Source: Prosthecobacter gellanilyticus (GTDB lineage Bacteria; Verrucomicrobiota; Verrucomicrobiia; Verrucomicrobiales; Verrucomicrobiaceae). From it: DNA of 64,000 nucleotides. The stretch lies in assembly GCF_007992435.1 (NCBI RefSeq), contig NZ_BKAG01000005.1, forward strand, positions 1-64,000, read 5' to 3'. The notes below the pieces were generated by a model. The model was not told the DNA's origin. It did not search any database and was given only the letters and a program-made list of their open reading frames with translations. Shown here piece after piece: positions 1 to 64,000 of the stretch. A program made the translations under genes and the position numbers. The stretch's first letter is position 1. Each line of letters begins with the position of its first letter.

Positions 1-71
1 TGGGAAGCGCTAAAGCGCGACACCGCTGTCTGCGCACAATGTGTTCTGATGCTTCAAAAGCATTGTGCGCG
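1..71. repeat. Partial copy of a structured intergenic repeat, cut by the window start
   Basis: Bases 5-27 match bases 6770-6792 at 22 of 23 positions (core CTAARGCGCGACACCGCT), so this is a second copy of the element annotated at 6749-6900. Downstream, GCGCACAATG (32-41) can pair with CATTGTGCGC (61-70), and an alternative small hairpin ATGCTT/AAGCAT occupies 49-63, so the two folds compete. The left part of the element lies outside the window. It is a repeat-type element rather than a gene; whether it acts as RNA or DNA is unknown. Confidence 0.6.
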
Positions 72-121
72 TTCGACTGCGGCTACCAAGGCATGATGCA
101 TTTAACCCGCCCACCAAGTGC

Positions 122-418
122 CTATTGTGACTTTGCAGGTCCACCCATGTATCCCGGGCCAAAGGTAGCCTTCATCGTAGCCCGGCGTTCCAGCCACCCG
201 ATGGCCTGTTTCACCGATCGTTCCTCCACCATCGGGTCACGGGCCAGTTCCTGCGCTAGCGAGCACCACTTCCGCCTCTGGCGCAGCCGCTGGCTCGCCA
301 ACACCCGCGCCACCAGCCGCGCCAGCCGATAAGGAAACACCACTGCCTCCGCTTCCGGAATCCGGAAGAGTCTCTCGGCCAGCGCAGAGTGTGCCTCACT
401 GGAAGTGCTGGATGGCAT
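122..418 (-). CDS. Small hypothetical protein
   Basis: This is a 98-residue open frame with high-GC third codon positions. The protein is Arg/Ala/Leu-rich, with a basic central stretch (LASQRLRQRRKW) and predicted helical character; there is no signal peptide or membrane segment and I recognise no family. It reads away from the cytochrome gene that begins near 643, leaving about 220 bases between them. No Shine-Dalgarno sequence is visible before the ATG. A longer overlapping frame (256-510) on the same strand shows no protein-like composition and was not preferred. The gene could be spurious; the main support is codon usage. Confidence 0.4.
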   Translation of the reverse strand: MPSSTSSEAHSALAERLFRIPEAEAVVFPYRLARLVARVLASQRLRQRRKWCSLAQELARDPMVEERSVKQAIGWLERRATMKATFGPGYMGGPAKSQ

Positions 419-642
419 CTGAAATAGCCTAAATCACCCGCCACCATTCTCAAAGTGCGATTTACACCCCCCACTAGCTCGCCCCTCGGGGGCTTGGTCA
501 TAAGTGCCAATCAGTGTCCATCAGTGGTAAAAAGCCGGGCCTTCCCAAGCACATCCGGCCAATCCCCGCCGCATCCGCCCCAAATCCGGCATGAAAGATG
601 CCTCTGGAGATGCGTATCTTCATCCCCCTAAGTTTGCAAAAA

Positions 643-3600
643 ATGCCCCTGAATTCTCGCCATCTCGCCCTGGCCGGCTTTGTCGTCGCCGCGTCTGCCA
701 TTCATGCTGCCCCGGCCTCGGACTGGAAGGCCGTGGAGCCGTTTCTGGCGGAGAAGTGCTACAGCTGCCACGGCGGTGAGAAGACCAAGGGCGATGTCGA
801 TTTGAAGCAGTTTGCCGCCGATCCCAAGCTGGCGACCGAGTTCGAAATCTGGACCAAGGTGAAGGACAGCATCGAAAGCGGCGACATGCCGCCGAAGAAG
901 GCCAAGCCGCTCTCTGCCGAAGAGAAGACCTCCATCACTGGCTGGGTCACGCATTCGCTGAACGTGCTAGCGGAATCCAAGTCGGGTGATCCCGGCCCCG
1001 TGACCATGCGCCGCCTGACGAATGCGGAGTATGACTACACCATCCGCGATCTCACCGGCCGAGACTACCATCTCGCGGATGAGTTTCAGACCGATGGCGG
1101 CGGTGGTGAAGGCTTCACGAACACGGGTGATGTCCTTTTCACCAGTCCCTCGTCCATCGACAAATACTTCGCTGCGGCACGCAAGCTCGCGGAGCATGCC
1201 ACGGTCATGCCGGGCACGGGCATCGTCTTCAATCCTGGCCGCATCGGTCTGCGCGGACCGGAGCAGGTGAAAGCCCAGGCCCAACAAGGTTTGTATGTGT
1301 GGTATCAGCAGAAAGCGGCGCTGTATCTGCCCAAGGACTTTGATGACATGCGCGAGGCGGACTACATGCTCGCCTGCTGGAAGCACAAGACCACGCAGAA
1401 GCCGCTGGACCAGCTCGCGAAGGAGATGAACCTGAAGCTGCCCTTCCTGCAAAACTGGTGGAAGCTCGTGAACTCCACCGAGCCGAAGTCACGCTACCTC
1501 GATCTCGTGCGCGTGGGCTGGCGTGAGCTGCCTGCGGCCGAAGCGGAAGCACTACCGCGCATCAAAACCATCCAGGCCGACCTGCTCTCCTGGAACAATC
1601 CCAAGAAGCCCGGCAGCGGTGTGCAGCGCCGTCAGCAGGATGCAGATGGCATCCGCCCTTACACCGTCAGTACCGAGGTGAATGGCAAGCCACATGTCTT
1701 TCTCTGTATTGGCGATACCGGAGATGGTGGCAAAGGCGACATCGCGCTCATTGAGAAGGCCACACTGCGTACGAAGAAGGGCTGGCTCAAATACGCGGAC
1801 TGGCTGCCCAAGCAGATGGAGGAGGACCGCAAAGCCCTCGCGGCCACGCCGCCGCCTGCCGATGCTGACAAGCGCAAGCAGCGCCTCGCTGATCTCGAGA
1901 ACGTGAAGAGCCTGATGGGCAAGCATCCACAGGAAGGTCGTCAGATCGATCCTGGGATCATCGGCATGGCCGCGCCCCAGGTGCTGAAGATGCCCGTGCC
2001 TCCGGACACCATCGAGATCCGCGCCGAGGCACGTCTCGATTTGAAAAATCCCGAGGCCGAGTTTGCCACCCTCCAGTGGGCCTTCTCCACGGACAAGCCG
2101 CGTGATGTCACGAAGATCATGCCTGGTGTGCTCACCGTCTGGAAACGCCAGACCGATGCGGCACGTCTAACTATGAGTGATTTTGGACGCATGAAGGAAG
2201 CCTTCCCCGACATGTTCGAGCGCCGACTTGAGGAGGTCGCACGCAATCTCTACCGCAACGGCAAGGCCGGCATCGGTGTGTATTACCTCAGCGATGAGCA
2301 GCTCGGCCAGATCCTCGGTGAGAAGGATCGCAAGCAGCTCGAGGCGATGAAGAAGGACTGGAACTTCGTCACGCCTGCCAAGCTCAATGCCCAGCAGCAG
2401 AAGGACTATGACACTTCCTTGCTCGCTCATGTGCGGTACTTCGCCCAGCGCGCCTGGCGCCGACCACTGGCTGGTGAGGAGGCGAAGAAGCTTGAAGCCC
2501 TCTATGTCGATGGTCGGACCAAGGGTCTCGATTCCGAATCCGCCGCGCGTGAGGTCATCGTGCGTGTGCTGGTGTCGCCTAACTTCCTCTTCAAAGCAGA
2601 GACACTGCCACAGGTGGCTGACACGAAAGCCACGGATGTGCCGCTCAGCGCGCATGAGCTTGCTTCACGTCTCAGCTACTTCCTCTGGGCCTCCATGCCT
2701 GACTGGGAGCTGAGCAAGGCTGCGAATGATGGCAGCCTGCTGAAGCCTGAAGTGCTCGCCGCGCAAACGCAGCGCATGCTGCGTGATTCAAAAGCATCGG
2801 CTCTCGCGAAGGAGTTCGCCGGCCAGTGGCTGAAGTTCAGCGGCTTCGAATCGTATAACAACGTGGATGACAAGAAATTCCCGCAGTTCACGCCTGAACT
2901 TCGTGATGACATGCAGCGCGAGATCGTGGAGTTCTTCACGCATCTGGTGCGCGAGGATCGGAATGTCGGTGACATCATCGGTGGTGACTACACCTTCGTG
3001 AATGAGCGCCTTGCCGGCTTCTATGGCATGCCAGAGATCAAGGGCGGCGAGTTCCGTGAGGTGAAAGCCTCGCAGCAGAACCGCGGCGGCATCCTCGGCA
3101 TGGCCGCCATCCTCACCAAGACCTCGCGTCCGCAGCGCACCAGCCCCGTGCTGCGTGGTGACTATCTTTATCAAGTCGTGCTTGGCTTCAGCTCACCACC
3201 GCCGCCGCCAAACGTGCCCGAGTTGAAGGAGACCACGAAGCCTGCTTCACTTCGTGAAGCTCTCATGCAGCATCGCGCCGACCAGGCCTGCTCCGTCTGC
3301 CACGACCGCATCGATCCTCTCGGCTTCGCGCTGGAGAGCTTTGATCCCATCGGCCGTCTCCGCACCGCTGATGAAGCCGGTGGCAAGATTGATGACACCG
3401 GCGAACTCAAAGACGGCACCAAGTTCCAGGGGCTCGCCGGACTGCGCGACTACCTGAAGAAGAACCAGCCCCAGTTTACCAACCAATTTTGCCGCAAGCT
3501 CCTCGGCTATGCTCTCGGCCGCCAGACACTCCCCAGCGACCGCAAGCTCCTCGCCCAGATGCAGGACTCCCTGGGAAAGAACAACGGCAAATTCTCCGCC

Positions 3601-3672
3601 GCCGTCCTCGAGGTGATCAAGAGCCGGCAGTTTTTGAACCGGCGTAATGAGGCGGCGGTGGCAGGGAATTGA
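643..3672 (+). CDS. Planctomycete-type cytochrome c, DUF1587/DUF1595/DUF1592/DUF1588/DUF1585 protein
   Basis: This is a large secreted multi-domain haem protein of the kind abundant in Planctomycetes and Verrucomicrobia. With the ATG at 643 the protein opens with a good signal peptide ending near ASAIHA; ATGs at 598 and 610 only lengthen the n-region. Counting from 598, a PSCyt1-type haem motif CYSCH lies at residues 54-58 and a second CXXCH (CSVCH) at 898-902 inside the DUF1588 region. Between them are the DUF1587-like segment (MRRLTNAEYDYTIRDLTG), a long insert, then DUF1595-like (AWRRPLAGEEA), DUF1592-like (ELASRLSYFLWASMPD), DUF1588 (RTSPVLRGDYLY) and DUF1585 (QFCRKLLGYALGRQ) segments. 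The precise substrate is unknown for the family; electron transfer coupled to extracellular degradation is the usual inference. The usual DUF1552 partner gene is not next to it; two sulfatases follow on the same strand. Confidence 0.9.
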   Translation: MPLNSRHLALAGFVVAASAIHAAPASDWKAVEPFLAEKCYSCHGGEKTKGDVDLKQFAADPKLATEFEIWTKVKDSIESGDMPPKKAKPLSAEEKTSITGWVTHSLNVLAESKSGDPGPVTMRRLTNAEYDYTIRDLTGRDYHLADEFQTDGGGGEGFTNTGDVLFTSPSSIDKYFAAARKLAEHATVMPGTGIVFNPGRIGLRGPEQVKAQAQQGLYVWYQQKAALYLPKDFDDMREADYMLACWKHKTTQKPLDQLAKEMNLKLPFLQNWWKLVNSTEPKSRYLDLVRVGWRELPAAEAEALPRIKTIQADLLSWNNPKKPGSGVQRRQQDADGIRPYTVSTEVNGKPHVFLCIGDTGDGGKGDIALIEKATLRTKKGWLKYADWLPKQMEEDRKALAATPPPADADKRKQRLADLENVKSLMGKHPQEGRQIDPGIIGMAAPQVLKMPVPPDTIEIRAEARLDLKNPEAEFATLQWAFSTDKPRDVTKIMPGVLTVWKRQTDAARLTMSDFGRMKEAFPDMFERRLEEVARNLYRNGKAGIGVYYLSDEQLGQILGEKDRKQLEAMKKDWNFVTPAKLNAQQQKDYDTSLLAHVRYFAQRAWRRPLAGEEAKKLEALYVDGRTKGLDSESAAREVIVRVLVSPNFLFKAETLPQVADTKATDVPLSAHELASRLSYFLWASMPDWELSKAANDGSLLKPEVLAAQTQRMLRDSKASALAKEFAGQWLKFSGFESYNNVDDKKFPQFTPELRDDMQREIVEFFTHLVREDRNVGDIIGGDYTFVNERLAGFYGMPEIKGGEFREVKASQQNRGGILGMAAILTKTSRPQRTSPVLRGDYLYQVVLGFSSPPPPPNVPELKETTKPASLREALMQHRADQACSVCHDRIDPLGFALESFDPIGRLRTADEAGGKIDDTGELKDGTKFQGLAGLRDYLKKNQPQFTNQFCRKLLGYALGRQTLPSDRKLLAQMQDSLGKNNGKFSAAVLEVIKSRQFLNRRNEAAVAGN

Positions 3673-3722
3673 ATGAGGTGAAAACGCAGCAGGGTGTGCA
3701 TCGTTGAAGCACTTCCACCCTC

Positions 3723-5180
3723 ATGCGCTGGCTCATCCCACTCGTCGCTCTCTGCACCTCGCTCACTGCTGCGGATCGTCCGAACATCCTGTTCTTCTTC
3801 GCGGACGACCAGCGCTATGACACGCTCAGTTGCGCGGGACATCCCATCGTGCAGACGCCGGCCATCGACCAGCTCGCAAAAGATGGCGTGCGCTTCAGCA
3901 ATGCCCATGTGACCACGCCGGTGTGCTGGGTGAGCCGGGCCGTCCTTTTCACCGGCCAGTGGGCACGCTCGCATGTGCAGCGCAGCATGGTGCCCGTCGT
4001 CAAACCGGAAGCCGCTGCCACCATCTACCCGGTCATGTTGCGCGAGGCAGGGTACCGCACCGCGCATTTTGGCAAATGGCACTTCCGTGGCCCGCAAGGC
4101 TTCAAGCCCGAGGCGCAGTTTGATGCCTTTGAGAGCATCACTCGCAATCCTTACATCAAGACACTGCCGGATGGCACGAAGCGTCATGAAACAGACATCA
4201 TCTGTGATCGCGGCATCGACTTCATCAAGGCACAGTCCAAGGACAAACCCTTCTGCATCCAGCTCTCCTTCAATGCCGCGCATGCGGAAGACAATGATCA
4301 TCGTCCAGGCATCGGCCACTATCCCTGGCCGGAATCCACGAACGGCATGTATGAAGACCGCAGCATCCCGCCGCCACGACTCGGGGATCCGGCCATCTAC
4401 GAGGCGCATCCGCAGTTCCTGAAGGACAGCATCAATCGCACCCGCTTCTTTTGGGGTTACGACACACCGGAGAAGTATGAGACGAACGTGCGCGCCTACT
4501 ATCGCATGATCAGCGGTATCGACAAAGGCATCGCGCGAGTGCTCACTGCGCTGAGGGAAGCGGGTCTGGATGAGAACACCATCATCGTCTATTCCGCGGA
4601 CAATGGCTATTACCTCGGCGACCGCGGCTTCCAGGGCAAGTGGTCGCACTATGAGGAATCTCTACGCGTGCCCATGGTCATCTACGATCCCCGTCTGCCG
4701 AAGGAGAAGCGCGGACGAGTGGCTGATGACCTTGTGTTGAATGTCGATCTGCCTGCGACCTTCATCGCGTGGACCAATGCCAAGCGTCCTGATGCCTATG
4801 AAGGCCGCAGCCTTTCTACGCTGGTGGAGGGCATCGGCAGTGACAAACCCTGGCGCACGCATTTCTTCGGAGAACATGTGGATCTCGCGCCCACACTGAC
4901 CTGGGAAGGTGTGCGTGATCAGCGCTATGTCTATGCACGCTACTTTGATCAGAAGCCTGCCTTCGAGTTCCTGCACGATCTCCAGACTGATCCCGATGAA
5001 TTGAAGAACCTCGCCACGGATGCCGCACATGCCGACACGCTGCAAAAGATGCGCCAGCTCTGCGATGCCGAGATGAACGCACGCGGCGGAGCCCTGCCGC
5101 CGTTGGATCAAAGAGGCCCGCAAGTCGAGGGCAAAGGGCCGAACAAGAAGAACAAGAAAAAGAAGAAGTCTGACCTTTGA
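3723..5180 (+). CDS. Secreted sulfatase (alkaline-phosphatase superfamily, S1 type)
   Basis: The protein hydrolyses sulfate esters, probably of polysaccharides, outside the cytoplasm. It opens with a signal peptide (residues 1-17, cleavage near LTAA-D). The metal ligand pair DD is at 28-29, and the formylglycine motif begins at Cys68 as C-W-V-S-R...T-G, so the usual third-position Pro is Val. The motif Lys (HFGKWH) is K118, and the Asp-Asn metal ligands are D293/N294 in SADNGYYLGD, followed by K306. The C-terminus is an unusual Lys/Asn-rich tail (KGPNKKNKKKKKSDL). The length of 485 residues is normal. It lies 50 bases after the cytochrome gene and 19 bases before a second sulfatase, so all three may be co-transcribed. 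Activation would need a formylglycine-generating enzyme or anSME, which is not in the window. Confidence 0.93.
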   Translation: MRWLIPLVALCTSLTAADRPNILFFFADDQRYDTLSCAGHPIVQTPAIDQLAKDGVRFSNAHVTTPVCWVSRAVLFTGQWARSHVQRSMVPVVKPEAAATIYPVMLREAGYRTAHFGKWHFRGPQGFKPEAQFDAFESITRNPYIKTLPDGTKRHETDIICDRGIDFIKAQSKDKPFCIQLSFNAAHAEDNDHRPGIGHYPWPESTNGMYEDRSIPPPRLGDPAIYEAHPQFLKDSINRTRFFWGYDTPEKYETNVRAYYRMISGIDKGIARVLTALREAGLDENTIIVYSADNGYYLGDRGFQGKWSHYEESLRVPMVIYDPRLPKEKRGRVADDLVLNVDLPATFIAWTNAKRPDAYEGRSLSTLVEGIGSDKPWRTHFFGEHVDLAPTLTWEGVRDQRYVYARYFDQKPAFEFLHDLQTDPDELKNLATDAAHADTLQKMRQLCDAEMNARGGALPPLDQRGPQVEGKGPNKKNKKKKKSDL

Positions 5181-5199
5181 CCTGCTCACCCAACCCTTC

Positions 5200-6732
5200 A
5201 TGAAAGCGATCCTTACTCTCCTCCTCTTTGCCCTTGGCTCCTCGCTCCTGGCGGCCGACAAGCCTAACATTCTTTTCATCGCCATCGATGACCAGAACGA
5301 CTGGATCGGTCATCTCGGCGGTCACCCCATGGCCAAGACGCCGAACATGGACAAGCTCGCGGCGCGCGGCACCACGTTCACCAACGCGCATTGCAACATG
5401 CCGCTGTGCAATCCTTCGCGGACAAGCCTCATGCTCGGCCTGCGCCCGACCACCACGGGCATCTATGGTCTCTCACCCTGGTTCCGGACGCTTCCGCAGT
5501 GGAAGGATCGCGTGGCTCTGCCGCAGCACTTTGCCAATCATGGCTACCTGACCGCTGCCACGGGCAAAGTGTATCATGGTGGCAGCGGCGGAGGTGGTGG
5601 TGCAGGGAAGGGGAAGGGCAAGAAGGCTAAGGATAAGGCTGCCGCAGCCACCACGGACACACCTGAGTTCCAGGTCACCGCGCCCTATGGCGGTGTCGGC
5701 ACCAAGCCACCGAAGAAACTGATCGGCGATACCCCGATGGGAAACAACCAGCTCATGGACTGGGGCGTCTGGCCTCTCGACAATGACGACACCGGCAAGG
5801 GCGACTACCAGGTCGCTTCCTGGACGGCGGAGCAGATCAAGTCCGCACCGAAGGACAAGCCCTTCTTCATCGCCGCCGGGTTCTTCCTTCCCCACGTTCC
5901 TTGTTATGCCACGCAGAAGTGGTTCGACCTCTATCCCGATGACGACAGCGTGCTGCCCAAGATCCTCGAGAACGACCGTGCGGACACGCCACGCTTCTCC
6001 TGGTATCTGCACTGGAGCCTGCCCGAGCCTCGCCTGAAATGGGTGAAAGAGCATAACCAATGGCGTAACCTGGTCCGCAGCTATCTCGCCTGCACCAGCT
6101 TCGTCGATTCGCAGATCGGTCGTTTGCTCACTGCCTTGGAGGAGGCCGGTGTCGCGGACAACACCATCGTCGTGATCTGGGGTGACCACGGTTGGCATCT
6201 TGGTGAAAAGGAGATCACGGGTAAGAACAGCCTGTGGGATCGCGGAACGAAGGTGCCGCTGATCTTTGCCGGTCCTGGAGTGAAGTCCGGCCAGCGCTGC
6301 AACCAGCCTGCGGAGCTGCTCGATATCTATCCCACGCTCATCGAGCTCACTGGCGTGACCAAGCGCGATGACCTCGAAGGCCTCAGCCTTCTTCCGCAGC
6401 TTCAGGATGCATCGACCAAGCGCGAGCGCCCGGCCATCACGAGCCACAACCAGGGCAACCACGGCATCCGTAGTGAGAAGTGGCGCTACATTCACTATGC
6501 CGATGGCACCGAGGAGCTCTACGACATGGTGAACGATCCGAATGAGTGGACGAACGTTGCTTCCAAGCCAGAGAACGCTTCGGTCATTGAAGAGCACAAG
6601 AAGTGGCTGCCGAAGATTGATGTTCCGCCTGCGCCGAACAGCGCCAGCCGGGTGCTCACGTATGACAAGAAGACCGATGAGGCAGTGTGGGAAGGTGCCA
6701 CGGTGAAGAGGGCGGATCCGATACCTCAGTGA
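5200..6732 (+). CDS. Secreted sulfatase, iduronate-2-sulfatase-like
   Basis: This is a second exported sulfatase, immediately downstream of the first (19-base gap). The signal peptide spans residues 1-18 and the metal ligands DD are at 30-31. The canonical activation motif C-N-P-S-R-T-S-L-M-L-G starts at Cys70, so unlike its neighbour it keeps the Pro. The second metal site is in WGDHGWHLGEKE, followed by the GKNSLWD Lys. The C-terminal part (YDMVNDPNEWTNVA) is typical of the iduronate-2-sulfatase/BetC group. A low-complexity Gly- then Lys/Ala-rich insertion occupies residues 127-152, just after the GKVYH motif, where family members usually have a short surface loop. The substrate cannot be read from sequence. 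The gene ends 17 bases before a large inverted repeat. Confidence 0.92.
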   Translation: MKAILTLLLFALGSSLLAADKPNILFIAIDDQNDWIGHLGGHPMAKTPNMDKLAARGTTFTNAHCNMPLCNPSRTSLMLGLRPTTTGIYGLSPWFRTLPQWKDRVALPQHFANHGYLTAATGKVYHGGSGGGGGAGKGKGKKAKDKAAAATTDTPEFQVTAPYGGVGTKPPKKLIGDTPMGNNQLMDWGVWPLDNDDTGKGDYQVASWTAEQIKSAPKDKPFFIAAGFFLPHVPCYATQKWFDLYPDDDSVLPKILENDRADTPRFSWYLHWSLPEPRLKWVKEHNQWRNLVRSYLACTSFVDSQIGRLLTALEEAGVADNTIVVIWGDHGWHLGEKEITGKNSLWDRGTKVPLIFAGPGVKSGQRCNQPAELLDIYPTLIELTGVTKRDDLEGLSLLPQLQDASTKRERPAITSHNQGNHGIRSEKWRYIHYADGTEELYDMVNDPNEWTNVASKPENASVIEEHKKWLPKIDVPPAPNSASRVLTYDKKTDEAVWEGATVKRADPIPQ

Positions 6733-6748
6733 GATGAAGCAGGCGCGG

Positions 6749-6900
6749 AGCGTCCCGGAGTGCGGTAGCAAGCGCTAAGGCGCGACACCGCTAGGTGCGC
6801 AGAGGACGTTCTCGTTGTTAGGTGGCGCTGGGGGCGCACGACAGCGGTGTCGACGATGCAAGGGTGCCCTTGCATCTCTGCCACCGCACTCCGGGACGCT
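6749..6900. repeat. Large nested inverted repeat (intergenic)
   Basis: A 22-base left arm (6749-6770) pairs with the right arm 6879-6900 with a single mismatch. Inside it, CGACACCGCT (6783-6792) pairs with AGCGGTGTCG (6843-6852), and a perfect 10-bp hairpin GATGCAAGGG/CCCTTGCATC sits at 6855-6876. The element fills the space between the convergent ends of the second sulfatase and the DUF6702 gene. A second partial copy lies at 1-71. It may double as a terminator for both genes, but its size and repetition point to a dispersed element. Confidence 0.8.
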
Positions 6901-6919
6901 GCTGCGACTCCAACGCTGC

Positions 6920-7438
6920 CTACATCCCCAATCTCTTCGTCCCATCCTCAGCCTTGAAACTCATCTGCACATCACGGCCAGCCATCTTCAGATGCATCAG
7001 GTTCACCTGATCTTTGAAGATGTTTCCAAAGACTGCGTGCCGGAGTGTCCAGCTTTTCAGATCTCCGGGCACTGACATCTCAAAATACAGGGTGACTGCC
7101 GGATCGTTGCTCTTCGCGCTTTCCTCATCCTTCTCGCGGCCTAACCAAGTGATAGTGGCACGCTTTCCGGCATCATTGGTGAGCACAAGGCAGTTCGTGA
7201 GATAGTCCAGGATCACGGCATCAAACTGATCCGCAGGAGTCTTCTCAAAGCTTAGCAGCTTCTCCGAATGCCGCATGAGGGCCAGTTCGAGGTCATTGAT
7301 GAAGACTGTGAGGCTGACCTCAAGTTTCTGAGTGACGGAGTTGTACTCGGCTTCCGCAGTGGACTGATGCAGCGAATGCGCCTGCGCCCATGAGGCGCAG
7401 GCCAGGGTCAGAATGAGAATGACCCTTTGAAGGCTCAT
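6920..7438 (-). CDS. DUF6702-like secreted protein
   Basis: This is a 172-residue protein with a clear signal peptide (residues 1-20, ending AQA-H). The mature start HSLHQSTAEAEYN and the following segment LEVSLTVFINDLELAL match the pattern of DUF6702 proteins, short secreted proteins often encoded beside M1 peptidases in Bacteroidota; that assignment is from memory of the family. The start codon overlaps the stop of the M1 peptidase gene by four bases (7435-7438), so the two are translationally coupled. No catalytic motif is visible. A W-L-G codon run in it uses the rare TTA codon inside the motif GTTAGGC (7139-7145). Confidence 0.7.
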   Translation of the reverse strand: MSLQRVILILTLACASWAQAHSLHQSTAEAEYNSVTQKLEVSLTVFINDLELALMRHSEKLLSFEKTPADQFDAVILDYLTNCLVLTNDAGKRATITWLGREKDEESAKSNDPAVTLYFEMSVPGDLKSWTLRHAVFGNIFKDQVNLMHLKMAGRDVQMSFKAEDGTKRLGM

Positions 7439-9834
7439 TTCGGCTTGATGTTCTTCACACCGTCCTTGGCCTTATCCTTGTCTTTCCCTTCGGTTTCGAT
7501 TTTGACGGTCGCCTTGCTCTCCTCCTTGTCGGGCTTGGTCAGCTCACGCATCGGGTTCGGAGACTTGTCATCCTTGTAGAGCTGGAACTTGCTCTTCACG
7601 GGACGACGAGGCCAGAAGTTGTTCTCCACGTTCGTGTCCACCAGCTCCTGGCGCGGGTCAAAGGTCACGGCCTTCAGTTCCTTCTTCGTCAGCAGCAGTT
7701 TGGACGCCTTGGTGGTGTTGAAGCGCCAGATCTCCACGGGAAGCTTGATCTCCTCGCTGCTGCCGTCGGTGTACTCCACCTTCAGCACGAGAGGTGTCAC
7801 AAGGCCGCCGACATTGCTGAACTCAATGACATAGAAGTTATGCTTCGTCTGCAGCAGCGCGGGATCGATCTCCTCTTCCTTGAGGTCCTTGATAAGGGCC
7901 TCGAACTTCTTCTTCTCGCTCGGAAGCACGGTGGTTTCGTTGTAGCTGTCGTAGAAGTCTTTGAGTTCCGGGAAGCGGTCGATGCGTTTGGAGAGCGGAT
8001 AGTTCTTCTCGCGTGTGGTTGTCTGCGGCAGCTCGTCCTCTTCCTTTTTCTTCTTGGGCTTTTCGATCGCAGGATCACGGGTGTCGAGCTGCATCCATTT
8101 CACTTCATCGATGGCCACATCGACATGGTCCACGCTGTAAAACCAGCCGCGCCAGAACCAGTCGAGGTCCACGCCGCTGGCGTCTTCCATGGTGCGAAAG
8201 AAATCGGAAGGCGTCGGCCGCTTGAACATCCAGCGCTTCGCATAGGTTTTGAAGGCGTGGTCAAAGGCCTCACGGCCGAGAATGTGCTCGCGCAGAATGT
8301 TCAACGCCGCTGTTGGCTGGCCATAGGCGTTTGGCCCGAGATCGGCGATAGATTCGGAATTCGTCATCACCGGCACACGATCGCTGAGGCGCATGTAGTC
8401 CACCATCCCTCGCTCATTGCGGCGATGCTTCCAGTCGTTCTCCCATTCCTCCTCGGTGAGATACTCGACGAAGGAGTTCAGGCCCTCGTCCATCCAGGTC
8501 CACTGGCGCTCGTCCGAGTTCACGATCATCGGGAAGTAGTTGTGACCCACTTCATGGATCACCACGCCGATGAGCGCATATTTGGTTCGCTCGGGATAGG
8601 TGCCGTCCTTTTCAGGACGTGGACCGTTGAAGCAGATCATGGGGTATTCCATGCCACCCACCGGACCATTCACGGACCAGGCAACAGGATATGGATACTC
8701 AAACGTGTAGCGTGAGTAGGTCTGGATGGTGTGGGCGATGGCATGGGTGGAATACTTGTCCCACAGCGGCAGCGCTTCTTTAGGGTAGAGAGACATGGCC
8801 ATCACGGGCGCTCCCTTCACCTGCGCACCTTCCACAGCCATCGCGTCCCACATGAACTTGCGGGAGGAGGCAAAGGCGAAGTCACGCACGTTCTCGGCTT
8901 TGAAGACCCAGGTCTTCTTGCCCTTCGGCTTGCCTTTCTCAGCGGCTTTGGCTTCCTCAGGTGTGACGATGAAGACGGGCTTCTTGGTTTCAGACTGGGC
9001 CTTCTTCAAGCGTTCGCGTTGCGTGGGCGTGAGGATCTCCTCGCCATTCTGCAGCGCACCGGTGGCGGCTACGAGATGGTCATCTGGCACGGTGAGGCGC
9101 ACGGTGTAGTCACCAAACTCCAGCGTGAACTCACCCGTGCCGAGAAACTGTTTGTTAATCCAGCCCGCGTAGTCCGTGTAGGCCGCCATGCGCGGAAACC
9201 ACTGCGCGATGGTGTAGATCGTGTTCCCGTCCTCCTTGAAGTGCTCATAACCCGTGCGCGCATTGATGCGCTCGCAGTCGTTGATGGGATAGCTCCAGCC
9301 AATCTTGAAGACAAAATCCGCACCCGAGGCCAGCGGCTCCGGCAGATCGATCCTCAGCATGGTCTTCACGATGCTGTGCGGCAGAGCCTTGCCCTTTGCA
9401 TCCGTCAGCTTGCTGATCTTCATCTCACCGTCGTAGCTTTCATAAGCCAGCAGGCGGTCCAGCGCATAGTAACTGACCTTCTCCGGGTCCACCCCACGCT
9501 TGGTGTTAGGCGCGGAGCGCGAGTCCGCGTTGTGCGAGAGGTAGTTCTGATCCAGCTGCACCCAGAGGTAGGTCAGCGCATCCGGCGAGGTGTTATGATA
9601 GGTCACCGTGGCCTCGGCTGTGATGGTGCGCTTCACGTCATCCAGCTCCACGTCCACGTCATAGTCCGCGCGGTTCTGCCAGTAGTCCTTTCCCGGCGCC
9701 CCGGAGGCGATGCGCTGCGCCGAGGGAGTCGGCACGGTGGAGTCGAGCTGCTGGAATTTGCCGACAGGTGCCCCGGACTCAGCAACGGCGGCAAGCGGCA
9801 GGAGGGCGGAAAGAGAAAGCAGGAGGCGTTTCAT
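7435..9834 (-). CDS. M1-family zinc metallopeptidase (aminopeptidase N-like), secreted
   Basis: This is an exported zinc peptidase of the gluzincin M1 family. The start at 9834 gives MKRLLLSLSALLPLAAVAES, a good signal peptide; a frame extension to 9924 adds only an unlikely Pro-rich leader. The zinc motif H-E-V-G-H is at residues 427-431 and the third ligand Glu450 in WMDEG has the correct M1 spacing. The M1 exopeptidase motif appears as GGMEYP instead of GAMEN. An insert rich in Lys and Glu (around residues 280-320) and a C-terminal Lys-rich tail (KDKDKAKDGVKNIKPK) flank the catalytic part. It is about 800 residues long. It is coupled by a 4-base overlap to the downstream DUF6702 gene and is divergent from the oxidoreductase at 9966. 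Confidence 0.92.
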   Translation of the reverse strand: MKRLLLSLSALLPLAAVAESGAPVGKFQQLDSTVPTPSAQRIASGAPGKDYWQNRADYDVDVELDDVKRTITAEATVTYHNTSPDALTYLWVQLDQNYLSHNADSRSAPNTKRGVDPEKVSYYALDRLLAYESYDGEMKISKLTDAKGKALPHSIVKTMLRIDLPEPLASGADFVFKIGWSYPINDCERINARTGYEHFKEDGNTIYTIAQWFPRMAAYTDYAGWINKQFLGTGEFTLEFGDYTVRLTVPDDHLVAATGALQNGEEILTPTQRERLKKAQSETKKPVFIVTPEEAKAAEKGKPKGKKTWVFKAENVRDFAFASSRKFMWDAMAVEGAQVKGAPVMAMSLYPKEALPLWDKYSTHAIAHTIQTYSRYTFEYPYPVAWSVNGPVGGMEYPMICFNGPRPEKDGTYPERTKYALIGVVIHEVGHNYFPMIVNSDERQWTWMDEGLNSFVEYLTEEEWENDWKHRRNERGMVDYMRLSDRVPVMTNSESIADLGPNAYGQPTAALNILREHILGREAFDHAFKTYAKRWMFKRPTPSDFFRTMEDASGVDLDWFWRGWFYSVDHVDVAIDEVKWMQLDTRDPAIEKPKKKKEEDELPQTTTREKNYPLSKRIDRFPELKDFYDSYNETTVLPSEKKKFEALIKDLKEEEIDPALLQTKHNFYVIEFSNVGGLVTPLVLKVEYTDGSSEEIKLPVEIWRFNTTKASKLLLTKKELKAVTFDPRQELVDTNVENNFWPRRPVKSKFQLYKDDKSPNPMRELTKPDKEESKATVKIETEGKDKDKAKDGVKNIKPK

Positions 9835-9965
9835 CGCCCGGCATTCTTCCGAAGGCGGAGGGAATGGCAAGCCCGGTCTCGCGGCTTCGTTCTCCGGAAG
9901 AGTGATTGCGCCCCTTTGGAGCATGGGGCAAAACCAGCGCCCCTAATCCCCACCCCATCTTCCTT

Positions 9966-10712
9966 ATGAACATCGGCATCATCGGCGCAGGCCAGATCGG
10001 CGGCACTCTGGCCCGCAGGCTCACTCAGCTGGGACACTGCGTCTCCATCGCCAATTCACGCGGACCCGAGACCCTCGCCGATCTCGCGGCTGAATCTGGT
10101 GCCGCGGCGAAAAGCGTGACAGAGGTGGTTCGCGGCGTGGACTTGGTGATTGTCTCCATTCCCCTGAAGAGTGTACCGCTGCTGCCAGCCGATCTCCTCA
10201 AAGATGTGCCAGAGAGCGTGGTGGTCGTGGACACGGGCAACTATTACCCCTCCTTCCGCGATGGGGTGATCGAAGCCATCGAGTCCGGCATGACGGAGAG
10301 CGGCTGGGTGGCCAAACATTTGGGCAGGCCGGTCATCAAGGCCTTCAACTCCATCACCGCAGTGAGCCTGAACGAAGGTGCTCTGCCCCCAGGCAGCCCG
10401 GGAAGGATCGCCGTGCCGGTGGCCGGTGATGATGCGGACTCGAAGGATCTGGTGATCCGCCTCATGGGTGAACTTGGCTTCGATGGCCTGGATGCAGGCA
10501 CGCTGGATGAATCCTGGAAGCAGGAGCCCGGGACACCGGTGTATGCCACTGACCTGGACCTTGATGCAGCACGCCGTGCTTTGTCACAGGCAAATCGTGC
10601 GCGCTCTCCAGAGCTGCGTGAGCTGGCCATTCAGAAGATGGTACAGCTGATGCAGCAACCGCAGGGGTTCGCGCATCAGGACTTGATCCAGATGCTGCGG
10701 TCACTGCACTGA
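9966..10712 (+). CDS. NAD(P)-binding oxidoreductase, F420-reductase-like fold
   Basis: A Rossmann-fold protein of 248 residues starts MNIGIIGAGQIGGTLA, the GxGxxG dinucleotide motif of the NADPH:F420-oxidoreductase/6PGDH-like group (PF03807). Further motifs are VVVDTGNYYP and RPVIKAFNSITA, both typical of 'NADPH-dependent F420 reductase-like' proteins in bacteria that do not make F420, so the real substrate is unknown. The ATG at 9966 was chosen because it places the Rossmann motif at the N-terminus; an in-frame extension back to 9906 would overlap the divergent promoter region. It is cytoplasmic and probably monocistronic, followed by a hairpin-rich spacer. Confidence 0.8.
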   Translation: MNIGIIGAGQIGGTLARRLTQLGHCVSIANSRGPETLADLAAESGAAAKSVTEVVRGVDLVIVSIPLKSVPLLPADLLKDVPESVVVVDTGNYYPSFRDGVIEAIESGMTESGWVAKHLGRPVIKAFNSITAVSLNEGALPPGSPGRIAVPVAGDDADSKDLVIRLMGELGFDGLDAGTLDESWKQEPGTPVYATDLDLDAARRALSQANRARSPELRELAIQKMVQLMQQPQGFAHQDLIQMLRSLH

Positions 10713-10744
10713 CCATGGGCGGGTTCTTTCGCGTCGGTTGACGA

Positions 10745-10827
10745 GAAGGGTTGGGCGGGAGCGAAGATCGTCAGGCCATGACTCATTCATGGGCCGAAGA
10801 TGCCGACACTCCACCGCCCAACCCTTC
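10745..10827. repeat. Nested inverted repeat between convergent genes
   Basis: A perfect 14-bp inverted repeat (GAAGGGTTGGGCGG at 10745-10758, CCGCCCAACCCTTC at 10814-10827) encloses a second imperfect hairpin GGCCATGA/TCATGGGCC (10774-10795). Weaker outer complementarity (TTCGCGT-type cores near 10738 and 10843) may extend it. It lies between the convergent ends of the oxidoreductase and PEP-CTERM genes. The architecture, an outer arm with an inner hairpin, resembles the 6749-6900 element, but the sequence differs. Confidence 0.75.
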
Positions 10828-10874
10828 ACGCTCGCATCCAACGCGAACTGTTCTGAAAAGGCTGGGTTGGCCGA

Positions 10875-11561
10875 CTACCTCAGGCGACGACGGCGGAGCA
10901 GCGTGAGGAAGCCGGTGATGCCGATGAGCAGCGCACCCGCAGGTTCAGGCACCGCATGGGTTTGCAGATCGAAGTTTGCCGGATCCACGGTGTAGTTGCC
11001 AGCGCCCTGCTGGTTGTTCACGCCGCCATAGATCACCGCGTTGGCCCCAGACACGCGCCACTCCAGGGGCATCTCCGTCTTGTCTCCAGGCACGGGAAAG
11101 AGCCAGTCGTCGGCCGTGTTGAGATCCAGGCTGTTGTTGGTGATCAGCGCCCACTCGCTGAGGAAGTTGTAGGCGTTCAGAGAGTTGTAGATGAAGATGT
11201 AGGCCTGCTCATTCGGGGCGAAGCTGTAGGCTGGCAGTGGCGGCGAGGAGTCGGAGACACCGCCGTTGAGCAGCGTGGCGCTGGAGGCAAAGTAGCTGAA
11301 GGTGGAGTTCCAGCCGTTGGCCGCAGGAGCCGTGGCCCGGTCAAAAGGCTTCCAGTTCGACTGCCACTGGTCGAGGTTGTCACCCGTGGGGACGAAGCTG
11401 CCGAAGGAGCCGAGCTCGAAGATATAGCTGTCATCCAGCGCGACGCCGTTGCTGTCCAGGATGCTGCCACCCACGGAGCTGCCCCAGTCGATGGTTCTGG
11501 AATGCACAGCCGTCACACCGAGTCCGAAGACCATGGCAGCGAGAAGAAGGATGCGTTTCAT
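10875..11561 (-). CDS. PEP-CTERM sorting-domain protein
   Basis: This is a surface or exopolysaccharide-associated protein of about 228 residues. The N-terminal signal peptide is MKRILLLAAMVFGLGVTAVHS; the start at 11561 is preferred over 11573. The C-terminus shows the full PEP-CTERM tripartite signal: VPEP, a hydrophobic helix (AGALLIGITGFLTLL), then a basic RRRRLR tail. This signal is recognised by an exosortase (EpsH/XrtA type) that would be encoded elsewhere. The body is rich in Ser, Gly, Asn and aromatic residues, with no domain I recognise. It follows the giant repeat gene on the same strand after about 43 bases (31 to the upstream in-frame ATG), so the two are probably co-transcribed. 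Confidence 0.88.
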   Translation of the reverse strand: MKRILLLAAMVFGLGVTAVHSRTIDWGSSVGGSILDSNGVALDDSYIFELGSFGSFVPTGDNLDQWQSNWKPFDRATAPAANGWNSTFSYFASSATLLNGGVSDSSPPLPAYSFAPNEQAYIFIYNSLNAYNFLSEWALITNNSLDLNTADDWLFPVPGDKTEMPLEWRVSGANAVIYGGVNNQQGAGNYTVDPANFDLQTHAVPEPAGALLIGITGFLTLLRRRRLR

Positions 11562-11604
11562 AAAGATATTCATCTAAAAATGGTTAGGCGGAAAAGGTGG
11601 CGGA

Positions 11605-14600
11605 TCAGGGTGTCCAGGGCATCGGCATCACGTAGGTCGCCAGGCCGGTGCGCATCTTGTAGAGCGCGCCCGCGGTGGCCTTGAACATGAGCAGGTTGTT
11701 CTCGTTGACGAGGGAGGCATTGTTCAGCTCCGTCCACTGCTGCAGAGCGCCGGCGCTGAGCAGGAAGTGGTTGTAGTAGGCCATGGTCTGCGTGCTGGTG
11801 TAGCCCTTCCAGAAGAGGAGCTCGTCAGCCTTCGTCGGATCACGGCTGCCGATGAAGCCAGCGGCCGTGGTCATGCCGCGCATGGCCGGGCTCTGATCCA
11901 TCGGGTAGGCGCTGCCGATGAAGTTCGGCCCCTGGGCGAGCGGGCAGGCGAAGGCATTCGCGCGCACCATGCCATGCCACACGACTTGCTGCGGCACGCC
12001 TTTCGGATGTGTGAACCAGCCATCGCTCGGATCCACGATGAGCGAGCTGTAGTCCGTCAGTGTCGCATCATTGGTTAGCAGCCATTTCGGATTACCGCTG
12101 TTTGAGTACAACCAGTAGATTTTGAACTGGCCGGCGATGCGGTCGTAGAACAGCACACGGTCACCGGTGGAAGGATTGTTCGTGGCGGTGAACTGCGTGC
12201 GCGGGAACAGATCATTCAGCGTGTGGTGCTCACGGATCACCGCCTTGTCACCGGTGAGGTTCGCCGGGATGCTGGTCTGCGTGTTGCGCAGGTGGCTTGG
12301 CAGCAGCGCGATGGTGGTGGCCGTGCTCGCCGCTTCATTGATCTCAAATCGGTGGCCGGCGTTGTCACCGGAGAAGATTTCCACGAAGTACTCACGACCT
12401 GGAGCGAACTGGGCCACGATGCTGCTGCCACCGGCGCTGGTGGCCACATTCAGCGTGCTGCCCACCACCGCGTCGATGGTGCCGCAGAAGTTCTTGTCCT
12501 TCAGATACGGATAACCCGTCATGACGCACTCCGTGTTCAGGAGGCGGCGTGTCCAGCCAAACACCGGTGTGTTGGCACTGGCCTCAGGGATGTTGTCACC
12601 ATTTTCATCCAGCTCCAGATAGAGCCTGACGAAGCCCTGGGTCTGACCGGTGAAGAACGGATCGCTCTCCACATCAGCATAGGTCACGGTCTCCGTGCCA
12701 TCACCATTGTCGGTGACAGTCGGGATGATGGACAGCGCATTCCAGCCCGCAGGTGAATTCACCAGGGCACCGATGCCCATGAGCGCGTAGGTCACATCAT
12801 CCGGACCTCCGGAGATGCGGTTGAAGGACACATCCAGTTTGCCGGTGAGGGTGTTGCGCACGCCGCGGAAGGCCGGTGTGGTCTGCACGCCGGTGCCTGG
12901 GTTCAGGTTCAGCGCATACTCCACGAGATCCGTGTAGCAGTCACCGTCGCCGTTGGAGCCTGGGTTCGGACCGCTGCCGGTGATCTTCTTCCAGTAGTCA
13001 TACTTGCGGGGTGTGCGCAGGTGCAGCGGGATGTTGTTGTTGATCACGAAGGGATCACCCGAGGCCAGTGTGAACGTGAAGTAGTAGGGGTTCGCGCCAG
13101 CGCTGGAGCTGGTGAGATAGCCGGGATTCATCGGATCTTCACCGGCTCCGAGCGCATGCGGATCAGGGAAGCCTGTCGGATCGAAGCTCGCTCCGGCCAC
13201 CGGACGCGCTGGATCGATGATGTAACCCGTCGGCGCGGTATAACTAAGGGTGTAGTTACCCGGTGTGCCGTCCGTGATGAAGCTATACTGGCCGGTGCTG
13301 CCATCCTGCAGGATGGTGATGCCAGCGCCCGGAGGTCCGCTGATGAAGATGCTGCCACCAGAGATGATCTGACCGGTGACGACGTCATAGGCATAGCCGG
13401 CGGGATCCACCGCATCCAGGAAGTCATTGCCCAGGCTGTCACTGCCATTGAGCACGATGCGGATGAGGTTGTCATTGCTGCCCTGGGTGTCGGTGGTGCT
13501 GGTGGCGCCTTCAGGATCGATCTCCTGCACAAAGTAGGTTCCGTCTGGCAGGCCGGTGAAGGTGTAGGTGCCAAGCGCATCCGTCATGGTTTCGCGGATG
13601 AGCTGGTCGATCCCGTCATCATAGACACCATTGTCATTCGTGTCCGCATAGAGGCGGATGGCCACGGAAGGCACGGGCTGGTCACTGTCGCTCAGGCTGC
13701 CGTCGAGGTCATAGTCATCACGCACCTGGCCGCTGATGGTGCGCGTGCCGGAGATCGCGGCGAAGCCGAAGTCGATGGTGTTGTCCACCTCACCTGCGGC
13801 GAGCTCGATGACCGGGCTCAGCGTGGCTGCGGAGGCCGTGGCCTGGATGCCATTGTCGTCATTATCCTGCTGGTCGTCAGCCGTGTTGGTCGTCGTGGAG
13901 GACAGCGGGAATCCTGCAGGCGCTGTGGCGATGCGCAGGCGATACAGGCCAGGGGCCACGTTGGCGAAGCTGTAGAGACCGCCAGATGCCGTGGTGCTCG
14001 TCGTCGGCTGAATGCCGGCGGTGAGAGCATCGCTGTCGATGGAGGCACCTGTGCCGGTGAGCAGTTCCACGATCACCCCATTGATGCCGCTTTCGCTCGC
14101 ATCCTTGAAGCCGTCGTTGTCACTGTCATTCCAGACGAGGTTGCCGATGGTGACGGACTGCTCGTCGATGAAGTTGGCGTTCGTGACGGGTGTGCCGCCC
14201 GCCACGCTCATCGGACCCACTGTGTTGGAGGTGACGCTGAGATAGCCGGCTGGATCGGTTTCCACCACGCGATAGTTACCAGGAACCAGATTGCCGAAGC
14301 TGTAGGCACCGCTGGCATTGGTGGTCGTGGTCGTCGGCTGCACACCTGGGGTGATTGGATCACTGTCGATGTCATTGCCGTTGTTGTTCTTGAGGGTGAG
14401 GGTGACACCGCTGATCGGAGCATCGCCATCATCATCGTTGTCGATGTCAGCCAGCACGGTGCCGCTGATGCTGCCAAACTGCTCATCCACAAAGTTCATG
14501 CCGGTGGTGGGTGTGCCTGCGATCACGTTCACAGGGTTCAGCGTGTTCGGTGTGACACTGAGATAGCCCGCAGGATCGGTTTCCACCACGCTGTAGGTGC

Positions 14601-17600
14601 CTGGAAGCAGGTTGCTGAAGCTGTAGACACCGCTGGCATTGGTGGTCGTGTTGGTTGGCTGCACGCCGGGTGTGACTAGGTCGCTGTCGATGTCATTGCC
14701 ATTGCTGTCCTTCAGGGTGACGGTCACGCCGCTGATCGGAGCATCGCCATCATTGTCACTATCCGTGTCAGCCAGCACGCTGCCGCTGATGCTGCCGGGC
14801 TGCTCGTCCACGAAGTTGATGCCGGTGGTGGCGGTGCCTGCCACCACGTTCACAGGACTCACGGTGTTCGGTGTGACGCTGAAGTAGCCTGCGGGGTCTG
14901 TTTCCACCACACGGTAGGTGCCTGGAAGCAGATTGCTGAAGGTGTAGGTGCCGCTGGCGTTGGTCGTTCTGGTGGTTGGCTGCACGCCGGGAGTGACCAG
15001 GTCACTGTCGATGTCATTGCCGCTGCTATCCTTCAGGGTGACGGTCACACCGCTGATCGGCGTGTCGCCATCGTTATCATTGTCCGTGTCAGCCAGCACG
15101 CTGCCGCTGATGCTGCCGGGCTGTTCATCCACAAAGTTCACGCCGCTGGTCTCTGCACCAGCCACGACGCTCAGATTCGCCACGGTGTTCGGTGTGACGC
15201 TGAAGTAGCCTGCCGGGTCGGTCTCAACCACGCGATAGGTGCCAGGACGCAGACCCGTGAAGCTGTAGGCGCCGCTCGCATCCGTCGTCGCGGTCGTGGG
15301 CTGCACACCTGGGACGAAATCGTTGCTGTCGATGTCGTTACCGCTGCTGTCCTTGAGGGTCAGCACGACATTGCTGAGCGGCGTGTCGCCGTCGTCATCG
15401 TTGTCCGTGTCTCCGAGCACGCTGCCACTGATGCTGCCGGCCTGCTCGTCCACGAAATTGACTCCGTTGGTGGCGGTGCCTGCTGCCACGACCACAGGGC
15501 TGACCAGATTGGCCGTGACGCTGAAGTAGCCGGGCAGGTCCGTCTGGATCACACGGTAGGTGCCCGGGCGCAGACCGGTGAATGCATAAGCGCCGGTGCC
15601 GCTGGTCGTGGTGGTGGTGGGCTGCACGCCCGGGGTGACGTCATCACTGTCGATGTCATTGTCGTTGTCATCTCTCAGTGTGAGTGTGACACCGCTGATC
15701 GGATCCTCACCGATGTCATCGTTGTTCGTGTCAGCGAGCACGCTGCCGCTGATGCTGCCCGCTTCTTCATCGATGAAGTTCACATCGCTGGTCACGGTGC
15801 CTGCCGCGACTTCCACTGGAGACACGGTGTTCGGCGTGACACTGAAGTAGCCTGCTGGATCTGTCTCCACCACACGGTAGATGCCAGGAACCAGGCCGGT
15901 GAAGCTGTAGCCACCGCTGGCGTTGGTGGTCGTGGTGGTAGGCTGCACGCCTGGGGTGACGTCGTCGCTGTCGATGTCATCACCATTGCTGTCTTTCAGC
16001 GTCAGCGTGATGCTGCTGAGGGGATCATCGCCGATGTCGTCATTGTCAGCGTCAGCGAGCACGGTGCCCGTGATGCTGCCAGCCTGTTCATCCACGAAAC
16101 TCACATCCGAAGTCGTGGTACCGGCCACCACCAGCACAGGAGTGACGGTGTTCGGGGTGACGCTGAAGTAGCCCGCGAGGTCGGTTTCGACCACGCGATA
16201 ACTTCCCGGCACGAGGCCGCTGAAGGTGTAGACACCGCTGGCATCCGTTGTTGTGGTCGTTGGCTGCACACCGGGAGTGATGTCGTCACTGTCGATGTCA
16301 TTGCCGCTGCTGTCCTTAAGCGTCAGCGTGACACCGCTGAGCGGTGCATCACCATCGTCGTCATTGTCCGCGTCAGCCAGCACGGTGCCTGTGATGCTTC
16401 CGGCTTCCTCATCCACAAAGTTGACGTCATTGGTCGGCATGCCGGCCAGCACGATCACAGGTGCGAGTGTGTTTGGCGTGACACTGAAGTAACCGGCCGG
16501 GTCTGTCTCCACCACACGATAGTTGCCAGGAGTCAGGTTGCTGAAGCTGTAGGCGCCGCTGGCATTGGTGGTGGTCGTCGTAGGCTGCACACCGGCGGTG
16601 AGAGGATCGCTGTCGATGTCATCGCCATTGCTGTCCTTCAGCGTGATCGTGACACCGCTGATCGGATCATCACCGAGGTCATCATTGTCGTTGTCGGCGA
16701 GCACGGTGCCGTTGATGCCGGCGGTCTGCTCATCCACAAAGTCCGCGCCCGTGGTGGCGGCGCCGGCCACGACGGTGGCAGGGCCCACGGTGTTTGGAGT
16801 GACGCTCACATAGCCTGCCAGATCGGTTTCAACGATGAGGTAGGAGCCTGGGGCCACATTCGTGAAGGTGTAAGCACCGCTGGCATTGGTGGTCGTTGTC
16901 GTCGGCTGGACACCGGCGGTGAGAGGATCGCTGTCGATGTCGTCACCATTCAGATCCTTCAGGGTCAGGGTGACACCGTTGATCGGTGCGTCGCCATCGT
17001 CATCATTGTCCGTGTCAGCCATGACGGTGCCGGAGATGCTGCCGGGCTCTTCATCTACAAAGTTCACACCGGTGGTGGTCGTGCCTGCCGCGACGTTTAC
17101 GGACGACACTGTGTTGGACGTGACACTGAAGTAGCCAGCAGGATCGGTTTCAACGACACGATAGGTGCCCGGGCGAAGGCCTGCGAAGAGGTAAGCGCCT
17201 GTGCCGTTGGTCAGAGCGATCGTCGGCTGGATGCCTGCGGCAAAAGGATTGCTGTCGATGTCGTCACCGTTGCTGTCCTTCAGCGTCAGCGTCACTCCGC
17301 TGAGCGGATCATCACCGAGGTCATCATTGTCAGTGTCGGCGAGCACGGTGCCGGTGATGCTGCCAGCCTCTTCATCTACGTAGTTCACATCCGCCGTCGG
17401 TGTGCCTGCCGCGACGAGCACGGGAGAGATCGTGTTGGGAGTGACACTGTAGTAGCCTGCGGGATCTGTCTCGATCACACGATAGCTGCCAGGAAGCAGG
17501 TTGGTGAAGCTATACACACCGCTGGCATTGGTGGTGGTCGTCGTCGGCTGCACGCCGGCAGTGAGAGGATCACTGTCGATGTCGTCACCATTGCTGTCCT

Positions 17601-20600
17601 TGAGCGTGATCGTGACGCCGCTGATTGGATCATCGCCGATGTCATCATTGTCGGTGTCCGCGAGCACGGTGCCGGTGATGCTGCCAGCCTCTTCATCCAC
17701 GTAGTTCACATCCGTCGTCGGTGTGCCTGCCGCGACGAGCACAGGGGAGATCGTGTTGGGGGTGACACTGAAGTAACCTGCAGGATCGGTTTCCACCACG
17801 CGATAGCTGCCTGGAGGCAGGCCTGCGAAGGTGTAGTCACCGCTGGCATTCGTGATGGCCGTGGTCGGCTGCACCCCAGGGGTGATGAGATCGCTGTCGA
17901 TGTCGTTTCCGTTGCTGTCCTTCAGCGTGACGGTCACGCCACTGATCGGATCATCGCCCATGTCGTTGTTGTCCGTGTCAGCGAGCACGGTGCCGCTGAT
18001 GCTGCCAGGCTCTTCGTCGATGAAATTGACACCGCTGGTCGCTGCACCGGAGGTGACGACCACAGGCGAGATCGTGTTGGGCGTGATGCTGAAGTAGCCC
18101 GCCAGATCTGTCTGCACGACACGATAGCTGCCCGGGGACAGGTTCGCGAAGCTGTAGACACCGTTGCTGTCCGTGGTGGTGGTCGTGGGCTGCACGCCTG
18201 GGGTGATGTCATCGCTGTCGATGTCGTTTCCATTGCTGTCCTGCAGTGTGAGCGTGACGCCGCTGAGCGGATCGTCACCGATGTCGTCATTGTCGATGTC
18301 AGCGAGCACGGTGCCCGTGATGCCGCTGAGCTGCTCATCCACGAAGTCCACACCGCTGGTGACTGTGGCTGCCACCACATCTACCGGGAAGACGGTGTTT
18401 GGAGTGATGCTGAGGTAACCGGCCGGATCAGTCTCGACCACACGATAGCTGCCTGGACGCAGACCGGTGAAGGTGTAGACGCCGCTGGCGTTCGTGGTCA
18501 CCTCAGTTGGCTGGATGCCGGAGGTGAATGGATCGCCGTCGATGTCGCTGCCGAGGCTGTCTTTGAGCGTCAGCGTGACGCCGCTGATGGGATCATCTCC
18601 ATCATCATCATTGTCCGTGTCAGCGAGGACGGTGCCGGTGATGCTGCCTTCCTGCTCATCCACGAAATTCACGTCCGAGGTATCCATGCCAGCGACCACG
18701 ATCACTGGGAAGCTCACGTTCGTGGTCACGCTGAAGTAGCCTGGCAGGTCCGTCTCCTCCACCATGTAGGTGCCAGGGGCCAGGTTGACGAAGGTGTAGA
18801 AGATATAGAAGCCATTGCTGTCCGTGGTGGTCGCTGTCGGCTGGACGCCAGGGGTGACGAGATCGCTGTCGATGTCGTCACCATTGCTGTCCTTCAGCGT
18901 GAGGGTGACACCGCTGATCGGCGTGTCGCCGATGTCATCGTTGTCCAGGTCAGCGAGCACCGTGCCGCTGATGCTGCCGGGCTGTTCGTCCACGAAGCTC
19001 ACATCGTTCGTCGGTGTGCCAGCGGCCACCACCACAGGCGAGACCGTGTTGGGCGAGACGCTGAAGTAGCCTGCAGGATCGGTTTCCACCACGCGGTAGG
19101 TGCCTGGACGCAGGTTTGCGAAGGTGTAAGCACCGCTGGCGTTCGTGGTGGTTGTGGTCGGCTGGGTGCCGGGGGTGACGAGGTCGCTGTCGATATCATG
19201 ACCAAGGCTGTCTTTCAGCGTCAGGGTCACACCGCTGATTGGATCATCACCCATGTCATCATTGTCTGTGTCAGCGAGCACGCTGCCGCTGATGCTGCCT
19301 GCTTGCTCATCGATGAAGTTCACACCGCTGGTCGCCTGGCCTGCGGTGACAGCGACAGGTGCAACCGTGTTGGAGGTCACGCTGAAGTAGCTGGCGAGGT
19401 CGGTTTCCACCACGCCGTAGCTGCCGGGGGAAAGATTGGCGAAGGTGTAGACACCGCTGCCATTGGTCGTCGCTGCGGTTGGCTGGATACCGGGGGTGAC
19501 GAGGTCGCTGTCGATGTCGTCACCGTTGCTGTCCTTCAGCGTGAGGGTGACACCGCTGATCGGATCATCGCCGATGTCGTCATCGTCCGCGTCAGCAAGC
19601 ACGGTGCCGGTGATGCTGCCAGCCTGCTCATCGATGAAGCTCACATTGTTTGTCGGTGTGCCAGCTGCCACGACGACGGGGGACACCGTGTTTGGCGAGA
19701 CACTGAAGTAACCGGCAGGATCTGTCTCAACGACGCGATACGTGCCCGGACGCAGGCCTGCGAAGGTGTAGACGCCGCTGGCATCCGTGGTGGTCGTGGT
19801 GGGCTGCACGCCAGGAGTGATGAGGTCGCTGTCGATGTCAGCACCTGTGCTGTCCTTCAGGGTCAGTGTGATGCCGCTGAGCGGTGAGTCGCCATCGTCG
19901 TCATTGTCGGTGTCGGCGAGCACGGTGCCGCTGATGCTGCCAGCCTCTTCATCGATGAAGTTCACGCCGCTGGTCACCACACCTGCGGTGACAGCGACAG
20001 GTGCAACCGTGTTGGAGGTCACACTGAAGTAGCCCGCCAGGTCGGTTTCCACCACGCGGTAGGTGCCTGGAGTCAGACCTGCGAAGCTATAGATGCCAGC
20101 GGCATTCGTGATGGCCGTGGTGGGCTGCACGCCTGGGGCGATCGGATCACTGTCGATATCGTTCCCACTGCTATTTTTCAGCGTGAGGGTGACCCCGCTG
20201 ATCGGATCATCGCCATCGTCATCATTGTCAGTATCGGCCAGCACGGTGCCGGTGATGCCGCTGAGCTGCTCATCGACGAAGCTCACATTGTTCGTCGGTG
20301 TGCCAGCTGCCACGACCACAGGGTTCACTGTGTTTGGCGTGATGCTGACGTAGCCGGCAGGATCCGTTTCAACGACACGATAGGTGCCCGGACGCAGGCC
20401 TGCGAAGGTGTAGACGCCGCTGGCATCCGTGGTGGTGGTCGTGGGCTGCACGCCTGGGGCGATCGGATCACTGTCGATGTCAGCACCTGTGCTGTCTTTC
20501 AGGGTCAGCGTGATGCCGCTGAGCGGTGAGTCGCCATCGTCGTCATTGTCGGTGTCGGCGAGCACGGTGCCGCTGATGCTGCCGGCCTCTTCATCGATGA

Positions 20601-23600
20601 AGTTCACGCCGCTGGTCACCACACCTGCGGTGACGACCACGGGTGAAACGGTGTTGGTCGTGACGCTGAAGTAGCCCGCCAGGTCGGTTTCCACCACGCG
20701 GTAGGTGCCTGGAGTCAGACCTGCGAAGCTGTAGACACCGCTGGCATTCGTGATGGCCGTGGTGGGCTGCACCCCTGGGGCGCTCGGATCACTGTCGATG
20801 TCGTTGCCGCTGCTATTCTTCAGCGTGAGGGTGACACCGCTGATCGGATCATCGCCATCGTCATCATTGTCAGTGTCAGCCAGCACGGTGCCGGTGATGC
20901 CGCTGAGCTGCTCATCGACGAAGCTCACATTGTTTGTCGGTGTGCCTGCTGCCACGACCACAGGGTTCACTGTGTTTGGCGTGATGCTGACGTAGCCGGC
21001 AGGGTCTGTTTCGACGACACGATAGGTGCCTGGACGCAGGCCTGCGAAGGTGTAGACGCCGCTGGCATCGGTGGTGGTGGTCGTGGGCTGCACGCCAGGA
21101 GTGACGAGATCACTGTCGATGTCTGCACCTGTGCTGTCCTTCAGTGTGAGGGTGATGCCGCTGAGAGGTGAGTCACCGGTGTCGTTATTGTCTGTGTCAG
21201 CGAGCACGCTGCCGCTGATGCTGCCAGCCGCTTCGTCGATGAAGTTCACGTTCGCCGTTGTGGTGCCCGCGACGACGTTCACCGGAGACACGGTGTTGGA
21301 GGTCACGCTGAAGTAGCCCGCGAGATCGGTTTCCACGACGCGGTAGCTGCCGGGAACCAGGTTCGTGAAGCTGTAGGCGCCGCTGCCATTCGTGGTGGTG
21401 GTCGTGGGCTGCACGCCAGCAGCGCCAGCGTCGCTGTCGATATCATTGCCGCTGCTGTCCTTCAGGGTCAGCGTGACACCACTGATCGGCGTGTCGCCAT
21501 CGTCATCGTTGTCTGCATCGGCCAGGACGGTGCCACTGATGCTGCCAGCCTGCTCGTCGATGAAGTTCACATTGTTAGTCACTGTGCCTGCCACCACGTT
21601 CACGGAGGAGACGGTATTGGAAGTGACACTGAAGTAACCTGCGGGGTCGGTTTCCACGACGCGGTAAGTGCCCGGGCGCAGACCAGCGAAGGTGTAGACA
21701 CCGCTGGCGTTCGTGGTGGTTGTCGTCGGCTGGATGCTGGCGGTGCCAGCGTCGCTGTCGATATCGTTGCCGCTGCTGTCCTTCAGGGTCAGCGTGACAC
21801 CGCTGAGCGGTGAGTCGCCATCGTCATCGTTGTCCGCATCGGCCAGGACAGTGCCGGTGATGCTGCCCGCTTGTTCATCCACGAAGTCGACCCCGCTGGT
21901 CACAGCCGCTGCGGTGACGAGCACAGGTGAGACGGTGTCCGGGCTGACGCTGAAGTAGCCAGGAAGATCTGTCTCGATGACGCGATAGCTGCCTGGAGGC
22001 ACATCGGTGAAAGTGTATGCACCGCTGGCGTTGGTGATCGCGGTGGTGGGCTGCACGCCGGGGGTGATGGCATCACTGTCGATGTCATTGCCGCTGCTGT
22101 CCTTGAGGGTCAGCGTGACGCCGCTCAGAGGTGCGTCGCCGGTGTTGTCGTTGTCAGTATCCGCCAGGACAGTGCCGGTGATATTGCCAGTGTGCTCATC
22201 CACAAAGTTGACGCCGCTGGTGGTGTTGCCTGCGGTCACCAGCACTGGGGAAACGGTGTTGGAGGTGACACTCAGGTAACCTGCTGGATCGGTCTCGACC
22301 ACGCGGTAGCTGCCCGGAGGCACATTGGTGAAGGAATAGAAGCCACCCACGTTTGTTGTCGTGGTGGTGGGCTGCACGCCGGGAGTGCCGGAGTTGCTGT
22401 CGATGTCATTGCCACTGCTGTCTTTGAGGGTCAGCGTGACGCCATTGATGCCGTTGTCACCGATGTCGTCGTTGTTGGTGTCAGCACGCACAGTGCCGGC
22501 GATGCTGCCCGTCTGCTCGTCGACGAAATTCACATTCGAGGGTCCTGCACCCGCGGTGACCAGCACTGGAGAAACCGTGTTAGGTGTGAGGCTGAGATAG
22601 CCGGGGAGGTCGGTCTCGACGACGCGATAACTGCCTGGAGGCACACCGGTGAAGGTGTATACACCGCTGGCATTCGTGATGGCCGTGGTGGGCTGGATGC
22701 CGGGAGTGATGGCATCGCTATCAATGTCGTTGCCGCTGCTGTCCTTGAGAGTGACGGTCACGCCGCTAACCGGCGTATCGCCCGTGTCATTGTTGTCCGT
22801 GTCAGCCAGGACAGTGCCGCTGATGCCGCCGGTCTGCTCGTCCACGAAGTTCACATTGGCCGTGGCTGCGCCAGCACTCACCACCACTCCAGACACGGTG
22901 TTGGACGTGATGCTGAGGTAACCGGCAGGATCGGTCTCGACCACGCGGTAGGTGCCGGGATGCAGATTGAGGAAGCTGTAAGCACCCGAGGCGTTCGTGG
23001 TGGTGGTCGTGGGCTGCACGCCTGGAGTGCCGGAGTCGCTGTCGATGTCGTTGCCGCTGCTGTCCTGGAGAGTCAGGGTGACTCCGTTGATGCCGACATC
23101 ACCGGTGTCATTGTTATCGGTGTCAGCGCGGACGAAGCCCGTGATGCTGCCAGCCTGCTCATCCACGAAGTTGATGTTGCTGGTCGTGCCACCGGCATTC
23201 ACCGCCACGGAGGAAACAGTGTTGCTCGTGACACTGAAGTAACCTGCGAGGTCGGTTTCCACGACGCGGTAAGTGCCAGGAACCAGATTGCCGAAGGTGT
23301 AGGCGCCGCTGGCATTCGTGGTGGTGGTTGTGGGCTGCACGCCAGCTGTGCCGGAATCGCTGTCGATGTCATTACCGCTGCTGTCTTTGAGCGTGAGTGT
23401 GACGCCGTTGAGGCCCACATCGCCTGTGTCATCATTGTTGGTGTCAGCGCGGACGAAGCCCGTGATGCTGCCTGCCTGTTCATCCACGAAGTTGATGTTG
23501 CTGGTCGCAGCTCCGGCATTCACCACCACAGGCGAGACGGTGTTCGTGGTGACGCTGAAGTAGCCCGCAGGATCTGTTTCCACCACGCGGTAGGTGCCTG

Positions 23601-26600
23601 GCAGCAGATTGCTGAAGGAATAGACGCCGCTGGCATTCGTGGTGGTGGTCGTGGGCTGGATGCCCGCGAGACCTGAGTTGCTATCGATGTCGTTGCCACT
23701 GCTGTTTTTCAGCGTGAGCGTGACACCACTGATCGGTGAATCGCCGGTGTCATTGTTGTCGGTGTCAGCGCGCACCGAGCCGGTGATGCTGCCTGCCTGT
23801 TCATCGACGAAGTTGATGTTGCTGGTCGCAGCTCCGGCATTCACCGCCACGGCGGACACGGTGTTAGGCGTCACACTGAAGTAGCCTGCAGGATCTGTTT
23901 CAACCACGCGGTAGGTGCCTGGCAGCAGGTTGCCGAAGGTGTAGATGCCGCTGGCGTTGGTGGTCGTGGTTGTTGGCTGCACTCCCGCCGTGCCAGAGTC
24001 ACTATCGATGTCATTCCCACTGCTGTCCTTCAGGGTCAGGGTGACACCACTGATCGGCGAATCGCCAGTATCATTGTTATCAGTATCTGCGAGTACGGTG
24101 CCGGTGATGCTGCCCGCCTGCTCGTCCACGAAGTTGATGTTGCTGGTCGTGGCGCCTGCATTCACCACCACCGGAGACACGGTGTTCGTGGTGACACTAA
24201 AGTAGCCCGCAGGATCCGTCTCAACGACGCGGTAGGTGCCAGGGCGCACGTTGGTGAAGGTGTAGACACCACTGCCGTTCGTGGTCGTGATGGTCGGCTG
24301 CACTCCGGCGGTTCCGGCATCGCTGTCGATGTCATTGCCGCTGCTGTCCTTGAGGGTCAGTGTGACACCGCTGATGCCGACATCGCCGGTGTCATTGTTG
24401 TCAGTGTCAGCGCGCACAGTGCCGGCAATGATGCCCGCCTGCTCGTCCACGAAGTTGACATTGCTGGTCGTCGAGCCAGCGACGACATTCACCGGATTCA
24501 CGGTGTTTGTGGTGACACTGAAATAGCCTGCGAGATCGGTTTCGACGACCTGATAGGTGCCGTGCACGACACCGGAGAAAGTATAAACACCGCTGCCGTT
24601 GGTGGTCGTCGTGGTGGGCTGGATGCCCGCGAGACCGGGATTGCTGTCGATGTCATTGCCGCTGCTGTCCTTGAGGGTCAGTGTGACACCGCTGATGCCC
24701 ACATCGCCCGTGTCATTGTTGTCGGTGTCTGCCAAAACAGTGCCTGTGATGCTGCCGAGACGGCGGAAGCCATCATCACCCGCAGGTGTGGTCACACCGC
24801 TGGCGGCGGTGACATTGTTTGGATCCGTGCCGGCGGTCTGCTGATAGCCTGTGGTGAAGACTGCGGTGAACTGCGCATCGGTCTGGTCCACATTCACATT
24901 GGTCGTGCCAGGAGGCACGGAGGCCGTCCAGTCACCGGAGGCATTCGTCACCACGGTCTGGAGCACGCCGAAGCTGTTGGTGATGATGACATCGATGTTC
25001 GCCAGGGCGGTGTCGCTGCCGCCGAAGCTGCCGTTGCCATCCACATCATGATAAACCTTGCCACCCACCGTGCCCATGAGCACATCCAGGAAGTCACGAC
25101 CCGTCGTGCTGCTGCCGGCGGCAGCAGAGACTGGAATCATGTTGTTGTTAGGCGCGGCCACGTCCGCCGTGGAATACCAGCCGAAGAGGTCACGCTCGAC
25201 GACGACATAGTTTCCGGCGCTGAGTCCTGCGAAGGCGTAGGTGCCGTCCGCGGCAGTGAGCGTCGATTGCACCACGGCCTCGCCTGGATCTGCCACACCG
25301 TTGTTGTTGGAATCTTCGATGAGATCGACCGGCACGTTTTCAATGCCCACCTCACCGGCAGTCACCGCCGCATTGGCGTTGGCATCATTCCACACCTTGC
25401 CGGAGATGCTGGCGTAGCTGGCGGAGGGTGTGAGGTAGTCGAAGAAGTTGTTGTTCGCGAAGGTCGTGAGCGTGCTCACATTCAGCGCGATGCGGTTGTC
25501 ATTCGCTCCCTGCGTATCGCCGCTGCTGGAGTAGCCGGGCGGCTGGGATTCGACAATGACATAGGTGCCCGTGGCGAGGTTCGGGAACTCATAGAGACCA
25601 TCCGCGGCCGTGGTGACGATGGCCACAAGCGTGCCGTCAGCCGGGTTGCCATCCGCATTTGGATCGGTGTAGAGGCTGACCGTCACTCCCGCGAAGGCGC
25701 TGTCACCAGCATTGAAGGTGCCGCTCTGATCCGGGTCGATGTAGACACGGCCGGTGATCTTTGCTGCAACGAGTGTGATGGTGGTGCTGCTGGTGGCCGC
25801 AGGCACGGCATCACCGTTCGCGTCCACGCTGTAGTTCGCGGAGGCATTGTTCGTCGCAGGCGCGGCAGCTCCCGTGGCCTTCAACGTCACATCGATCGCT
25901 GTCGCGGTGGCTCCTGCGGCGAGGCTGCCTGCTCCTGTGATGTCATTCCAAAGCAGAGTGCCATTACCGACGGCATCAGGAGTGGTCGTTGCGGACACAA
26001 AGCTGAAGTCAGTGCCTGAGAAGAGATCCTCAACCGGCAGCGTGGTGATGGCGGTGGTGCCGGTGTTCTGCACGGAGATGCGGAAGACCACATTGGTGTT
26101 GATGTTGGCCGGGCCGGGGTTTGGGCTGATCAGCGTCTTGGTGATGGTATGTGCCGGACGCGTGACGGTCACGTTCGCAAAGCTGCTGCCCGTGACGCCA
26201 CCACCTGCGTTGGCACTGGCGGTATTGGTGACGGTGGCGCCTGCAGAGAGGGCGGTGAAGTTCAGCGTGATGGTGATGCTCTGGCCGGATGTCAGCGGGC
26301 CGACATTCGTCCAGCTCACCGTTCCGCTGCCAGTCGAGCTCGGCGTGAGGCTGGCGGAGACGAATGTCAGATTTGCAGCCGGGAAGGTGTCCGTCAGCGC
26401 GATGGTGCTGAGCGTGGTGTTGCCGGTGTTGGCGACCTGCACGGTGTATTGCAAAGCTTCACCGATCACCGCGATGCCATCTGCCGGCGCCACCAGGGTC
26501 TTCCTCACGGACACGGCCGGTGCCACGTTCGGGATGGTGGCCGTGTCGTTGCTGGTGTCCAAGGAGTCGGTCGGATCCACATAGGTCGCCGTGAGCAGTT

Positions 26601-29600
26601 CACCGAGCTGGGCACGCAGGGTGCCGTTGTTGTTACCAGCGCCGAGAGTGGTGCTGGCGGGGATGGAGCCGACAAAGATGCCCGTGTTCACACCGGTCTC
26701 CGTCAGAGTGACCACCTCGCTGTCACCGCTGGCGCTGGTGATGGTGACGGTCACCGTTTCGGCGACGGTGGCGTTCGTGTTTTGGTCGAGATCGGTGACA
26801 CGCACATAGACGGTCTCCCCGCCTGCGTAGGTGGAGGTGCGCGGGCCGTTCGAGCCGGTGGTGAAATGCGTGGTGCTCGGTGTTCCGAGGTCGAGCATGG
26901 TCACGTTCACCGTGGTGGCGCGTGTGGCATTGATGCCTTCCGTGCCTTCATTGGCGGTCACGGCGATGTTGTAGGTGCCGGATGTGGCACCCACGGACCA
27001 GGCATACTCATAGGTCTTCGTGCCCGTGGTGGTAGCGACGACATTCGCCCCATTCAGTGTGGCGCTGACATTGCCGCTGCCGCCGGGACCGGTGATGGCC
27101 AGGCCCATGCTGGTGATGTCCGCATTGCCGAAGGGATCGCTCGCTGTGCTGCGGACGTAGACGGTCGTGCCGCTGGTGAGGCCGGTGATCAGATTTCCCG
27201 CAGGATACGGCGCATCATAGACACCCAGCGTGTTCACATCGATGACCGTGGTGGTTGGCAGCGTGATCTTCGAAGGAGTGGTGGTGCTGTCGAACCGGAC
27301 GGTGAAGGTGACACCGGACTGCGCGGTGGTGATGTCCATCGTCACATAGTCGCTTGCCGCAAAGTTGGTTGCGCTGGCCAGCGCGCCGAAGTTGAGGGTC
27401 AGGATGCCGTTGCCCGTGCTGGTGCTGGCGCTCGCACTGGTGCTGGTGGCAAAGGTGGTCGTGTTCTTCTTCAGCACGGCCGTGATGCTCGGTGTGGAGG
27501 GCATGGTGCCAGTAGCCACATTGTAGTGGGCGGTGACCACCGGCGTGGCTCCCACCGGCAGGGTGAAGGTGGAGGCAAAGGTCGGTGCCTGGGTGAAGGT
27601 GGCCGTCGTTGTGCCGCTGGGAGCTGCCTTGAGGGCCACGCCACCAATCGCCGCCAGAAGCGCATTCCCCGAGGTTCCTGAGCCGAACGAAATGTTGGTC
27701 TGTGTCGCCACGCCGGTCTTGGACTGGGCCGCGCCCGATGTCTGGCCGGTGTAGGGTGTGGAGGCCCAGAGAGAGGTGCCGCCGCCTGTGATGGTGTAGT
27801 TGGCAGCATTGCGTCCTGCCACGACACCGAAGATCAGGTCTCCGGCAGCGCTCGGCACGTTGACGTTCGGGCTTCCCGTTAGGGTGGAGGTGCTGGCGAA
27901 GGCGCCGAGAGGTGTGCCCGTGAGGTCCACGCCTGCATAGGTGACGGCACCCACGATCGAGCCTTGATTGAGCGCCGAGCTGAAGGTCACCACCACGTTG
28001 TTGGCGCCGGTCGGCGGATTGTAGAGACGGTAGATGTAGATGCGACCGTCTGGTGAGGTGGAGTCATCCACGTTCTGCGTGCCCACCAGTGTCATCGCCT
28101 GGGCGGCGTAGGTGACGCCGGTGACGGTCTCATCATCCTGGTCGCGGTAAGAGATTCCCACCATGAGGATGCGGTTGCTGCCCGTGGTGCCAGAATTGTG
28201 GCTCAGCGTGTGGCTGGTGGGAGTCTGGCTGCTGGAGTTGGACGTGCTCGCTGCGCCGACCACGGTGATGGTTCCGGCCGTCTGGCCGAGCGTGGCCGTG
28301 CTGGCGGTGGTCGCGTCACTCGTCGCCACAGGATCCACACGATCCAGCGCCTGGCTCGGGTCACTGAGGTAGAGGAACTTGTTCTGCGTCGGCACCGCGA
28401 TCACTGCGGTGCCGGTGCAGGTCTCGTTAAACTCGGGATCGGTGTAGACGAAGGACAGGCTGTTTCCAGGAGCGACGAGCAGTGTGCCGTCCATCTGCGA
28501 GGAGCCTGTGGTCGTGGAAGTGGTTAGGCCGGTGGTGTTGCGGAAGATGCCGCTGGTCGCCGTGGTTTCCACCAGGGTGACGAACTCCGCATCGCCATTG
28601 CTGGTGTTGCGGACCACGACGGTGATGCTTTCCACGGCGCCCGTGTTGTTGTTCGCATCAGGATCTGTCATCGTGCCATAGATGAGCGCACCTGCCGTGT
28701 AGGACGGCTGCACGGTTCCCGTGGAATTGGTGAACTGCGCGGCGCAGGCCGTGGAGCCTGCGGGCGGTGGCACCACCACGTTGGCCGTGGACACGAGGTT
28801 GTAGTTCGAGTTGCTCACCGTGTTGGCGATCGAACCCGCGGCGTTGACAGTACAACGATAGGTGAAGACGGTCATGCCGCCGCGCAGGATGATGGGGATG
28901 GTGTAGCCGCTTTCATCCAGCGGGAAGGCGGTGCCAGAGGTGGCATCTGGAATGGCCACACCATCACGCTTCGTGCTGCCTGTCACGTAGCCCAGGGAGG
29001 CGTTCAGCGGGTCAAGCACCAGCAGGTTACCGAGAGGCAGGAGGCCTTTGTTGTCCACATCGATGCGATACTCGATGGTGTCACCAATGGTCAGGCCGGG
29101 GTTTCCTGCATCGACCGCGATGGTGAAGGATTTAATGAGGGTCGGGACTGGGAACGGCAGCACTGTCGTGCCGCAGTCCAGATAGGGAAGCGCAGGACCG
29201 GCGACCGCTGGATCCTGGCCCCAGGCGGCTGTGATGGTCACGCCATCCAGCGTGTAGAGGCGCATGGCGGTCTGGTCCTTGTCCGGATCATTCACGCGGC
29301 GTGACTCCATGGTGCCGATGTCCAGATGAGCGTCATACTTGCCGTTCTTCGGGTCGGTGAGAGGGCCTGCCTTGTCACCATTGTAGTCCACATACACACG
29401 GGTGGCGGAGGTGGGGGTGACCCACACGGGGCTGCCGTTTTGTGTGAGGTTCTCGCTGCCAGGTCCCCAGCCTACCACGGCCTCCGTGGTCAGGTTGTCA
29501 GACGGCACCATGGAAAAGCCCCAGTCGTGGACGTTGTTGGAGCTCGGGTTGGCACCTACGGTGACGATGCCGAAGAAGTCCGCGCCATTCGAGCTGACAA

Positions 29601-30672
29601 ACTTGGCGCCGGAATTCTGCGGGATCTGGTACTGGGTCACGCCATTGGCCGCCACGGAGAAGCTCGCGTTCCCGACCGATGTTGTCACGTTGATGGTTAG
29701 GGCGGAAGCGTTCGGGTTGTAGATGAAGGCATAGGCCTGGTGGCCGTTCGCTGCGGTGCCCACGGGTGAGTAGGTCACATCACTCCACTGGTCGCGCGGA
29801 TAGAGCGTGAAGCGGCGGCTCTCATAGCGCGCGCCAATATCGCCCGTGATCAGATGCACCTGCACGGGCTTGCCCGCGTTCACGGTGGCGCCTTTCTTGA
29901 TGCCGCCGTTCATGAGGTAGGATTCACCGCGGTTGAGGGTGATGTTGATGGCTGCACCTGCGCCTGAGCCGTCCGCATCGATCGCCACCGTTGTGGCATC
30001 ATCACGAGCCATCACAAAAAGGCCCACGTATTCAAACATGGAGCTCGAGCTCACATCATCACCCACGGGGGCGATGTACTGCGTGCCGTAGTCCATGGTC
30101 GGAAGCACTTCATTGGCACCGCAAAGCACGGTGCCTGGGGTCGTGGCCCAGCTGGCGCGGGACACCACCAGCGCCTTGGTGCCGCCGAAACGGTCACGCC
30201 CGTCATAGAGACGGTTCACCGGGTTGCGCGGCAGCGGGATCTGATTCCTCAGCACGATGACGGAACCCGTCGTGAAAGTGGCCGGATCATTCGCATAGCC
30301 AGGAGGCACGCCGTTGGCATCGTTGCCGTCACCCCAGATCTGCGTGGTGGACTGGGTGGGATTGTTCAGATCGACCTCATAACCGTCTTCCCAATGGTCG
30401 TAATGAATCACAGTTCCCGCGCCGGTGGCCACGATGGAGACCACGGATTCCAGGGTATTTCCCACGATGCCTGCGGCTGGCTCGACGCTCACCAGGGCGG
30501 TCTTCACCTGCACTTCAGGCAGCGGCACATAGAACTCATGGATGATATTGGCCGCCCAGGAAGGCGTGGCCAAGGCCGCGAGCAGAGGCAACATGAGCTT
30601 CCAAAGGATGGAGCGGTGATGAGGCGCGCACGTAGAGCCCTTGCCAGAGGTTGATGGAAATGTGGAGTTCAT
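11605..30672 (-). CDS. Giant secreted repeat protein with 33 SdrD_B/CnaB-like repeats (~6,355 aa)
   Basis: One uninterrupted frame encodes a protein of about 6,355 residues. The start at 30672 is preferred because the extension to 30741/30750 uses AT-rich codons (ATA, GTA, TTA) unlike the gene, although GGAAGG lies 9 bases before the 30741 ATG. Order: signal peptide (ends PSWA-A); an ~500-residue N-terminal module vaguely like IgGFc-binding domains; several DUF11-like repeats (VRKTLVAPADG, ITKTLISPNPG); three SdrD_B-like domains; 33 tandem 107-residue repeats (bases 24753-14152); two further SdrD_B-like domains; and a ~500-residue C-terminal region perhaps of the TIGR02597 type. Each repeat carries an acidic D-x-D-N-D-D-x-G-D loop suited to Ca2+ binding and a PGTYRVVETDPAGY strand. 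No anchor (PEP-CTERM, LPXTG, TM) is visible at the C-terminus. A role as adhesin or surface filament is inferred. Confidence 0.9.
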   Translation of the reverse strand: MNSTFPSTSGKGSTCAPHHRSILWKLMLPLLAALATPSWAANIIHEFYVPLPEVQVKTALVSVEPAAGIVGNTLESVVSIVATGAGTVIHYDHWEDGYEVDLNNPTQSTTQIWGDGNDANGVPPGYANDPATFTTGSVIVLRNQIPLPRNPVNRLYDGRDRFGGTKALVVSRASWATTPGTVLCGANEVLPTMDYGTQYIAPVGDDVSSSSMFEYVGLFVMARDDATTVAIDADGSGAGAAINITLNRGESYLMNGGIKKGATVNAGKPVQVHLITGDIGARYESRRFTLYPRDQWSDVTYSPVGTAANGHQAYAFIYNPNASALTINVTTSVGNASFSVAANGVTQYQIPQNSGAKFVSSNGADFFGIVTVGANPSSNNVHDWGFSMVPSDNLTTEAVVGWGPGSENLTQNGSPVWVTPTSATRVYVDYNGDKAGPLTDPKNGKYDAHLDIGTMESRRVNDPDKDQTAMRLYTLDGVTITAAWGQDPAVAGPALPYLDCGTTVLPFPVPTLIKSFTIAVDAGNPGLTIGDTIEYRIDVDNKGLLPLGNLLVLDPLNASLGYVTGSTKRDGVAIPDATSGTAFPLDESGYTIPIILRGGMTVFTYRCTVNAAGSIANTVSNSNYNLVSTANVVVPPPAGSTACAAQFTNSTGTVQPSYTAGALIYGTMTDPDANNNTGAVESITVVVRNTSNGDAEFVTLVETTATSGIFRNTTGLTTSTTTGSSQMDGTLLVAPGNSLSFVYTDPEFNETCTGTAVIAVPTQNKFLYLSDPSQALDRVDPVATSDATTASTATLGQTAGTITVVGAASTSNSSSQTPTSHTLSHNSGTTGSNRILMVGISYRDQDDETVTGVTYAAQAMTLVGTQNVDDSTSPDGRIYIYRLYNPPTGANNVVVTFSSALNQGSIVGAVTYAGVDLTGTPLGAFASTSTLTGSPNVNVPSAAGDLIFGVVAGRNAANYTITGGGTSLWASTPYTGQTSGAAQSKTGVATQTNISFGSGTSGNALLAAIGGVALKAAPSGTTTATFTQAPTFASTFTLPVGATPVVTAHYNVATGTMPSTPSITAVLKKNTTTFATSTSASASTSTGNGILTLNFGALASATNFAASDYVTMDITTAQSGVTFTVRFDSTTTPSKITLPTTTVIDVNTLGVYDAPYPAGNLITGLTSGTTVYVRSTASDPFGNADITSMGLAITGPGGSGNVSATLNGANVVATTTGTKTYEYAWSVGATSGTYNIAVTANEGTEGINATRATTVNVTMLDLGTPSTTHFTTGSNGPRTSTYAGGETVYVRVTDLDQNTNATVAETVTVTITSASGDSEVVTLTETGVNTGIFVGSIPASTTLGAGNNNGTLRAQLGELLTATYVDPTDSLDTSNDTATIPNVAPAVSVRKTLVAPADGIAVIGEALQYTVQVANTGNTTLSTIALTDTFPAANLTFVSASLTPSSTGSGTVSWTNVGPLTSGQSITITLNFTALSAGATVTNTASANAGGGVTGSSFANVTVTRPAHTITKTLISPNPGPANINTNVVFRISVQNTGTTAITTLPVEDLFSGTDFSFVSATTTPDAVGNGTLLWNDITGAGSLAAGATATAIDVTLKATGAAAPATNNASANYSVDANGDAVPAATSSTTITLVAAKITGRVYIDPDQSGTFNAGDSAFAGVTVSLYTDPNADGNPADGTLVAIVTTAADGLYEFPNLATGTYVIVESQPPGYSSSGDTQGANDNRIALNVSTLTTFANNNFFDYLTPSASYASISGKVWNDANANAAVTAGEVGIENVPVDLIEDSNNNGVADPGEAVVQSTLTAADGTYAFAGLSAGNYVVVERDLFGWYSTADVAAPNNNMIPVSAAAGSSTTGRDFLDVLMGTVGGKVYHDVDGNGSFGGSDTALANIDVIITNSFGVLQTVVTNASGDWTASVPPGTTNVNVDQTDAQFTAVFTTGYQQTAGTDPNNVTAASGVTTPAGDDGFRRLGSITGTVLADTDNNDTGDVGISGVTLTLKDSSGNDIDSNPGLAGIQPTTTTTNGSGVYTFSGVVHGTYQVVETDLAGYFSVTTNTVNPVNVVAGSTTSNVNFVDEQAGIIAGTVRADTDNNDTGDVGISGVTLTLKDSSGNDIDSDAGTAGVQPTITTTNGSGVYTFTNVRPGTYRVVETDPAGYFSVTTNTVSPVVVNAGATTSNINFVDEQAGSITGTVLADTDNNDTGDSPISGVTLTLKDSSGNDIDSDSGTAGVQPTTTTTNASGIYTFGNLLPGTYRVVETDPAGYFSVTPNTVSAVAVNAGAATSNINFVDEQAGSITGSVRADTDNNDTGDSPISGVTLTLKNSSGNDIDSNSGLAGIQPTTTTTNASGVYSFSNLLPGTYRVVETDPAGYFSVTTNTVSPVVVNAGAATSNINFVDEQAGSITGFVRADTNNDDTGDVGLNGVTLTLKDSSGNDIDSDSGTAGVQPTTTTTNASGAYTFGNLVPGTYRVVETDLAGYFSVTSNTVSSVAVNAGGTTSNINFVDEQAGSITGFVRADTDNNDTGDVGINGVTLTLQDSSGNDIDSDSGTPGVQPTTTTTNASGAYSFLNLHPGTYRVVETDPAGYLSITSNTVSGVVVSAGAATANVNFVDEQTGGISGTVLADTDNNDTGDTPVSGVTVTLKDSSGNDIDSDAITPGIQPTTAITNASGVYTFTGVPPGSYRVVETDLPGYLSLTPNTVSPVLVTAGAGPSNVNFVDEQTGSIAGTVRADTNNDDIGDNGINGVTLTLKDSSGNDIDSNSGTPGVQPTTTTTNVGGFYSFTNVPPGSYRVVETDPAGYLSVTSNTVSPVLVTAGNTTSGVNFVDEHTGNITGTVLADTDNDNTGDAPLSGVTLTLKDSSGNDIDSDAITPGVQPTTAITNASGAYTFTDVPPGSYRVIETDLPGYFSVSPDTVSPVLVTAAAVTSGVDFVDEQAGSITGTVLADADNDDDGDSPLSGVTLTLKDSSGNDIDSDAGTASIQPTTTTTNASGVYTFAGLRPGTYRVVETDPAGYFSVTSNTVSSVNVVAGTVTNNVNFIDEQAGSISGTVLADADNDDDGDTPISGVTLTLKDSSGNDIDSDAGAAGVQPTTTTTNGSGAYSFTNLVPGSYRVVETDLAGYFSVTSNTVSPVNVVAGTTTANVNFIDEAAGSISGSVLADTDNNDTGDSPLSGITLTLKDSTGADIDSDLVTPGVQPTTTTTDASGVYTFAGLRPGTYRVVETDPAGYVSITPNTVNPVVVAAGTPTNNVSFVDEQLSGITGTVLADTDNDDDGDDPISGVTLTLKNSSGNDIDSDPSAPGVQPTTAITNASGVYSFAGLTPGTYRVVETDLAGYFSVTTNTVSPVVVTAGVVTSGVNFIDEEAGSISGTVLADTDNDDDGDSPLSGITLTLKDSTGADIDSDPIAPGVQPTTTTTDASGVYTFAGLRPGTYRVVETDPAGYVSITPNTVNPVVVAAGTPTNNVSFVDEQLSGITGTVLADTDNDDDGDDPISGVTLTLKNSSGNDIDSDPIAPGVQPTTAITNAAGIYSFAGLTPGTYRVVETDLAGYFSVTSNTVAPVAVTAGVVTSGVNFIDEEAGSISGTVLADTDNDDDGDSPLSGITLTLKDSTGADIDSDLITPGVQPTTTTTDASGVYTFAGLRPGTYRVVETDPAGYFSVSPNTVSPVVVAAGTPTNNVSFIDEQAGSITGTVLADADDDDIGDDPISGVTLTLKDSNGDDIDSDLVTPGIQPTAATTNGSGVYTFANLSPGSYGVVETDLASYFSVTSNTVAPVAVTAGQATSGVNFIDEQAGSISGSVLADTDNDDMGDDPISGVTLTLKDSLGHDIDSDLVTPGTQPTTTTTNASGAYTFANLRPGTYRVVETDPAGYFSVSPNTVSPVVVAAGTPTNDVSFVDEQPGSISGTVLADLDNDDIGDTPISGVTLTLKDSNGDDIDSDLVTPGVQPTATTTDSNGFYIFYTFVNLAPGTYMVEETDLPGYFSVTTNVSFPVIVVAGMDTSDVNFVDEQEGSITGTVLADTDNDDDGDDPISGVTLTLKDSLGSDIDGDPFTSGIQPTEVTTNASGVYTFTGLRPGSYRVVETDPAGYLSITPNTVFPVDVVAATVTSGVDFVDEQLSGITGTVLADIDNDDIGDDPLSGVTLTLQDSNGNDIDSDDITPGVQPTTTTTDSNGVYSFANLSPGSYRVVQTDLAGYFSITPNTISPVVVTSGAATSGVNFIDEEPGSISGTVLADTDNNDMGDDPISGVTVTLKDSNGNDIDSDLITPGVQPTTAITNASGDYTFAGLPPGSYRVVETDPAGYFSVTPNTISPVLVAAGTPTTDVNYVDEEAGSITGTVLADTDNDDIGDDPISGVTITLKDSNGDDIDSDPLTAGVQPTTTTTNASGVYSFTNLLPGSYRVIETDPAGYYSVTPNTISPVLVAAGTPTADVNYVDEEAGSITGTVLADTDNDDLGDDPLSGVTLTLKDSNGDDIDSNPFAAGIQPTIALTNGTGAYLFAGLRPGTYRVVETDPAGYFSVTSNTVSSVNVAAGTTTTGVNFVDEEPGSISGTVMADTDNDDDGDAPINGVTLTLKDLNGDDIDSDPLTAGVQPTTTTTNASGAYTFTNVAPGSYLIVETDLAGYVSVTPNTVGPATVVAGAATTGADFVDEQTAGINGTVLADNDNDDLGDDPISGVTITLKDSNGDDIDSDPLTAGVQPTTTTTNASGAYSFSNLTPGNYRVVETDPAGYFSVTPNTLAPVIVLAGMPTNDVNFVDEEAGSITGTVLADADNDDDGDAPLSGVTLTLKDSSGNDIDSDDITPGVQPTTTTTDASGVYTFSGLVPGSYRVVETDLAGYFSVTPNTVTPVLVVAGTTTSDVSFVDEQAGSITGTVLADADNDDIGDDPLSSITLTLKDSNGDDIDSDDVTPGVQPTTTTTNASGGYSFTGLVPGIYRVVETDPAGYFSVTPNTVSPVEVAAGTVTSDVNFIDEEAGSISGSVLADTNNDDIGEDPISGVTLTLRDDNDNDIDSDDVTPGVQPTTTTTSGTGAYAFTGLRPGTYRVIQTDLPGYFSVTANLVSPVVVAAGTATNGVNFVDEQAGSISGSVLGDTDNDDDGDTPLSNVVLTLKDSSGNDIDSNDFVPGVQPTTATTDASGAYSFTGLRPGTYRVVETDPAGYFSVTPNTVANLSVVAGAETSGVNFVDEQPGSISGSVLADTDNDNDGDTPISGVTVTLKDSSGNDIDSDLVTPGVQPTTRTTNASGTYTFSNLLPGTYRVVETDPAGYFSVTPNTVSPVNVVAGTATTGINFVDEQPGSISGSVLADTDSDNDGDAPISGVTVTLKDSNGNDIDSDLVTPGVQPTNTTTNASGVYSFSNLLPGTYSVVETDPAGYLSVTPNTLNPVNVIAGTPTTGMNFVDEQFGSISGTVLADIDNDDDGDAPISGVTLTLKNNNGNDIDSDPITPGVQPTTTTTNASGAYSFGNLVPGNYRVVETDPAGYLSVTSNTVGPMSVAGGTPVTNANFIDEQSVTIGNLVWNDSDNDGFKDASESGINGVIVELLTGTGASIDSDALTAGIQPTTSTTASGGLYSFANVAPGLYRLRIATAPAGFPLSSTTTNTADDQQDNDDNGIQATASAATLSPVIELAAGEVDNTIDFGFAAISGTRTISGQVRDDYDLDGSLSDSDQPVPSVAIRLYADTNDNGVYDDGIDQLIRETMTDALGTYTFTGLPDGTYFVQEIDPEGATSTTDTQGSNDNLIRIVLNGSDSLGNDFLDAVDPAGYAYDVVTGQIISGGSIFISGPPGAGITILQDGSTGQYSFITDGTPGNYTLSYTAPTGYIIDPARPVAGASFDPTGFPDPHALGAGEDPMNPGYLTSSSAGANPYYFTFTLASGDPFVINNNIPLHLRTPRKYDYWKKITGSGPNPGSNGDGDCYTDLVEYALNLNPGTGVQTTPAFRGVRNTLTGKLDVSFNRISGGPDDVTYALMGIGALVNSPAGWNALSIIPTVTDNGDGTETVTYADVESDPFFTGQTQGFVRLYLELDENGDNIPEASANTPVFGWTRRLLNTECVMTGYPYLKDKNFCGTIDAVVGSTLNVATSAGGSSIVAQFAPGREYFVEIFSGDNAGHRFEINEAASTATTIALLPSHLRNTQTSIPANLTGDKAVIREHHTLNDLFPRTQFTATNNPSTGDRVLFYDRIAGQFKIYWLYSNSGNPKWLLTNDATLTDYSSLIVDPSDGWFTHPKGVPQQVVWHGMVRANAFACPLAQGPNFIGSAYPMDQSPAMRGMTTAAGFIGSRDPTKADELLFWKGYTSTQTMAYYNHFLLSAGALQQWTELNNASLVNENNLLMFKATAGALYKMRTGLATYVMPMPWTP
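14152..24753 (-). repeat. 33 tandem 321-bp repeats inside the giant gene
   Basis: The array is 10,602 bases: 33 copies of 321 bases (107 codons) plus one 9-base insertion (extra Tyr-Ile-Phe-type residues in copy 19, near 18,800). Copy 1 begins at the Ser of SITGTVLAD (24753) and copy 33 ends at 14152 before TIGNLVW. The reading frame is kept throughout. Copies 12/14/16 and 13/15 are nearly identical in alternation (offset 642 bases, about 19,940-21,220), showing recent duplication of a two-repeat block; other copies are more diverged. The whole array is part of the coding sequence. Confidence 0.95.
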
Positions 30673-30760
30673 CGCTTTTACAATTTTTACAAATAACTCA
30701 CAAAGGATATGATAATCAACACAAACTATAATTTCTGTCATAGCATTCATCCTTCCATCG
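30673..30760 (-). promoter_or_regulatory. AT-rich probable promoter/leader of the giant gene
   Basis: This ~85-base segment is far richer in A and T than anything around it and lies directly upstream of the preferred start of the giant gene. On the minus strand it contains ATGACA, TTATAG and TATCAT elements resembling -35 and -10 hexamers, but no pair with ideal spacing could be fixed, so no boxes are called. It also contains an alternative start with a GGAAGG ribosome-binding site (ATG at 30741), so part of it could instead be translated. Confidence 0.4.
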
Positions 30761-30768
30761 GGGTTTCG

Positions 30769-30866
30769 CCTGATTTTGGGATCCAGTGGCTCAGTACAGA
30801 TCCCTAAAATGTGGCTTTTTGAACACTTGAGTCTTGCCCGCCTTTAAAGATTCACCTGATTTTGGG
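30769..30866. repeat. Short direct repeat CCTGATTTTGGG in a divergent intergenic region
   Basis: The 12-mer CCTGATTTTGGG occurs at 30769-30780 and 30855-30866 in the same orientation, 86 bases apart, in the space between the giant gene and the divergent TIM-barrel gene. It could be a pair of regulator sites or a remnant duplication. No palindrome is visible in it. Confidence 0.4.
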
Positions 30867-30947
30867 CGTGTTCGTTGAGGCGGATGTGGGTGTCCAGCGC
30901 TCGAAAGTGGCTTGCTCTCGCCGCCCGGTCCTGATTGCATTTCGCCC

Positions 30948-31958
30948 ATGAATCCGGCCTCAGACTCCCTCTCCCGTCGCGATGCACTCAAGGCCACCAT
31001 TGGCTCCATCGGGCTCAGTTCCCTCGCCTTCGAGCCAGCCAGGGCGGCTGCATCTCCCGCTCCCGATGCCCGGCGTGGTTCGGTGAAGAGGTATGAAATG
31101 CTCAAATCCATCAATCTCTGGGCTTTTCCCTACCCTGAGCGCATGACACTGCGTGAGTGCTTGAAACTAGCGAAAGACGCGGGATTTGACGGGATCGAGT
31201 TGAATTACGACCTCGATAATGACCTCTCCCCTAAACGGGGTACGCAGGACTACCAAGCCATCCGCAAAATGGCGGACGAAATCGGCATCCAGATCAGCGG
31301 CCTCTGCTCCTTCCTCTTCTGGCCTTATCCGCTCACCAGCAATGATCCCGCGAAGCGCACGCAAGGCATCGAACTGGCGGGCAAGATCGCCCAATGCGCG
31401 CATGATCTTGGAGTTGAGAACGTGCTCGTCGTGCCCGGTGCGGTGCACATCCCCTGGCGCACGGATCATGAACCTGTGGCCAATGATGTGTGTGATGCTC
31501 GCGCGAAGGAAGCCATCGGCCAGCTCGCCAAACAGGCGGAGAAGCTGAAGGTCTGCCTCAACATCGAGAACATCTTCTTCAACGGCTACCTCATGACGCC
31601 GATGGAGATGAATGCCTTTGTGGACAGCTTTGGCAGCGAGCATGTGCGCGTGCACTTCGACACCGGAAACATCAGCATGTTCCAGTTCCCGGAGCACTGG
31701 GCCAAGGTGCTCGGTGGCCGAACCCAAAATGTGCACTTGAAGGAGTTCACCAAGAAAGGCACGGACTTCAGTCTCGAGACCTTCCGCCCGCTGCTGGATG
31801 GCACCACGAACTGGCCCGCCGTGACGGATGCGCTCGCGGACACCGGTTACAAAGGTTTCCTCACCTTCGAGTACTTCCACCCCTATCCGCACTATCCAGA
31901 AGCACTGATCTGGCAGACCTCGGATTCGATGGACCGGATCCTGGGAAGAAAAGCTTGA
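30948..31958 (+). CDS. Tat-exported sugar phosphate isomerase/epimerase-like TIM-barrel protein
   Basis: This is a xylose-isomerase-like (AP endonuclease family 2) TIM-barrel protein, a fold used by sugar epimerases, isomerases and ketosugar-processing enzymes. The ATG at 30948 gives an N-terminus with a Tat-like signal (SRRDALKATIGSIGLSSLAF, cleavage near the following ARAA), common for this family in Verrucomicrobiota and Planctomycetes. A TTG 36 bases earlier extends the frame but is not needed. Putative metal-site residues lie in strand ends: E of DGIELNYD, E of CLNIENIF, D of VHFDTGN, H of NVHLKEF and E of LTFEYFH. The substrate is unknown. The gene is divergent from the giant repeat gene and convergent with the kinase gene. 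Confidence 0.85.
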   Translation: MNPASDSLSRRDALKATIGSIGLSSLAFEPARAAASPAPDARRGSVKRYEMLKSINLWAFPYPERMTLRECLKLAKDAGFDGIELNYDLDNDLSPKRGTQDYQAIRKMADEIGIQISGLCSFLFWPYPLTSNDPAKRTQGIELAGKIAQCAHDLGVENVLVVPGAVHIPWRTDHEPVANDVCDARAKEAIGQLAKQAEKLKVCLNIENIFFNGYLMTPMEMNAFVDSFGSEHVRVHFDTGNISMFQFPEHWAKVLGGRTQNVHLKEFTKKGTDFSLETFRPLLDGTTNWPAVTDALADTGYKGFLTFEYFHPYPHYPEALIWQTSDSMDRILGRKA

Positions 31959-31989
31959 GCCAGATGAGAGGGGGCGGGGGCAGGCACGT

Positions 31990-34035
31990 TCACCACGCCA
32001 CCATCAGTCCCGTGGGACCCAGCCTCACATAGACCACTCCTTCAGGCAGGCGGAACCGCTGCGGTGAATCTTCCACCTTGGGGCCCCATAGCACGGCCTT
32101 GAGATCACGGGAATAGGCCATGGCCATGCCATTCACCGCCAGGATTTTATACTGACCGCTCACTCCTGGCGGCACTGGGTCTGAGCTGTTGAGTGCATGG
32201 ACACTTCCATCATTGGCATCCAGGGCGACGACTGCCGCGCCCATGACCGCCAGATCTGACATGAGCAACGATGACTGCACCTCAAAGCCATCACTGCCAG
32301 CCTTGCGCGCCAGGAGCTTGCCTGTGGCATTGATCCCCCAGAGGGTTCCGTCCTGCGCGATCGCCGCCGGATCTGTCTGGTAGCGGGCCACCTGGACGGG
32401 TTCGCCAGCGGTTTCGCCGAATGAGAGTAGCTGCGGCATGCCATCCCGTTTGCAGAAAAGGATCTGTCCGTCCTTGGCGGATGGAAACAAGGTGGTGACA
32501 TTGGTTGCCAGCGTGTTCGGCGCCTTGCCCTGCCCGTCACGAGGCAGCAGATAGATCTGGCCGTCCTTGGTCTTGGCGATGACCTCGGAAGGGGTGGCGA
32601 TCAGATTGTTCACCGGCTTGGACAAGGTGATCCGGTGCTCCTGCCCCGGAGTCTTCTCATCCCACATGACCACAGAGCCATCCTCCAGCAGGGCTGCGCC
32701 CCCATGTGAGGTCAGCACGGCATCCCGCCAGTCCACGGTGGTCAGTGACTTCGGTGGAAACAGGGCCGGCGACACGGGAGAGACGGACCACACGTGAATC
32801 TTGGTTCCTGCTTCGAGAGCGCCCGGCGGTGCTGTGACCTTCGGGGGCGGCGATTTGTCCAGGCTGGGAGTGGCGCCCGCCGCGGTTTGCCCGGGCTTGG
32901 CATCGCCAGACGTGGACGGAGATCTGCCTGCTGAGGTTGAAGCTTTTGACGTCGAGTCCTGGGATGACATCACCCGCCACATGCCCCACCAGGAAACCGA
33001 GACAATCGCGGCCACGGCGACAAGCAGCATGACCATGCCTGCTGCCTTCATGGGAGACCGCTCCGGTTTCCTCCGCCTTGACCTCCGCTCTGGCTCACTC
33101 GCGGGTGCTTGTGCCTGGGATGGCGATGCTGATGACGGCGATGGGGCCTGGGATCGCTCAACGTCGTCCTTCAATTCACCCGCCGCCTGGTAGCGATCTT
33201 CCGGCCGCTCTTGGAGCGCACGTTGCACCACTTGATCGAGCCTCGCATCTGTTCCCACCTTGCGTGAAGGCGGCTGGAACACGCCGCGCGGCAGCTCGCC
33301 GGTGAGCATCTCATAAAACAGCACCCCGAGCGCATAGATGTCTGCGCGATGATCCACCTTCGTCGCATCCCGCACTTGTTCAGGGGCCGCATAGTTCGGC
33401 GTGCCCATGAAGGCGCCGGTGCGGGAAAGGGTCACGCCGGGCGCATCAGCCGCTTGTTGTCCGCACGCGAGCCCGAAGTCTGCGAGCTTCACGCGGCCCT
33501 GTTTGTCCAGCAGGATGTTGGAGGGCTTGATGTCCCGGTGAATGACACCCTGTGCATGCGCATAGGCCAGTGCCTCGCACACCTGGCGGACGATCTCGAT
33601 GGCGTTGGCCACCTCCAGCCTGCCCTTGCTGGTCCAATGGTTCAGCGGGCTGCCATCCACATGCTCCATGACAAAAAACAAATGCCCGTTGCTCGTCACG
33701 CCTGACTCGAAGAGGGCCACGATGCCTGGGTGCCGCAGCCTCGCGAGCGTGCGTGCCTCACGTCGGAAGCGCTCCACCAGATGCTCGTCACGACTGGCCT
33801 CGAGAGGCAGCAGCTTCACGGCCACCAGGCGATCCAGTTCCGGCTGATGCATCTCATATACCGCCCCCATGCCGCCCCGGCCGAGCAGGCTACGCACCTG
33901 CCATTGCGGGAAAAGCCTCGCCGCTTCTTCGACTGAAGGTGGCTCACAATCAATCACCGCAGAATCATCCGCGCTCAATCCGAACAGGGCCTGGGGATCG
34001 AGGCCTGCGATGAGGGATGGAGGCTTTTGAGACAT
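31990..34035 (-). CDS. Membrane-bound Ser/Thr protein kinase with C-terminal propeller-like sensor
   Basis: This is a Hanks-type kinase of 681 residues. The ATG at 34035 (MSQKPPSL) is chosen because the extension to 34098 runs through a REP-like repeat. Kinase motifs are complete: glycine loop GRGGMGAVY (52-60), Lys74, H166-R-D168, Lys170, DFG 186-188, APE 217-219. A Ser/Pro/Arg-rich linker leads to a single membrane helix (about 331-356). The outer C-terminal ~320 residues contain repeated short strands (VTSHGGAALLEDGSVVMWDE, VIAKTKDGQIYLLP, AIAQDGTLWGINATG) that look like RCC1/propeller blades, as in other Verrucomicrobiota kinases. An OmpA-like gene lies upstream on the same strand, and an 'FPATRWS' sigma factor 1.7 kb away. 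Kinase/sigma pairs of this type are common in the PVC group, so a signalling link is plausible. Confidence 0.92.
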   Translation of the reverse strand: MSQKPPSLIAGLDPQALFGLSADDSAVIDCEPPSVEEAARLFPQWQVRSLLGRGGMGAVYEMHQPELDRLVAVKLLPLEASRDEHLVERFRREARTLARLRHPGIVALFESGVTSNGHLFFVMEHVDGSPLNHWTSKGRLEVANAIEIVRQVCEALAYAHAQGVIHRDIKPSNILLDKQGRVKLADFGLACGQQAADAPGVTLSRTGAFMGTPNYAAPEQVRDATKVDHRADIYALGVLFYEMLTGELPRGVFQPPSRKVGTDARLDQVVQRALQERPEDRYQAAGELKDDVERSQAPSPSSASPSQAQAPASEPERRSRRRKPERSPMKAAGMVMLLVAVAAIVSVSWWGMWRVMSSQDSTSKASTSAGRSPSTSGDAKPGQTAAGATPSLDKSPPPKVTAPPGALEAGTKIHVWSVSPVSPALFPPKSLTTVDWRDAVLTSHGGAALLEDGSVVMWDEKTPGQEHRITLSKPVNNLIATPSEVIAKTKDGQIYLLPRDGQGKAPNTLATNVTTLFPSAKDGQILFCKRDGMPQLLSFGETAGEPVQVARYQTDPAAIAQDGTLWGINATGKLLARKAGSDGFEVQSSLLMSDLAVMGAAVVALDANDGSVHALNSSDPVPPGVSGQYKILAVNGMAMAYSRDLKAVLWGPKVEDSPQRFRLPEGVVYVRLGPTGLMVAW

Positions 34036-34037
34036 GA

Positions 34038-34140
34038 CCAAAGTAGTGCCGGGCTTTAGCCCGCAACAAGGTGGAATGGAATCACAAGGTTCAACCAATT
34101 TGCGAGAGTCTTCACGGGCTAAAGCCCATGATTACTTTGG
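34038..34140. repeat. REP-like inverted pair (BIME-like)
   Basis: Two hairpins in opposite orientation bound the element: CGGGCT-TT-AGCCCG (34050-34063) and GGGCT-AA-AGCCC (34116-34127). The outer ends are inverted copies, CCAAAGTAGTGCC at the left and its near complement ending ATTACTTTGG at the right. The left end has a GTAG tetranucleotide next to the stem, as in REP sequences mobilised by RAYT transposases; that link is inference. It fills the space between the kinase start and the OmpA-like gene's stop and resembles the elements at 60894-61126. Confidence 0.8.
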
Positions 34141-34141
34141 T

Positions 34142-35170
34142 TCACCGTGCCACCAGCTCCACACGACGGTTCAGCGCTCTTCCTTCCTCCGTGCTGTTCG
34201 TGGTCACCGGGGCCATAAAGCTCGCCCCCAGCGGTAGCATGCGCTCTTCAGGGATGCCATGCTTGCTTGCGAGTTCCGCCACCACTGCCTTGGCACGGCG
34301 TTTGGAGAGATCCTCATTGAACTCGAAGGTGCCCACATTGTCTGTGTGACCCACGACGAGGACCTTGAGGTTAGGCTCGGCCTTCAGCAGCGCCGCCATC
34401 TCGGTCAGCGTGGGAGCAGACTCCGGCTTGATGTCAGCCTTGTTGAAATCAAAGAGGATGCCGTAGATGGCCACCTTGCCGCTGGATGAGATGGACTTCT
34501 GCATCTCGGCGGCAGAGAGATGCACCATCTTTTCTTCCATGGGGCGCGTGTTCACCACGTCCACCTGGATCACCACGGAGTCCTGCGGGATGGAGATGTT
34601 CTGTTTCCAGGGATTCGCCTGCGAGCTCGGCAGCATGGGATGCTCCCAGGAGCGTGCGGCAATGAAGACCGCGGCGTAGAGGCCGCCCTTTTCCATGCAG
34701 AAGTAGCGGCGTTCCTTGAGGCCTGTGGTCAGGAGCTGGTGATCGAGCTCGGGCACGCCATAGTAGGCGCGTGGAGGACCGTTGCGGATCTCCTTGTCGC
34801 CACCGCTCCAGATGCCGGTGAAACCCGCGTCTTTGAAAGCCATCTCGTAATTGCGGGCGATCTCCAGGGTGCTGCGTTTGCCCGCGCCTAGATTGAGGTG
34901 AAGGTAGGTCGTGCGGTGTGTGCGGCCTTCGACCTTGCGGACCTCTTTCGGGTCGGTGGACACAGGGCTGCTGAGGCCGCCGATCTGCAGGCCCAGCTCG
35001 CCAAATTTCTGCTCGGACTGAAGCAGGACGGTGCTGCCCTCATAGCGTGGCAGGCCCGGGTAGTCCTTGGTGCCAGGAGCGTCTTTCGTGGGTACCAGCT
35101 TCTGCTGGGCAGAGGCGGTGGTGGCGGCGGTGAAAACCGTGAGGAGGAGAAGGGAAAGATGGAGTTTCAT
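34142..35170 (-). CDS. OmpA-family outer-membrane/peptidoglycan-associated protein
   Basis: This is a 342-residue exported protein. It has a signal peptide (1-21, ending ASA-Q), an N-terminal region of unknown fold with a repeated use of aromatic and charged residues (PRYEGSTVLLQSEQKFGELGLQ), and a C-terminal OmpA domain. The domain shows YGILFDFNKADIKPES, the H275-T-D277-N-V-G motif with the Asp that binds meso-diaminopimelate, and the Arg pair at 291-292 (LSKRRA) followed by NRRVELV. It would tether the envelope to peptidoglycan. It is upstream of the kinase on the same strand, separated by the REP pair, and downstream of a DUF3592 gene. Confidence 0.9.
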   Translation of the reverse strand: MKLHLSLLLLTVFTAATTASAQQKLVPTKDAPGTKDYPGLPRYEGSTVLLQSEQKFGELGLQIGGLSSPVSTDPKEVRKVEGRTHRTTYLHLNLGAGKRSTLEIARNYEMAFKDAGFTGIWSGGDKEIRNGPPRAYYGVPELDHQLLTTGLKERRYFCMEKGGLYAAVFIAARSWEHPMLPSSQANPWKQNISIPQDSVVIQVDVVNTRPMEEKMVHLSAAEMQKSISSSGKVAIYGILFDFNKADIKPESAPTLTEMAALLKAEPNLKVLVVGHTDNVGTFEFNEDLSKRRAKAVVAELASKHGIPEERMLPLGASFMAPVTTNSTEEGRALNRRVELVAR

Positions 35171-35229
35171 GGGGTGGGAACAAAGTGTTCGTCAGGATCT
35201 CTGGCGGGCATTTCCGGGACGTTACAAAA

Positions 35230-35592
35230 TTATTTTCCCAGCGCCGTCCGGGCTTGGTCCACCAGGTATTTGGGCGCGCTCACGGAGGGCGTCTTCGCGG
35301 AGTAAACCACCGTGATCTCGTCGCCTTCGTTGTGCCTCATGTACTCATCTCCAGGCACCAACGAGGCATGCTCATGCGCCGTACCCGCGCTGTCGGTGTA
35401 GCGGTAGACGAGCTTCTGCCGGCGGGATGAAGAGTTTGAGCTCCTCACGGACCGCTTCTCCACCACCTGACCCATGACTTCGACCCCGTCTTCACACAGC
35501 GCTTTCATCTGCAGTCCACGCTTTAAGAGGAGAAAGACGATGCCGCCCAAGATGAGCACCGGCACAAGCAGAGCAATGATGATTTCAATCAT
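35230..35592 (-). CDS. DUF3592-type membrane protein
   Basis: This is a 120-residue protein with one N-terminal membrane helix (IIIALLVPVLILGGIVFLLL) followed by a small beta-rich domain containing the DUF3592 pattern GQVVEKR...LVYRYTDSAGTAHE...GDEITVVYSAKTPS. The function of the family is unknown. It is the promoter-proximal gene of a minus-strand set (DUF3592, OmpA-like, kinase) and is divergent from the sigma factor gene, sharing a 118-base intergenic region with a perfect palindrome. Confidence 0.8.
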   Translation of the reverse strand: MIEIIIALLVPVLILGGIVFLLLKRGLQMKALCEDGVEVMGQVVEKRSVRSSNSSSRRQKLVYRYTDSAGTAHEHASLVPGDEYMRHNEGDEITVVYSAKTPSVSAPKYLVDQARTALGK

Positions 35593-35640
35593 AAGGTCTC
35601 AAGGTTGATGCCTGGAAGCTAAGGGTTCGCGGGCGCTGTG

Positions 35641-35654
35641 ACAAGCCGGCTTGT
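35641..35654. promoter_or_regulatory. Perfect palindrome, candidate operator in a divergent promoter region
   Basis: ACAAGCCGGCTTGT is a perfect 14-base palindrome in the 118-base region between the DUF3592 gene (minus) and the sigma factor gene (plus). Its position suits a dimeric regulator controlling one or both sides. No other copy was noticed in the window. Confidence 0.45.
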
Positions 35655-35710
35655 GATGAGTGAGTGATTCTGGTTTCGCCATTTCAAAATTCTCCTGCTA
35701 GTTTTCCAGC

Positions 35711-36448
35711 ATGACCCAGGCCTCGAACATTCCCTTTCCCGCCACTCGCTGGAGCTTGGTGGCAGGCGCGCGTGCTGCGTCTGATCCCGCCCGCAAGCGT
35801 GCCGCGCTGGAAGAGCTCTGCCGTCTCTACTGGCTGCCGATCTACGGTTTCCTGCGCCGCCGGGGTCTGCCCGCCGCAGAAGCGCAGGACGCGGCCCAGG
35901 GCTTCTTTCTCTCGCTGCTGGAGGAGGATCTCTTTGCCAAGGCCAAGTCTGAAACAGGAAAGATGCGCAGTTTTTTGTTAGGCGCGCTGCAGCGCTGGCA
36001 GCGCGGTGAGTGGCGCAAAGGCCAGGCGGAGAAACGCGGAGGAGGCCAGGAGTTGTTTTCACTCGATGTCATGGCCGAGGAAGATAGCTTTGAAGCCGCA
36101 GGCCCGGAGGACGAAACACCCGAGCGTCACTTTGAAAAGAGCTGCGCCATGGTCCTGCTGGAGGCCGCCATGCAGCGTCTGGAGAAGGAGCAAACGGCTG
36201 CTGGCAAGTGGGCCACCTTCCATACCCTGCGCCCGCTGCTGGCTCCGCTCGGTGGTCAGGTTCCGCTCGTTCAAGAAGTGGCTGCCCAACGCCTGCGCCT
36301 CACTCCAGAAGCTTTGCGTGTCGCCCTGCATCGCCTGCGTAAACGCTTTGCCGAGATCTTGCGTGAGACCGTCGCCGACACCCTGGCCAACCCCACGGGA
36401 GAAGCCGTGCAGGAAGAGATGGATGCGCTGAGGGCTGCGTTCGGGTGA
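35711..36448 (+). CDS. ECF-like sigma-70 family factor (PVC 'FPATRWSLV' type)
   Basis: This 245-residue RNA polymerase sigma factor belongs to the lineage typical of Planctomycetes and Verrucomicrobia. It opens with the hallmark FPATRWSLV (residues 9-17). Region 2 covers roughly 35-105 (LEELCRLYWLPIYGFLRRRG...AQDAAQGFFLSLLEE), a charged linker follows, and region 4 with its helix-turn-helix is near 190-215 (VAAQRLRLTPEALRVALHRLRKRF). There is no anti-sigma gene beside it. In related genomes such factors are commonly encoded with a Ser/Thr kinase, and one lies 1.7 kb away on the other strand. A rare TTA Leu codon occurs within GTTAGGC at 35977-35983. Confidence 0.88.
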   Translation: MTQASNIPFPATRWSLVAGARAASDPARKRAALEELCRLYWLPIYGFLRRRGLPAAEAQDAAQGFFLSLLEEDLFAKAKSETGKMRSFLLGALQRWQRGEWRKGQAEKRGGGQELFSLDVMAEEDSFEAAGPEDETPERHFEKSCAMVLLEAAMQRLEKEQTAAGKWATFHTLRPLLAPLGGQVPLVQEVAAQRLRLTPEALRVALHRLRKRFAEILRETVADTLANPTGEAVQEEMDALRAAFG

Positions 36449-36474
36449 GGCCGTTTTTTGGGTAGAAAGATTAA

Positions 36475-36506
36475 GGGTGGAAAGATTTCAGAAAATCTTT
36501 CCACCC
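36475..36506. terminator. Bidirectional hairpin terminator between convergent genes
   Basis: A perfect 14-bp stem, GGGTGGAAAGATTT (36475-36488) and its complement (36493-36506), closes a CAGA loop. It lies between the convergent ends of the sigma factor (36448) and the Pro/Thr-rich protein (36539). On the minus strand it is followed about 20 bases later by an A6-type tract. No clean T-run follows on the plus strand, so intrinsic termination is likely but not certain. Confidence 0.65.
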
Positions 36507-36538
36507 ATTCATATGATACCTTTATTGGTTAGGCATGA

Positions 36539-37744
36539 TCAATCGGGACGATCACCACCTCCAGTGCTGCCACCGCTGGAGGGGCCGGCGAGGTTGCTGT
36601 TGTCTACTGGAACTCTGTGGCGGTTTGCGGTGGAGGGCAGGGAACCGGCACCATCAATAGATGCAGGATTGGTGTGATTGCGGTTGAGACGGCCGGAGGT
36701 CATGAAGTTTGTGCCACCGCCCGGAGCCTCGCCGTTTGCGTGCTGGCGCAGCAGGTCTAGAGGCACGAGGCCCGCGGTCTCGATCACACTGGGACCGCTG
36801 CCATTCACCGGGCCGCCGGTGGAGATCTCTTCGGGAGAGCGATCACAAAACCACGGATCGGCCGAGCGCCACACGCTTCCCAGATTTCCAGTTCCATCAG
36901 GGCGAGTCAGCGTGACGCTGTGAACGTAGTCACCGTTCGCGGTGCGGTCTGCACGGTGGGCAGTCACCACACCGTCGCTGTTGATCTCGTTCTGCTCGAC
37001 ACGGGTGATCGTTCCGCTCGAGTCTCGCGTGGTACGGTCATATTGGATCACCTGACCGTCACCGTCGTGACGCTTCACCAATTCGGTGGTGGAGCCGTCC
37101 GGATTCGTAGTGACCTCACGGCTCAGGCCACGCTGGGCACGCTCCCTTCCTCCGCGGATGTCGGTAAGGCCGCTGCGATTCGTGGGGTGGTCGCTCGGGC
37201 CTTTGACTTCACGTGGTGTGAATTCCCGAGTGGCAGTGCCATCGCGGTCCAGAGGCATCTGAAATCCGTTGTTGGAACCTTTGTTATTCTGACCGAGGTT
37301 GTATTTGTCCCTCAGTGCATCCGGGAAGGTCTTGCGGATATCATCCAGGCTACGCAGGCTCTCGGTGATGCGGGCACCTTCATGGATGGCGGCCATGTTC
37401 CTGTCATTCAGAGCAGGCGCAGGATTGGACAGGCCAGGCTTCTGGATGACGTTCTTCTGGTTAGGTAGGGCGGCGCGGGGAGCTGTGGCTGGCTTCAGTG
37501 TGCGGGAGGTGGTCGCGCGTGGTGGCGGAGGCGGTGTGAAACTACGGATGATCTGCGGTGCGCTTCCGCGAATGGCAGGCGCACGGTAAGCTGGAACCGA
37601 GCGTGGAGTTGCCACCGGAGCCTTGGTGACAGGCATCCTGGAGGCCTGGGGAACGCTGCGCGGAGCTTGATTGAAGGCAGGCTTCTGAGCCTGGAGCGTG
37701 CTGGCGATGGCCAGGGCGATGAGGAAGGTCAGTTTCGTTTTCAT
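36539..37744 (-). CDS. Secreted Pro/Thr/Arg-rich protein of unknown function
   Basis: This is a 401-residue protein with a signal peptide (MKTKLTFLIALAIASTLQAQ). After it comes a long disordered Pro/Ala/Arg/Thr region (residues 20-105, including FTPPPPPRATTSR). A middle part follows with EGARITESLRSLDDIRKTFPDALRDKYNLG, then a segment of alternating short strands with repeated NPDGSTTELVKRHDGDGQ / SSGTITRVEQNEINSDGVV motifs reminiscent of YD/RHS-like hairpins. The tail is Gly/Ser/Pro-rich (SGGSTGGGDRPD). I recognise no family. It is convergent with the sigma factor gene, which suggests no operon. Confidence 0.75.
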   Translation of the reverse strand: MKTKLTFLIALAIASTLQAQKPAFNQAPRSVPQASRMPVTKAPVATPRSVPAYRAPAIRGSAPQIIRSFTPPPPPRATTSRTLKPATAPRAALPNQKNVIQKPGLSNPAPALNDRNMAAIHEGARITESLRSLDDIRKTFPDALRDKYNLGQNNKGSNNGFQMPLDRDGTATREFTPREVKGPSDHPTNRSGLTDIRGGRERAQRGLSREVTTNPDGSTTELVKRHDGDGQVIQYDRTTRDSSGTITRVEQNEINSDGVVTAHRADRTANGDYVHSVTLTRPDGTGNLGSVWRSADPWFCDRSPEEISTGGPVNGSGPSVIETAGLVPLDLLRQHANGEAPGGGTNFMTSGRLNRNHTNPASIDGAGSLPSTANRHRVPVDNSNLAGPSSGGSTGGGDRPD

Positions 37745-37856
37745 GGGGATGATGGATTTGAAGGTCCCGCGGCTTCCAAAGCAGGCCGCGTCGTCCCCTG
37801 TCTGGCAGGCTGCGAACGCACGTTACACGGTGCGACGAATTATTTTTCGAGATCCC

Positions 37857-38921
37857 TCAGCGCCCCAGAGAGCCAAAGAAGTCTGCCAGATCCCGGCGTG
37901 CCTTGAAGAAGCACATTTTCTCCCGGGCCAGAGCCACTGCCTTGCGAACCATCTCCGCATGGAAACCAGCATCCGTCAGCAGACGTCGCGTCAGATCCAG
38001 AAGCTCTCCCGTCGTGCGCCCATGACCGCAGAGGTCCGGAAACACGAGCCGCTCGGCCGTGCCGTTTCCCCCCACACAGGGCACCCGGCAGATCAGCGCA
38101 TCTCCCGCCACCTGGCCAGGTACGCTGCTTTGATCGAGCTGAAACACCAGACGATGCGCCGCCAGGGTGCGCAGATACTCCAGCGCAGGCATCTGGCGTG
38201 CGATCACCCGCACATGCGGCGCCCCTTCAGCAAAGCGGCGATGCCAGTCGTGACTGTAATCCACGACCTTGTTCAGCAGCCGCTTCACCGGCGGCAGGTC
38301 GCTCGCACGACCGCTGATGACACTGACAGGCTGGTTCAGCTCTGCCGCCACTGGAGCCACCAGGGCGAGCGCCATGGCATGACTGCGCGAGGTCACAAAA
38401 AGCTGCCGCGTGCCGATGAAGACTCCGCTCTGCTCAGTGCTGGAGAGGTCCCACTCCTCCACCGGATACGGCGGTGGCAGGAAGGTGACCGGCAGTTTCG
38501 GATTTGCCGCCCGATACAGAGGTTCCGTGTCGTAAGTCGTGGCGATCGCGCCATCCGCCATCGTGCAGAGCTGCTGAAAGGCGCTCCAGTTCTCGAACTT
38601 CTGAAAATGCGCGCTGACCTGCGGCAGGCCGGTTTCCTTGATGGTGATGACCACCGTCTTGCCAGCCGCTTTCAGATGGCGCAGCAGTGCCTCTGCACGC
38701 TCCATGCGGCTGCCGATCAGCAGGAGCACAGGCTGCTCCTCCGGTGTGGCCGTGTCTCCGCTCCAGTAAGAGCCCTGCGTGCAGGCAGCGTAGGCGTGGA
38801 AGTTCACCGGCAGATGCCCGGGATCACCTGGCTGGCCAGCGCCTTGAGGAAAGGCCTGCCGTCCATCTTTTCCCCCTGGCGTCACGACAGCCAGTCGAAA
38901 GGGTGCGGCGGGGTCAGGCAT
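37857..38921 (-). CDS. Glycosyltransferase-like protein (GT-B fold, family 1/4 type)
   Basis: This is a cytoplasmic protein of about 354 residues. Starting at 38921, MPDPAAPFRLAVVTPGGKD begins with the first Rossmann strand of a GT-B enzyme; the frame reaches back to 38957. Later features resemble a nucleotide-sugar binding domain: a segment GVFIGTRQLFVTSRSHA, then MPALEYLRTLAAHRLVFQLDQSSVPGQVAGDALICRVPCVGGNGTAERLVFPD, the last part matching the usual E-x7-E neighbourhood only loosely. The substrate is unknown. It lies 42 bases downstream of a FmdB-type gene on the same strand and close to a second glycosyltransferase and an InaA-like kinase, suggesting envelope glycan synthesis. Confidence 0.65.
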   Translation of the reverse strand: MPDPAAPFRLAVVTPGGKDGRQAFPQGAGQPGDPGHLPVNFHAYAACTQGSYWSGDTATPEEQPVLLLIGSRMERAEALLRHLKAAGKTVVITIKETGLPQVSAHFQKFENWSAFQQLCTMADGAIATTYDTEPLYRAANPKLPVTFLPPPYPVEEWDLSSTEQSGVFIGTRQLFVTSRSHAMALALVAPVAAELNQPVSVISGRASDLPPVKRLLNKVVDYSHDWHRRFAEGAPHVRVIARQMPALEYLRTLAAHRLVFQLDQSSVPGQVAGDALICRVPCVGGNGTAERLVFPDLCGHGRTTGELLDLTRRLLTDAGFHAEMVRKAVALAREKMCFFKARRDLADFFGSLGR

Positions 38922-38963
38922 GATGGGAGAGTGTCCGCAGGATGTCCCGCGCGGCAAAGTGAA

Positions 38964-39272
38964 TCAGGTGGAGGCAGCTCCACCGCCCGAGGAACCTCCC
39001 CCGGACGAGCCCGAAGATGAGGATGAATTGCTGCTGCTCGAACTTGAGGCCTCGGAGTCCTTTTTCGCCGCTGCCTTGTAGGAATCACTGCGGTAGTCTG
39101 TGATGTAGAAGCCATTGCCCTTGAAGATGAATCCGGCACCCACGCCGATGCGGCGCTTCACCGGACCTGGACAGCCCTCCTTCGGGCAGTCGGTGAGGTG
39201 CGGGTCCTTCATGGACTGGCGCGCCTCAAACTGATGGCCGCAGGTCTGGCATTCGTAATCGTAGGTGGGCAT
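38964..39272 (-). CDS. FmdB-family zinc ribbon protein
   Basis: This is a 102-residue protein opening MPTYDYECQTCGHQFEARQSM, the signature of FmdB/regulatory zinc-ribbon proteins. The first Cys pair is C-Q-T-C and the second C-x4-C (DCPKEGCPGPVKRRIG), followed by the family's GAGFIFKGNGFYITDY segment. The C-terminus is a Ser/Gly-rich low-complexity tail, longer than usual. The family is thought to regulate or assist metalloproteins, but its role is not established. It precedes a glycosyltransferase gene on the same strand. Confidence 0.88.
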   Translation of the reverse strand: MPTYDYECQTCGHQFEARQSMKDPHLTDCPKEGCPGPVKRRIGVGAGFIFKGNGFYITDYRSDSYKAAAKKDSEASSSSSSNSSSSSGSSGGGSSGGGAAST

Positions 39273-39484
39273 GAGGGTTCCTGGCTTGGGGGGATTTTTG
39301 ACTTCTCGGAAAAGTAGGGGCGGAAGTTATGCGGGATAGGAAGGCTGCACGCAAAAGGATTTTCAGGCCCGGCAGCCCGGAAACAAGGGCTGTGGGAGGG
39401 GCGCGGCCCCTGGGAGACTTTTCCTAAGGTCCGGGTTGATTGCCCGTCCCACGCAGGAAAGGTAGTCCAGCCAAGTGCCACAGC

Positions 39485-40276
39485 ATGAACGATTACACTG
39501 CCTCTGATTGGGCCTCCATTTTTGAATTCAACGGCCTGAAAACCTTCGATGATTTCTGGCAGATGAACGCGCAGTGGTATGAGGAGCCGAACAAGCGGCG
39601 TGGTGGCTGGAGCGGGGTGGCCCGCTGTGAGCTGAAGCTGCCGGAGGGAGGCACGGTGCATGCCTTCCTGAAGCGCCAGGAGAACCACCCCACACGCACG
39701 CTGCTCCACCCGATCCACGGGGTGCTGACCTTCGTGCGCGAGTTCAATGCCATCATGCTCTACCGGAAGCTGGGCATCCCCGCGCTCACGCCCCTGTATT
39801 TTGGCGTCCGGAGCCGGGACGGCGACCGCCGCGCGGTGCTGATGACGGCCGAGCTGACCGGGTATGTCTCGCTGGACCTCCTCGCCAAGGGCTGGGCCAC
39901 CATGCCCAAGGCCAGGCGCCGCGCCATCAGCAAGGCCGTCGCCTCCCTGCTCCGGCAGATCCATGATAACAAGCTCACGCACAACTGCTTCAACCCGAAG
40001 CACGTCTTCATCCGCATGAAGGGCGCTGAAGCCGAGGCGCGTGTCATCGACCTGGAAAAGACCAAGAAGCTGATCTTCGGCCATGATCGTGAACTGCGGG
40101 ACATCCGCCGCCTCATCGATCCCGTCATGCCCTGGAGCAAGACGGAGCGCGTGCGCTTCTTCCGGGAGTACATGGGTGTGGACAAGATGACGCCAGCGGC
40201 GCGGGCCGAGTGGAAGCGCATCCAGCGCCGGCATGAGGTGAAGCGGAAATCTTCCGCGAAGCGGTCCAAGCACTGA
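39485..40276 (+). CDS. InaA/lipopolysaccharide-kinase-like protein
   Basis: This 264-residue protein belongs to the Kdo/WaaP kinase superfamily, InaA branch. The ATG at 39485 is preferred over a TTG at 39440. Visible motifs are a conserved opening (FDDFWQMNAQW), the segment LLHPIHGVLTFVREFNAIMLYRKLGIPALTPLYFG around a Glu that pairs with the catalytic Lys, the InaA-type loop HNCFNPKHVFIR where kinases have HxD, and IDLEKTKK in place of DFG. Cytoplasmic or membrane-associated phosphorylation of a lipid-linked sugar is the family role. It lies 64 bases before a glycosyltransferase on the same strand. Confidence 0.82.
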   Translation: MNDYTASDWASIFEFNGLKTFDDFWQMNAQWYEEPNKRRGGWSGVARCELKLPEGGTVHAFLKRQENHPTRTLLHPIHGVLTFVREFNAIMLYRKLGIPALTPLYFGVRSRDGDRRAVLMTAELTGYVSLDLLAKGWATMPKARRRAISKAVASLLRQIHDNKLTHNCFNPKHVFIRMKGAEAEARVIDLEKTKKLIFGHDRELRDIRRLIDPVMPWSKTERVRFFREYMGVDKMTPAARAEWKRIQRRHEVKRKSSAKRSKH

Positions 40277-40340
40277 ATTATGACAAAATGTACACGAAAC
40301 CTGGATTGCGAAGGTCTAGGTTCAGTGTTCAGCGCCCCTC

Positions 40341-41522
40341 ATGACCATCGTCTGGATCAACAAACGCAACTGGCAGCACCCAGGTCCCATTGTGAACATG
40401 AGCGTTCACAATGCGCACTCCTTTGCCAGCATCGGCCTGACTTCCCATCTGGTCATCGGCGCAGGCCCCGAAGGTACGGCCACGGACGAGGATCTGCGCA
40501 GCTTCTACGCGCTGGAGCCGCTGCCGAACTTCACGGTGCACCGGGTGAAGCGCCAGGGCGGCCTCCTGACCAGTGACAGCAGCTCCATCTTCCGCGCTGG
40601 AGCAAAGTTGGTTCGCGAACTTGCGGCCAAAGGACCCGTCGCCGTCTTCACGCGTGAGATCGGCTTGCTGGGCCGCATGACCTGGATGTCCCGCCACCCG
40701 AATATCCGCACCTTCTACGAGTTGCATGACCTCTTCGCTGACCTCTCCTGGCGTGGTCAGAAACATCCGTGGAAGGATCTGCGGAGCTGCTGGATCGAGA
40801 AGCTCTTTCTGGGGCGCATCTCCGGCCTCGTATGCATCACCCGGGAGATGGAGAAGCGCTACCTGCAGGTGTTCCCAAAGCAGGCCACCATCGCTCTTCC
40901 TTTGGGCACAGATGCCCTGCCCGCCGCGGATGTGGAGGCGCGGAGGAAGTCACGCACCGTCTTCTACGTGGGTCACATGCACGGCCCGAAAGGGGTGTCT
41001 TTCCTGCAGAATGCCGCCATCAAACTGGCGCGGCACGGTGTGCGCACCGAGTTCTGGGGCGGTTATGAAAAGGATGCCGTGCGCATTCGCAAGGCCGCGG
41101 AAGAGAAAGGCCTCGGCCAGTGGATTGAGGCCGTTCCCTTCCAGCCTCCCGCGGCGCTTCAAGCCGCGATGGCCGCTCGCGCCAGCCTCGGCGTGGTGAT
41201 GCTAGCAGACACCTATTACAATCGCTACCTCACCTGCCCGGTGAAGGCGCTCGACTACCTTTCCCACGGTGTGCCGGCACTGGGCACTGACATTCCCTCC
41301 GTGCGCGAAGTGCTGGAAGATGCCGGCACCTATCTGCCCGAGGGCAACGAGGAAGCCTTCGTCACGGCCGCCCTTCATCTTCTGGATGATCCCGCAGCCT
41401 ATGCGGACGCAGTGTCACGCACCCGCACCCGTGCCACGCAGATCACCTGGCAGGAGCGGGCCAAAGCGCTAACCAAGTTTGCTCAAGAGCAGTTTTCAGG
41501 CGGGCTGGTCACTCCATCGTGA
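40341..41522 (+). CDS. Glycosyltransferase family 4-like
   Basis: This is a 393-residue GT-B glycosyltransferase. The N-terminal domain starts MTIVWINKRNW and includes ELHDLFADLSW. The C-terminal nucleotide-sugar domain has TVFYVGHMHGPKGVSFLQNAAIKL and the donor-binding region RYLTCPVKALDYLSHGVPALGTDIPSVREVLEDAGTYLPEGN, with the acceptor-side Pro-x-Lys and the E that contacts the ribose. The partner InaA-like gene is just upstream. Its last 14 bases overlap the end of the convergent membrane-protein gene. Confidence 0.88.
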   Translation: MTIVWINKRNWQHPGPIVNMSVHNAHSFASIGLTSHLVIGAGPEGTATDEDLRSFYALEPLPNFTVHRVKRQGGLLTSDSSSIFRAGAKLVRELAAKGPVAVFTREIGLLGRMTWMSRHPNIRTFYELHDLFADLSWRGQKHPWKDLRSCWIEKLFLGRISGLVCITREMEKRYLQVFPKQATIALPLGTDALPAADVEARRKSRTVFYVGHMHGPKGVSFLQNAAIKLARHGVRTEFWGGYEKDAVRIRKAAEEKGLGQWIEAVPFQPPAALQAAMAARASLGVVMLADTYYNRYLTCPVKALDYLSHGVPALGTDIPSVREVLEDAGTYLPEGNEEAFVTAALHLLDDPAAYADAVSRTRTRATQITWQERAKALTKFAQEQFSGGLVTPS

Positions 41523-43239
41523 TCTCCCGGATCACCCTCCGGTCCAGGTCGTGAAAGGCCTTCCCGTCAAAGAGGATGCGCTCGAACTCCACCTCCACCT
41601 TCTTCACGCCGGGTTCGCCGTGGTAAGTCTTGTCCGGTGGTTGGGTAGAGTACACATAGGCGTGCAGCGGGGGTGACAGGAAGTGCAGCACGTCCGCCAG
41701 CGTGCCTTTGTGCGCCTGGTAGTTCTTCATCCAGGTCCGGATGAACTTGTCAAAGTATGGGATGAGCTTCACATCATCCGCCGGTTTCTTGCCCAGTGTG
41801 CCGAGCTTCTGGACCAGGGCGCGCGCCTGCTCCACATCCGTCACTCCGCGCATCTCATGAGCCTTTTCCCATTCATGGATGGCGCCAAAGGTGCGCGTGA
41901 GGATCTTCTCACCCTTCGCGCCACCGTCAGCGAGCTGCAGGTAGTGGTACTGCGCCTGGATCATCGGGAAATCATAGGGCTCGAAGAACGTCGGCGTGAT
42001 GTACAGCCTGCGCCCGTCTTCCATCACCGCATGCAGGGCATAGCGCTCGGTGATCTGGGAGTCGAACCACGCCAGCGTGCTGGCCTTGTGCGAATGCGCG
42101 GTGATGAGCATGTAGGCCATGGCGGTGAGCATCATGGGCAGGGAGAAGAGCGCCACGCTGCCTGGGTGGTTCTTCGCGGCATCCTCGTCATCTGACGGCT
42201 TGCTCCAAAAGGCGGCGACGATGGCCAGCTGCGTGAGAATCCAGTTCCAAAAGGTGTCTCCTGAGAAAACCAGGATGCCCATGTGCAGCATCGCGCGGCC
42301 CACGGCCAGCAGCACAAACCAGCGCCGGTTCCAAAAGGCTGCGAGCAGCGCCACCTCGACGAAGATCACGAAGAGCTTCAGCGGCAGTCCGAAGGGCTGC
42401 AATGTCTCATGCAGGCGGATGACACCCGCCTGGTCCCAGAGCGCGTTCCAGCCATACAGAAAGGTGGAGACGGTCAGGTTGTAGAGGTCATCGTGCAGGG
42501 TCCAGTCTAACCAATTTTGACCAATCTCCAGCTTGGCCAGCCCGGGCATCCAGTAGTGGATGATGTTTGCGCCCACAAAGGCCACGGTCAGCGCTGGAAG
42601 ATGCTGGGGGAACCAGCGGACGATCCACGGCCGTGCGAGGCCCGCGGCGCCGAGCATGTAGGCCATGTCCAGGATCATCTTCCGGTTGGTGAACTCCGCA
42701 TCCGAGAGTCCCGCGCCGCGCCATTGCAGGTAGCTGTACATCACGCCAAACATCAGCAGCGGCAGCGCCGATGGGCGCCGGAGCGCCGCCACACCGAGGA
42801 TCAGGATGATCACACGGTCCAGCAGGTGCGCCTGACCGTAAAAGTAGTTATACGGGTAGAGCGCAGTCGTCCAGGTGAGGATGACAATGATGGCCCACGC
42901 CACGTAGTGAACCTTTCCTCCCGGGAAAAAGCCGCGCCATGTCCGCCACTCGCGGTTCTGCCAGGCAAACAGCCCGCCGAGTCCCGCTCCCAGCCAGAAA
43001 GGCCAGTGGCTGAGGTTCTTCACCAGCGCCGCCAGTAGAAATGACCCGGCATAGTCAGGAAAGATGAGCTTCTCCGCCGGCAGCCGCACCAGACGATACA
43101 GTCCAAAGATCGCCCCAAGCACGGCGAGCATGCCCAGGCACTGTTTCCAGGGAAGAGAGCGGGGAGGGGAAGCGGAGGGAGATGCCGTGGCAGCCATGCG
43201 CGTCACCGTGGCATGGGCTGCGACTTGCTCAACACTCAC
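41509..43239 (-). CDS. Polytopic membrane protein of unknown function
   Basis: This is a 576-residue protein with about ten membrane helices in residues 30-400 (for example CLGMLAVLGAIFGLYRL, AIIVILTWTTALYPYNYFY, LFVIFVEVALLAAFW, MMLTAMAYMLITAH) followed by a ~190-residue soluble C-terminal domain. Several His and Trp residues occur inside the membrane part (LHDDLYN, AMLHMGILVFSGDTFWNW). That pattern slightly recalls HTTM/vitamin-K-carboxylase-like proteins, but I do not assign it. Its start overlaps the stop of the GDYXXLXY gene by four bases, so it is the last gene of a coupled three-gene operon. Confidence 0.75.
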   Translation of the reverse strand: MSVEQVAAHATVTRMAATASPSASPPRSLPWKQCLGMLAVLGAIFGLYRLVRLPAEKLIFPDYAGSFLLAALVKNLSHWPFWLGAGLGGLFAWQNREWRTWRGFFPGGKVHYVAWAIIVILTWTTALYPYNYFYGQAHLLDRVIILILGVAALRRPSALPLLMFGVMYSYLQWRGAGLSDAEFTNRKMILDMAYMLGAAGLARPWIVRWFPQHLPALTVAFVGANIIHYWMPGLAKLEIGQNWLDWTLHDDLYNLTVSTFLYGWNALWDQAGVIRLHETLQPFGLPLKLFVIFVEVALLAAFWNRRWFVLLAVGRAMLHMGILVFSGDTFWNWILTQLAIVAAFWSKPSDDEDAAKNHPGSVALFSLPMMLTAMAYMLITAHSHKASTLAWFDSQITERYALHAVMEDGRRLYITPTFFEPYDFPMIQAQYHYLQLADGGAKGEKILTRTFGAIHEWEKAHEMRGVTDVEQARALVQKLGTLGKKPADDVKLIPYFDKFIRTWMKNYQAHKGTLADVLHFLSPPLHAYVYSTQPPDKTYHGEPGVKKVEVEFERILFDGKAFHDLDRRVIREITME

Positions 43240-43787
43240 TTCACACGGTCCTTCAGGATCTCGCGGAAGGGTTTCCCATCCAGCGTGAGATCAGCCAGCA
43301 CCGCCTTGCCGTTCAGCACTTTCACTTCCGCGATGATGCCCTTCGTGTTCCGGATGTTTTCCGCAAACCACTCGTCCGCCTCCGGGGCCAGCTCCTCATT
43401 GAGATAGTAGCGCTCAAACGGCCAGTCGATGCTGGCCTGTTTGTCATAAGAAGAGTGCACGCGGACATGCAGGTAGTCACCGCTCGCGGGCTTGGTGAAG
43501 CTCAGGCTGGAGAGCGTGGCCAGACCATCGGCACCGGTGGTGAGGCTGACATAGCCCATCTGCTCCTCCGGGGCTTCCATGCCTTCAGGCAGCGGAACGT
43601 TTGTCTGCTCCGGCCGCACGGCCAGGTAGCGGCCGCGCAGCGGATCATAGGGATCTGGTGCGGCGCATTTCACGCGGATCAGCGTGCCCTTCGTCAGTAC
43701 CCCTTCATAGGTCCAGATCTGGGAGAGCGGCACGGCCCATTGAGCCAAGGCTGTGATGGCAAAGATGATGAGCGGCAGTGATTTCAT
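43236..43787 (-). CDS. GDYXXLXY-domain protein
   Basis: This is a 183-residue protein with an N-terminal signal or anchor helix and the motif region KCAAPDPYDPLRGRYLAVR, corresponding to the 'GDYxxLxY' box (here G-R-Y-L-A-V-R, so Asp is Arg). These proteins are usually encoded directly after DUF2157 membrane proteins, as here; the 4-base overlaps on both sides indicate translational coupling. A function is not established. Confidence 0.78.
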   Translation of the reverse strand: MKSLPLIIFAITALAQWAVPLSQIWTYEGVLTKGTLIRVKCAAPDPYDPLRGRYLAVRPEQTNVPLPEGMEAPEEQMGYVSLTTGADGLATLSSLSFTKPASGDYLHVRVHSSYDKQASIDWPFERYYLNEELAPEADEWFAENIRNTKGIIAEVKVLNGKAVLADLTLDGKPFREILKDRVK

Positions 43788-45091
43788 GACACCTTCTCCT
43801 TCTGTTTCTTGTGATGGCGGCTCAGGACGATGTTGAAGACCAGGAAGGCCACGCCCACCAGGATGAAGGCCAGGCCTTTGAGAAGCAGTGAGAGGTCACT
43901 GTCAAACAAGCGCGCCATGATGAGCACGCTGAGCAGCGCGGCTCCCAGGCGAGGGGCGCCTTTGCGATCCAGGAACTCCAGCGCGATGAGCGCGAGGCCG
44001 ATGAGCGAGAGATGCACCAGCATCAGCCACGGCACCACATGAGGGGCATTTTCACCCGCAGCCAGGGCGAGCGCAGGTGTGACGGCAAGGGAAGCCACCG
44101 ACAGCACTGCCCAGCGCCTGCGCAGGATGGCATGCACGGCAAACGCCCCGGTCACGATGATCAGCACCCATGTCCAGGACAGCTTCCCGGCGATGGAGAT
44201 GGCCTCGATGGTCTCATGACCTGCACTCAGGGATGTGCCGATGACGCCGAGCGGCAGCAGGTAAAGAAAACCCAGCACCACCTGAGGTTTGGATCGTGTG
44301 GGAGCATGGATGGCGGCTTCCGAAATCGGCAGCAGGATCATGGCCGCTGCCGTCAGGCTCCACAGCCAGACCACCGCTTCAAAATCCGACCACGGATGTT
44401 CAATCATTTGGTAGGCCGCGGCTGCCAGGCCCATGCTGGCACTAAGGGCGATGGCCCAGCGCAGAGTGGTGGAGAGAGGCTTGTCAAACTTCCACCCAGG
44501 CCAGAAGGGGAAGAGGCCGAGCAGCAGCAGCGGGTAAGCCCTGGCGCTTTCATACCATACGGGATGGCGCACATCATCCCGCAGGCTCCAGACGGTGATG
44601 CAGACGAGGTAAAAGATCACCACGCCATAGGATCTCATCAGCCAGGCCAGTGGCAGGCTGAGCAATGCCCAGGCGAGCACGAACTGCGGCCAGTCGCCGC
44701 CGAGATTGTAGATCTGCGAGACGATGGCGATGCATGCGCCTGCCGCCATCGCCTGGAAGAAAGCCGCCGTCTCGCGGATCCAGCGCGCGCAGGCATCTCC
44801 CTGCTTCAGCGCCCACCAGGAAGCCGCCTGCGCTCCCAGCAGCGGGGCAAAGGCGAACATCAGCCGCACGGGCCTGTTAAAGTGGTCCCAGTTGTAGCCG
44901 ATGATGGCAATGAGGCCGACACCGATGAGCAGCGCCCCCAGCACGCCCATGGCTACCTGGGCGATGCCCGGGCCTGAATCATCATGCGGATGCCGTTGAC
45001 GCAGCTTGACCGCGTTTTCAGCGGTGATGAGACCTTCACGCTCCCATTCCGGGAGTTGGGTATGCAGCCAGCGATGATTGGGAGCGCTCAT
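43784..45091 (-). CDS. DUF2157 multi-spanning membrane protein
   Basis: This is a 435-residue protein beginning with a soluble DUF2157 segment (WLHTQLPEWEREGLITAENAVKLRQRH) followed by about 12-13 membrane helices starting at VAMGVLGALLIGVGLIAIIGYNWDHF, the strongest family signature. It ends in a short basic tail. It is the first gene of the operon DUF2157, GDYXXLXY, polytopic protein, each overlapping the next by four bases. The function is unknown in the family. Confidence 0.85.
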   Translation of the reverse strand: MSAPNHRWLHTQLPEWEREGLITAENAVKLRQRHPHDDSGPGIAQVAMGVLGALLIGVGLIAIIGYNWDHFNRPVRLMFAFAPLLGAQAASWWALKQGDACARWIRETAAFFQAMAAGACIAIVSQIYNLGGDWPQFVLAWALLSLPLAWLMRSYGVVIFYLVCITVWSLRDDVRHPVWYESARAYPLLLLGLFPFWPGWKFDKPLSTTLRWAIALSASMGLAAAAYQMIEHPWSDFEAVVWLWSLTAAAMILLPISEAAIHAPTRSKPQVVLGFLYLLPLGVIGTSLSAGHETIEAISIAGKLSWTWVLIIVTGAFAVHAILRRRWAVLSVASLAVTPALALAAGENAPHVVPWLMLVHLSLIGLALIALEFLDRKGAPRLGAALLSVLIMARLFDSDLSLLLKGLAFILVGVAFLVFNIVLSRHHKKQKEKVS

Positions 45092-45211
45092 GCAGGAGGA
45101 AAAGAACGGTGATCCTGCCCGCGATCAAGGCAGACAGGAACAAAAATCACCGGAAGCCACACCGAAGGAGTATGGCAGCTCTTTTCGACTCTTCGCTGAA
45201 CGCTGTGGCGA

Positions 45212-45868
45212 TCAGGCCAGCACCTTCACCTTCCGGCGCACCGGCTTGCGGGGCTTCGAGGCGGAAGGACGGCGGGCCGCAGAGGCGGGCTTGGCGGCAG
45301 ATTTGGCTGGGGCTTTGGCAGCGAGCGCAGGCTTGGCTGGGACGATCACCTCCACAGGCTGTGCCTCGGGATGGGCTTCCTTCAGCAGACGCAACTCCTT
45401 CTCCACCTCGGCGAGGCGGCGGGAGGTGGCATCCAGCTTCTTGGTCACCAGACGGGCCACGAACTCAAACAGGGCGGCGTGGAAGGCCGGGTCTTCCTCA
45501 CGCGGATGGATGTCCTGGAGGAACTTCTGGTCCACCGCCAGACATAGCGCACGGCTGCCGGCGATGACTGAGGCGGCACGCTTGTCCTGGTTCACCAGGG
45601 CCAGCTCGCCAAAGACATCCCCGGGGCGGGTGATGCCAGCGACGGCCTTGCCCCCCACATGCACCTCGAGCTGGCCGCTCAGGAGCACGTAGATGCGGCT
45701 GTCGATGCTGCCCTCGCGGATGATGACGTCACCGGGATCGCACTGGAGCAGGGAGGAGGAGTTGAGCACCTCGTCGAGCTGCTCGTCGGTAAAGCTGTTG
45801 AGGAAGGGCACGGCCTTCAGCGGTGCCGGCAGGCTTCCTTCCTCGTGAATGTAGGCATACTCTTTCAT
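45212..45868 (-). CDS. Cyclic-nucleotide-binding-domain protein with histone-like tail
   Basis: This is a 218-residue cytoplasmic protein. Residues ~18-135 form a cNMP-binding domain: VPFLNSFTDEQLDEVLNSS, GDVIIREGSIDSRIYVLLSGQLEV, and the phosphate cassette PGDVFGELALVNQDKRAASVIA with the expected Glu and Arg. A short coiled-coil segment follows (DATSRRLAEVEKELRLLKEAH). The C-terminal ~50 residues are Lys/Ala/Pro-rich like histone H1 or AlgP tails. There is no helix-turn-helix, so it is not a CRP-type activator; nucleic-acid or membrane binding through the tail is inferred. Confidence 0.85.
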   Translation of the reverse strand: MKEYAYIHEEGSLPAPLKAVPFLNSFTDEQLDEVLNSSSLLQCDPGDVIIREGSIDSRIYVLLSGQLEVHVGGKAVAGITRPGDVFGELALVNQDKRAASVIAGSRALCLAVDQKFLQDIHPREEDPAFHAALFEFVARLVTKKLDATSRRLAEVEKELRLLKEAHPEAQPVEVIVPAKPALAAKAPAKSAAKPASAARRPSASKPRKPVRRKVKVLA

Positions 45869-45901
45869 GGTTTATGACGTGACTATCTCATGTTTACGAG
45901 T

Positions 45902-45964
45902 CGGGGGACAAGATCAATCCCGGCATCAGGAGGGGATTTTTCGTCACCCGAACGGGGGACAAGA
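45902..45964. repeat. Short direct repeat CGGGGGACAAGA
   Basis: CGGGGGACAAGA occurs at 45902-45913 and again at 45953-45964, 51 bases apart and in the same orientation, in the region upstream of the cyclic-nucleotide-binding gene and downstream of the uracil phosphoribosyltransferase gene. It may be a duplicated binding site for a regulator of the former. Confidence 0.4.
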
Positions 45965-46021
45965 CCGCCTCTTTTGGTCTGGTATTCAAAAAAAGAGCCT
46001 CGGAAGCCGGATAAAAGCGGA

Positions 46022-46651
46022 TCACGTGCCAAAACAGCGGTCTCCGGCATCTCCCAGACCCGGGACGATGTAGGCCCGGTCGTTCAGGCCGTCGTCGATG
46101 GCTGCAGTCACGATGGGCACGTCCGGGTGCTTCTCATGCATGGCCTCCAGCCCCTGGGGACTGCTGACCACGGAGATGAAATTCAGCCGGTTTGCTCCGG
46201 CGGCCTTGAGCTGGGAGATCGCCGCGCAGGCGCTGCCTCCCGTGGCCAGCATGGGATCCAGCACAAACACGTCAGACCGGCTCAGCAGCGCAGGCAGCTT
46301 CGCATAGTAGGGCTTGGGCTTGGCCGTCTCCTCGCAGCGGGCGATGCCAATGTGTGCCACGGTGGCCTCCGGAACGAGGGGTAAAATGGCGTCCGCCAGG
46401 CCCAGGCCCGCCCTCAGGATCGGCACGAGCACGATGGGCCGTGCGAAGGTCTGCCCCTGCATCTCCGCCAGGGGGGTGCGGATGCTGACCTCCTGCGTCT
46501 CCAGGCTGCGGCTGGCCACGGTGAACAGGATCTCCGCCAGCCGCTGCAGGTGCCAGCGGAACTGTGCCGAAGGCGTGTCCTCCTTCCGCATGACCGTCAG
46601 ATGGATCTGGGCCAGGGGATGCGTGACGACGAGGGGCTGGGGAGCAGACAT
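46022..46651 (-). CDS. upp: Uracil phosphoribosyltransferase
   Basis: This enzyme makes UMP from uracil and PRPP in pyrimidine salvage, in the cytoplasm. The protein is 209 residues from the ATG at 46651; the frame extends to 46711 without homologous sequence. The PRPP-binding loop is DPMLATGGSA, with upstream PILRAGLGLADAILPLVPEA, and the uracil-binding C-terminal motif is PGLGDAGDRCFGT, all standard for Upp. It has a single-gene context and reads toward the cyclic-nucleotide-binding gene. Confidence 0.95.
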   Translation of the reverse strand: MSAPQPLVVTHPLAQIHLTVMRKEDTPSAQFRWHLQRLAEILFTVASRSLETQEVSIRTPLAEMQGQTFARPIVLVPILRAGLGLADAILPLVPEATVAHIGIARCEETAKPKPYYAKLPALLSRSDVFVLDPMLATGGSACAAISQLKAAGANRLNFISVVSSPQGLEAMHEKHPDVPIVTAAIDDGLNDRAYIVPGLGDAGDRCFGT

Positions 46652-46798
46652 GGGAGCAGGGAAATGAGGAGAGTTTCGGGAGTGTAGCAGAGGCAGTGTC
46701 GCCTCTAGCATGAGGCCGACACTGCTGGCGACTCAACCGCGAAAACCGCCCTTACCGATAGCGCTGAACCTGCCATTCTGCGGTGCTAACGAGGCAGC

Positions 46799-47686
46799 TC
46801 AGTTCCCAGGGGCTGGTGCAGGAGCAGGCGCCGCTGGAACCGCAGGCTTGATCTCCTCTGGCGGGGCTGCCGGAGGCGCGTCAGGGGCTGGAGTGGAGCC
46901 AGGAACCGCAGGCGGAGTTCCAGGTGCAGGTGCTGTCGGAACTGGTCCGTTCGGATCACCCGGAGGCAGGGCGGTGGCTGCTTCGGCAGCGGCGCTAGCA
47001 TCTGCCGCCTTCTTCCTGGCGTTGGCATACTTCGCGGCGTTGGCCTTGGACTTCTCGGCGGACTGCTTCAGGTAGGTCTGGTAATCTGGACCGCTGCCCG
47101 TGATCTTCACCGGGGTGCCGATGGCCGTGGCCTTGAAGATATTGCCCGCCACCTTCGACGGCAGGCGGATGCAGCCGTGGGAGGCACGCTTGCCCGGACG
47201 TGGGATGGGTCCGATGTGCATGCCCACGCCATCGCCTGTGAGGCGCATGAAGTAGGGCATCTTCGCGGGCTCAAAGCGGCCGCCAGAGGGCAGCAGATCG
47301 CGGCCCTGCTTGAAGTCGGAGTTCACCAGCTTCCCGTTCGCATCGTAGCCCTTGCCGTAGAGGTTCGAGACCTTGTTGGAGACCTTCTCCATGACCTTGA
47401 ACTCGCCCGTGGGTGTGGGGAAGCTCGGGATGCCGGTGGCCACATAGGTCCAGCCGATCTGCTCCTCGCCATTGAAAAGGTAGGCCATCTGCTCATCCAC
47501 ATTGATGCGGATGGAGGTCACGCTCTTGCCCTCGCCCTTCCATTCAAAGAGGCCCACGGGTTTAGCCGGCGGCTGGGGCACGGGTTCAGGCGGAGTCTCA
47601 GGGGTCGATTTACAGGCGGACAGCCAGAGGGCGGTGGTGACAAGGCTGGCGCGTGCGACGTGACGGAGCAGGGGGTAAAGGCGCAT
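46799..47686 (-). CDS. L,D-transpeptidase (YkuD) lipoprotein
   Basis: This periplasmic enzyme cross-links peptidoglycan or attaches proteins to it. The ATG at 47686 gives a lipoprotein signal with lipobox W-L-S-A-C (Cys25), then a Pro-rich linker. The YkuD domain runs from about residue 58 to 195, with His157 (MHIGPIPRPGKR) and the catalytic S169-H-G-C172-I-R-L. The C-terminus is a long Ala/Pro/Gly tail (APAPGTPPAVPGSTPAPDAPPAA region). It is divergent from the PmoA-like gene at 47821. Confidence 0.93.
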   Translation of the reverse strand: MRLYPLLRHVARASLVTTALWLSACKSTPETPPEPVPQPPAKPVGLFEWKGEGKSVTSIRINVDEQMAYLFNGEEQIGWTYVATGIPSFPTPTGEFKVMEKVSNKVSNLYGKGYDANGKLVNSDFKQGRDLLPSGGRFEPAKMPYFMRLTGDGVGMHIGPIPRPGKRASHGCIRLPSKVAGNIFKATAIGTPVKITGSGPDYQTYLKQSAEKSKANAAKYANARKKAADASAAAEAATALPPGDPNGPVPTAPAPGTPPAVPGSTPAPDAPPAAPPEEIKPAVPAAPAPAPAPGN

Positions 47687-47820
47687 GTAGTGAGAAGTTA
47701 AGCTCACCATACCTTCGGCTCAAGAGCAAGCCTGAGTCCTTTGGTCAGTTCTTACACCGGTCTTACTTTCAGGCGTGTTCGCGAAGAGAAACCACCCTCG
47801 ACCTCCGTTCTGGGTGCGCC

Positions 47821-48795
47821 ATGCGCATCTCCTCCAACCTTCTTCTCATCCTCGGCGCCGCCTTTGCCAGCCATCTGCAAGCTGCCGAAATCCAGGTCGA
47901 AAAAGCCGGCTCCGTGCTTCATTTCACCACCGGCGGCAAAGCCATCTGCGACTACCAGATGGAAGCCGGAGAGGTGCCGGAAGGCGTCGATCCTGTTTTT
48001 AAACACGGCGCGCATCTGCATCCTGTGTATTCGCCTTCAGGCAAGCTCGTCACCGGCAATCATCCAGACGACCATCGTTGGCATCGCGGCATCTGGCTGG
48101 CCTGGACGAAAACGGAGTTCGGCGACTCGCATCCCGACTTCTGGAACCAGGGCAAGGGCGACGGCAAAGACAAGAGCGGCGACAAAATCCTCGCCGAGGT
48201 GCGCTTTGACAAGCTCGTCAAATCCTCGGGCGGTGCCGACAAAGGCAGCTTCACCAGCGAGCATCTGTTTCTTGATCACAGTCATGCCCCCGAACAAAAA
48301 GTGCTGAATGAAACTTGGGATGTCACTGTCTCGCAGCAGACTCTGGATGGCACATCTGCGAACATCATTGACCTCACCAGCACACAGAACTGCGCCACGG
48401 ACAAGGCGCTGAAGCTTCCTGAGTATCACTACGGTGGTCTCGGCGTGCGTGGCAATCTGGCGTGGAATCCCGTGGATGCCGTCACTATGCTCACCAGTGA
48501 AGGTCATGACCGCAAAGCGGGAGATGCCACCAAGGGCAAGTGGGTCCACATCGGCGGTCAGGTGGATGGCGCTCCCACCGGCATGGTCATCCTGATCCAT
48601 CCTTCGAATTTCCGCTTCCCGCAGCCTCTGCGTCTGAATCCGAAGAACCCCCAGCTCTGCATCGCTCCTTCCCAAGGCGGTGACTGGGCCATCGAGCCTG
48701 GCAAGCCTTACGTCTCCAAATACCGCATCCTCGTCTTTGACGGTGCACCGGATGCGAAGTGGATCGAGGCGCAGTGGAAAAAGTATGCGGAGTGA
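47821..48795 (+). CDS. PmoA-like (DUF6807) secreted protein
   Basis: This is a 324-residue exported protein; ATG at 47821 gives a signal peptide (MRISSNLLLILGAAFASHLQAAE). The family segment HPVYSPSGKLVTGNHPDDHRWHRGIWLAW, with its cluster of His residues, and the later GGLGVRGN and HIGGQVDGAPTGMVILIHPSNFRFPQPLR motifs fit the PF14100/DUF6807 'PmoA' family common in Verrucomicrobiota and Planctomycetes. Despite its name the family is not shown to be a methane monooxygenase; it lies among carbohydrate catabolism genes. A related domain sits at the C-terminus of the fusion protein at 53412. Confidence 0.83.
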   Translation: MRISSNLLLILGAAFASHLQAAEIQVEKAGSVLHFTTGGKAICDYQMEAGEVPEGVDPVFKHGAHLHPVYSPSGKLVTGNHPDDHRWHRGIWLAWTKTEFGDSHPDFWNQGKGDGKDKSGDKILAEVRFDKLVKSSGGADKGSFTSEHLFLDHSHAPEQKVLNETWDVTVSQQTLDGTSANIIDLTSTQNCATDKALKLPEYHYGGLGVRGNLAWNPVDAVTMLTSEGHDRKAGDATKGKWVHIGGQVDGAPTGMVILIHPSNFRFPQPLRLNPKNPQLCIAPSQGGDWAIEPGKPYVSKYRILVFDGAPDAKWIEAQWKKYAE

Positions 48796-48813
48796 TCTGC
48801 CTGAAAAGGTGAA

Positions 48814-48845
48814 GGGCATTCCATCGCGGAAACAATGGAATGCCC
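48814..48845. terminator. Hairpin between convergent genes, probable bidirectional terminator
   Basis: GGGCATTCCAT (48814-48824) pairs perfectly with ATGGAATGCCC (48835-48845) over a 10-base loop, in the 78 bases between the convergent ends of the PmoA-like gene and the NHL-repeat gene. There is no strong T tract. A GTTAGGC motif follows at 48854. Confidence 0.55.
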
Positions 48846-48873
48846 TACAATCAGTTAGGCTCTAACGCCTGCC

Positions 48874-51800
48874 TCACTTCTTCTCCAGCGTGACCGAGCC
48901 TGACAGCATGGTGCCGGTCGTGGGCGTGGTGGCTGGCAGCGGTGGCATGGCATCATGCGGCATTTCCGGAAGGAGGAAGTGACCCACACCCACCGGACCC
49001 ATGTTGTCCGTGGTAAGGATGCCGCTGAAGCTGGCAGTGCGGCTCAGCATCTTGCCGTTGAAGGCAGGACCGGTGCGGAGTTCGGTGTCATTGAGAACGA
49101 AGCTGCCCGTGAAGAGCCCTGTTTTGGCATCCAGCTTGGTGATCTTCACGCTGCCTGGATTTCCGAGGGAGAGGCTGGCAGGCAGGGAAGGCTTATTCCC
49201 GGCCAGGATGTCAAAAGCAGCGACATTCGGATTGATGCTGGCACCGGCGAGGCCGCCGTCTTCAAAGGTGATCATGGCCTTGTCCACATTCACGGTTAGG
49301 CCAAGCACGAGCGCTGGCGCCACGGGCGGAGTGTAGCGGCCACCAAAGGCCGTGAGGTCCACGGGGCCGAAGCCTGCGGGTGACACGCGGGACTTCGTGT
49401 TCGCCGGGCGTGACCAGGAGACGCTGCCTTCCAGCACATCGTCATTCAGCATGCCGGTGTCTGTGGGGTCGATGTCCAGAGTGCCGCAGAGGGAGCCTTT
49501 TGGCGTGTGAAGAGTCTGGAAGATGAGGATCTGCCCCTGCGGCCCGACGAAGGTGCCGCAGGTAAAGTTTTCACCATCGCAGGTCTTGCCTGCCACGATG
49601 ACTTTGCCGTCTTTGGCGAGAGTGAAGGAGCCATAGCCATCTCCAACAGGCACGCCTGCCATGGCTGGGGCACGCAGACCAAAGTTGAAGAGCTTCGGAG
49701 TGGTGGTGGCTGGGTTCAGCGGGGCAGCGCCTGTGGTCCTCCAGACCTGACGCCAGCCGCTGACGGAGGCTGTGCTCAATCCGCTCTTGAGGCTGGAGCT
49801 GGACAGGATGATCTGGCCCAGGGGATTGATGTCGAGGTGGAGATGAAGTGCCATATGGCCGGTGCGCGGGATCGTGATGTCAGCCGTGAGCGGGTTCACG
49901 CCTGCCACAAGCTGGCCCTTGAGGGGATGGCTCTTCGTGCCAAGCGTGATGGAACCGCTGATGGCAGCCGTTTTGGTGATGGTGAGGTCCAGACGACCGC
50001 CCAGATTGTCATTCAGTGTAGGATGACGGCCGACAATGCCGCTGAAGCTGCCCACCACCGTGTCTAGCAGCGGAGTGATGGTGACGTTGCTTTCCAGGCT
50101 TGCGTGGCTGCCTTTGCTGTTGGAGGCGCTGACGATGATCTTGTAGTCTTTGGCTACAGTCGGAGTGCCTGAGATAAAGCCCGTCTTGGGGTTCACCGTC
50201 ACGCCAGGAGGCAGGCCGGTCGCCGCATAGGCCGTGGGGGCGAACTGGAGCACACCACTCACGCTGATCTGGTGCGTGTAAGGTTTGCCCACCGCGCCAT
50301 GAGGCATGTTCTGGTTCTGGGTCACGATCGGTTTGCTGTCAAAGACACGCACCGTAAAGCTGCCCACCTGGATTTTGCCGCCCTCGGGCCGCAGCATCCT
50401 GCAGAGGTAGATCACCTCATCGGCGGTCACTGGCAGTGAGGTGAGGTTCAGTTTGTTCCCCGTGGCACCGGGGATGATGACACCGTTCTTGGTCCACTCA
50501 AAGGTGGCCTGGCCGCCATAGGGGATCACAAGGTCCAGCTTGCCGCCGACTGGCGCAACCAACGATGCGTTCGTGGGCCTGACGACCACCAGCGTGGTCG
50601 TGTGCTCCGCGGTCTGTCCGGCATAGGAGATCTTGACCCCATAGGTGCCAGCGTCTGTGATCTTCAGATTTTGAAGTTCGACCTGGCTCTGCGTGGCTCC
50701 CGTGATCTTCGCGCCGTTCTTGAACCACTGATACGTCACCGCTCCATGCGGATGACTCGCCGTGACCTGAAAGTCGACGCTTTGGCCTTCCAGCCTCGAT
50801 GAGGGCTGCGGTGCCGCTGTCACCAGGGGACGGTAGTCCGTGCTGCCTTTCAAGGCGATGTCAAAACTGCCTTCATCACTGTCATTGCTGGTTACGTGCA
50901 GCACCGCTGTGCGCGCGCCTGCGGCATCGCCATGGAACGTGACGGTGAAGGTGGTTTCGCCATAAGCGGCGAGGGTGCCGCTGCTGAGACCTGCGGCTGT
51001 GAAGTCGGCTGCATGAGCTCCGGTCACACTCAGGGAAAGTCCCTCCAGGCTAGCCGCGCTATCACTGCGGAGGGTAAAGGTCTTCACGATGGTCTGGCCT
51101 GCGCCGACCGTGCCGAAATCAATGCTGGAGGTGCCGTCCACAAGATCGGTCTGGGCTGGCTGCGCGATGCCGATCTCCGGCAGGGGCACGCCCTTCATGA
51201 TCCGGTTGTTGTTCCGGTCCGCGACATAAACCTCACCCGTGGGTGCGATGGCGATGCGCTGGGGGCTGGAGAACCGTGCGGCAGAGCCAAGGCCGTCCGC
51301 GTCGGTGGCAAACGGAGCCAGACCGCCAATGGTGGTCACGACACCTGCCGGGGTGATCTTGCGGATCGTGTGGTTGCCCGTGTCAACGACGAGGATGTGG
51401 CCCCCGGCGTCCACAGCCACACCGGTGGGACTGCGGAATCTGGCTGCGCTGCCCGTGCCATCGGCACTGCCTGCGACGCCAGCCTGCCCTGCCAGTGTGG
51501 TCACCACACCCGCCGGGGTGATCTTGCGGATCGTATGATTTAACATATCCGCCACATACACATCTCCGCCGGCATTCACGGCCACATCCTGTGGCTGCGC
51601 GAACCTTGCCGCTGCTCCTGTGCCATCGGCAAAGCCATAGAAAGTTGGTTGTCCTGCCAGTGTGGTCACCTCTCCCGCAGGGGTAATTTTGCGGATGGTG
51701 CAATCCGCGAAATCCGCGACATACACCGTGCCGTCTGCGCCCACCGCGACTCCCGCGGGATTTCTGAACCGCGCCTCGGCACCTGTGCCATCCACACTGC

Positions 51801-53217
51801 CGTAGCCGTCAACGGTGCCCGCAAACGTGCTCACTTCGCCACCGCTGGAGATCTTGCGGATGATGTTTTTGTAGGTGTCGGCCACGTAGACATTGCCGCT
51901 GGCATCTGCCGCCACATCAAGAGCGTATCCGAAGCGGGCTTCTGGCGCAGGCCCGTTCACGACGCCACTGGTGCCGGCACCCGCATGGGTGGTGACGACT
52001 CCCGCGCTGGTGGCCTTGCGGACTTGGTAATTGCCGACATCCATGATGTAGATCGCCCCTGAGTCATCCACTGTCACTCCCGGCGGTGAGCTGAGGCGTG
52101 CATCGCCGCCGGTGCCATTGGTGTTGCCCCGGTTGGCAGCCATGCCAGCGAGAGTGGTCACCACGCCCGCCTGCGTGATTTTGCGAACGTTGGTATTGTT
52201 ATCATCCGTCACAAACAGGGTGCCGGTGGCATCCACCGCAACACCAGAGAGGTCATTGAATCGTGCCGCGCTGCCGGTGCCATCCTGGCTGCCGAATTGG
52301 CCGGCCATGCCTGCCAGCGTGGTCACCACGCCTGCCGGGGTCACCTTGCGGAGAATGCCGTTGCCGTTGTCAGTCACATACACATTACCCTGGTTGTCAG
52401 TGGTCACCCCTATCGGGTAGTCAAATCGTGCGCCATTGCCGGTGCCATCCGTAGTGCCGACCTGTCCAGCCATCCCTGCAAAGGTGGTCACCACACCTGC
52501 CGGGGTCACCTTGCGGATCGTGTTGCTGTCGGCATCAGCCACATACAAAACGCCATTTTTATCAGCACAGATGCCAGTCGGATAATTGAACCTCGCCGCG
52601 CTGCCTGTGCCGTCTGCGCTACCGACCGCTCCTACCGTCCCGGCCAGCGTGGTCACCACCCCGGCTGGCGTGATCTTGCGGATGGTGCAGTTTTCATATT
52701 CGACCCCATAGAGCGTGCCGTCAGGCGCCACGGTGATGGCTGTCAGTTGGTCAAACCGGGCCGCCGCACCGGCCCCATCTTCGCTGCCGTTTTCGCCTGC
52801 AAGCCCGGCGAGTGTGCTCACCACGCCAGCGCTGGTGATCTTGCGAACCGTCCTTCCGTCGGCCACATAGAGCGTGCCGCCAGCTCCCGCGGCCAGACCT
52901 TCCGGATGGGCAAATATCGCCGCTTCTCCGGTGCCGTCCACACTGCCGATGCCGTTCCTCTTGCCCGCAAACGTCGTCACCACACCCGTCTTGGTGATCT
53001 TGCGAATGATCTTATTGTGGGTGTCTGCCACAAACACATTCCCGCTAGCATCCACGGCGATGCCGCGTGGACCCGAAAACCGTGCCGCGCTCCCCGTTCC
53101 ATCGACATTGCCTGGCCCGCCGGACTTGCCGACGAAGTTGGACCATTGATAAGACTGGCCATGCAGCAGCGTGGCAGAGGCTGCGAGCAGCAAGGCGAGG
53201 GTTCTGAGAGTTTTCAT
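48874..53217 (-). CDS. Secreted 12-NHL-repeat beta-propeller protein with Ig-like modules
   Basis: This is an exported protein of 1,447 residues, with a signal peptide from the ATG at 53217 (MKTLRTLALLLAASATLLHG). Twelve NHL repeats of about 55 residues follow, each built on DGTGSAARF...GVAVDASGNVYVADTxNHTIRKITPAGVVTTLAG; they would fold as two six-bladed propellers. Next come a choice-of-anchor-D-like domain (FGTVGAGQTIVKTFTLRS), two Ig-like domains (PQPSSRLEGQSVDFQV, a shorter one), a putative-Ig He_PIG domain (TGLPPGVTVNPKTGFISGTPT), and a C-terminal beta-rich region of the 'FSGIVGRHPTLNDNLGGRLDLTITKTAAISGSITLG' type repeated in Verrucomicrobiota proteins. There is no anchoring motif. Its function is unknown; a surface-binding or extracellular scaffold role is inferred. 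Confidence 0.9.
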   Translation of the reverse strand: MKTLRTLALLLAASATLLHGQSYQWSNFVGKSGGPGNVDGTGSAARFSGPRGIAVDASGNVFVADTHNKIIRKITKTGVVTTFAGKRNGIGSVDGTGEAAIFAHPEGLAAGAGGTLYVADGRTVRKITSAGVVSTLAGLAGENGSEDGAGAAARFDQLTAITVAPDGTLYGVEYENCTIRKITPAGVVTTLAGTVGAVGSADGTGSAARFNYPTGICADKNGVLYVADADSNTIRKVTPAGVVTTFAGMAGQVGTTDGTGNGARFDYPIGVTTDNQGNVYVTDNGNGILRKVTPAGVVTTLAGMAGQFGSQDGTGSAARFNDLSGVAVDATGTLFVTDDNNTNVRKITQAGVVTTLAGMAANRGNTNGTGGDARLSSPPGVTVDDSGAIYIMDVGNYQVRKATSAGVVTTHAGAGTSGVVNGPAPEARFGYALDVAADASGNVYVADTYKNIIRKISSGGEVSTFAGTVDGYGSVDGTGAEARFRNPAGVAVGADGTVYVADFADCTIRKITPAGEVTTLAGQPTFYGFADGTGAAARFAQPQDVAVNAGGDVYVADMLNHTIRKITPAGVVTTLAGQAGVAGSADGTGSAARFRSPTGVAVDAGGHILVVDTGNHTIRKITPAGVVTTIGGLAPFATDADGLGSAARFSSPQRIAIAPTGEVYVADRNNNRIMKGVPLPEIGIAQPAQTDLVDGTSSIDFGTVGAGQTIVKTFTLRSDSAASLEGLSLSVTGAHAADFTAAGLSSGTLAAYGETTFTVTFHGDAAGARTAVLHVTSNDSDEGSFDIALKGSTDYRPLVTAAPQPSSRLEGQSVDFQVTASHPHGAVTYQWFKNGAKITGATQSQVELQNLKITDAGTYGVKISYAGQTAEHTTTLVVVRPTNASLVAPVGGKLDLVIPYGGQATFEWTKNGVIIPGATGNKLNLTSLPVTADEVIYLCRMLRPEGGKIQVGSFTVRVFDSKPIVTQNQNMPHGAVGKPYTHQISVSGVLQFAPTAYAATGLPPGVTVNPKTGFISGTPTVAKDYKIIVSASNSKGSHASLESNVTITPLLDTVVGSFSGIVGRHPTLNDNLGGRLDLTITKTAAISGSITLGTKSHPLKGQLVAGVNPLTADITIPRTGHMALHLHLDINPLGQIILSSSSLKSGLSTASVSGWRQVWRTTGAAPLNPATTTPKLFNFGLRAPAMAGVPVGDGYGSFTLAKDGKVIVAGKTCDGENFTCGTFVGPQGQILIFQTLHTPKGSLCGTLDIDPTDTGMLNDDVLEGSVSWSRPANTKSRVSPAGFGPVDLTAFGGRYTPPVAPALVLGLTVNVDKAMITFEDGGLAGASINPNVAAFDILAGNKPSLPASLSLGNPGSVKITKLDAKTGLFTGSFVLNDTELRTGPAFNGKMLSRTASFSGILTTDNMGPVGVGHFLLPEMPHDAMPPLPATTPTTGTMLSGSVTLEKK

Positions 53218-53411
53218 GGGCGAGTGTGTGATGGACTTACCCACTCCTCCCACACATCACCCGAGGTGAGTATGGGACCTCCGCCGGATACAACCCCCAT
53301 TTCACAGGACGTTTTTATCCGACTTTAGAAGGATGGTCCCGGTGGGTTCGTTCGTTGGAGGCAGCACGTCCTGCGGATCATCCGGCATCACTCCATCCAC
53401 CTCAGCAAAAC

Positions 53412-56400
53412 ATGACTCTCTCCCGGTTGTTCTTCGCTTCCCTTGGTCTCGCCAGCCTGTCTCTCCAAGCCGACATGGTGGACACGAACGCCGATTTGAA
53501 AGCCCTGCCCACTGTGCCGGGGGGGTATGAGATCAGTCTCTTCGCCCAGGAACCGCTCGTGCAGCAGCCATGCAGCATGGCTTTTGATGTGAAGGGCCGC
53601 CTCTTCATCGGCATGGGACCGCAGTATCGCAATCCGACACCTGAAACACCGGGAGACAGCGTGGTCATCGTCACGGATGAAAACAAAGACGGCAAAGCAG
53701 ACAAGACACACACCTTCGCCACCGGCCTGAATGCCATTCAAAGCCTCGCCTGGCGTGGCCGTGATCTCTGGGTCGCCAACTCGCCCGATCTCACCATCGT
53801 CCGTGATCTGGATGGTGATGATGTCGCGGATGAATACGTCAAGGTCTTCACGGATCTCGGCAATCTCGAGCACGGTCTGCATGGGTTGGTTTGGGCTCCC
53901 GATGGCAAGCTCTACATGAGCAAGGGCAACTCCAAAGGCCTCAACGATCCCAAGCAGCCGGATCGCATTGCACCGAAGCCTTTCCGCGAACTCTTCGGCC
54001 AATCGACTCAGTCAGAAACCACGAAGCCCCAGACCTTCACCCCTGCCGTCTACAAGCACACCTACCACGATCCCAAGGACGACTGGGGTGTCATGGGCGG
54101 CGTGCTTCGCTGTGATGATCTCGGTGTGAATCTCGAGATCGTCTCCCGCGGCTTCCGCAATCCCTGGGACATCGCCATCGATGACACCTTTAATTGGTTA
54201 GGCACAGACAATGACCAGAATGAAGGGGACCGCGTGTTCATGCCTTTCTACGGCGCGCACTTCGGCTGGAACCATCCCTGGAGCAGTTCCTGGACGGGTG
54301 AAGACCATCTGCCCACCGTGCCCGTGAGCCATGACGTGTTTCACGGCAGCGGCACCGGCATCACCTTCGGTTCATTGGGCGACCATAAAAACGTGTTCTT
54401 CATCAACGACTGGCTGAACAAGACCACCTACATCTATCAGCCCAAATGGAAGGGTGCTCTCATGACGAGCGAGTGGCAGCCCTTCATCCAGGGCGGCAAG
54501 TCCCTCTTCCGTCCCACGGACATGGTCATGGGACCTGACGGCGCGCTTTGGTGTCTGAGCTGGAGCCGCGGCTACGGTTCCGAATTCAAGGACGGCAAGA
54601 TGACCAACGAAGGCCGCATCTACTGCGTCACGTATGCAGACAAGCACCAAGGCGTGGCCCTCACGAAGCCTGCCAAAGAGTGCAGCACTGCAGAACTCAT
54701 CGCGCTCTTTGATTCCAATCTCGTCGTGCATCGTATCGATGCGCAAGACGAACTCGTCCGCCGTGGCGCTGAAGCCAAGCCTGTGATCATTCAAGCGCTC
54801 GAATCAGGCAAGCTCTCACCCGCCGCAGAAACCTGGGCCGTGTGGGCGCTCGGTCGCATTGGTCCTGATCCCTTCTTTGAGAAAGCTTTGGAGAAGCCCG
54901 GCAATCTCCGCCTGCAATCCCTGCGCATCCTCGCCAAACAAACTTTGCCATCCAAGGTCGCTGATCTCACCCGCGATGATGACCCGCGCACCCGCTTTGA
55001 AGCCGTGCAGGCCATCTGGCAGGCCCGCGACGTGAAGATGATCCCCGCACTCTTGACCGTCGCAGCGAAGGAAAAAGATCGTCTCACTTACTACTCCGCA
55101 TGGCGTGCTCTGCGTGACCTCGCCAGCACGAGCGATCTGAAGAAGTGGCTCGGCGACGAGCGCGGTGGCGTTCGTCGTGCAGCCCTCCTCGCCTTGCTGG
55201 AAGACAGCGCGCTCACCCAGAATGAGGTAAAACCTCTGCTCAATGATGCGGACAAGGAAACCAAAGCCCTCGCGGATCTCTGGATCAAGAACACCACGGG
55301 AGGCAGCCCTTCCATTGCGCTTCGTGGCAAGGGTGTCATCGCCGCCAACGTCGCCCCGATCACGGGTGACCCTCCGAAGATCACGCCACCTGCCTCACCG
55401 ACGACTGTCGATGCCGCACTCGACGCGATGAAAACAGCGGACCCTGCTCGCGGACGTTTGCTCGCCCTTCATCCAGGCGGCGCCACCTGCACCGCATGCC
55501 ACTACATCGGCGGCCGTGGCAACCAGTTCGGTCCCGACCTCACCGGCATCGGCCTGCGTGCGGATGCCAAGCATCTGCTGCAGTCCATGATCGAGCCCAG
55601 CGCCGTCATCACTGAAGGTTTCAATTCACACGTCATCACCACCGCGCAGGGCGTGCAGAGCGGCGTGCTGCTGGACGAGAGCGGCCTCGCTGTCACGCTC
55701 GGCCTCATCACCGGCCAGCGTGCCCGCATCATGCGTGCTGACATCACTAAGCACGACACACTTCCCGTCTCCGCCATGCCACCCTTCGCTGCTGTGCTGG
55801 ATCCGCAGTCCTGCGCGGACATCGCCGCCTGGTTGATCCAAAGCAGCACGGTTCCTGAAAAGAAGCCCAACAAGAAGGATGATAAAAAAGAAGACAAGAA
55901 ACCCTCCAAGCACGCCAAGGACGGCTCGGATGTCCAGCCCGTGCCTGAAACGAAACCCGTGAAGACCTATGGTGATGCTGCCAAGGGCTTCAACATCGAT
56001 CAGCACGACTCCAAACTTGCCCTCAAGCATGATGGAAAATCCATCGCCGACTTTGTCCTGAGTCATCCGCAGGTGAAGCGCCCCTTCATGATCCATCTGC
56101 GCAATCGCGAAGGCACTCTGCTCACACGCCACTTCCCGCCTGAGAAGGACGATGCCCAAGATCACGCCGACATGCATCCCGGCCTCTGGCTCGCCTTCGG
56201 CGGCATAAATGGCACCGACTTCTGGCGCAACGAAGGTCGCGTTGAGGTCAGCAAGGTCACCGTGCAGCCTGATGGCAGCGGCTTTGAAACCGAGAACCGC
56301 TGGCTCGCCGCCGATGGCAAGGAAATCTGCCGCGATATCACCCGCATCACCACCAGTCTCAAGGACGGCAAGATCGTCCTGCATTGGGACACCCGCATCA

Positions 56401-56759
56401 GCAGCCAGGATAACGAGCTCACCATTCTGGGGCAGGAGGAAGGCGGCCTCGGTGTGCGCCTCGCCAAGTCACTGACCGTGCGTGACGGCAGCGGCCACAT
56501 CACCAACAGCGAAGGCATGACCGATGAAAAAGCCATCTGGGGCCAGCCCGCAAGCTGGTGGCGCTACGGCACCGACTCCGCCGGCATCCGCATCACTCCT
56601 TCCAAAGAGGGCACCCGCACCTTCTGGAGCCACGCCCGCGACTACGGCGCTCTCGTCATCAACCCCACTGGCACCCCCAACGAAAAGAAGAAGCCCTCCA
56701 GCTTCACCGTCCCCAAAGGCGAACCCCTAAAGCTCATCTTCGACATCACGCTGGAGTGA
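53412..56759 (+). CDS. Membrane-bound-dehydrogenase/HEAT/cytochrome c/PmoA-like fusion
   Basis: This is an exported 1,115-residue protein (ATG at 53412; signal peptide ends SLQA-D). Domain order: a PVC-type beta-propeller dehydrogenase domain (TIGR02604-like; GYEISLFAQEPLVQQPCSMAFD, AWRGRDLWVANSPD, GWNHPWSSSWTGEDH), a HEAT-like helical stretch (about 430-600), a haem domain with C-T-A-C-H at 693-697 and the TIGR02603-type segment GRGNQFGPDLTGIGLRADAKHLLQSMIEPSAVI, a Lys-rich linker (PNKKDDKKEDKKPSKH), and a C-terminal PmoA-like domain (SWWRYGTDSAGIRITPS). It probably oxidises a sugar or alcohol and passes electrons to the haem. It is 163 bases upstream of another multi-domain redox protein. 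Confidence 0.88.
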   Translation: MTLSRLFFASLGLASLSLQADMVDTNADLKALPTVPGGYEISLFAQEPLVQQPCSMAFDVKGRLFIGMGPQYRNPTPETPGDSVVIVTDENKDGKADKTHTFATGLNAIQSLAWRGRDLWVANSPDLTIVRDLDGDDVADEYVKVFTDLGNLEHGLHGLVWAPDGKLYMSKGNSKGLNDPKQPDRIAPKPFRELFGQSTQSETTKPQTFTPAVYKHTYHDPKDDWGVMGGVLRCDDLGVNLEIVSRGFRNPWDIAIDDTFNWLGTDNDQNEGDRVFMPFYGAHFGWNHPWSSSWTGEDHLPTVPVSHDVFHGSGTGITFGSLGDHKNVFFINDWLNKTTYIYQPKWKGALMTSEWQPFIQGGKSLFRPTDMVMGPDGALWCLSWSRGYGSEFKDGKMTNEGRIYCVTYADKHQGVALTKPAKECSTAELIALFDSNLVVHRIDAQDELVRRGAEAKPVIIQALESGKLSPAAETWAVWALGRIGPDPFFEKALEKPGNLRLQSLRILAKQTLPSKVADLTRDDDPRTRFEAVQAIWQARDVKMIPALLTVAAKEKDRLTYYSAWRALRDLASTSDLKKWLGDERGGVRRAALLALLEDSALTQNEVKPLLNDADKETKALADLWIKNTTGGSPSIALRGKGVIAANVAPITGDPPKITPPASPTTVDAALDAMKTADPARGRLLALHPGGATCTACHYIGGRGNQFGPDLTGIGLRADAKHLLQSMIEPSAVITEGFNSHVITTAQGVQSGVLLDESGLAVTLGLITGQRARIMRADITKHDTLPVSAMPPFAAVLDPQSCADIAAWLIQSSTVPEKKPNKKDDKKEDKKPSKHAKDGSDVQPVPETKPVKTYGDAAKGFNIDQHDSKLALKHDGKSIADFVLSHPQVKRPFMIHLRNREGTLLTRHFPPEKDDAQDHADMHPGLWLAFGGINGTDFWRNEGRVEVSKVTVQPDGSGFETENRWLAADGKEICRDITRITTSLKDGKIVLHWDTRISSQDNELTILGQEEGGLGVRLAKSLTVRDGSGHITNSEGMTDEKAIWGQPASWWRYGTDSAGIRITPSKEGTRTFWSHARDYGALVINPTGTPNEKKKPSSFTVPKGEPLKLIFDITLE

Positions 56760-56922
56760 TTCAGGCCGTGGGCTTCTTCAAGATCGCGAACGACTCCTTG
56801 TGAGGCCGCCGCCCTCATTCCAAGCCTTGGCGCTTGTGTTCTATCCGGCCATCCTTTGAACTGTAAGATAGACTGGCAGTGGACATTCCGTCACCTCCAG
56901 TCCTATTTTTCTGACTTTTCTT

Positions 56923-59900
56923 ATGCTCCTCCGACTGATCCTTTGCCTATGTCTCACCGCCAGCCTGTCTGCGGCCGAGCTCTTTGACAAACCCAACCTC
57001 GCGGCGTGGTGCATTGTGCCGTTTGATGCGAAGAAACGCGGCCCGGAGGAGCGCGCGGCCATGCTGGAGAAGATGGGCGTGAAAAAGTTTGTCTATGACT
57101 ACCGCGCCGAGCATGTGCCGCAGTGGGATGATGAGCTGAACGCGCTCAAGAAGCACGGCATCGAGCTCATGGGCTGGTGGTTCCCGACCTCGCTCAATGA
57201 CGAGGCGAAGAAGACGCTCGAACTCTTCAAGCGCCACGGCGTGAAGCCCCAGCTCTGGGTGAATGGCAATGGAGGCCCCATCCAGGTGAATGATGAGGCG
57301 GATCAAAAAGCCCGCGTCGAGAAGGAAGTTGAGAGGCTGAAACCCATCTGCGAAGCCGCAGTTCCTCTGGGCTGCCAGGTGGCTCTCTACAATCACGGTT
57401 CTTGGTATGGCGAGCCGGAGAATGCCATCGCCATCGTCGAGGCCTTGAAGGCCCAGGGGATCAAGAACATCGGCATCGTGTACAATCTGCATCATGGCCA
57501 CGGCCATCTGGATCGCCTGCCCAAAGTGCTTGAGGCCATGAAGCCCCATCTGCTCTGCCTCAATCTCAATGGCATGGACATCGATGGCGAGGCGAAGGGC
57601 CGGAAGATCCTGCCTCTCGGTATCGGAACCCAGGATGTGAAGGTGCTGCGCCAGATCCGTGCCAGTGGTTACAATGGCCCCATCGGCATCCTCAATCATA
57701 CCAGCGAAGACGCTGAAGGCCGCTTGCTGGATAACCTTGATGGTCTGGCCTGGCTGGTGCCGCAACTCGATGACGACAAGCCCGGTGTGAAGCCGAAGTA
57801 TCGCACCTGGAGTGAGAAGGCAGAAGGCCATGCTTCCAAGTCGGAAGCCAGCAAAGCCGAGAGCGTGGCATCATCGAGCGCCGAGTTTGGCAAAGCCCTG
57901 AAGGGCGGCTGGGTTGTCAAAGGTGATGAAGAGTATAACAAAATTCCCTTCACCGTCGAATGCCGCGCCAAACTGGATGGTAAAGACGGCTTCAACATTC
58001 TCGTCGCCTCCGAAGTGAAATCCTCCGCCACGCATTGGGAACTCTACACCCACGCAGGTCGCGGCACCGTGGCGCTCTACCTTCCCGGACGCGGTGGCGA
58101 CTACGACTCCAAGGTCAAAATCTGCGATGGCGAGTGGCATGACCTCCTCGCCAGTGTCGATGAAAAGAACGTGATCATCTGGGTGGACGGCAAACAGGTC
58201 TTCGAAAAGCCCGTGCAGCCTCTCCAAGGCACTGCGAAGCCCGGCGAACTCGCCTTTGGCCGTCTCGTGGAAGGCAACATCGGCTGCGATGGCATCATCG
58301 ATGATGTGCGCATTTCCCGCGGTGCCATGAAGCCGCGCAAAGGCGGTGCGCCGCGTCTGCGCATGGACAACACGCTTGGCCTGTGGAGCTTCGACAAGCT
58401 CGACGAAGAGCTTCCACCACCCGCGCCCAAGCCCGCTGAGTTCAAGCCCGCCCGCGAGCCTCTCGACAAGTCTAACAACATCCACTGGCAGGAGTTCGTG
58501 AACCGCGAGCGCGTCTTCGATTACTACGGCAAGCAGGCGCTGCAGTTCATGAATCAAACGATGCCGGAGCTCATCCCGCAGTTCCCCGGTCTCGATGGCG
58601 GCCAGCAAGGCCACTGGGGCAATCAAAATGATCAGGTGACTTGGAAAGATGATCGCTTCGCCAAGAGTGATCTGGGCAGCGTTTTCAGCGGTGTCTTTAA
58701 AGGCGCGGGCCTCACCATTCCGAAAGCCATCTGCGTTCGCGCAGGTGATGTTGCAGGTGCCTTTGATCCGAATCTCTGCCACTTCTCCGTCCAGTGGAAG
58801 GGCGGCTTCATCAAGCTGAACGACAACCGTCACGGATTCATGGGCGGAGGTCAGATGGACGGCCAGATGACCACCATGGCAGCACCTGGCAGCTTCATGA
58901 AGTCGGACTTCCTCGGTTTCTACCGGCATGGAAAGCAGGTGGTCTTTGCCTCTCGCTCGGAAGGCAAGACACATCTGCAGATGCTCGGCTCAGCAGAGTC
59001 GGACAAGGCTTTGGAGCCACTCACGAAAGGCGGCCCTGCTCAATGGCCGCAGTGGATTGAAACCAAAGGCGAACTCGGCACACAGACTCCCTTCGCCACG
59101 GATCGCATCACGATCCCCTTCGAGAATCCCTACGGCACTCTCTTCTTCATCACCGCGCATGATTTCTTCAGCGATGGCACCAGCGCCGCCATCGCCACCA
59201 TGACCGGCGAGGTCTGGCTGGTGAAGGGCATTGATGAAAAACTCGGGAAAGTGCGCTGGAAGCGCTTCGCCACCGGATTGCATCAGCCGTTAGGCATGAA
59301 GATCATCGACGGTAAGATCCATGTGCTTGGCCGTGACCAGATCACCTGCCTGCATGACCTCAATGGCGATGATGAGGCGGACTTCTATGAATGCGTGACG
59401 AATGTCATGCAGACCTCTCCCGGCGGCCATGACTTCATCGTTGGTCTGGAGACAGATCCACAGGGCCGCTTCTACTTTGCCTCAGGCAACGAAGGCGTGT
59501 GCCGCGTAGAGCGAACTTTCCAGCTCGCTCAGAAAGGAGATCGGACTGAAAAGTTCGATCTACAAGTCCTCGCCACCGGCTTCCGCAATCCAAACGGCCT
59601 CGGCCTCTCACCTGACGGCAAGTTCCTAACCACCAGCGTGCAGGAAGGCGACTGGACTCCGGCCTCCAGCATCTGCCAGATCGAGCTCGGTAAAAATGAA
59701 GGCGCGCACTTCGGTGCCGGTGGTCCGAAGAACGGGCAGCCTCCCGAACCCGTGCTCATGTATCTTCCACGCGGTGAGGACAACAGCGCCAGCAGCCAGG
59801 CCTTCATCTCAGGCAAAGAATGGGACTCACTGAAGGGCGATGGCAATCTCATCCATCTTTCCTCCGGCGGCGGCGGTGCCTGGCTGGTCATGCGCCAGAA

Positions 59901-60888
59901 TGTGAAGGGTCGCTGGCAGGGCGCGGCGGTGAAGATCAGTGGCAACTTTGATTCCGGCCCGCAATGTGCGCGCTTCAATCCCAAGGACGGCCATCTCTAT
60001 GTGAACGGCATGCAGGGCTGGGGCAGTTACACACCGAAGGATGGCTGCTTCCATCGCGTGCGCTTCACCGGTGGCGAGAAGCCCGTGCCGGTCGCTTTCG
60101 AAGCCCGCGACAATGGTGTCCTCATCCGCTTCAACCAGCCTGTGAAAGACTCCACCGAGGCCTCGCAGTTCTTCGCCCAGTGCTGGAACTATCGCTACAG
60201 CGCCGCCTATGGTTCACCCGAGTACTCGGTGAAGTATGCCGATACTCCAGGGCATGATCCGCTGGAGGTGCGCAGTGTGCAAAAGCTGGATGGTGGCAAG
60301 ACACTCTTTATCGAGATCCCGCAGCTCATCCCCGCCAGCCAGGTGCATCTGCATCTGAGCACCGGTCATGATGTCTTCCTCACAGCTCATGCACTGGCGG
60401 AGCCGTTTACCGACTTTGTTGGTTATGCCAAGGTCGTGAAAACAAACCACGCCGCTCAAGTCGGCATGATCGCTCCAACACCCACGAAGCCCAACCCATG
60501 GGCCAAAGGTGAAGGTGGCCGCGAGATCGTCATTGAGGCTGCTCTCGGGCTGCAATACGTGCAGAAGCAGCTCAAGGCGAAGGCCGGCGAAAAGCTGACC
60601 ATCGTGTTCAAGAACCCGGACGTGGTCCCGCATAACTGGCTCCTCGCCAAGCCCGGCACCCTCCAAAAACTCGGAGACAAGGTGAACCTCATGATCACGG
60701 ATCCTAAGGGCCTCGCGAAGCACTATGTGCCTGATAGTGATGACGTCATCGCCTACACTGACATGACGAATCCCAAGGAGTCCTTCACCATCCACATCAC
60801 CGCGCCGAACGAAAAGGGTGACTACCCCTACCTCTGCACCTTCCCAGGTCACTGGATGGTGATGAACGGCGTGCTGAAAGTGGAGTAG
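56923..60888 (+). CDS. TIM-barrel/LamG/dehydrogenase-like/cupredoxin fusion protein
   Basis: This is a 1,321-residue exported protein with a signal peptide (MLLRLILCLCLTASLSAAE). The order read from sequence is: a xylose-isomerase-like TIM barrel (about 20-285; YNHGSWYGEPENAIAIVEAL, GIVYNLHHGHGHL, LNLNGMD), a concanavalin-like LamG domain (about 325-480; VECRAKLDGKDGFNILVASE, DGIIDDVRIS), a long central PQQ/sorbosone-dehydrogenase-like beta-propeller region (about 500-1130; LHDLNGDDEADFYECV, GFRNPNGLGLSPDGK), and a C-terminal azurin-type copper domain. The copper ligands are visible: His1237 (PHNW), Cys1305, His1310 and Met1314 in C-T-F-P-G-H-W-M-V-M, the spacing of azurin. Sugar oxidation with electrons handed to the fused copper site is inferred. 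Confidence 0.9.
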   Translation: MLLRLILCLCLTASLSAAELFDKPNLAAWCIVPFDAKKRGPEERAAMLEKMGVKKFVYDYRAEHVPQWDDELNALKKHGIELMGWWFPTSLNDEAKKTLELFKRHGVKPQLWVNGNGGPIQVNDEADQKARVEKEVERLKPICEAAVPLGCQVALYNHGSWYGEPENAIAIVEALKAQGIKNIGIVYNLHHGHGHLDRLPKVLEAMKPHLLCLNLNGMDIDGEAKGRKILPLGIGTQDVKVLRQIRASGYNGPIGILNHTSEDAEGRLLDNLDGLAWLVPQLDDDKPGVKPKYRTWSEKAEGHASKSEASKAESVASSSAEFGKALKGGWVVKGDEEYNKIPFTVECRAKLDGKDGFNILVASEVKSSATHWELYTHAGRGTVALYLPGRGGDYDSKVKICDGEWHDLLASVDEKNVIIWVDGKQVFEKPVQPLQGTAKPGELAFGRLVEGNIGCDGIIDDVRISRGAMKPRKGGAPRLRMDNTLGLWSFDKLDEELPPPAPKPAEFKPAREPLDKSNNIHWQEFVNRERVFDYYGKQALQFMNQTMPELIPQFPGLDGGQQGHWGNQNDQVTWKDDRFAKSDLGSVFSGVFKGAGLTIPKAICVRAGDVAGAFDPNLCHFSVQWKGGFIKLNDNRHGFMGGGQMDGQMTTMAAPGSFMKSDFLGFYRHGKQVVFASRSEGKTHLQMLGSAESDKALEPLTKGGPAQWPQWIETKGELGTQTPFATDRITIPFENPYGTLFFITAHDFFSDGTSAAIATMTGEVWLVKGIDEKLGKVRWKRFATGLHQPLGMKIIDGKIHVLGRDQITCLHDLNGDDEADFYECVTNVMQTSPGGHDFIVGLETDPQGRFYFASGNEGVCRVERTFQLAQKGDRTEKFDLQVLATGFRNPNGLGLSPDGKFLTTSVQEGDWTPASSICQIELGKNEGAHFGAGGPKNGQPPEPVLMYLPRGEDNSASSQAFISGKEWDSLKGDGNLIHLSSGGGGAWLVMRQNVKGRWQGAAVKISGNFDSGPQCARFNPKDGHLYVNGMQGWGSYTPKDGCFHRVRFTGGEKPVPVAFEARDNGVLIRFNQPVKDSTEASQFFAQCWNYRYSAAYGSPEYSVKYADTPGHDPLEVRSVQKLDGGKTLFIEIPQLIPASQVHLHLSTGHDVFLTAHALAEPFTDFVGYAKVVKTNHAAQVGMIAPTPTKPNPWAKGEGGREIVIEAALGLQYVQKQLKAKAGEKLTIVFKNPDVVPHNWLLAKPGTLQKLGDKVNLMITDPKGLAKHYVPDSDDVIAYTDMTNPKESFTIHITAPNEKGDYPYLCTFPGHWMVMNGVLKVE

Positions 60889-60893
60889 GGGAC

Positions 60894-60995
60894 GAAAGTA
60901 CTCATGGGCTTCAGCCCGTGAGAGGCGCGAAAGGTCACTTCGTCACGAAGTGAGTTTGTCAGCTGTTTACGAGCTAAAGCTCAAAACTACTTTGG
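60894..60995. repeat. REP-like three-hairpin element, copy 1
   Basis: The ~100-base element has GAAAGTACT at its left and CTACTTTGG at its right. Hairpin 1 is CTCATGGGCT/AGCCCGTGAG (60901-60922), hairpin 2 TCACTTCG/CGAAGTGA (60935-60953), hairpin 3 GAGCT/AGCTC (60971-60982). A second, diverged copy follows at 61026. The 331-base intergenic stretch between the cupredoxin fusion and the aldolase is filled mostly by these two elements; the remaining ~125 bases contain no gene. Confidence 0.8.
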
Positions 60996-61025
60996 CCGTG
61001 AGTCCTGCACGACGCTGCGGCGAGA

Positions 61026-61126
61026 GAAAGTACTTATGGGCTTCAGCCCGTAAGTGGTCCGAGAGGTCACCTCATCATCGAATGAGGTGACAGCATCTCC
61101 ACGAGCCAAAGCTCGGGAGTATTTTC
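61026..61126. repeat. REP-like three-hairpin element, copy 2
   Basis: This copy keeps the layout of copy 1: hairpin 1 CTTATGGGCT/AGCCCGTAAG (61033-61054), hairpin 2 GTCACCTCAT/ATGAGGTGAC (61066-61091), hairpin 3 CGAGC/GCTCG (61102-61115), ends GAAAG and TTTTC. Base changes relative to copy 1 are compensatory in hairpins 1 and 2, so the secondary structure is being kept. Confidence 0.8.
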
Positions 61127-61219
61127 CTGTCCCCGCCGCAAATCCTGACGCTCCCTGCGGCAAAACTCGAACTTCCAGGACTTGCCACCCCGCTCATTCC
61201 GCACTAGAACGGATCATAT

Positions 61220-62353
61220 ATGATCGAGCTTATCTCCAACCCCGCCGACCTCAAGCCCACCACTACCTGGCAGGAGACTGTCTGGGCCTACACCGCCGAA
61301 GAGGAGCTGGTTGATCACACCTCCAAGGCCCGCCTTTGCGTGGCCACCCTGCTTCCCTTCAAGGACAAGCAGCCCGACTGGGAAGGTTTCACCAAGAGCG
61401 TCCGCTGGATGCAGCAGTGTGGCGACTACTATGGCGTGGAGATGGTCTTCGTGCTGAATGCGGACACCGGTTACATCTTTGACCTCAGCAACGAAATGTA
61501 TGCCGAGGTGCTGAAGCGCTTCCGCGCCGAATTCCCCACCACGAAGTTCATCGCCGGCGTCACCGCTCGCGGGGCAGAAAACGACACCGGTTTCAAGGCC
61601 GAGCGCTACTGGCCGCTGCTGGACATCGCCCAGAGCCATGACAACGGCGAGGTGATGATCATGACCTCCCGCTGGCTTAACACGCTGGAGCCTGAGGCGC
61701 GTCGCGATGCTTATTTTGAGATCGCCGAGCACATTACGCATCCCGCCATCGCCCATGCCTTGGAGCCTTCCTTCGTTTCCTGGGCCACGCCGTATGAGCC
61801 CTGGCTGCTGCATCAGCTCGCCACCCATCCAAAGTATGTCGGTGGCAAAGTGAGCACGCTGGACGAGCCGCACTTCCTTTACTGGGCTGCCATGTGCAAA
61901 GGGCTGAACCTGCCCTTCGCCCCCCACAGTGGTGATGACTACGGCATCCCCACGGCCATCCGCCTGGGCCTGCCCTTGCTCATCGGCGCCGGCGTCAGTG
62001 CCTGCCCTCTCATCGCCGCAGCGCGTGACATGTGGCTGCTGGACAGCGTGGCGGACAAGAAATTCAAGACCGGCACCGGCCGCTTCGACACGCGGGTGTA
62101 CAAGCTCTTTGAAGCTTTCCAGTCTTTCGAAGACCTCGTCTTCCGCATGGACGATCGCATGAGCGCCTCCCCCTATAAGCACAGCACCGCGCATGTGCTG
62201 CATCACCTCGGCCTGATCGACGCTCCGGAATCCCACCCGAACTGTAAAGACCTGCGTGGTTCCGATGAAGCCCTGCGCATGGAGGAGGCCATGCGCCGCC
62301 CCCTGCGTGTGGCGAAGCGCCTCGGCATTCCCGGCTTCGAGAAGAAAGCCTGA
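61220..62353 (+). CDS. DapA-family (dihydrodipicolinate synthase-like) aldolase
   Basis: This is a 377-residue cytoplasmic class I aldolase-like protein. Strands ARLCVATLLPF, VEMVFVLNADTG, KFIAGVTARGAEND, and the segment YVGGKVSTLDEPHF carry the (beta/alpha)8 pattern, with the Lys in GGK the likely Schiff-base residue. LLIGAGVSACPLIAAAR is the expected later strand. It is longer than typical DHDPS (~290), with an extra N-terminal and a C-terminal extension (PLRVAKRLGIPGFEKKA), so it is a distinct catabolic member, substrate unknown. The start was chosen because no upstream Met is in frame within the REP region. Confidence 0.8.
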   Translation: MIELISNPADLKPTTTWQETVWAYTAEEELVDHTSKARLCVATLLPFKDKQPDWEGFTKSVRWMQQCGDYYGVEMVFVLNADTGYIFDLSNEMYAEVLKRFRAEFPTTKFIAGVTARGAENDTGFKAERYWPLLDIAQSHDNGEVMIMTSRWLNTLEPEARRDAYFEIAEHITHPAIAHALEPSFVSWATPYEPWLLHQLATHPKYVGGKVSTLDEPHFLYWAAMCKGLNLPFAPHSGDDYGIPTAIRLGLPLLIGAGVSACPLIAAARDMWLLDSVADKKFKTGTGRFDTRVYKLFEAFQSFEDLVFRMDDRMSASPYKHSTAHVLHHLGLIDAPESHPNCKDLRGSDEALRMEEAMRRPLRVAKRLGIPGFEKKA

Positions 62354-62513
62354 CCAGCTGGGTTAGGCCCAACCTATTTTAGAATCTCCACAGTCACTCC
62401 ATCCCCGGGGGTGGCGGTGGTGATTCTTTAGCCAGTCCCACAGAAACGGCGTTATCTCATGAAGCCGAAACGGGAGGCTCATGCGTTTCATGGGTGGAAA
62501 CCCACTTTTCGTC

Positions 62514-62945
62514 ATGAAACCAAACCTTCCTCGCATGGCGGCCCTGGCCGCTCTCGGAGTCGCGCTGACGGCGACCTCCTGTGTGGATCCCTACTACGCA
62601 GGTGGCTATCCTCGGGCTGGAGTGTCGGTCGGCTATCAGAGCGGACGTCCGCTCGTGGCTGCTCGCTCCGGCTACTACAGCCGTCCGGGTTCCTATTATG
62701 GCCGGAACACCGGCTACTACCGCAGCCCCTACTACGGAGTGCGCAGCACCCCGGTGTATGTGCAGCGGAGCTCCTATCCCTACCGTTACGGCAGCTTCGG
62801 CTACTCGCCTTATCGTGATGTCTACTCACCTTATGGCTACGGTGGCTGGGGCGCGCCCTACCGCTCCGGCATGGTCGTCTCCAGCTTCGGCCGCCCGGCC
62901 TTTGGCTACGGCTCTGGCTGGGGTTACAATCCCTACGGCTGGTGA
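62514..62945 (+). CDS. Tyr/Gly/Ser-rich lipoprotein
   Basis: This is a ~143-residue protein. The ATG at 62514 gives a lipoprotein signal with lipobox L-T-A-T-S-C, then a low-complexity mature part with many Tyr, Gly, Ser, Arg and Pro residues (GYQSGRP, RSGYYSRPGSYYGR, YRSPYYGVRS, YGYGGWGAPY). No domain is recognised. Such proteins may be surface matrix or small adhesive lipoproteins. An earlier ATG at 62481 only adds a poor leader. The gene is followed by a strong terminator at 62978-63003. Confidence 0.72.
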   Translation: MKPNLPRMAALAALGVALTATSCVDPYYAGGYPRAGVSVGYQSGRPLVAARSGYYSRPGSYYGRNTGYYRSPYYGVRSTPVYVQRSSYPYRYGSFGYSPYRDVYSPYGYGGWGAPYRSGMVVSSFGRPAFGYGSGWGYNPYGW

Positions 62946-62977
62946 TTCATCAGCTGCATCATCGTTCATCACTCAAG

Positions 62978-63003
62978 GCCCGGTTCATCTGAACCGGGCT
63001 TTT
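62978..63003 (+). terminator. Rho-independent terminator
   Basis: GCCCGGTTCA (62978-62987) pairs perfectly with TGAACCGGGC (62990-62999) over a TC loop, followed by TTTT (63000-63003). It lies 33 bases after the lipoprotein stop. On the minus strand an AA before the stem gives a weaker two-way signal for the convergent PAS-AraC gene. Confidence 0.88.
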
Positions 63004-63011
63004 AGTTAGGC

Positions 63012-63734
63012 TCACGTCGTCATCGCCCGGAACCTCCCCGGTGCCATACCCGCGTAGCGGCTGAAATGGCGCGTGAAGGCGCTTTGATCACACCAGCCGG
63101 TTTGCAGGGCGATGTCACTCAGCGACAGATCCGTCTCACGAAGCAGACGCGTGGCCTCATCCAGCCGCAGCTTGTGCAGAAGCTGCAGCGGGCTCATCTG
63201 GAAGAGCTTCTGTACCCGTTGCTCGAACTGATACACACTCAGCCCTGCCTTCTTCGCGATGTCCTCAATGCGCAGCCCCTCGGTGTAGCGGGCCTGCATG
63301 AGCTTCAGCGCCGTGGCCAGCTCGGCGTAGCCACTGGCTTTATCACTCGGCGCATTCAGATCCCGCGAGATACCGGCGACACCGATGATGCGTCCTTTGG
63401 CATCACGCAACGGATGCTTGGTCGTCAGGCACCAGCCCGCCTTGCGGCCCGTGTAGATGTGCAGCTCAAGCTGATGCTCCACCGGCTTGCCCGTTTTCAG
63501 TACGGCTTCATCCTGGCGCGCATAGCTGGCGGCCAGGGGAGCTGGATAAACCTCCGTGGGCTTTTTGCCGATGAGCTTGGACTTGTCTCCACCCGCGCAG
63601 CGATCCGCCATGGTCTGGTTCACCCGCACATACCGGCCCGCCGAGTCCTTGATGAAAAAGACGACGTCTGGCAGTGCATCGAAGAGAGCTTCGGCGTAGC
63701 CATGGGCGGCGAAGAGATCGTCCGGATCCGTCAT
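63012..63734 (-). CDS. AraC-family regulator with N-terminal PAS domain
   Basis: This is a 241-residue cytoplasmic transcription factor. The ATG at 63734 (MTDPDDLFAAHG) starts just before the PAS domain (about 15-125; LPDVVFFIKDSAGRYVRVNQTMADRC, GVAGISRDLN). The AraC helix-turn-helix occupies residues ~145-238, with LRIEDIAKKAGLSVYQFEQRVQKLF and the second half LSLSDIALQTGWCDQSAFTRHFSRYAGMAPGRFR. It is divergent from the DapA-like gene at 63807, which it probably controls. Confidence 0.9.
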   Translation of the reverse strand: MTDPDDLFAAHGYAEALFDALPDVVFFIKDSAGRYVRVNQTMADRCAGGDKSKLIGKKPTEVYPAPLAASYARQDEAVLKTGKPVEHQLELHIYTGRKAGWCLTTKHPLRDAKGRIIGVAGISRDLNAPSDKASGYAELATALKLMQARYTEGLRIEDIAKKAGLSVYQFEQRVQKLFQMSPLQLLHKLRLDEATRLLRETDLSLSDIALQTGWCDQSAFTRHFSRYAGMAPGRFRAMTT

Positions 63735-63806
63735 TTTGCCTGATTTGGCAGGTCGGGCCGCAAAAAGCAATCAAGACCCATCAGGCTGGTGAGGTATTCG
63801 TCACGC

Positions 63807-64000
63807 ATGTCCCAGCCCCTTCCCAAATGGTCCGGCGTGTTCCCGGCCGTCGTCACGCAGATGCACCAGGATCAGTCCCTCGATCTCAAAGCATCCGCAC
63901 ATCATTTCGAAGTGCTGATCGACTCTGGCATCTCCGGCCTCATCGTCTGCGGTTCGCTCGGCGAAAACCAGTGCCTGCAACCTGACGAAAAGCGCGCCGT
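63807..64000 (+). CDS. DapA-family aldolase, 5' part (cut by window end)
   Basis: The frame opens MSQPLPKWSGVFPAVVTQMHQ and continues SGLIVCGSLGENQCLQPDEKRA without a stop to the window edge (64 codons). FPAVVTQ and GSLGE correspond to the first strand and the GTTGE-like pyruvate-binding motif of DHDPS-family aldolases. It is divergent from a PAS-AraC regulator with about 72 bases between the starts. The rest of the gene and any operon partners lie beyond the window. Confidence 0.85.
   Translation, partial: MSQPLPKWSGVFPAVVTQMHQDQSLDLKASAHHFEVLIDSGISGLIVCGSLGENQCLQPDEKRA

Follow-up and report, generated by a model that had tools for sequence, protein, structure and literature searches.

A giant SdrD_B-repeat protein of Prosthecobacter gellanilyticus and its PEP-CTERM neighbour: a candidate surface fibre and anchor

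In a window of 64,000 nucleotides from Prosthecobacter gellanilyticus (the whole stretch of DNA analysed here), a minus-strand gene for a giant protein of 6,355 residues is followed, 31 bp past its stop, by a gene on the same strand for a 232-residue protein with a PEP-CTERM end. We propose, at a probability that we put just short of even, that the two act together, the giant being an exported surface fibre and the small partner the protein that holds this fibre at the cell. Judged from its sequence, the giant comprises a head conserved in some relatives, a stalk of 33 SdrD_B-type repeats and a C-terminal domain common to six giants of the same genome. Put more broadly and a little more tentatively, Verrucomicrobiota giants of ~2,000–8,000 residues that lack a sorting tail may be sorted by exosortase in trans, by docking through their C-terminal domain on a neighbouring small PEP-CTERM protein.

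The giant gene and its repeat array

Open reading frame analysis and translation gave a minus-strand frame (11605..30750) that runs without a stop for 6,381 codons. Residue numbers of the giant count from the ATG at 30750, and the ATG at 30672 is codon 27. The latter is the likelier start (gene 11605..30672) because a promoter-like site (30741-30712, minus strand) lies directly upstream of it and a signal-peptide-like segment, judged by eye from the translation, follows it (residues 27-66, 30553..30672, minus strand); the promoter-like site is a consensus match only, and the plus strand gave two others. The head (about residues 67-720, 28591..30552, minus strand) is 51-69% identical in 5 other of the 56 genomes compared (6 of 56 with the own genome included). 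A Pfam scan of the head found no family above cut-off except DUF11 at its end, and an impression on reading that the head may resemble an IgG-Fc-binding protein gained no Pfam support even at E 10. Pfam profiles matched DUF11 three times, best at residues 1427-1515 (26206..26472, minus strand), and, before the array, an SdrD_B domain at residues 1664-1752 (25495..25761, minus strand), with more such domains up to the array. An SdrD_B domain of the usual form directly follows the array (residues 5535-5664, 13759..14148, minus strand) and matches the SdrD chain 10ps at E 2.8e-9.

The array itself (residues 2001-5534, 14149..24750, minus strand) was phased by motif. Tandem Repeats Finder reported it as the sole array of the window, with 32.8 copies of a 321-bp unit at 14218-24757 and 75% matches. 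SdrD_B (PF17210) matched all 33 copies at E <= 4.4e-5 in a profile search, and its curated cut-off was passed by 31 of them, two of these only together with their neighbours, while two stayed below. For a repeat pair, SpaA (PF17802) gave the slightly better fit (2.8e-22 vs 1.5e-18), and structure comparison matched the repeat fold to SdrD B1-B2. An acidic loop is kept in 33 of 33 copies (D/N/E/S at positions 8, 10, 12 and 13; G15; D/E16); this A-B loop is three residues shorter than that of SdrD B2, and an 11-residue segment is inserted further on. SdrD_B domains carry an EF-hand-like Ca2+ site in the A-B loop, and calcium binding by the repeats is plausible. The intramolecular isopeptide bond of CnaB domains involves a Lys placed in the first strand. 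An isopeptide-bonded stalk of this type was rejected, since no copy (0/33) has a Lys within repeat residues 1-8.

The original prediction of one frame of ~6,355 residues, from the ATG at 30672 to the stop at 11605, with DUF11-like and SdrD_B-like flanks around repeats that each bear an acidic loop, is borne out, and the repeats are of SdrD_B/CnaB type. The interpretation that it drew from these features is partly supported. Its 'perfectly phased' 33 x 321 bp stands as far as the 33 in-phase copies are concerned, but the phase is only almost exact: when phased by motif, 32 copies have 107 residues and copy 19 has 110.

The copies are considerably diverged, with a mean pairwise identity of 71.5% in protein (range 62-94%) and 73% in DNA (range 66-92%). 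Identity by codon position is 0.80/0.84/0.55 among the 33 copies, and over 525 of the 528 copy pairs the medians of dN, dS and dN/dS are 0.20, 1.05 and 0.18. The far greater divergence of third codon positions and the low dN/dS indicate that the array is old and under purifying selection. Recent two-copy duplications were also seen within copies 12-16. At repeat position 73, Leu and Pro alternate through a large part of the array, with a change at 25 of 32 neighbouring pairs (shuffling gives p 2e-4). We discarded a structural two-domain period as the meaning of this pattern, because by eye it is absent in P0124, and the two-copy duplications in copies 12-16 would explain part of it.

P0124, from a closer relative of another species, is 90% identical over the C-terminal piece and has at least 24 copies (24 full ones and the end of another, its gene call beginning within the array). 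Its copies 5, 6, 8, 13-16, 18, 21 and 23 best match window copies 10, 11, 13, 18-21, 24, 30 and 31, so that 10 of the 24 rise in order along the window array, the unusual 110-residue copy included; the others are ambiguous. These ordered matches suggest that the long array likely predates the split of the two species. The orthologues of two same-genus relatives (G015 and G024) hold one copy each among other SdrD_B-type domains, that of G050 holds one copy-like module, and the frames that carry the head in G007 and G004 continue differently, the G004 one being cut by a contig end. The stalk likely grew from one ancestral module by tandem duplication, partly in two-module steps, and has likely been kept by purifying selection.

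We consider it very improbable that the array of 33 copies arose through misassembly or belongs to a decaying gene without product. Such doubts could draw on the state of the assembly, which is in 137 contigs, and on the database gene calls of the giant and of P0124, both of which begin within the frame. Against them stand the 6,381 codons without a stop, the median dN/dS, the similar, partly collinear array of another species and the absence of exact repeats of at least 75 nt from the giant gene. The last makes the array bridgeable by short reads, and therefore its collapse or inflation unlikely; together with the array of P0124 it led us to judge an assembly artefact unlikely, and on sequence grounds the gene is probably not decaying and no artefact of short reads. 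A protein database lists the giant as 5,655 residues, having placed its start inside the gene (residue 727, taken as Met), and the P0124 call starts within the array. For giants of this kind, database lengths may fall short of the true ones.

The C-terminal domain and the PEP-CTERM partner

The giant ends in a conserved domain (11608..12999, minus strand) that we propose to be a docking or sorting domain. TIGR02597 matches it over 286 residues at 43.6 bits (E 1.8e-11), below the curated cut-off of 50 bits, and we regard the domain as related to this family without filing it as a member. Structure prediction gave a confident model, for which no strong match was found among the solved structures compared. 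Five more giant frames of the own genome (12,122, 5,824, 4,100, 2,903 and 2,317 codons) end in a counterpart of the last ~440 residues, and one further match, on contig C15, is weak (E 9e-5). The longest of these frames (G000:C21, ~34550-70920) is twice the giant's length and has many SdrD_B matches. In a biased sample of 160 proteins, the product of two database searches, 74 match the C-terminal piece, and the match reaches the last residue in 52 of the first 60 of these. Among the matches listed in 56 genomes, 101 frames score at least 176 bits to the domain; their median length is 2,996 codons, and 81 are over 2,000. Frames of ~350 codons match parts of the domain.

The original prediction had seen no C-terminal anchor and had left attachment to the surface open. 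The giant is indeed without a sorting tail of its own, and the lead is now the adjacent PEP-CTERM gene (10875..11573, minus strand), on whose product the giant would dock. TIGR02595 matches the partner's C-terminus weakly, at 16.9 bits against a cut-off of 16 (21.1 bits in the whole-genome search), and its cut-off is passed in 5 of 7 partner family members tested. The other PEP-CTERM profile, PF07589, stays below its cut-off in the window partner (13.6 vs 20.7) and reaches it in 1 of the 7. A Pfam scan of the partner's own domain matched no family. The genome encodes two candidate exosortases (PF09721 matches, E 7e-40 and 8e-38), and no promoter-like or terminator-like site was found within 9900-11700.

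In the mechanism that we propose, both proteins would be exported by Sec, and the partner's PEP-CTERM tail would be processed by one of the two exosortases. The C-terminal domain of the giant would dock on the partner, which would thereby provide the sorting signal in trans, and the head would be displayed at a distance that depends on how many domains the stalk has. As a rough estimate, not a computed value, 33 domains at an assumed 3-4 nm would give a stalk of about 100-130 nm.

Three long frames of the own genome carry PEP-CTERM matches above cut-off (G000:C39:11397-11468, C48:24840-24911 and C46:26916-26987; frames of 8,017, 4,858 and 4,302 codons), and some giants of this genome may bear a sorting tail of their own. 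Elsewhere in the window, 598-6732 holds three consecutive genes, which by eye resemble genes for a planctomycete-type cytochrome protein and for two sulfatases, and 31990-34098, on the giant's strand and upstream of it, holds a serine/threonine kinase-like gene (by eye) that is absent beside the relatives' giants.

Linkage of partner and giants, and alternative readings

The pairing recurs well beyond this locus. The partner family model (alignment A4), for which seven strong matches found by looking beside giants served as seeds, gave 56 matches in the 56 genomes, own included. Counting as adjacent any match that lies no more than 1.5 kb from either end of a frame with the C-terminal domain, 33 of the 56 adjoin such a frame, all on the same strand, and 23 were not scored as adjacent. 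Among strong matches (at least 100 bits) the count is 27 of 37, again on the same strand, and 21 of 30 once the seven seeds are removed. Five of the ten non-adjacent strong partners (G004, G010, G011, G030 and G008) abut a long frame that is cut at a contig or stretch end and may or may not bear the C-terminal domain. One more (G020) lies at a contig end, three (G026, G015:C3 and G028:C122) are without a giant neighbour, and one (G049:C5) has a C-terminal-domain frame 1.6 kb away on the opposite strand. Partner and giant share one reading frame twice (P0002 and P0150). By genome (n=56, related genomes not being independent), 25 have both, none has the partner only, 5 have the domain only and 26 have neither.

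As a check beyond the order, in 59 genomes from across the phylum the C-terminal domain at more than 200 bits and the partner family at E <= 1e-6 were each found only in the own genome and in G069, a distant member of the phylum. The two matches in G069, a locus outside the building of both models, lie 60 bp apart on one strand; exosortases are also present there, the partner's end is PEP-CTERM-like by eye, and the G069 giant likewise ends in PWTP. A second partner homologue of 330 codons follows the first (L053:697-1689, minus strand), its PEP-CTERM end absent by eye; the idea that it is a fusion to the C-terminal domain was unsupported (E 0.27). G049 has frames of 308-373 codons with a partial partner match. 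General conservation of gene order was rejected as the source of the linkage because the ten other window neighbours did not recur at the relatives' loci, apart from a weak OmpA-type match (30%) in L026; the relatives' flanks compared differ in length, some being only 1.5 kb.

Seen from the giants, the association is looser. A partner adjoins 25 of the 81 C-terminal-domain frames over 2,000 codons (13 upstream, 9 downstream, 3 on both sides), leaving 56 without one. In the own genome two of the six giants have an adjacent partner and four do not, and none of the 14 frames over 8,500 codons among those listed in the 56 genomes has one. The domain is thus not strictly tied to the partner and evidently can do without an adjacent one; partnerless giants may use a partner encoded elsewhere or another route. 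The same numbers feed the main rival to docking, which we think rather unlikely, namely that the C-terminal domain itself acts as a signal for sorting or outer-membrane export by an undescribed route, on which anchoring would depend instead of on the partner, an accessory of a subset of giants. Such a signal would agree with the place of the domain right at the C-terminus in frames that vary widely in length, and with a model that has no strong match among solved structures. It sits less well with a length of ~440 residues, which is long for a sorting signal, and with the ~350-codon frames that match parts of the domain, as expected of a working domain; it also leaves the linkage, the shared frames and the co-occurrence with the partner family unexplained.

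A further reading, unlikely in our estimate, is that the two genes are merely transcribed together, their products serving the same extracellular matrix or being needed at the same time without touching, and the giant being released or held otherwise. The 31 bp spacing on one strand, with no promoter-like or terminator-like site around the junction, is as expected for co-transcription, and the available text of one report describes PEP-CTERM proteins as parts of the extracellular polymeric substance of floc-forming bacteria (PMC9850573). However, a partner may precede or follow its giant, flanks it on both sides in three cases and is twice joined to it in a single frame; a physical pair accounts for this arrangement better than common control would by itself.

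Relation to known systems

The repeats resemble the B domains of staphylococcal SdrD (PF17210) in fold, profile family, tandem arrangement within an exported protein (export being predicted for the giant) and an acidic A-B loop. They differ in number, with 33 copies of one type here vs the five B domains described for S. aureus SdrD (PMC13174682), and the PEP-CTERM end is on a partner here, whereas SdrD has a wall anchor. A very long stalk array of one ~100-residue beta-sandwich domain is shared, as far as the accounts consulted describe them, with MpAFP of Marinomonas, which has ~120 copies of a 104-residue Ca2+-dependent Ig-like repeat (PMC4083281), and with a Mobiluncus adhesin of 7,651 residues and 51 Ig-like domains (PMC10619420). 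The domain family differs from both, as do the C-terminal domain and PEP-CTERM partner found here, and the copies are diverged (mean 73% DNA identity), whereas those of MpAFP are described as identical (PMC4083281).

In Periscope Proteins, too, according to the portion of the source consulted, the number of tandem domains sets stalk length, with highly identical repeats varying between strains (PMC8201768). The number differs likewise among the relatives here (1, at least 24 and 33), but the comparison is between species, with one genome each, and the copies are old and well apart in sequence (mean DNA identity 0.73, 0.92 in the most similar pair), so the array is not one of highly identical long repeats. 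Fibrillar adhesin-like proteins are defined by tandem stalk domains, of which the giant has 33 copies, and by at least one known adhesive domain (PMC8286594). Pfam found no known adhesive domain in the head or C-terminus.

The partner's PEP-CTERM end and the exosortases in the genome are as in PEP-CTERM/exosortase systems, for which the parts of the literature consulted give a surface or matrix role and leave the crossing of the outer membrane unexplained (PMC9850573, PMC12188702). Unlike in those systems, the sorting tail here is on a small protein beside a tailless giant, and the partner's domain is without a Pfam family. The domain related to TIGR02597 scores below that family's cut-off and differs from it in being placed last in giant proteins. 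Both SdrD_B stalks and giant repeat adhesins have precedents, and a 33-fold amplification alone would be one more such case. The literature searched, which covered sources other than supplements and preprint servers, gave no account of C-terminal-domain giants paired with a PEP-CTERM protein; neither TIGR02597 nor the combination of giant proteins, SdrD and Verrucomicrobia came up in it.

The locus shows a stalk that has one module in relatives and has reached 33 in this species, the copies being kept under selection. According to the part of a survey consulted, four of the six groups of bacteria with the most huge proteins belong to the PVC superphylum (PMC11573180). The partner (232 residues) and the C-terminal domain (~440 residues) offer a concrete handle on the role of such proteins and their attachment to the cell, and if the two bind each other, exosortase sorting would extend to giants that have no sorting tail.
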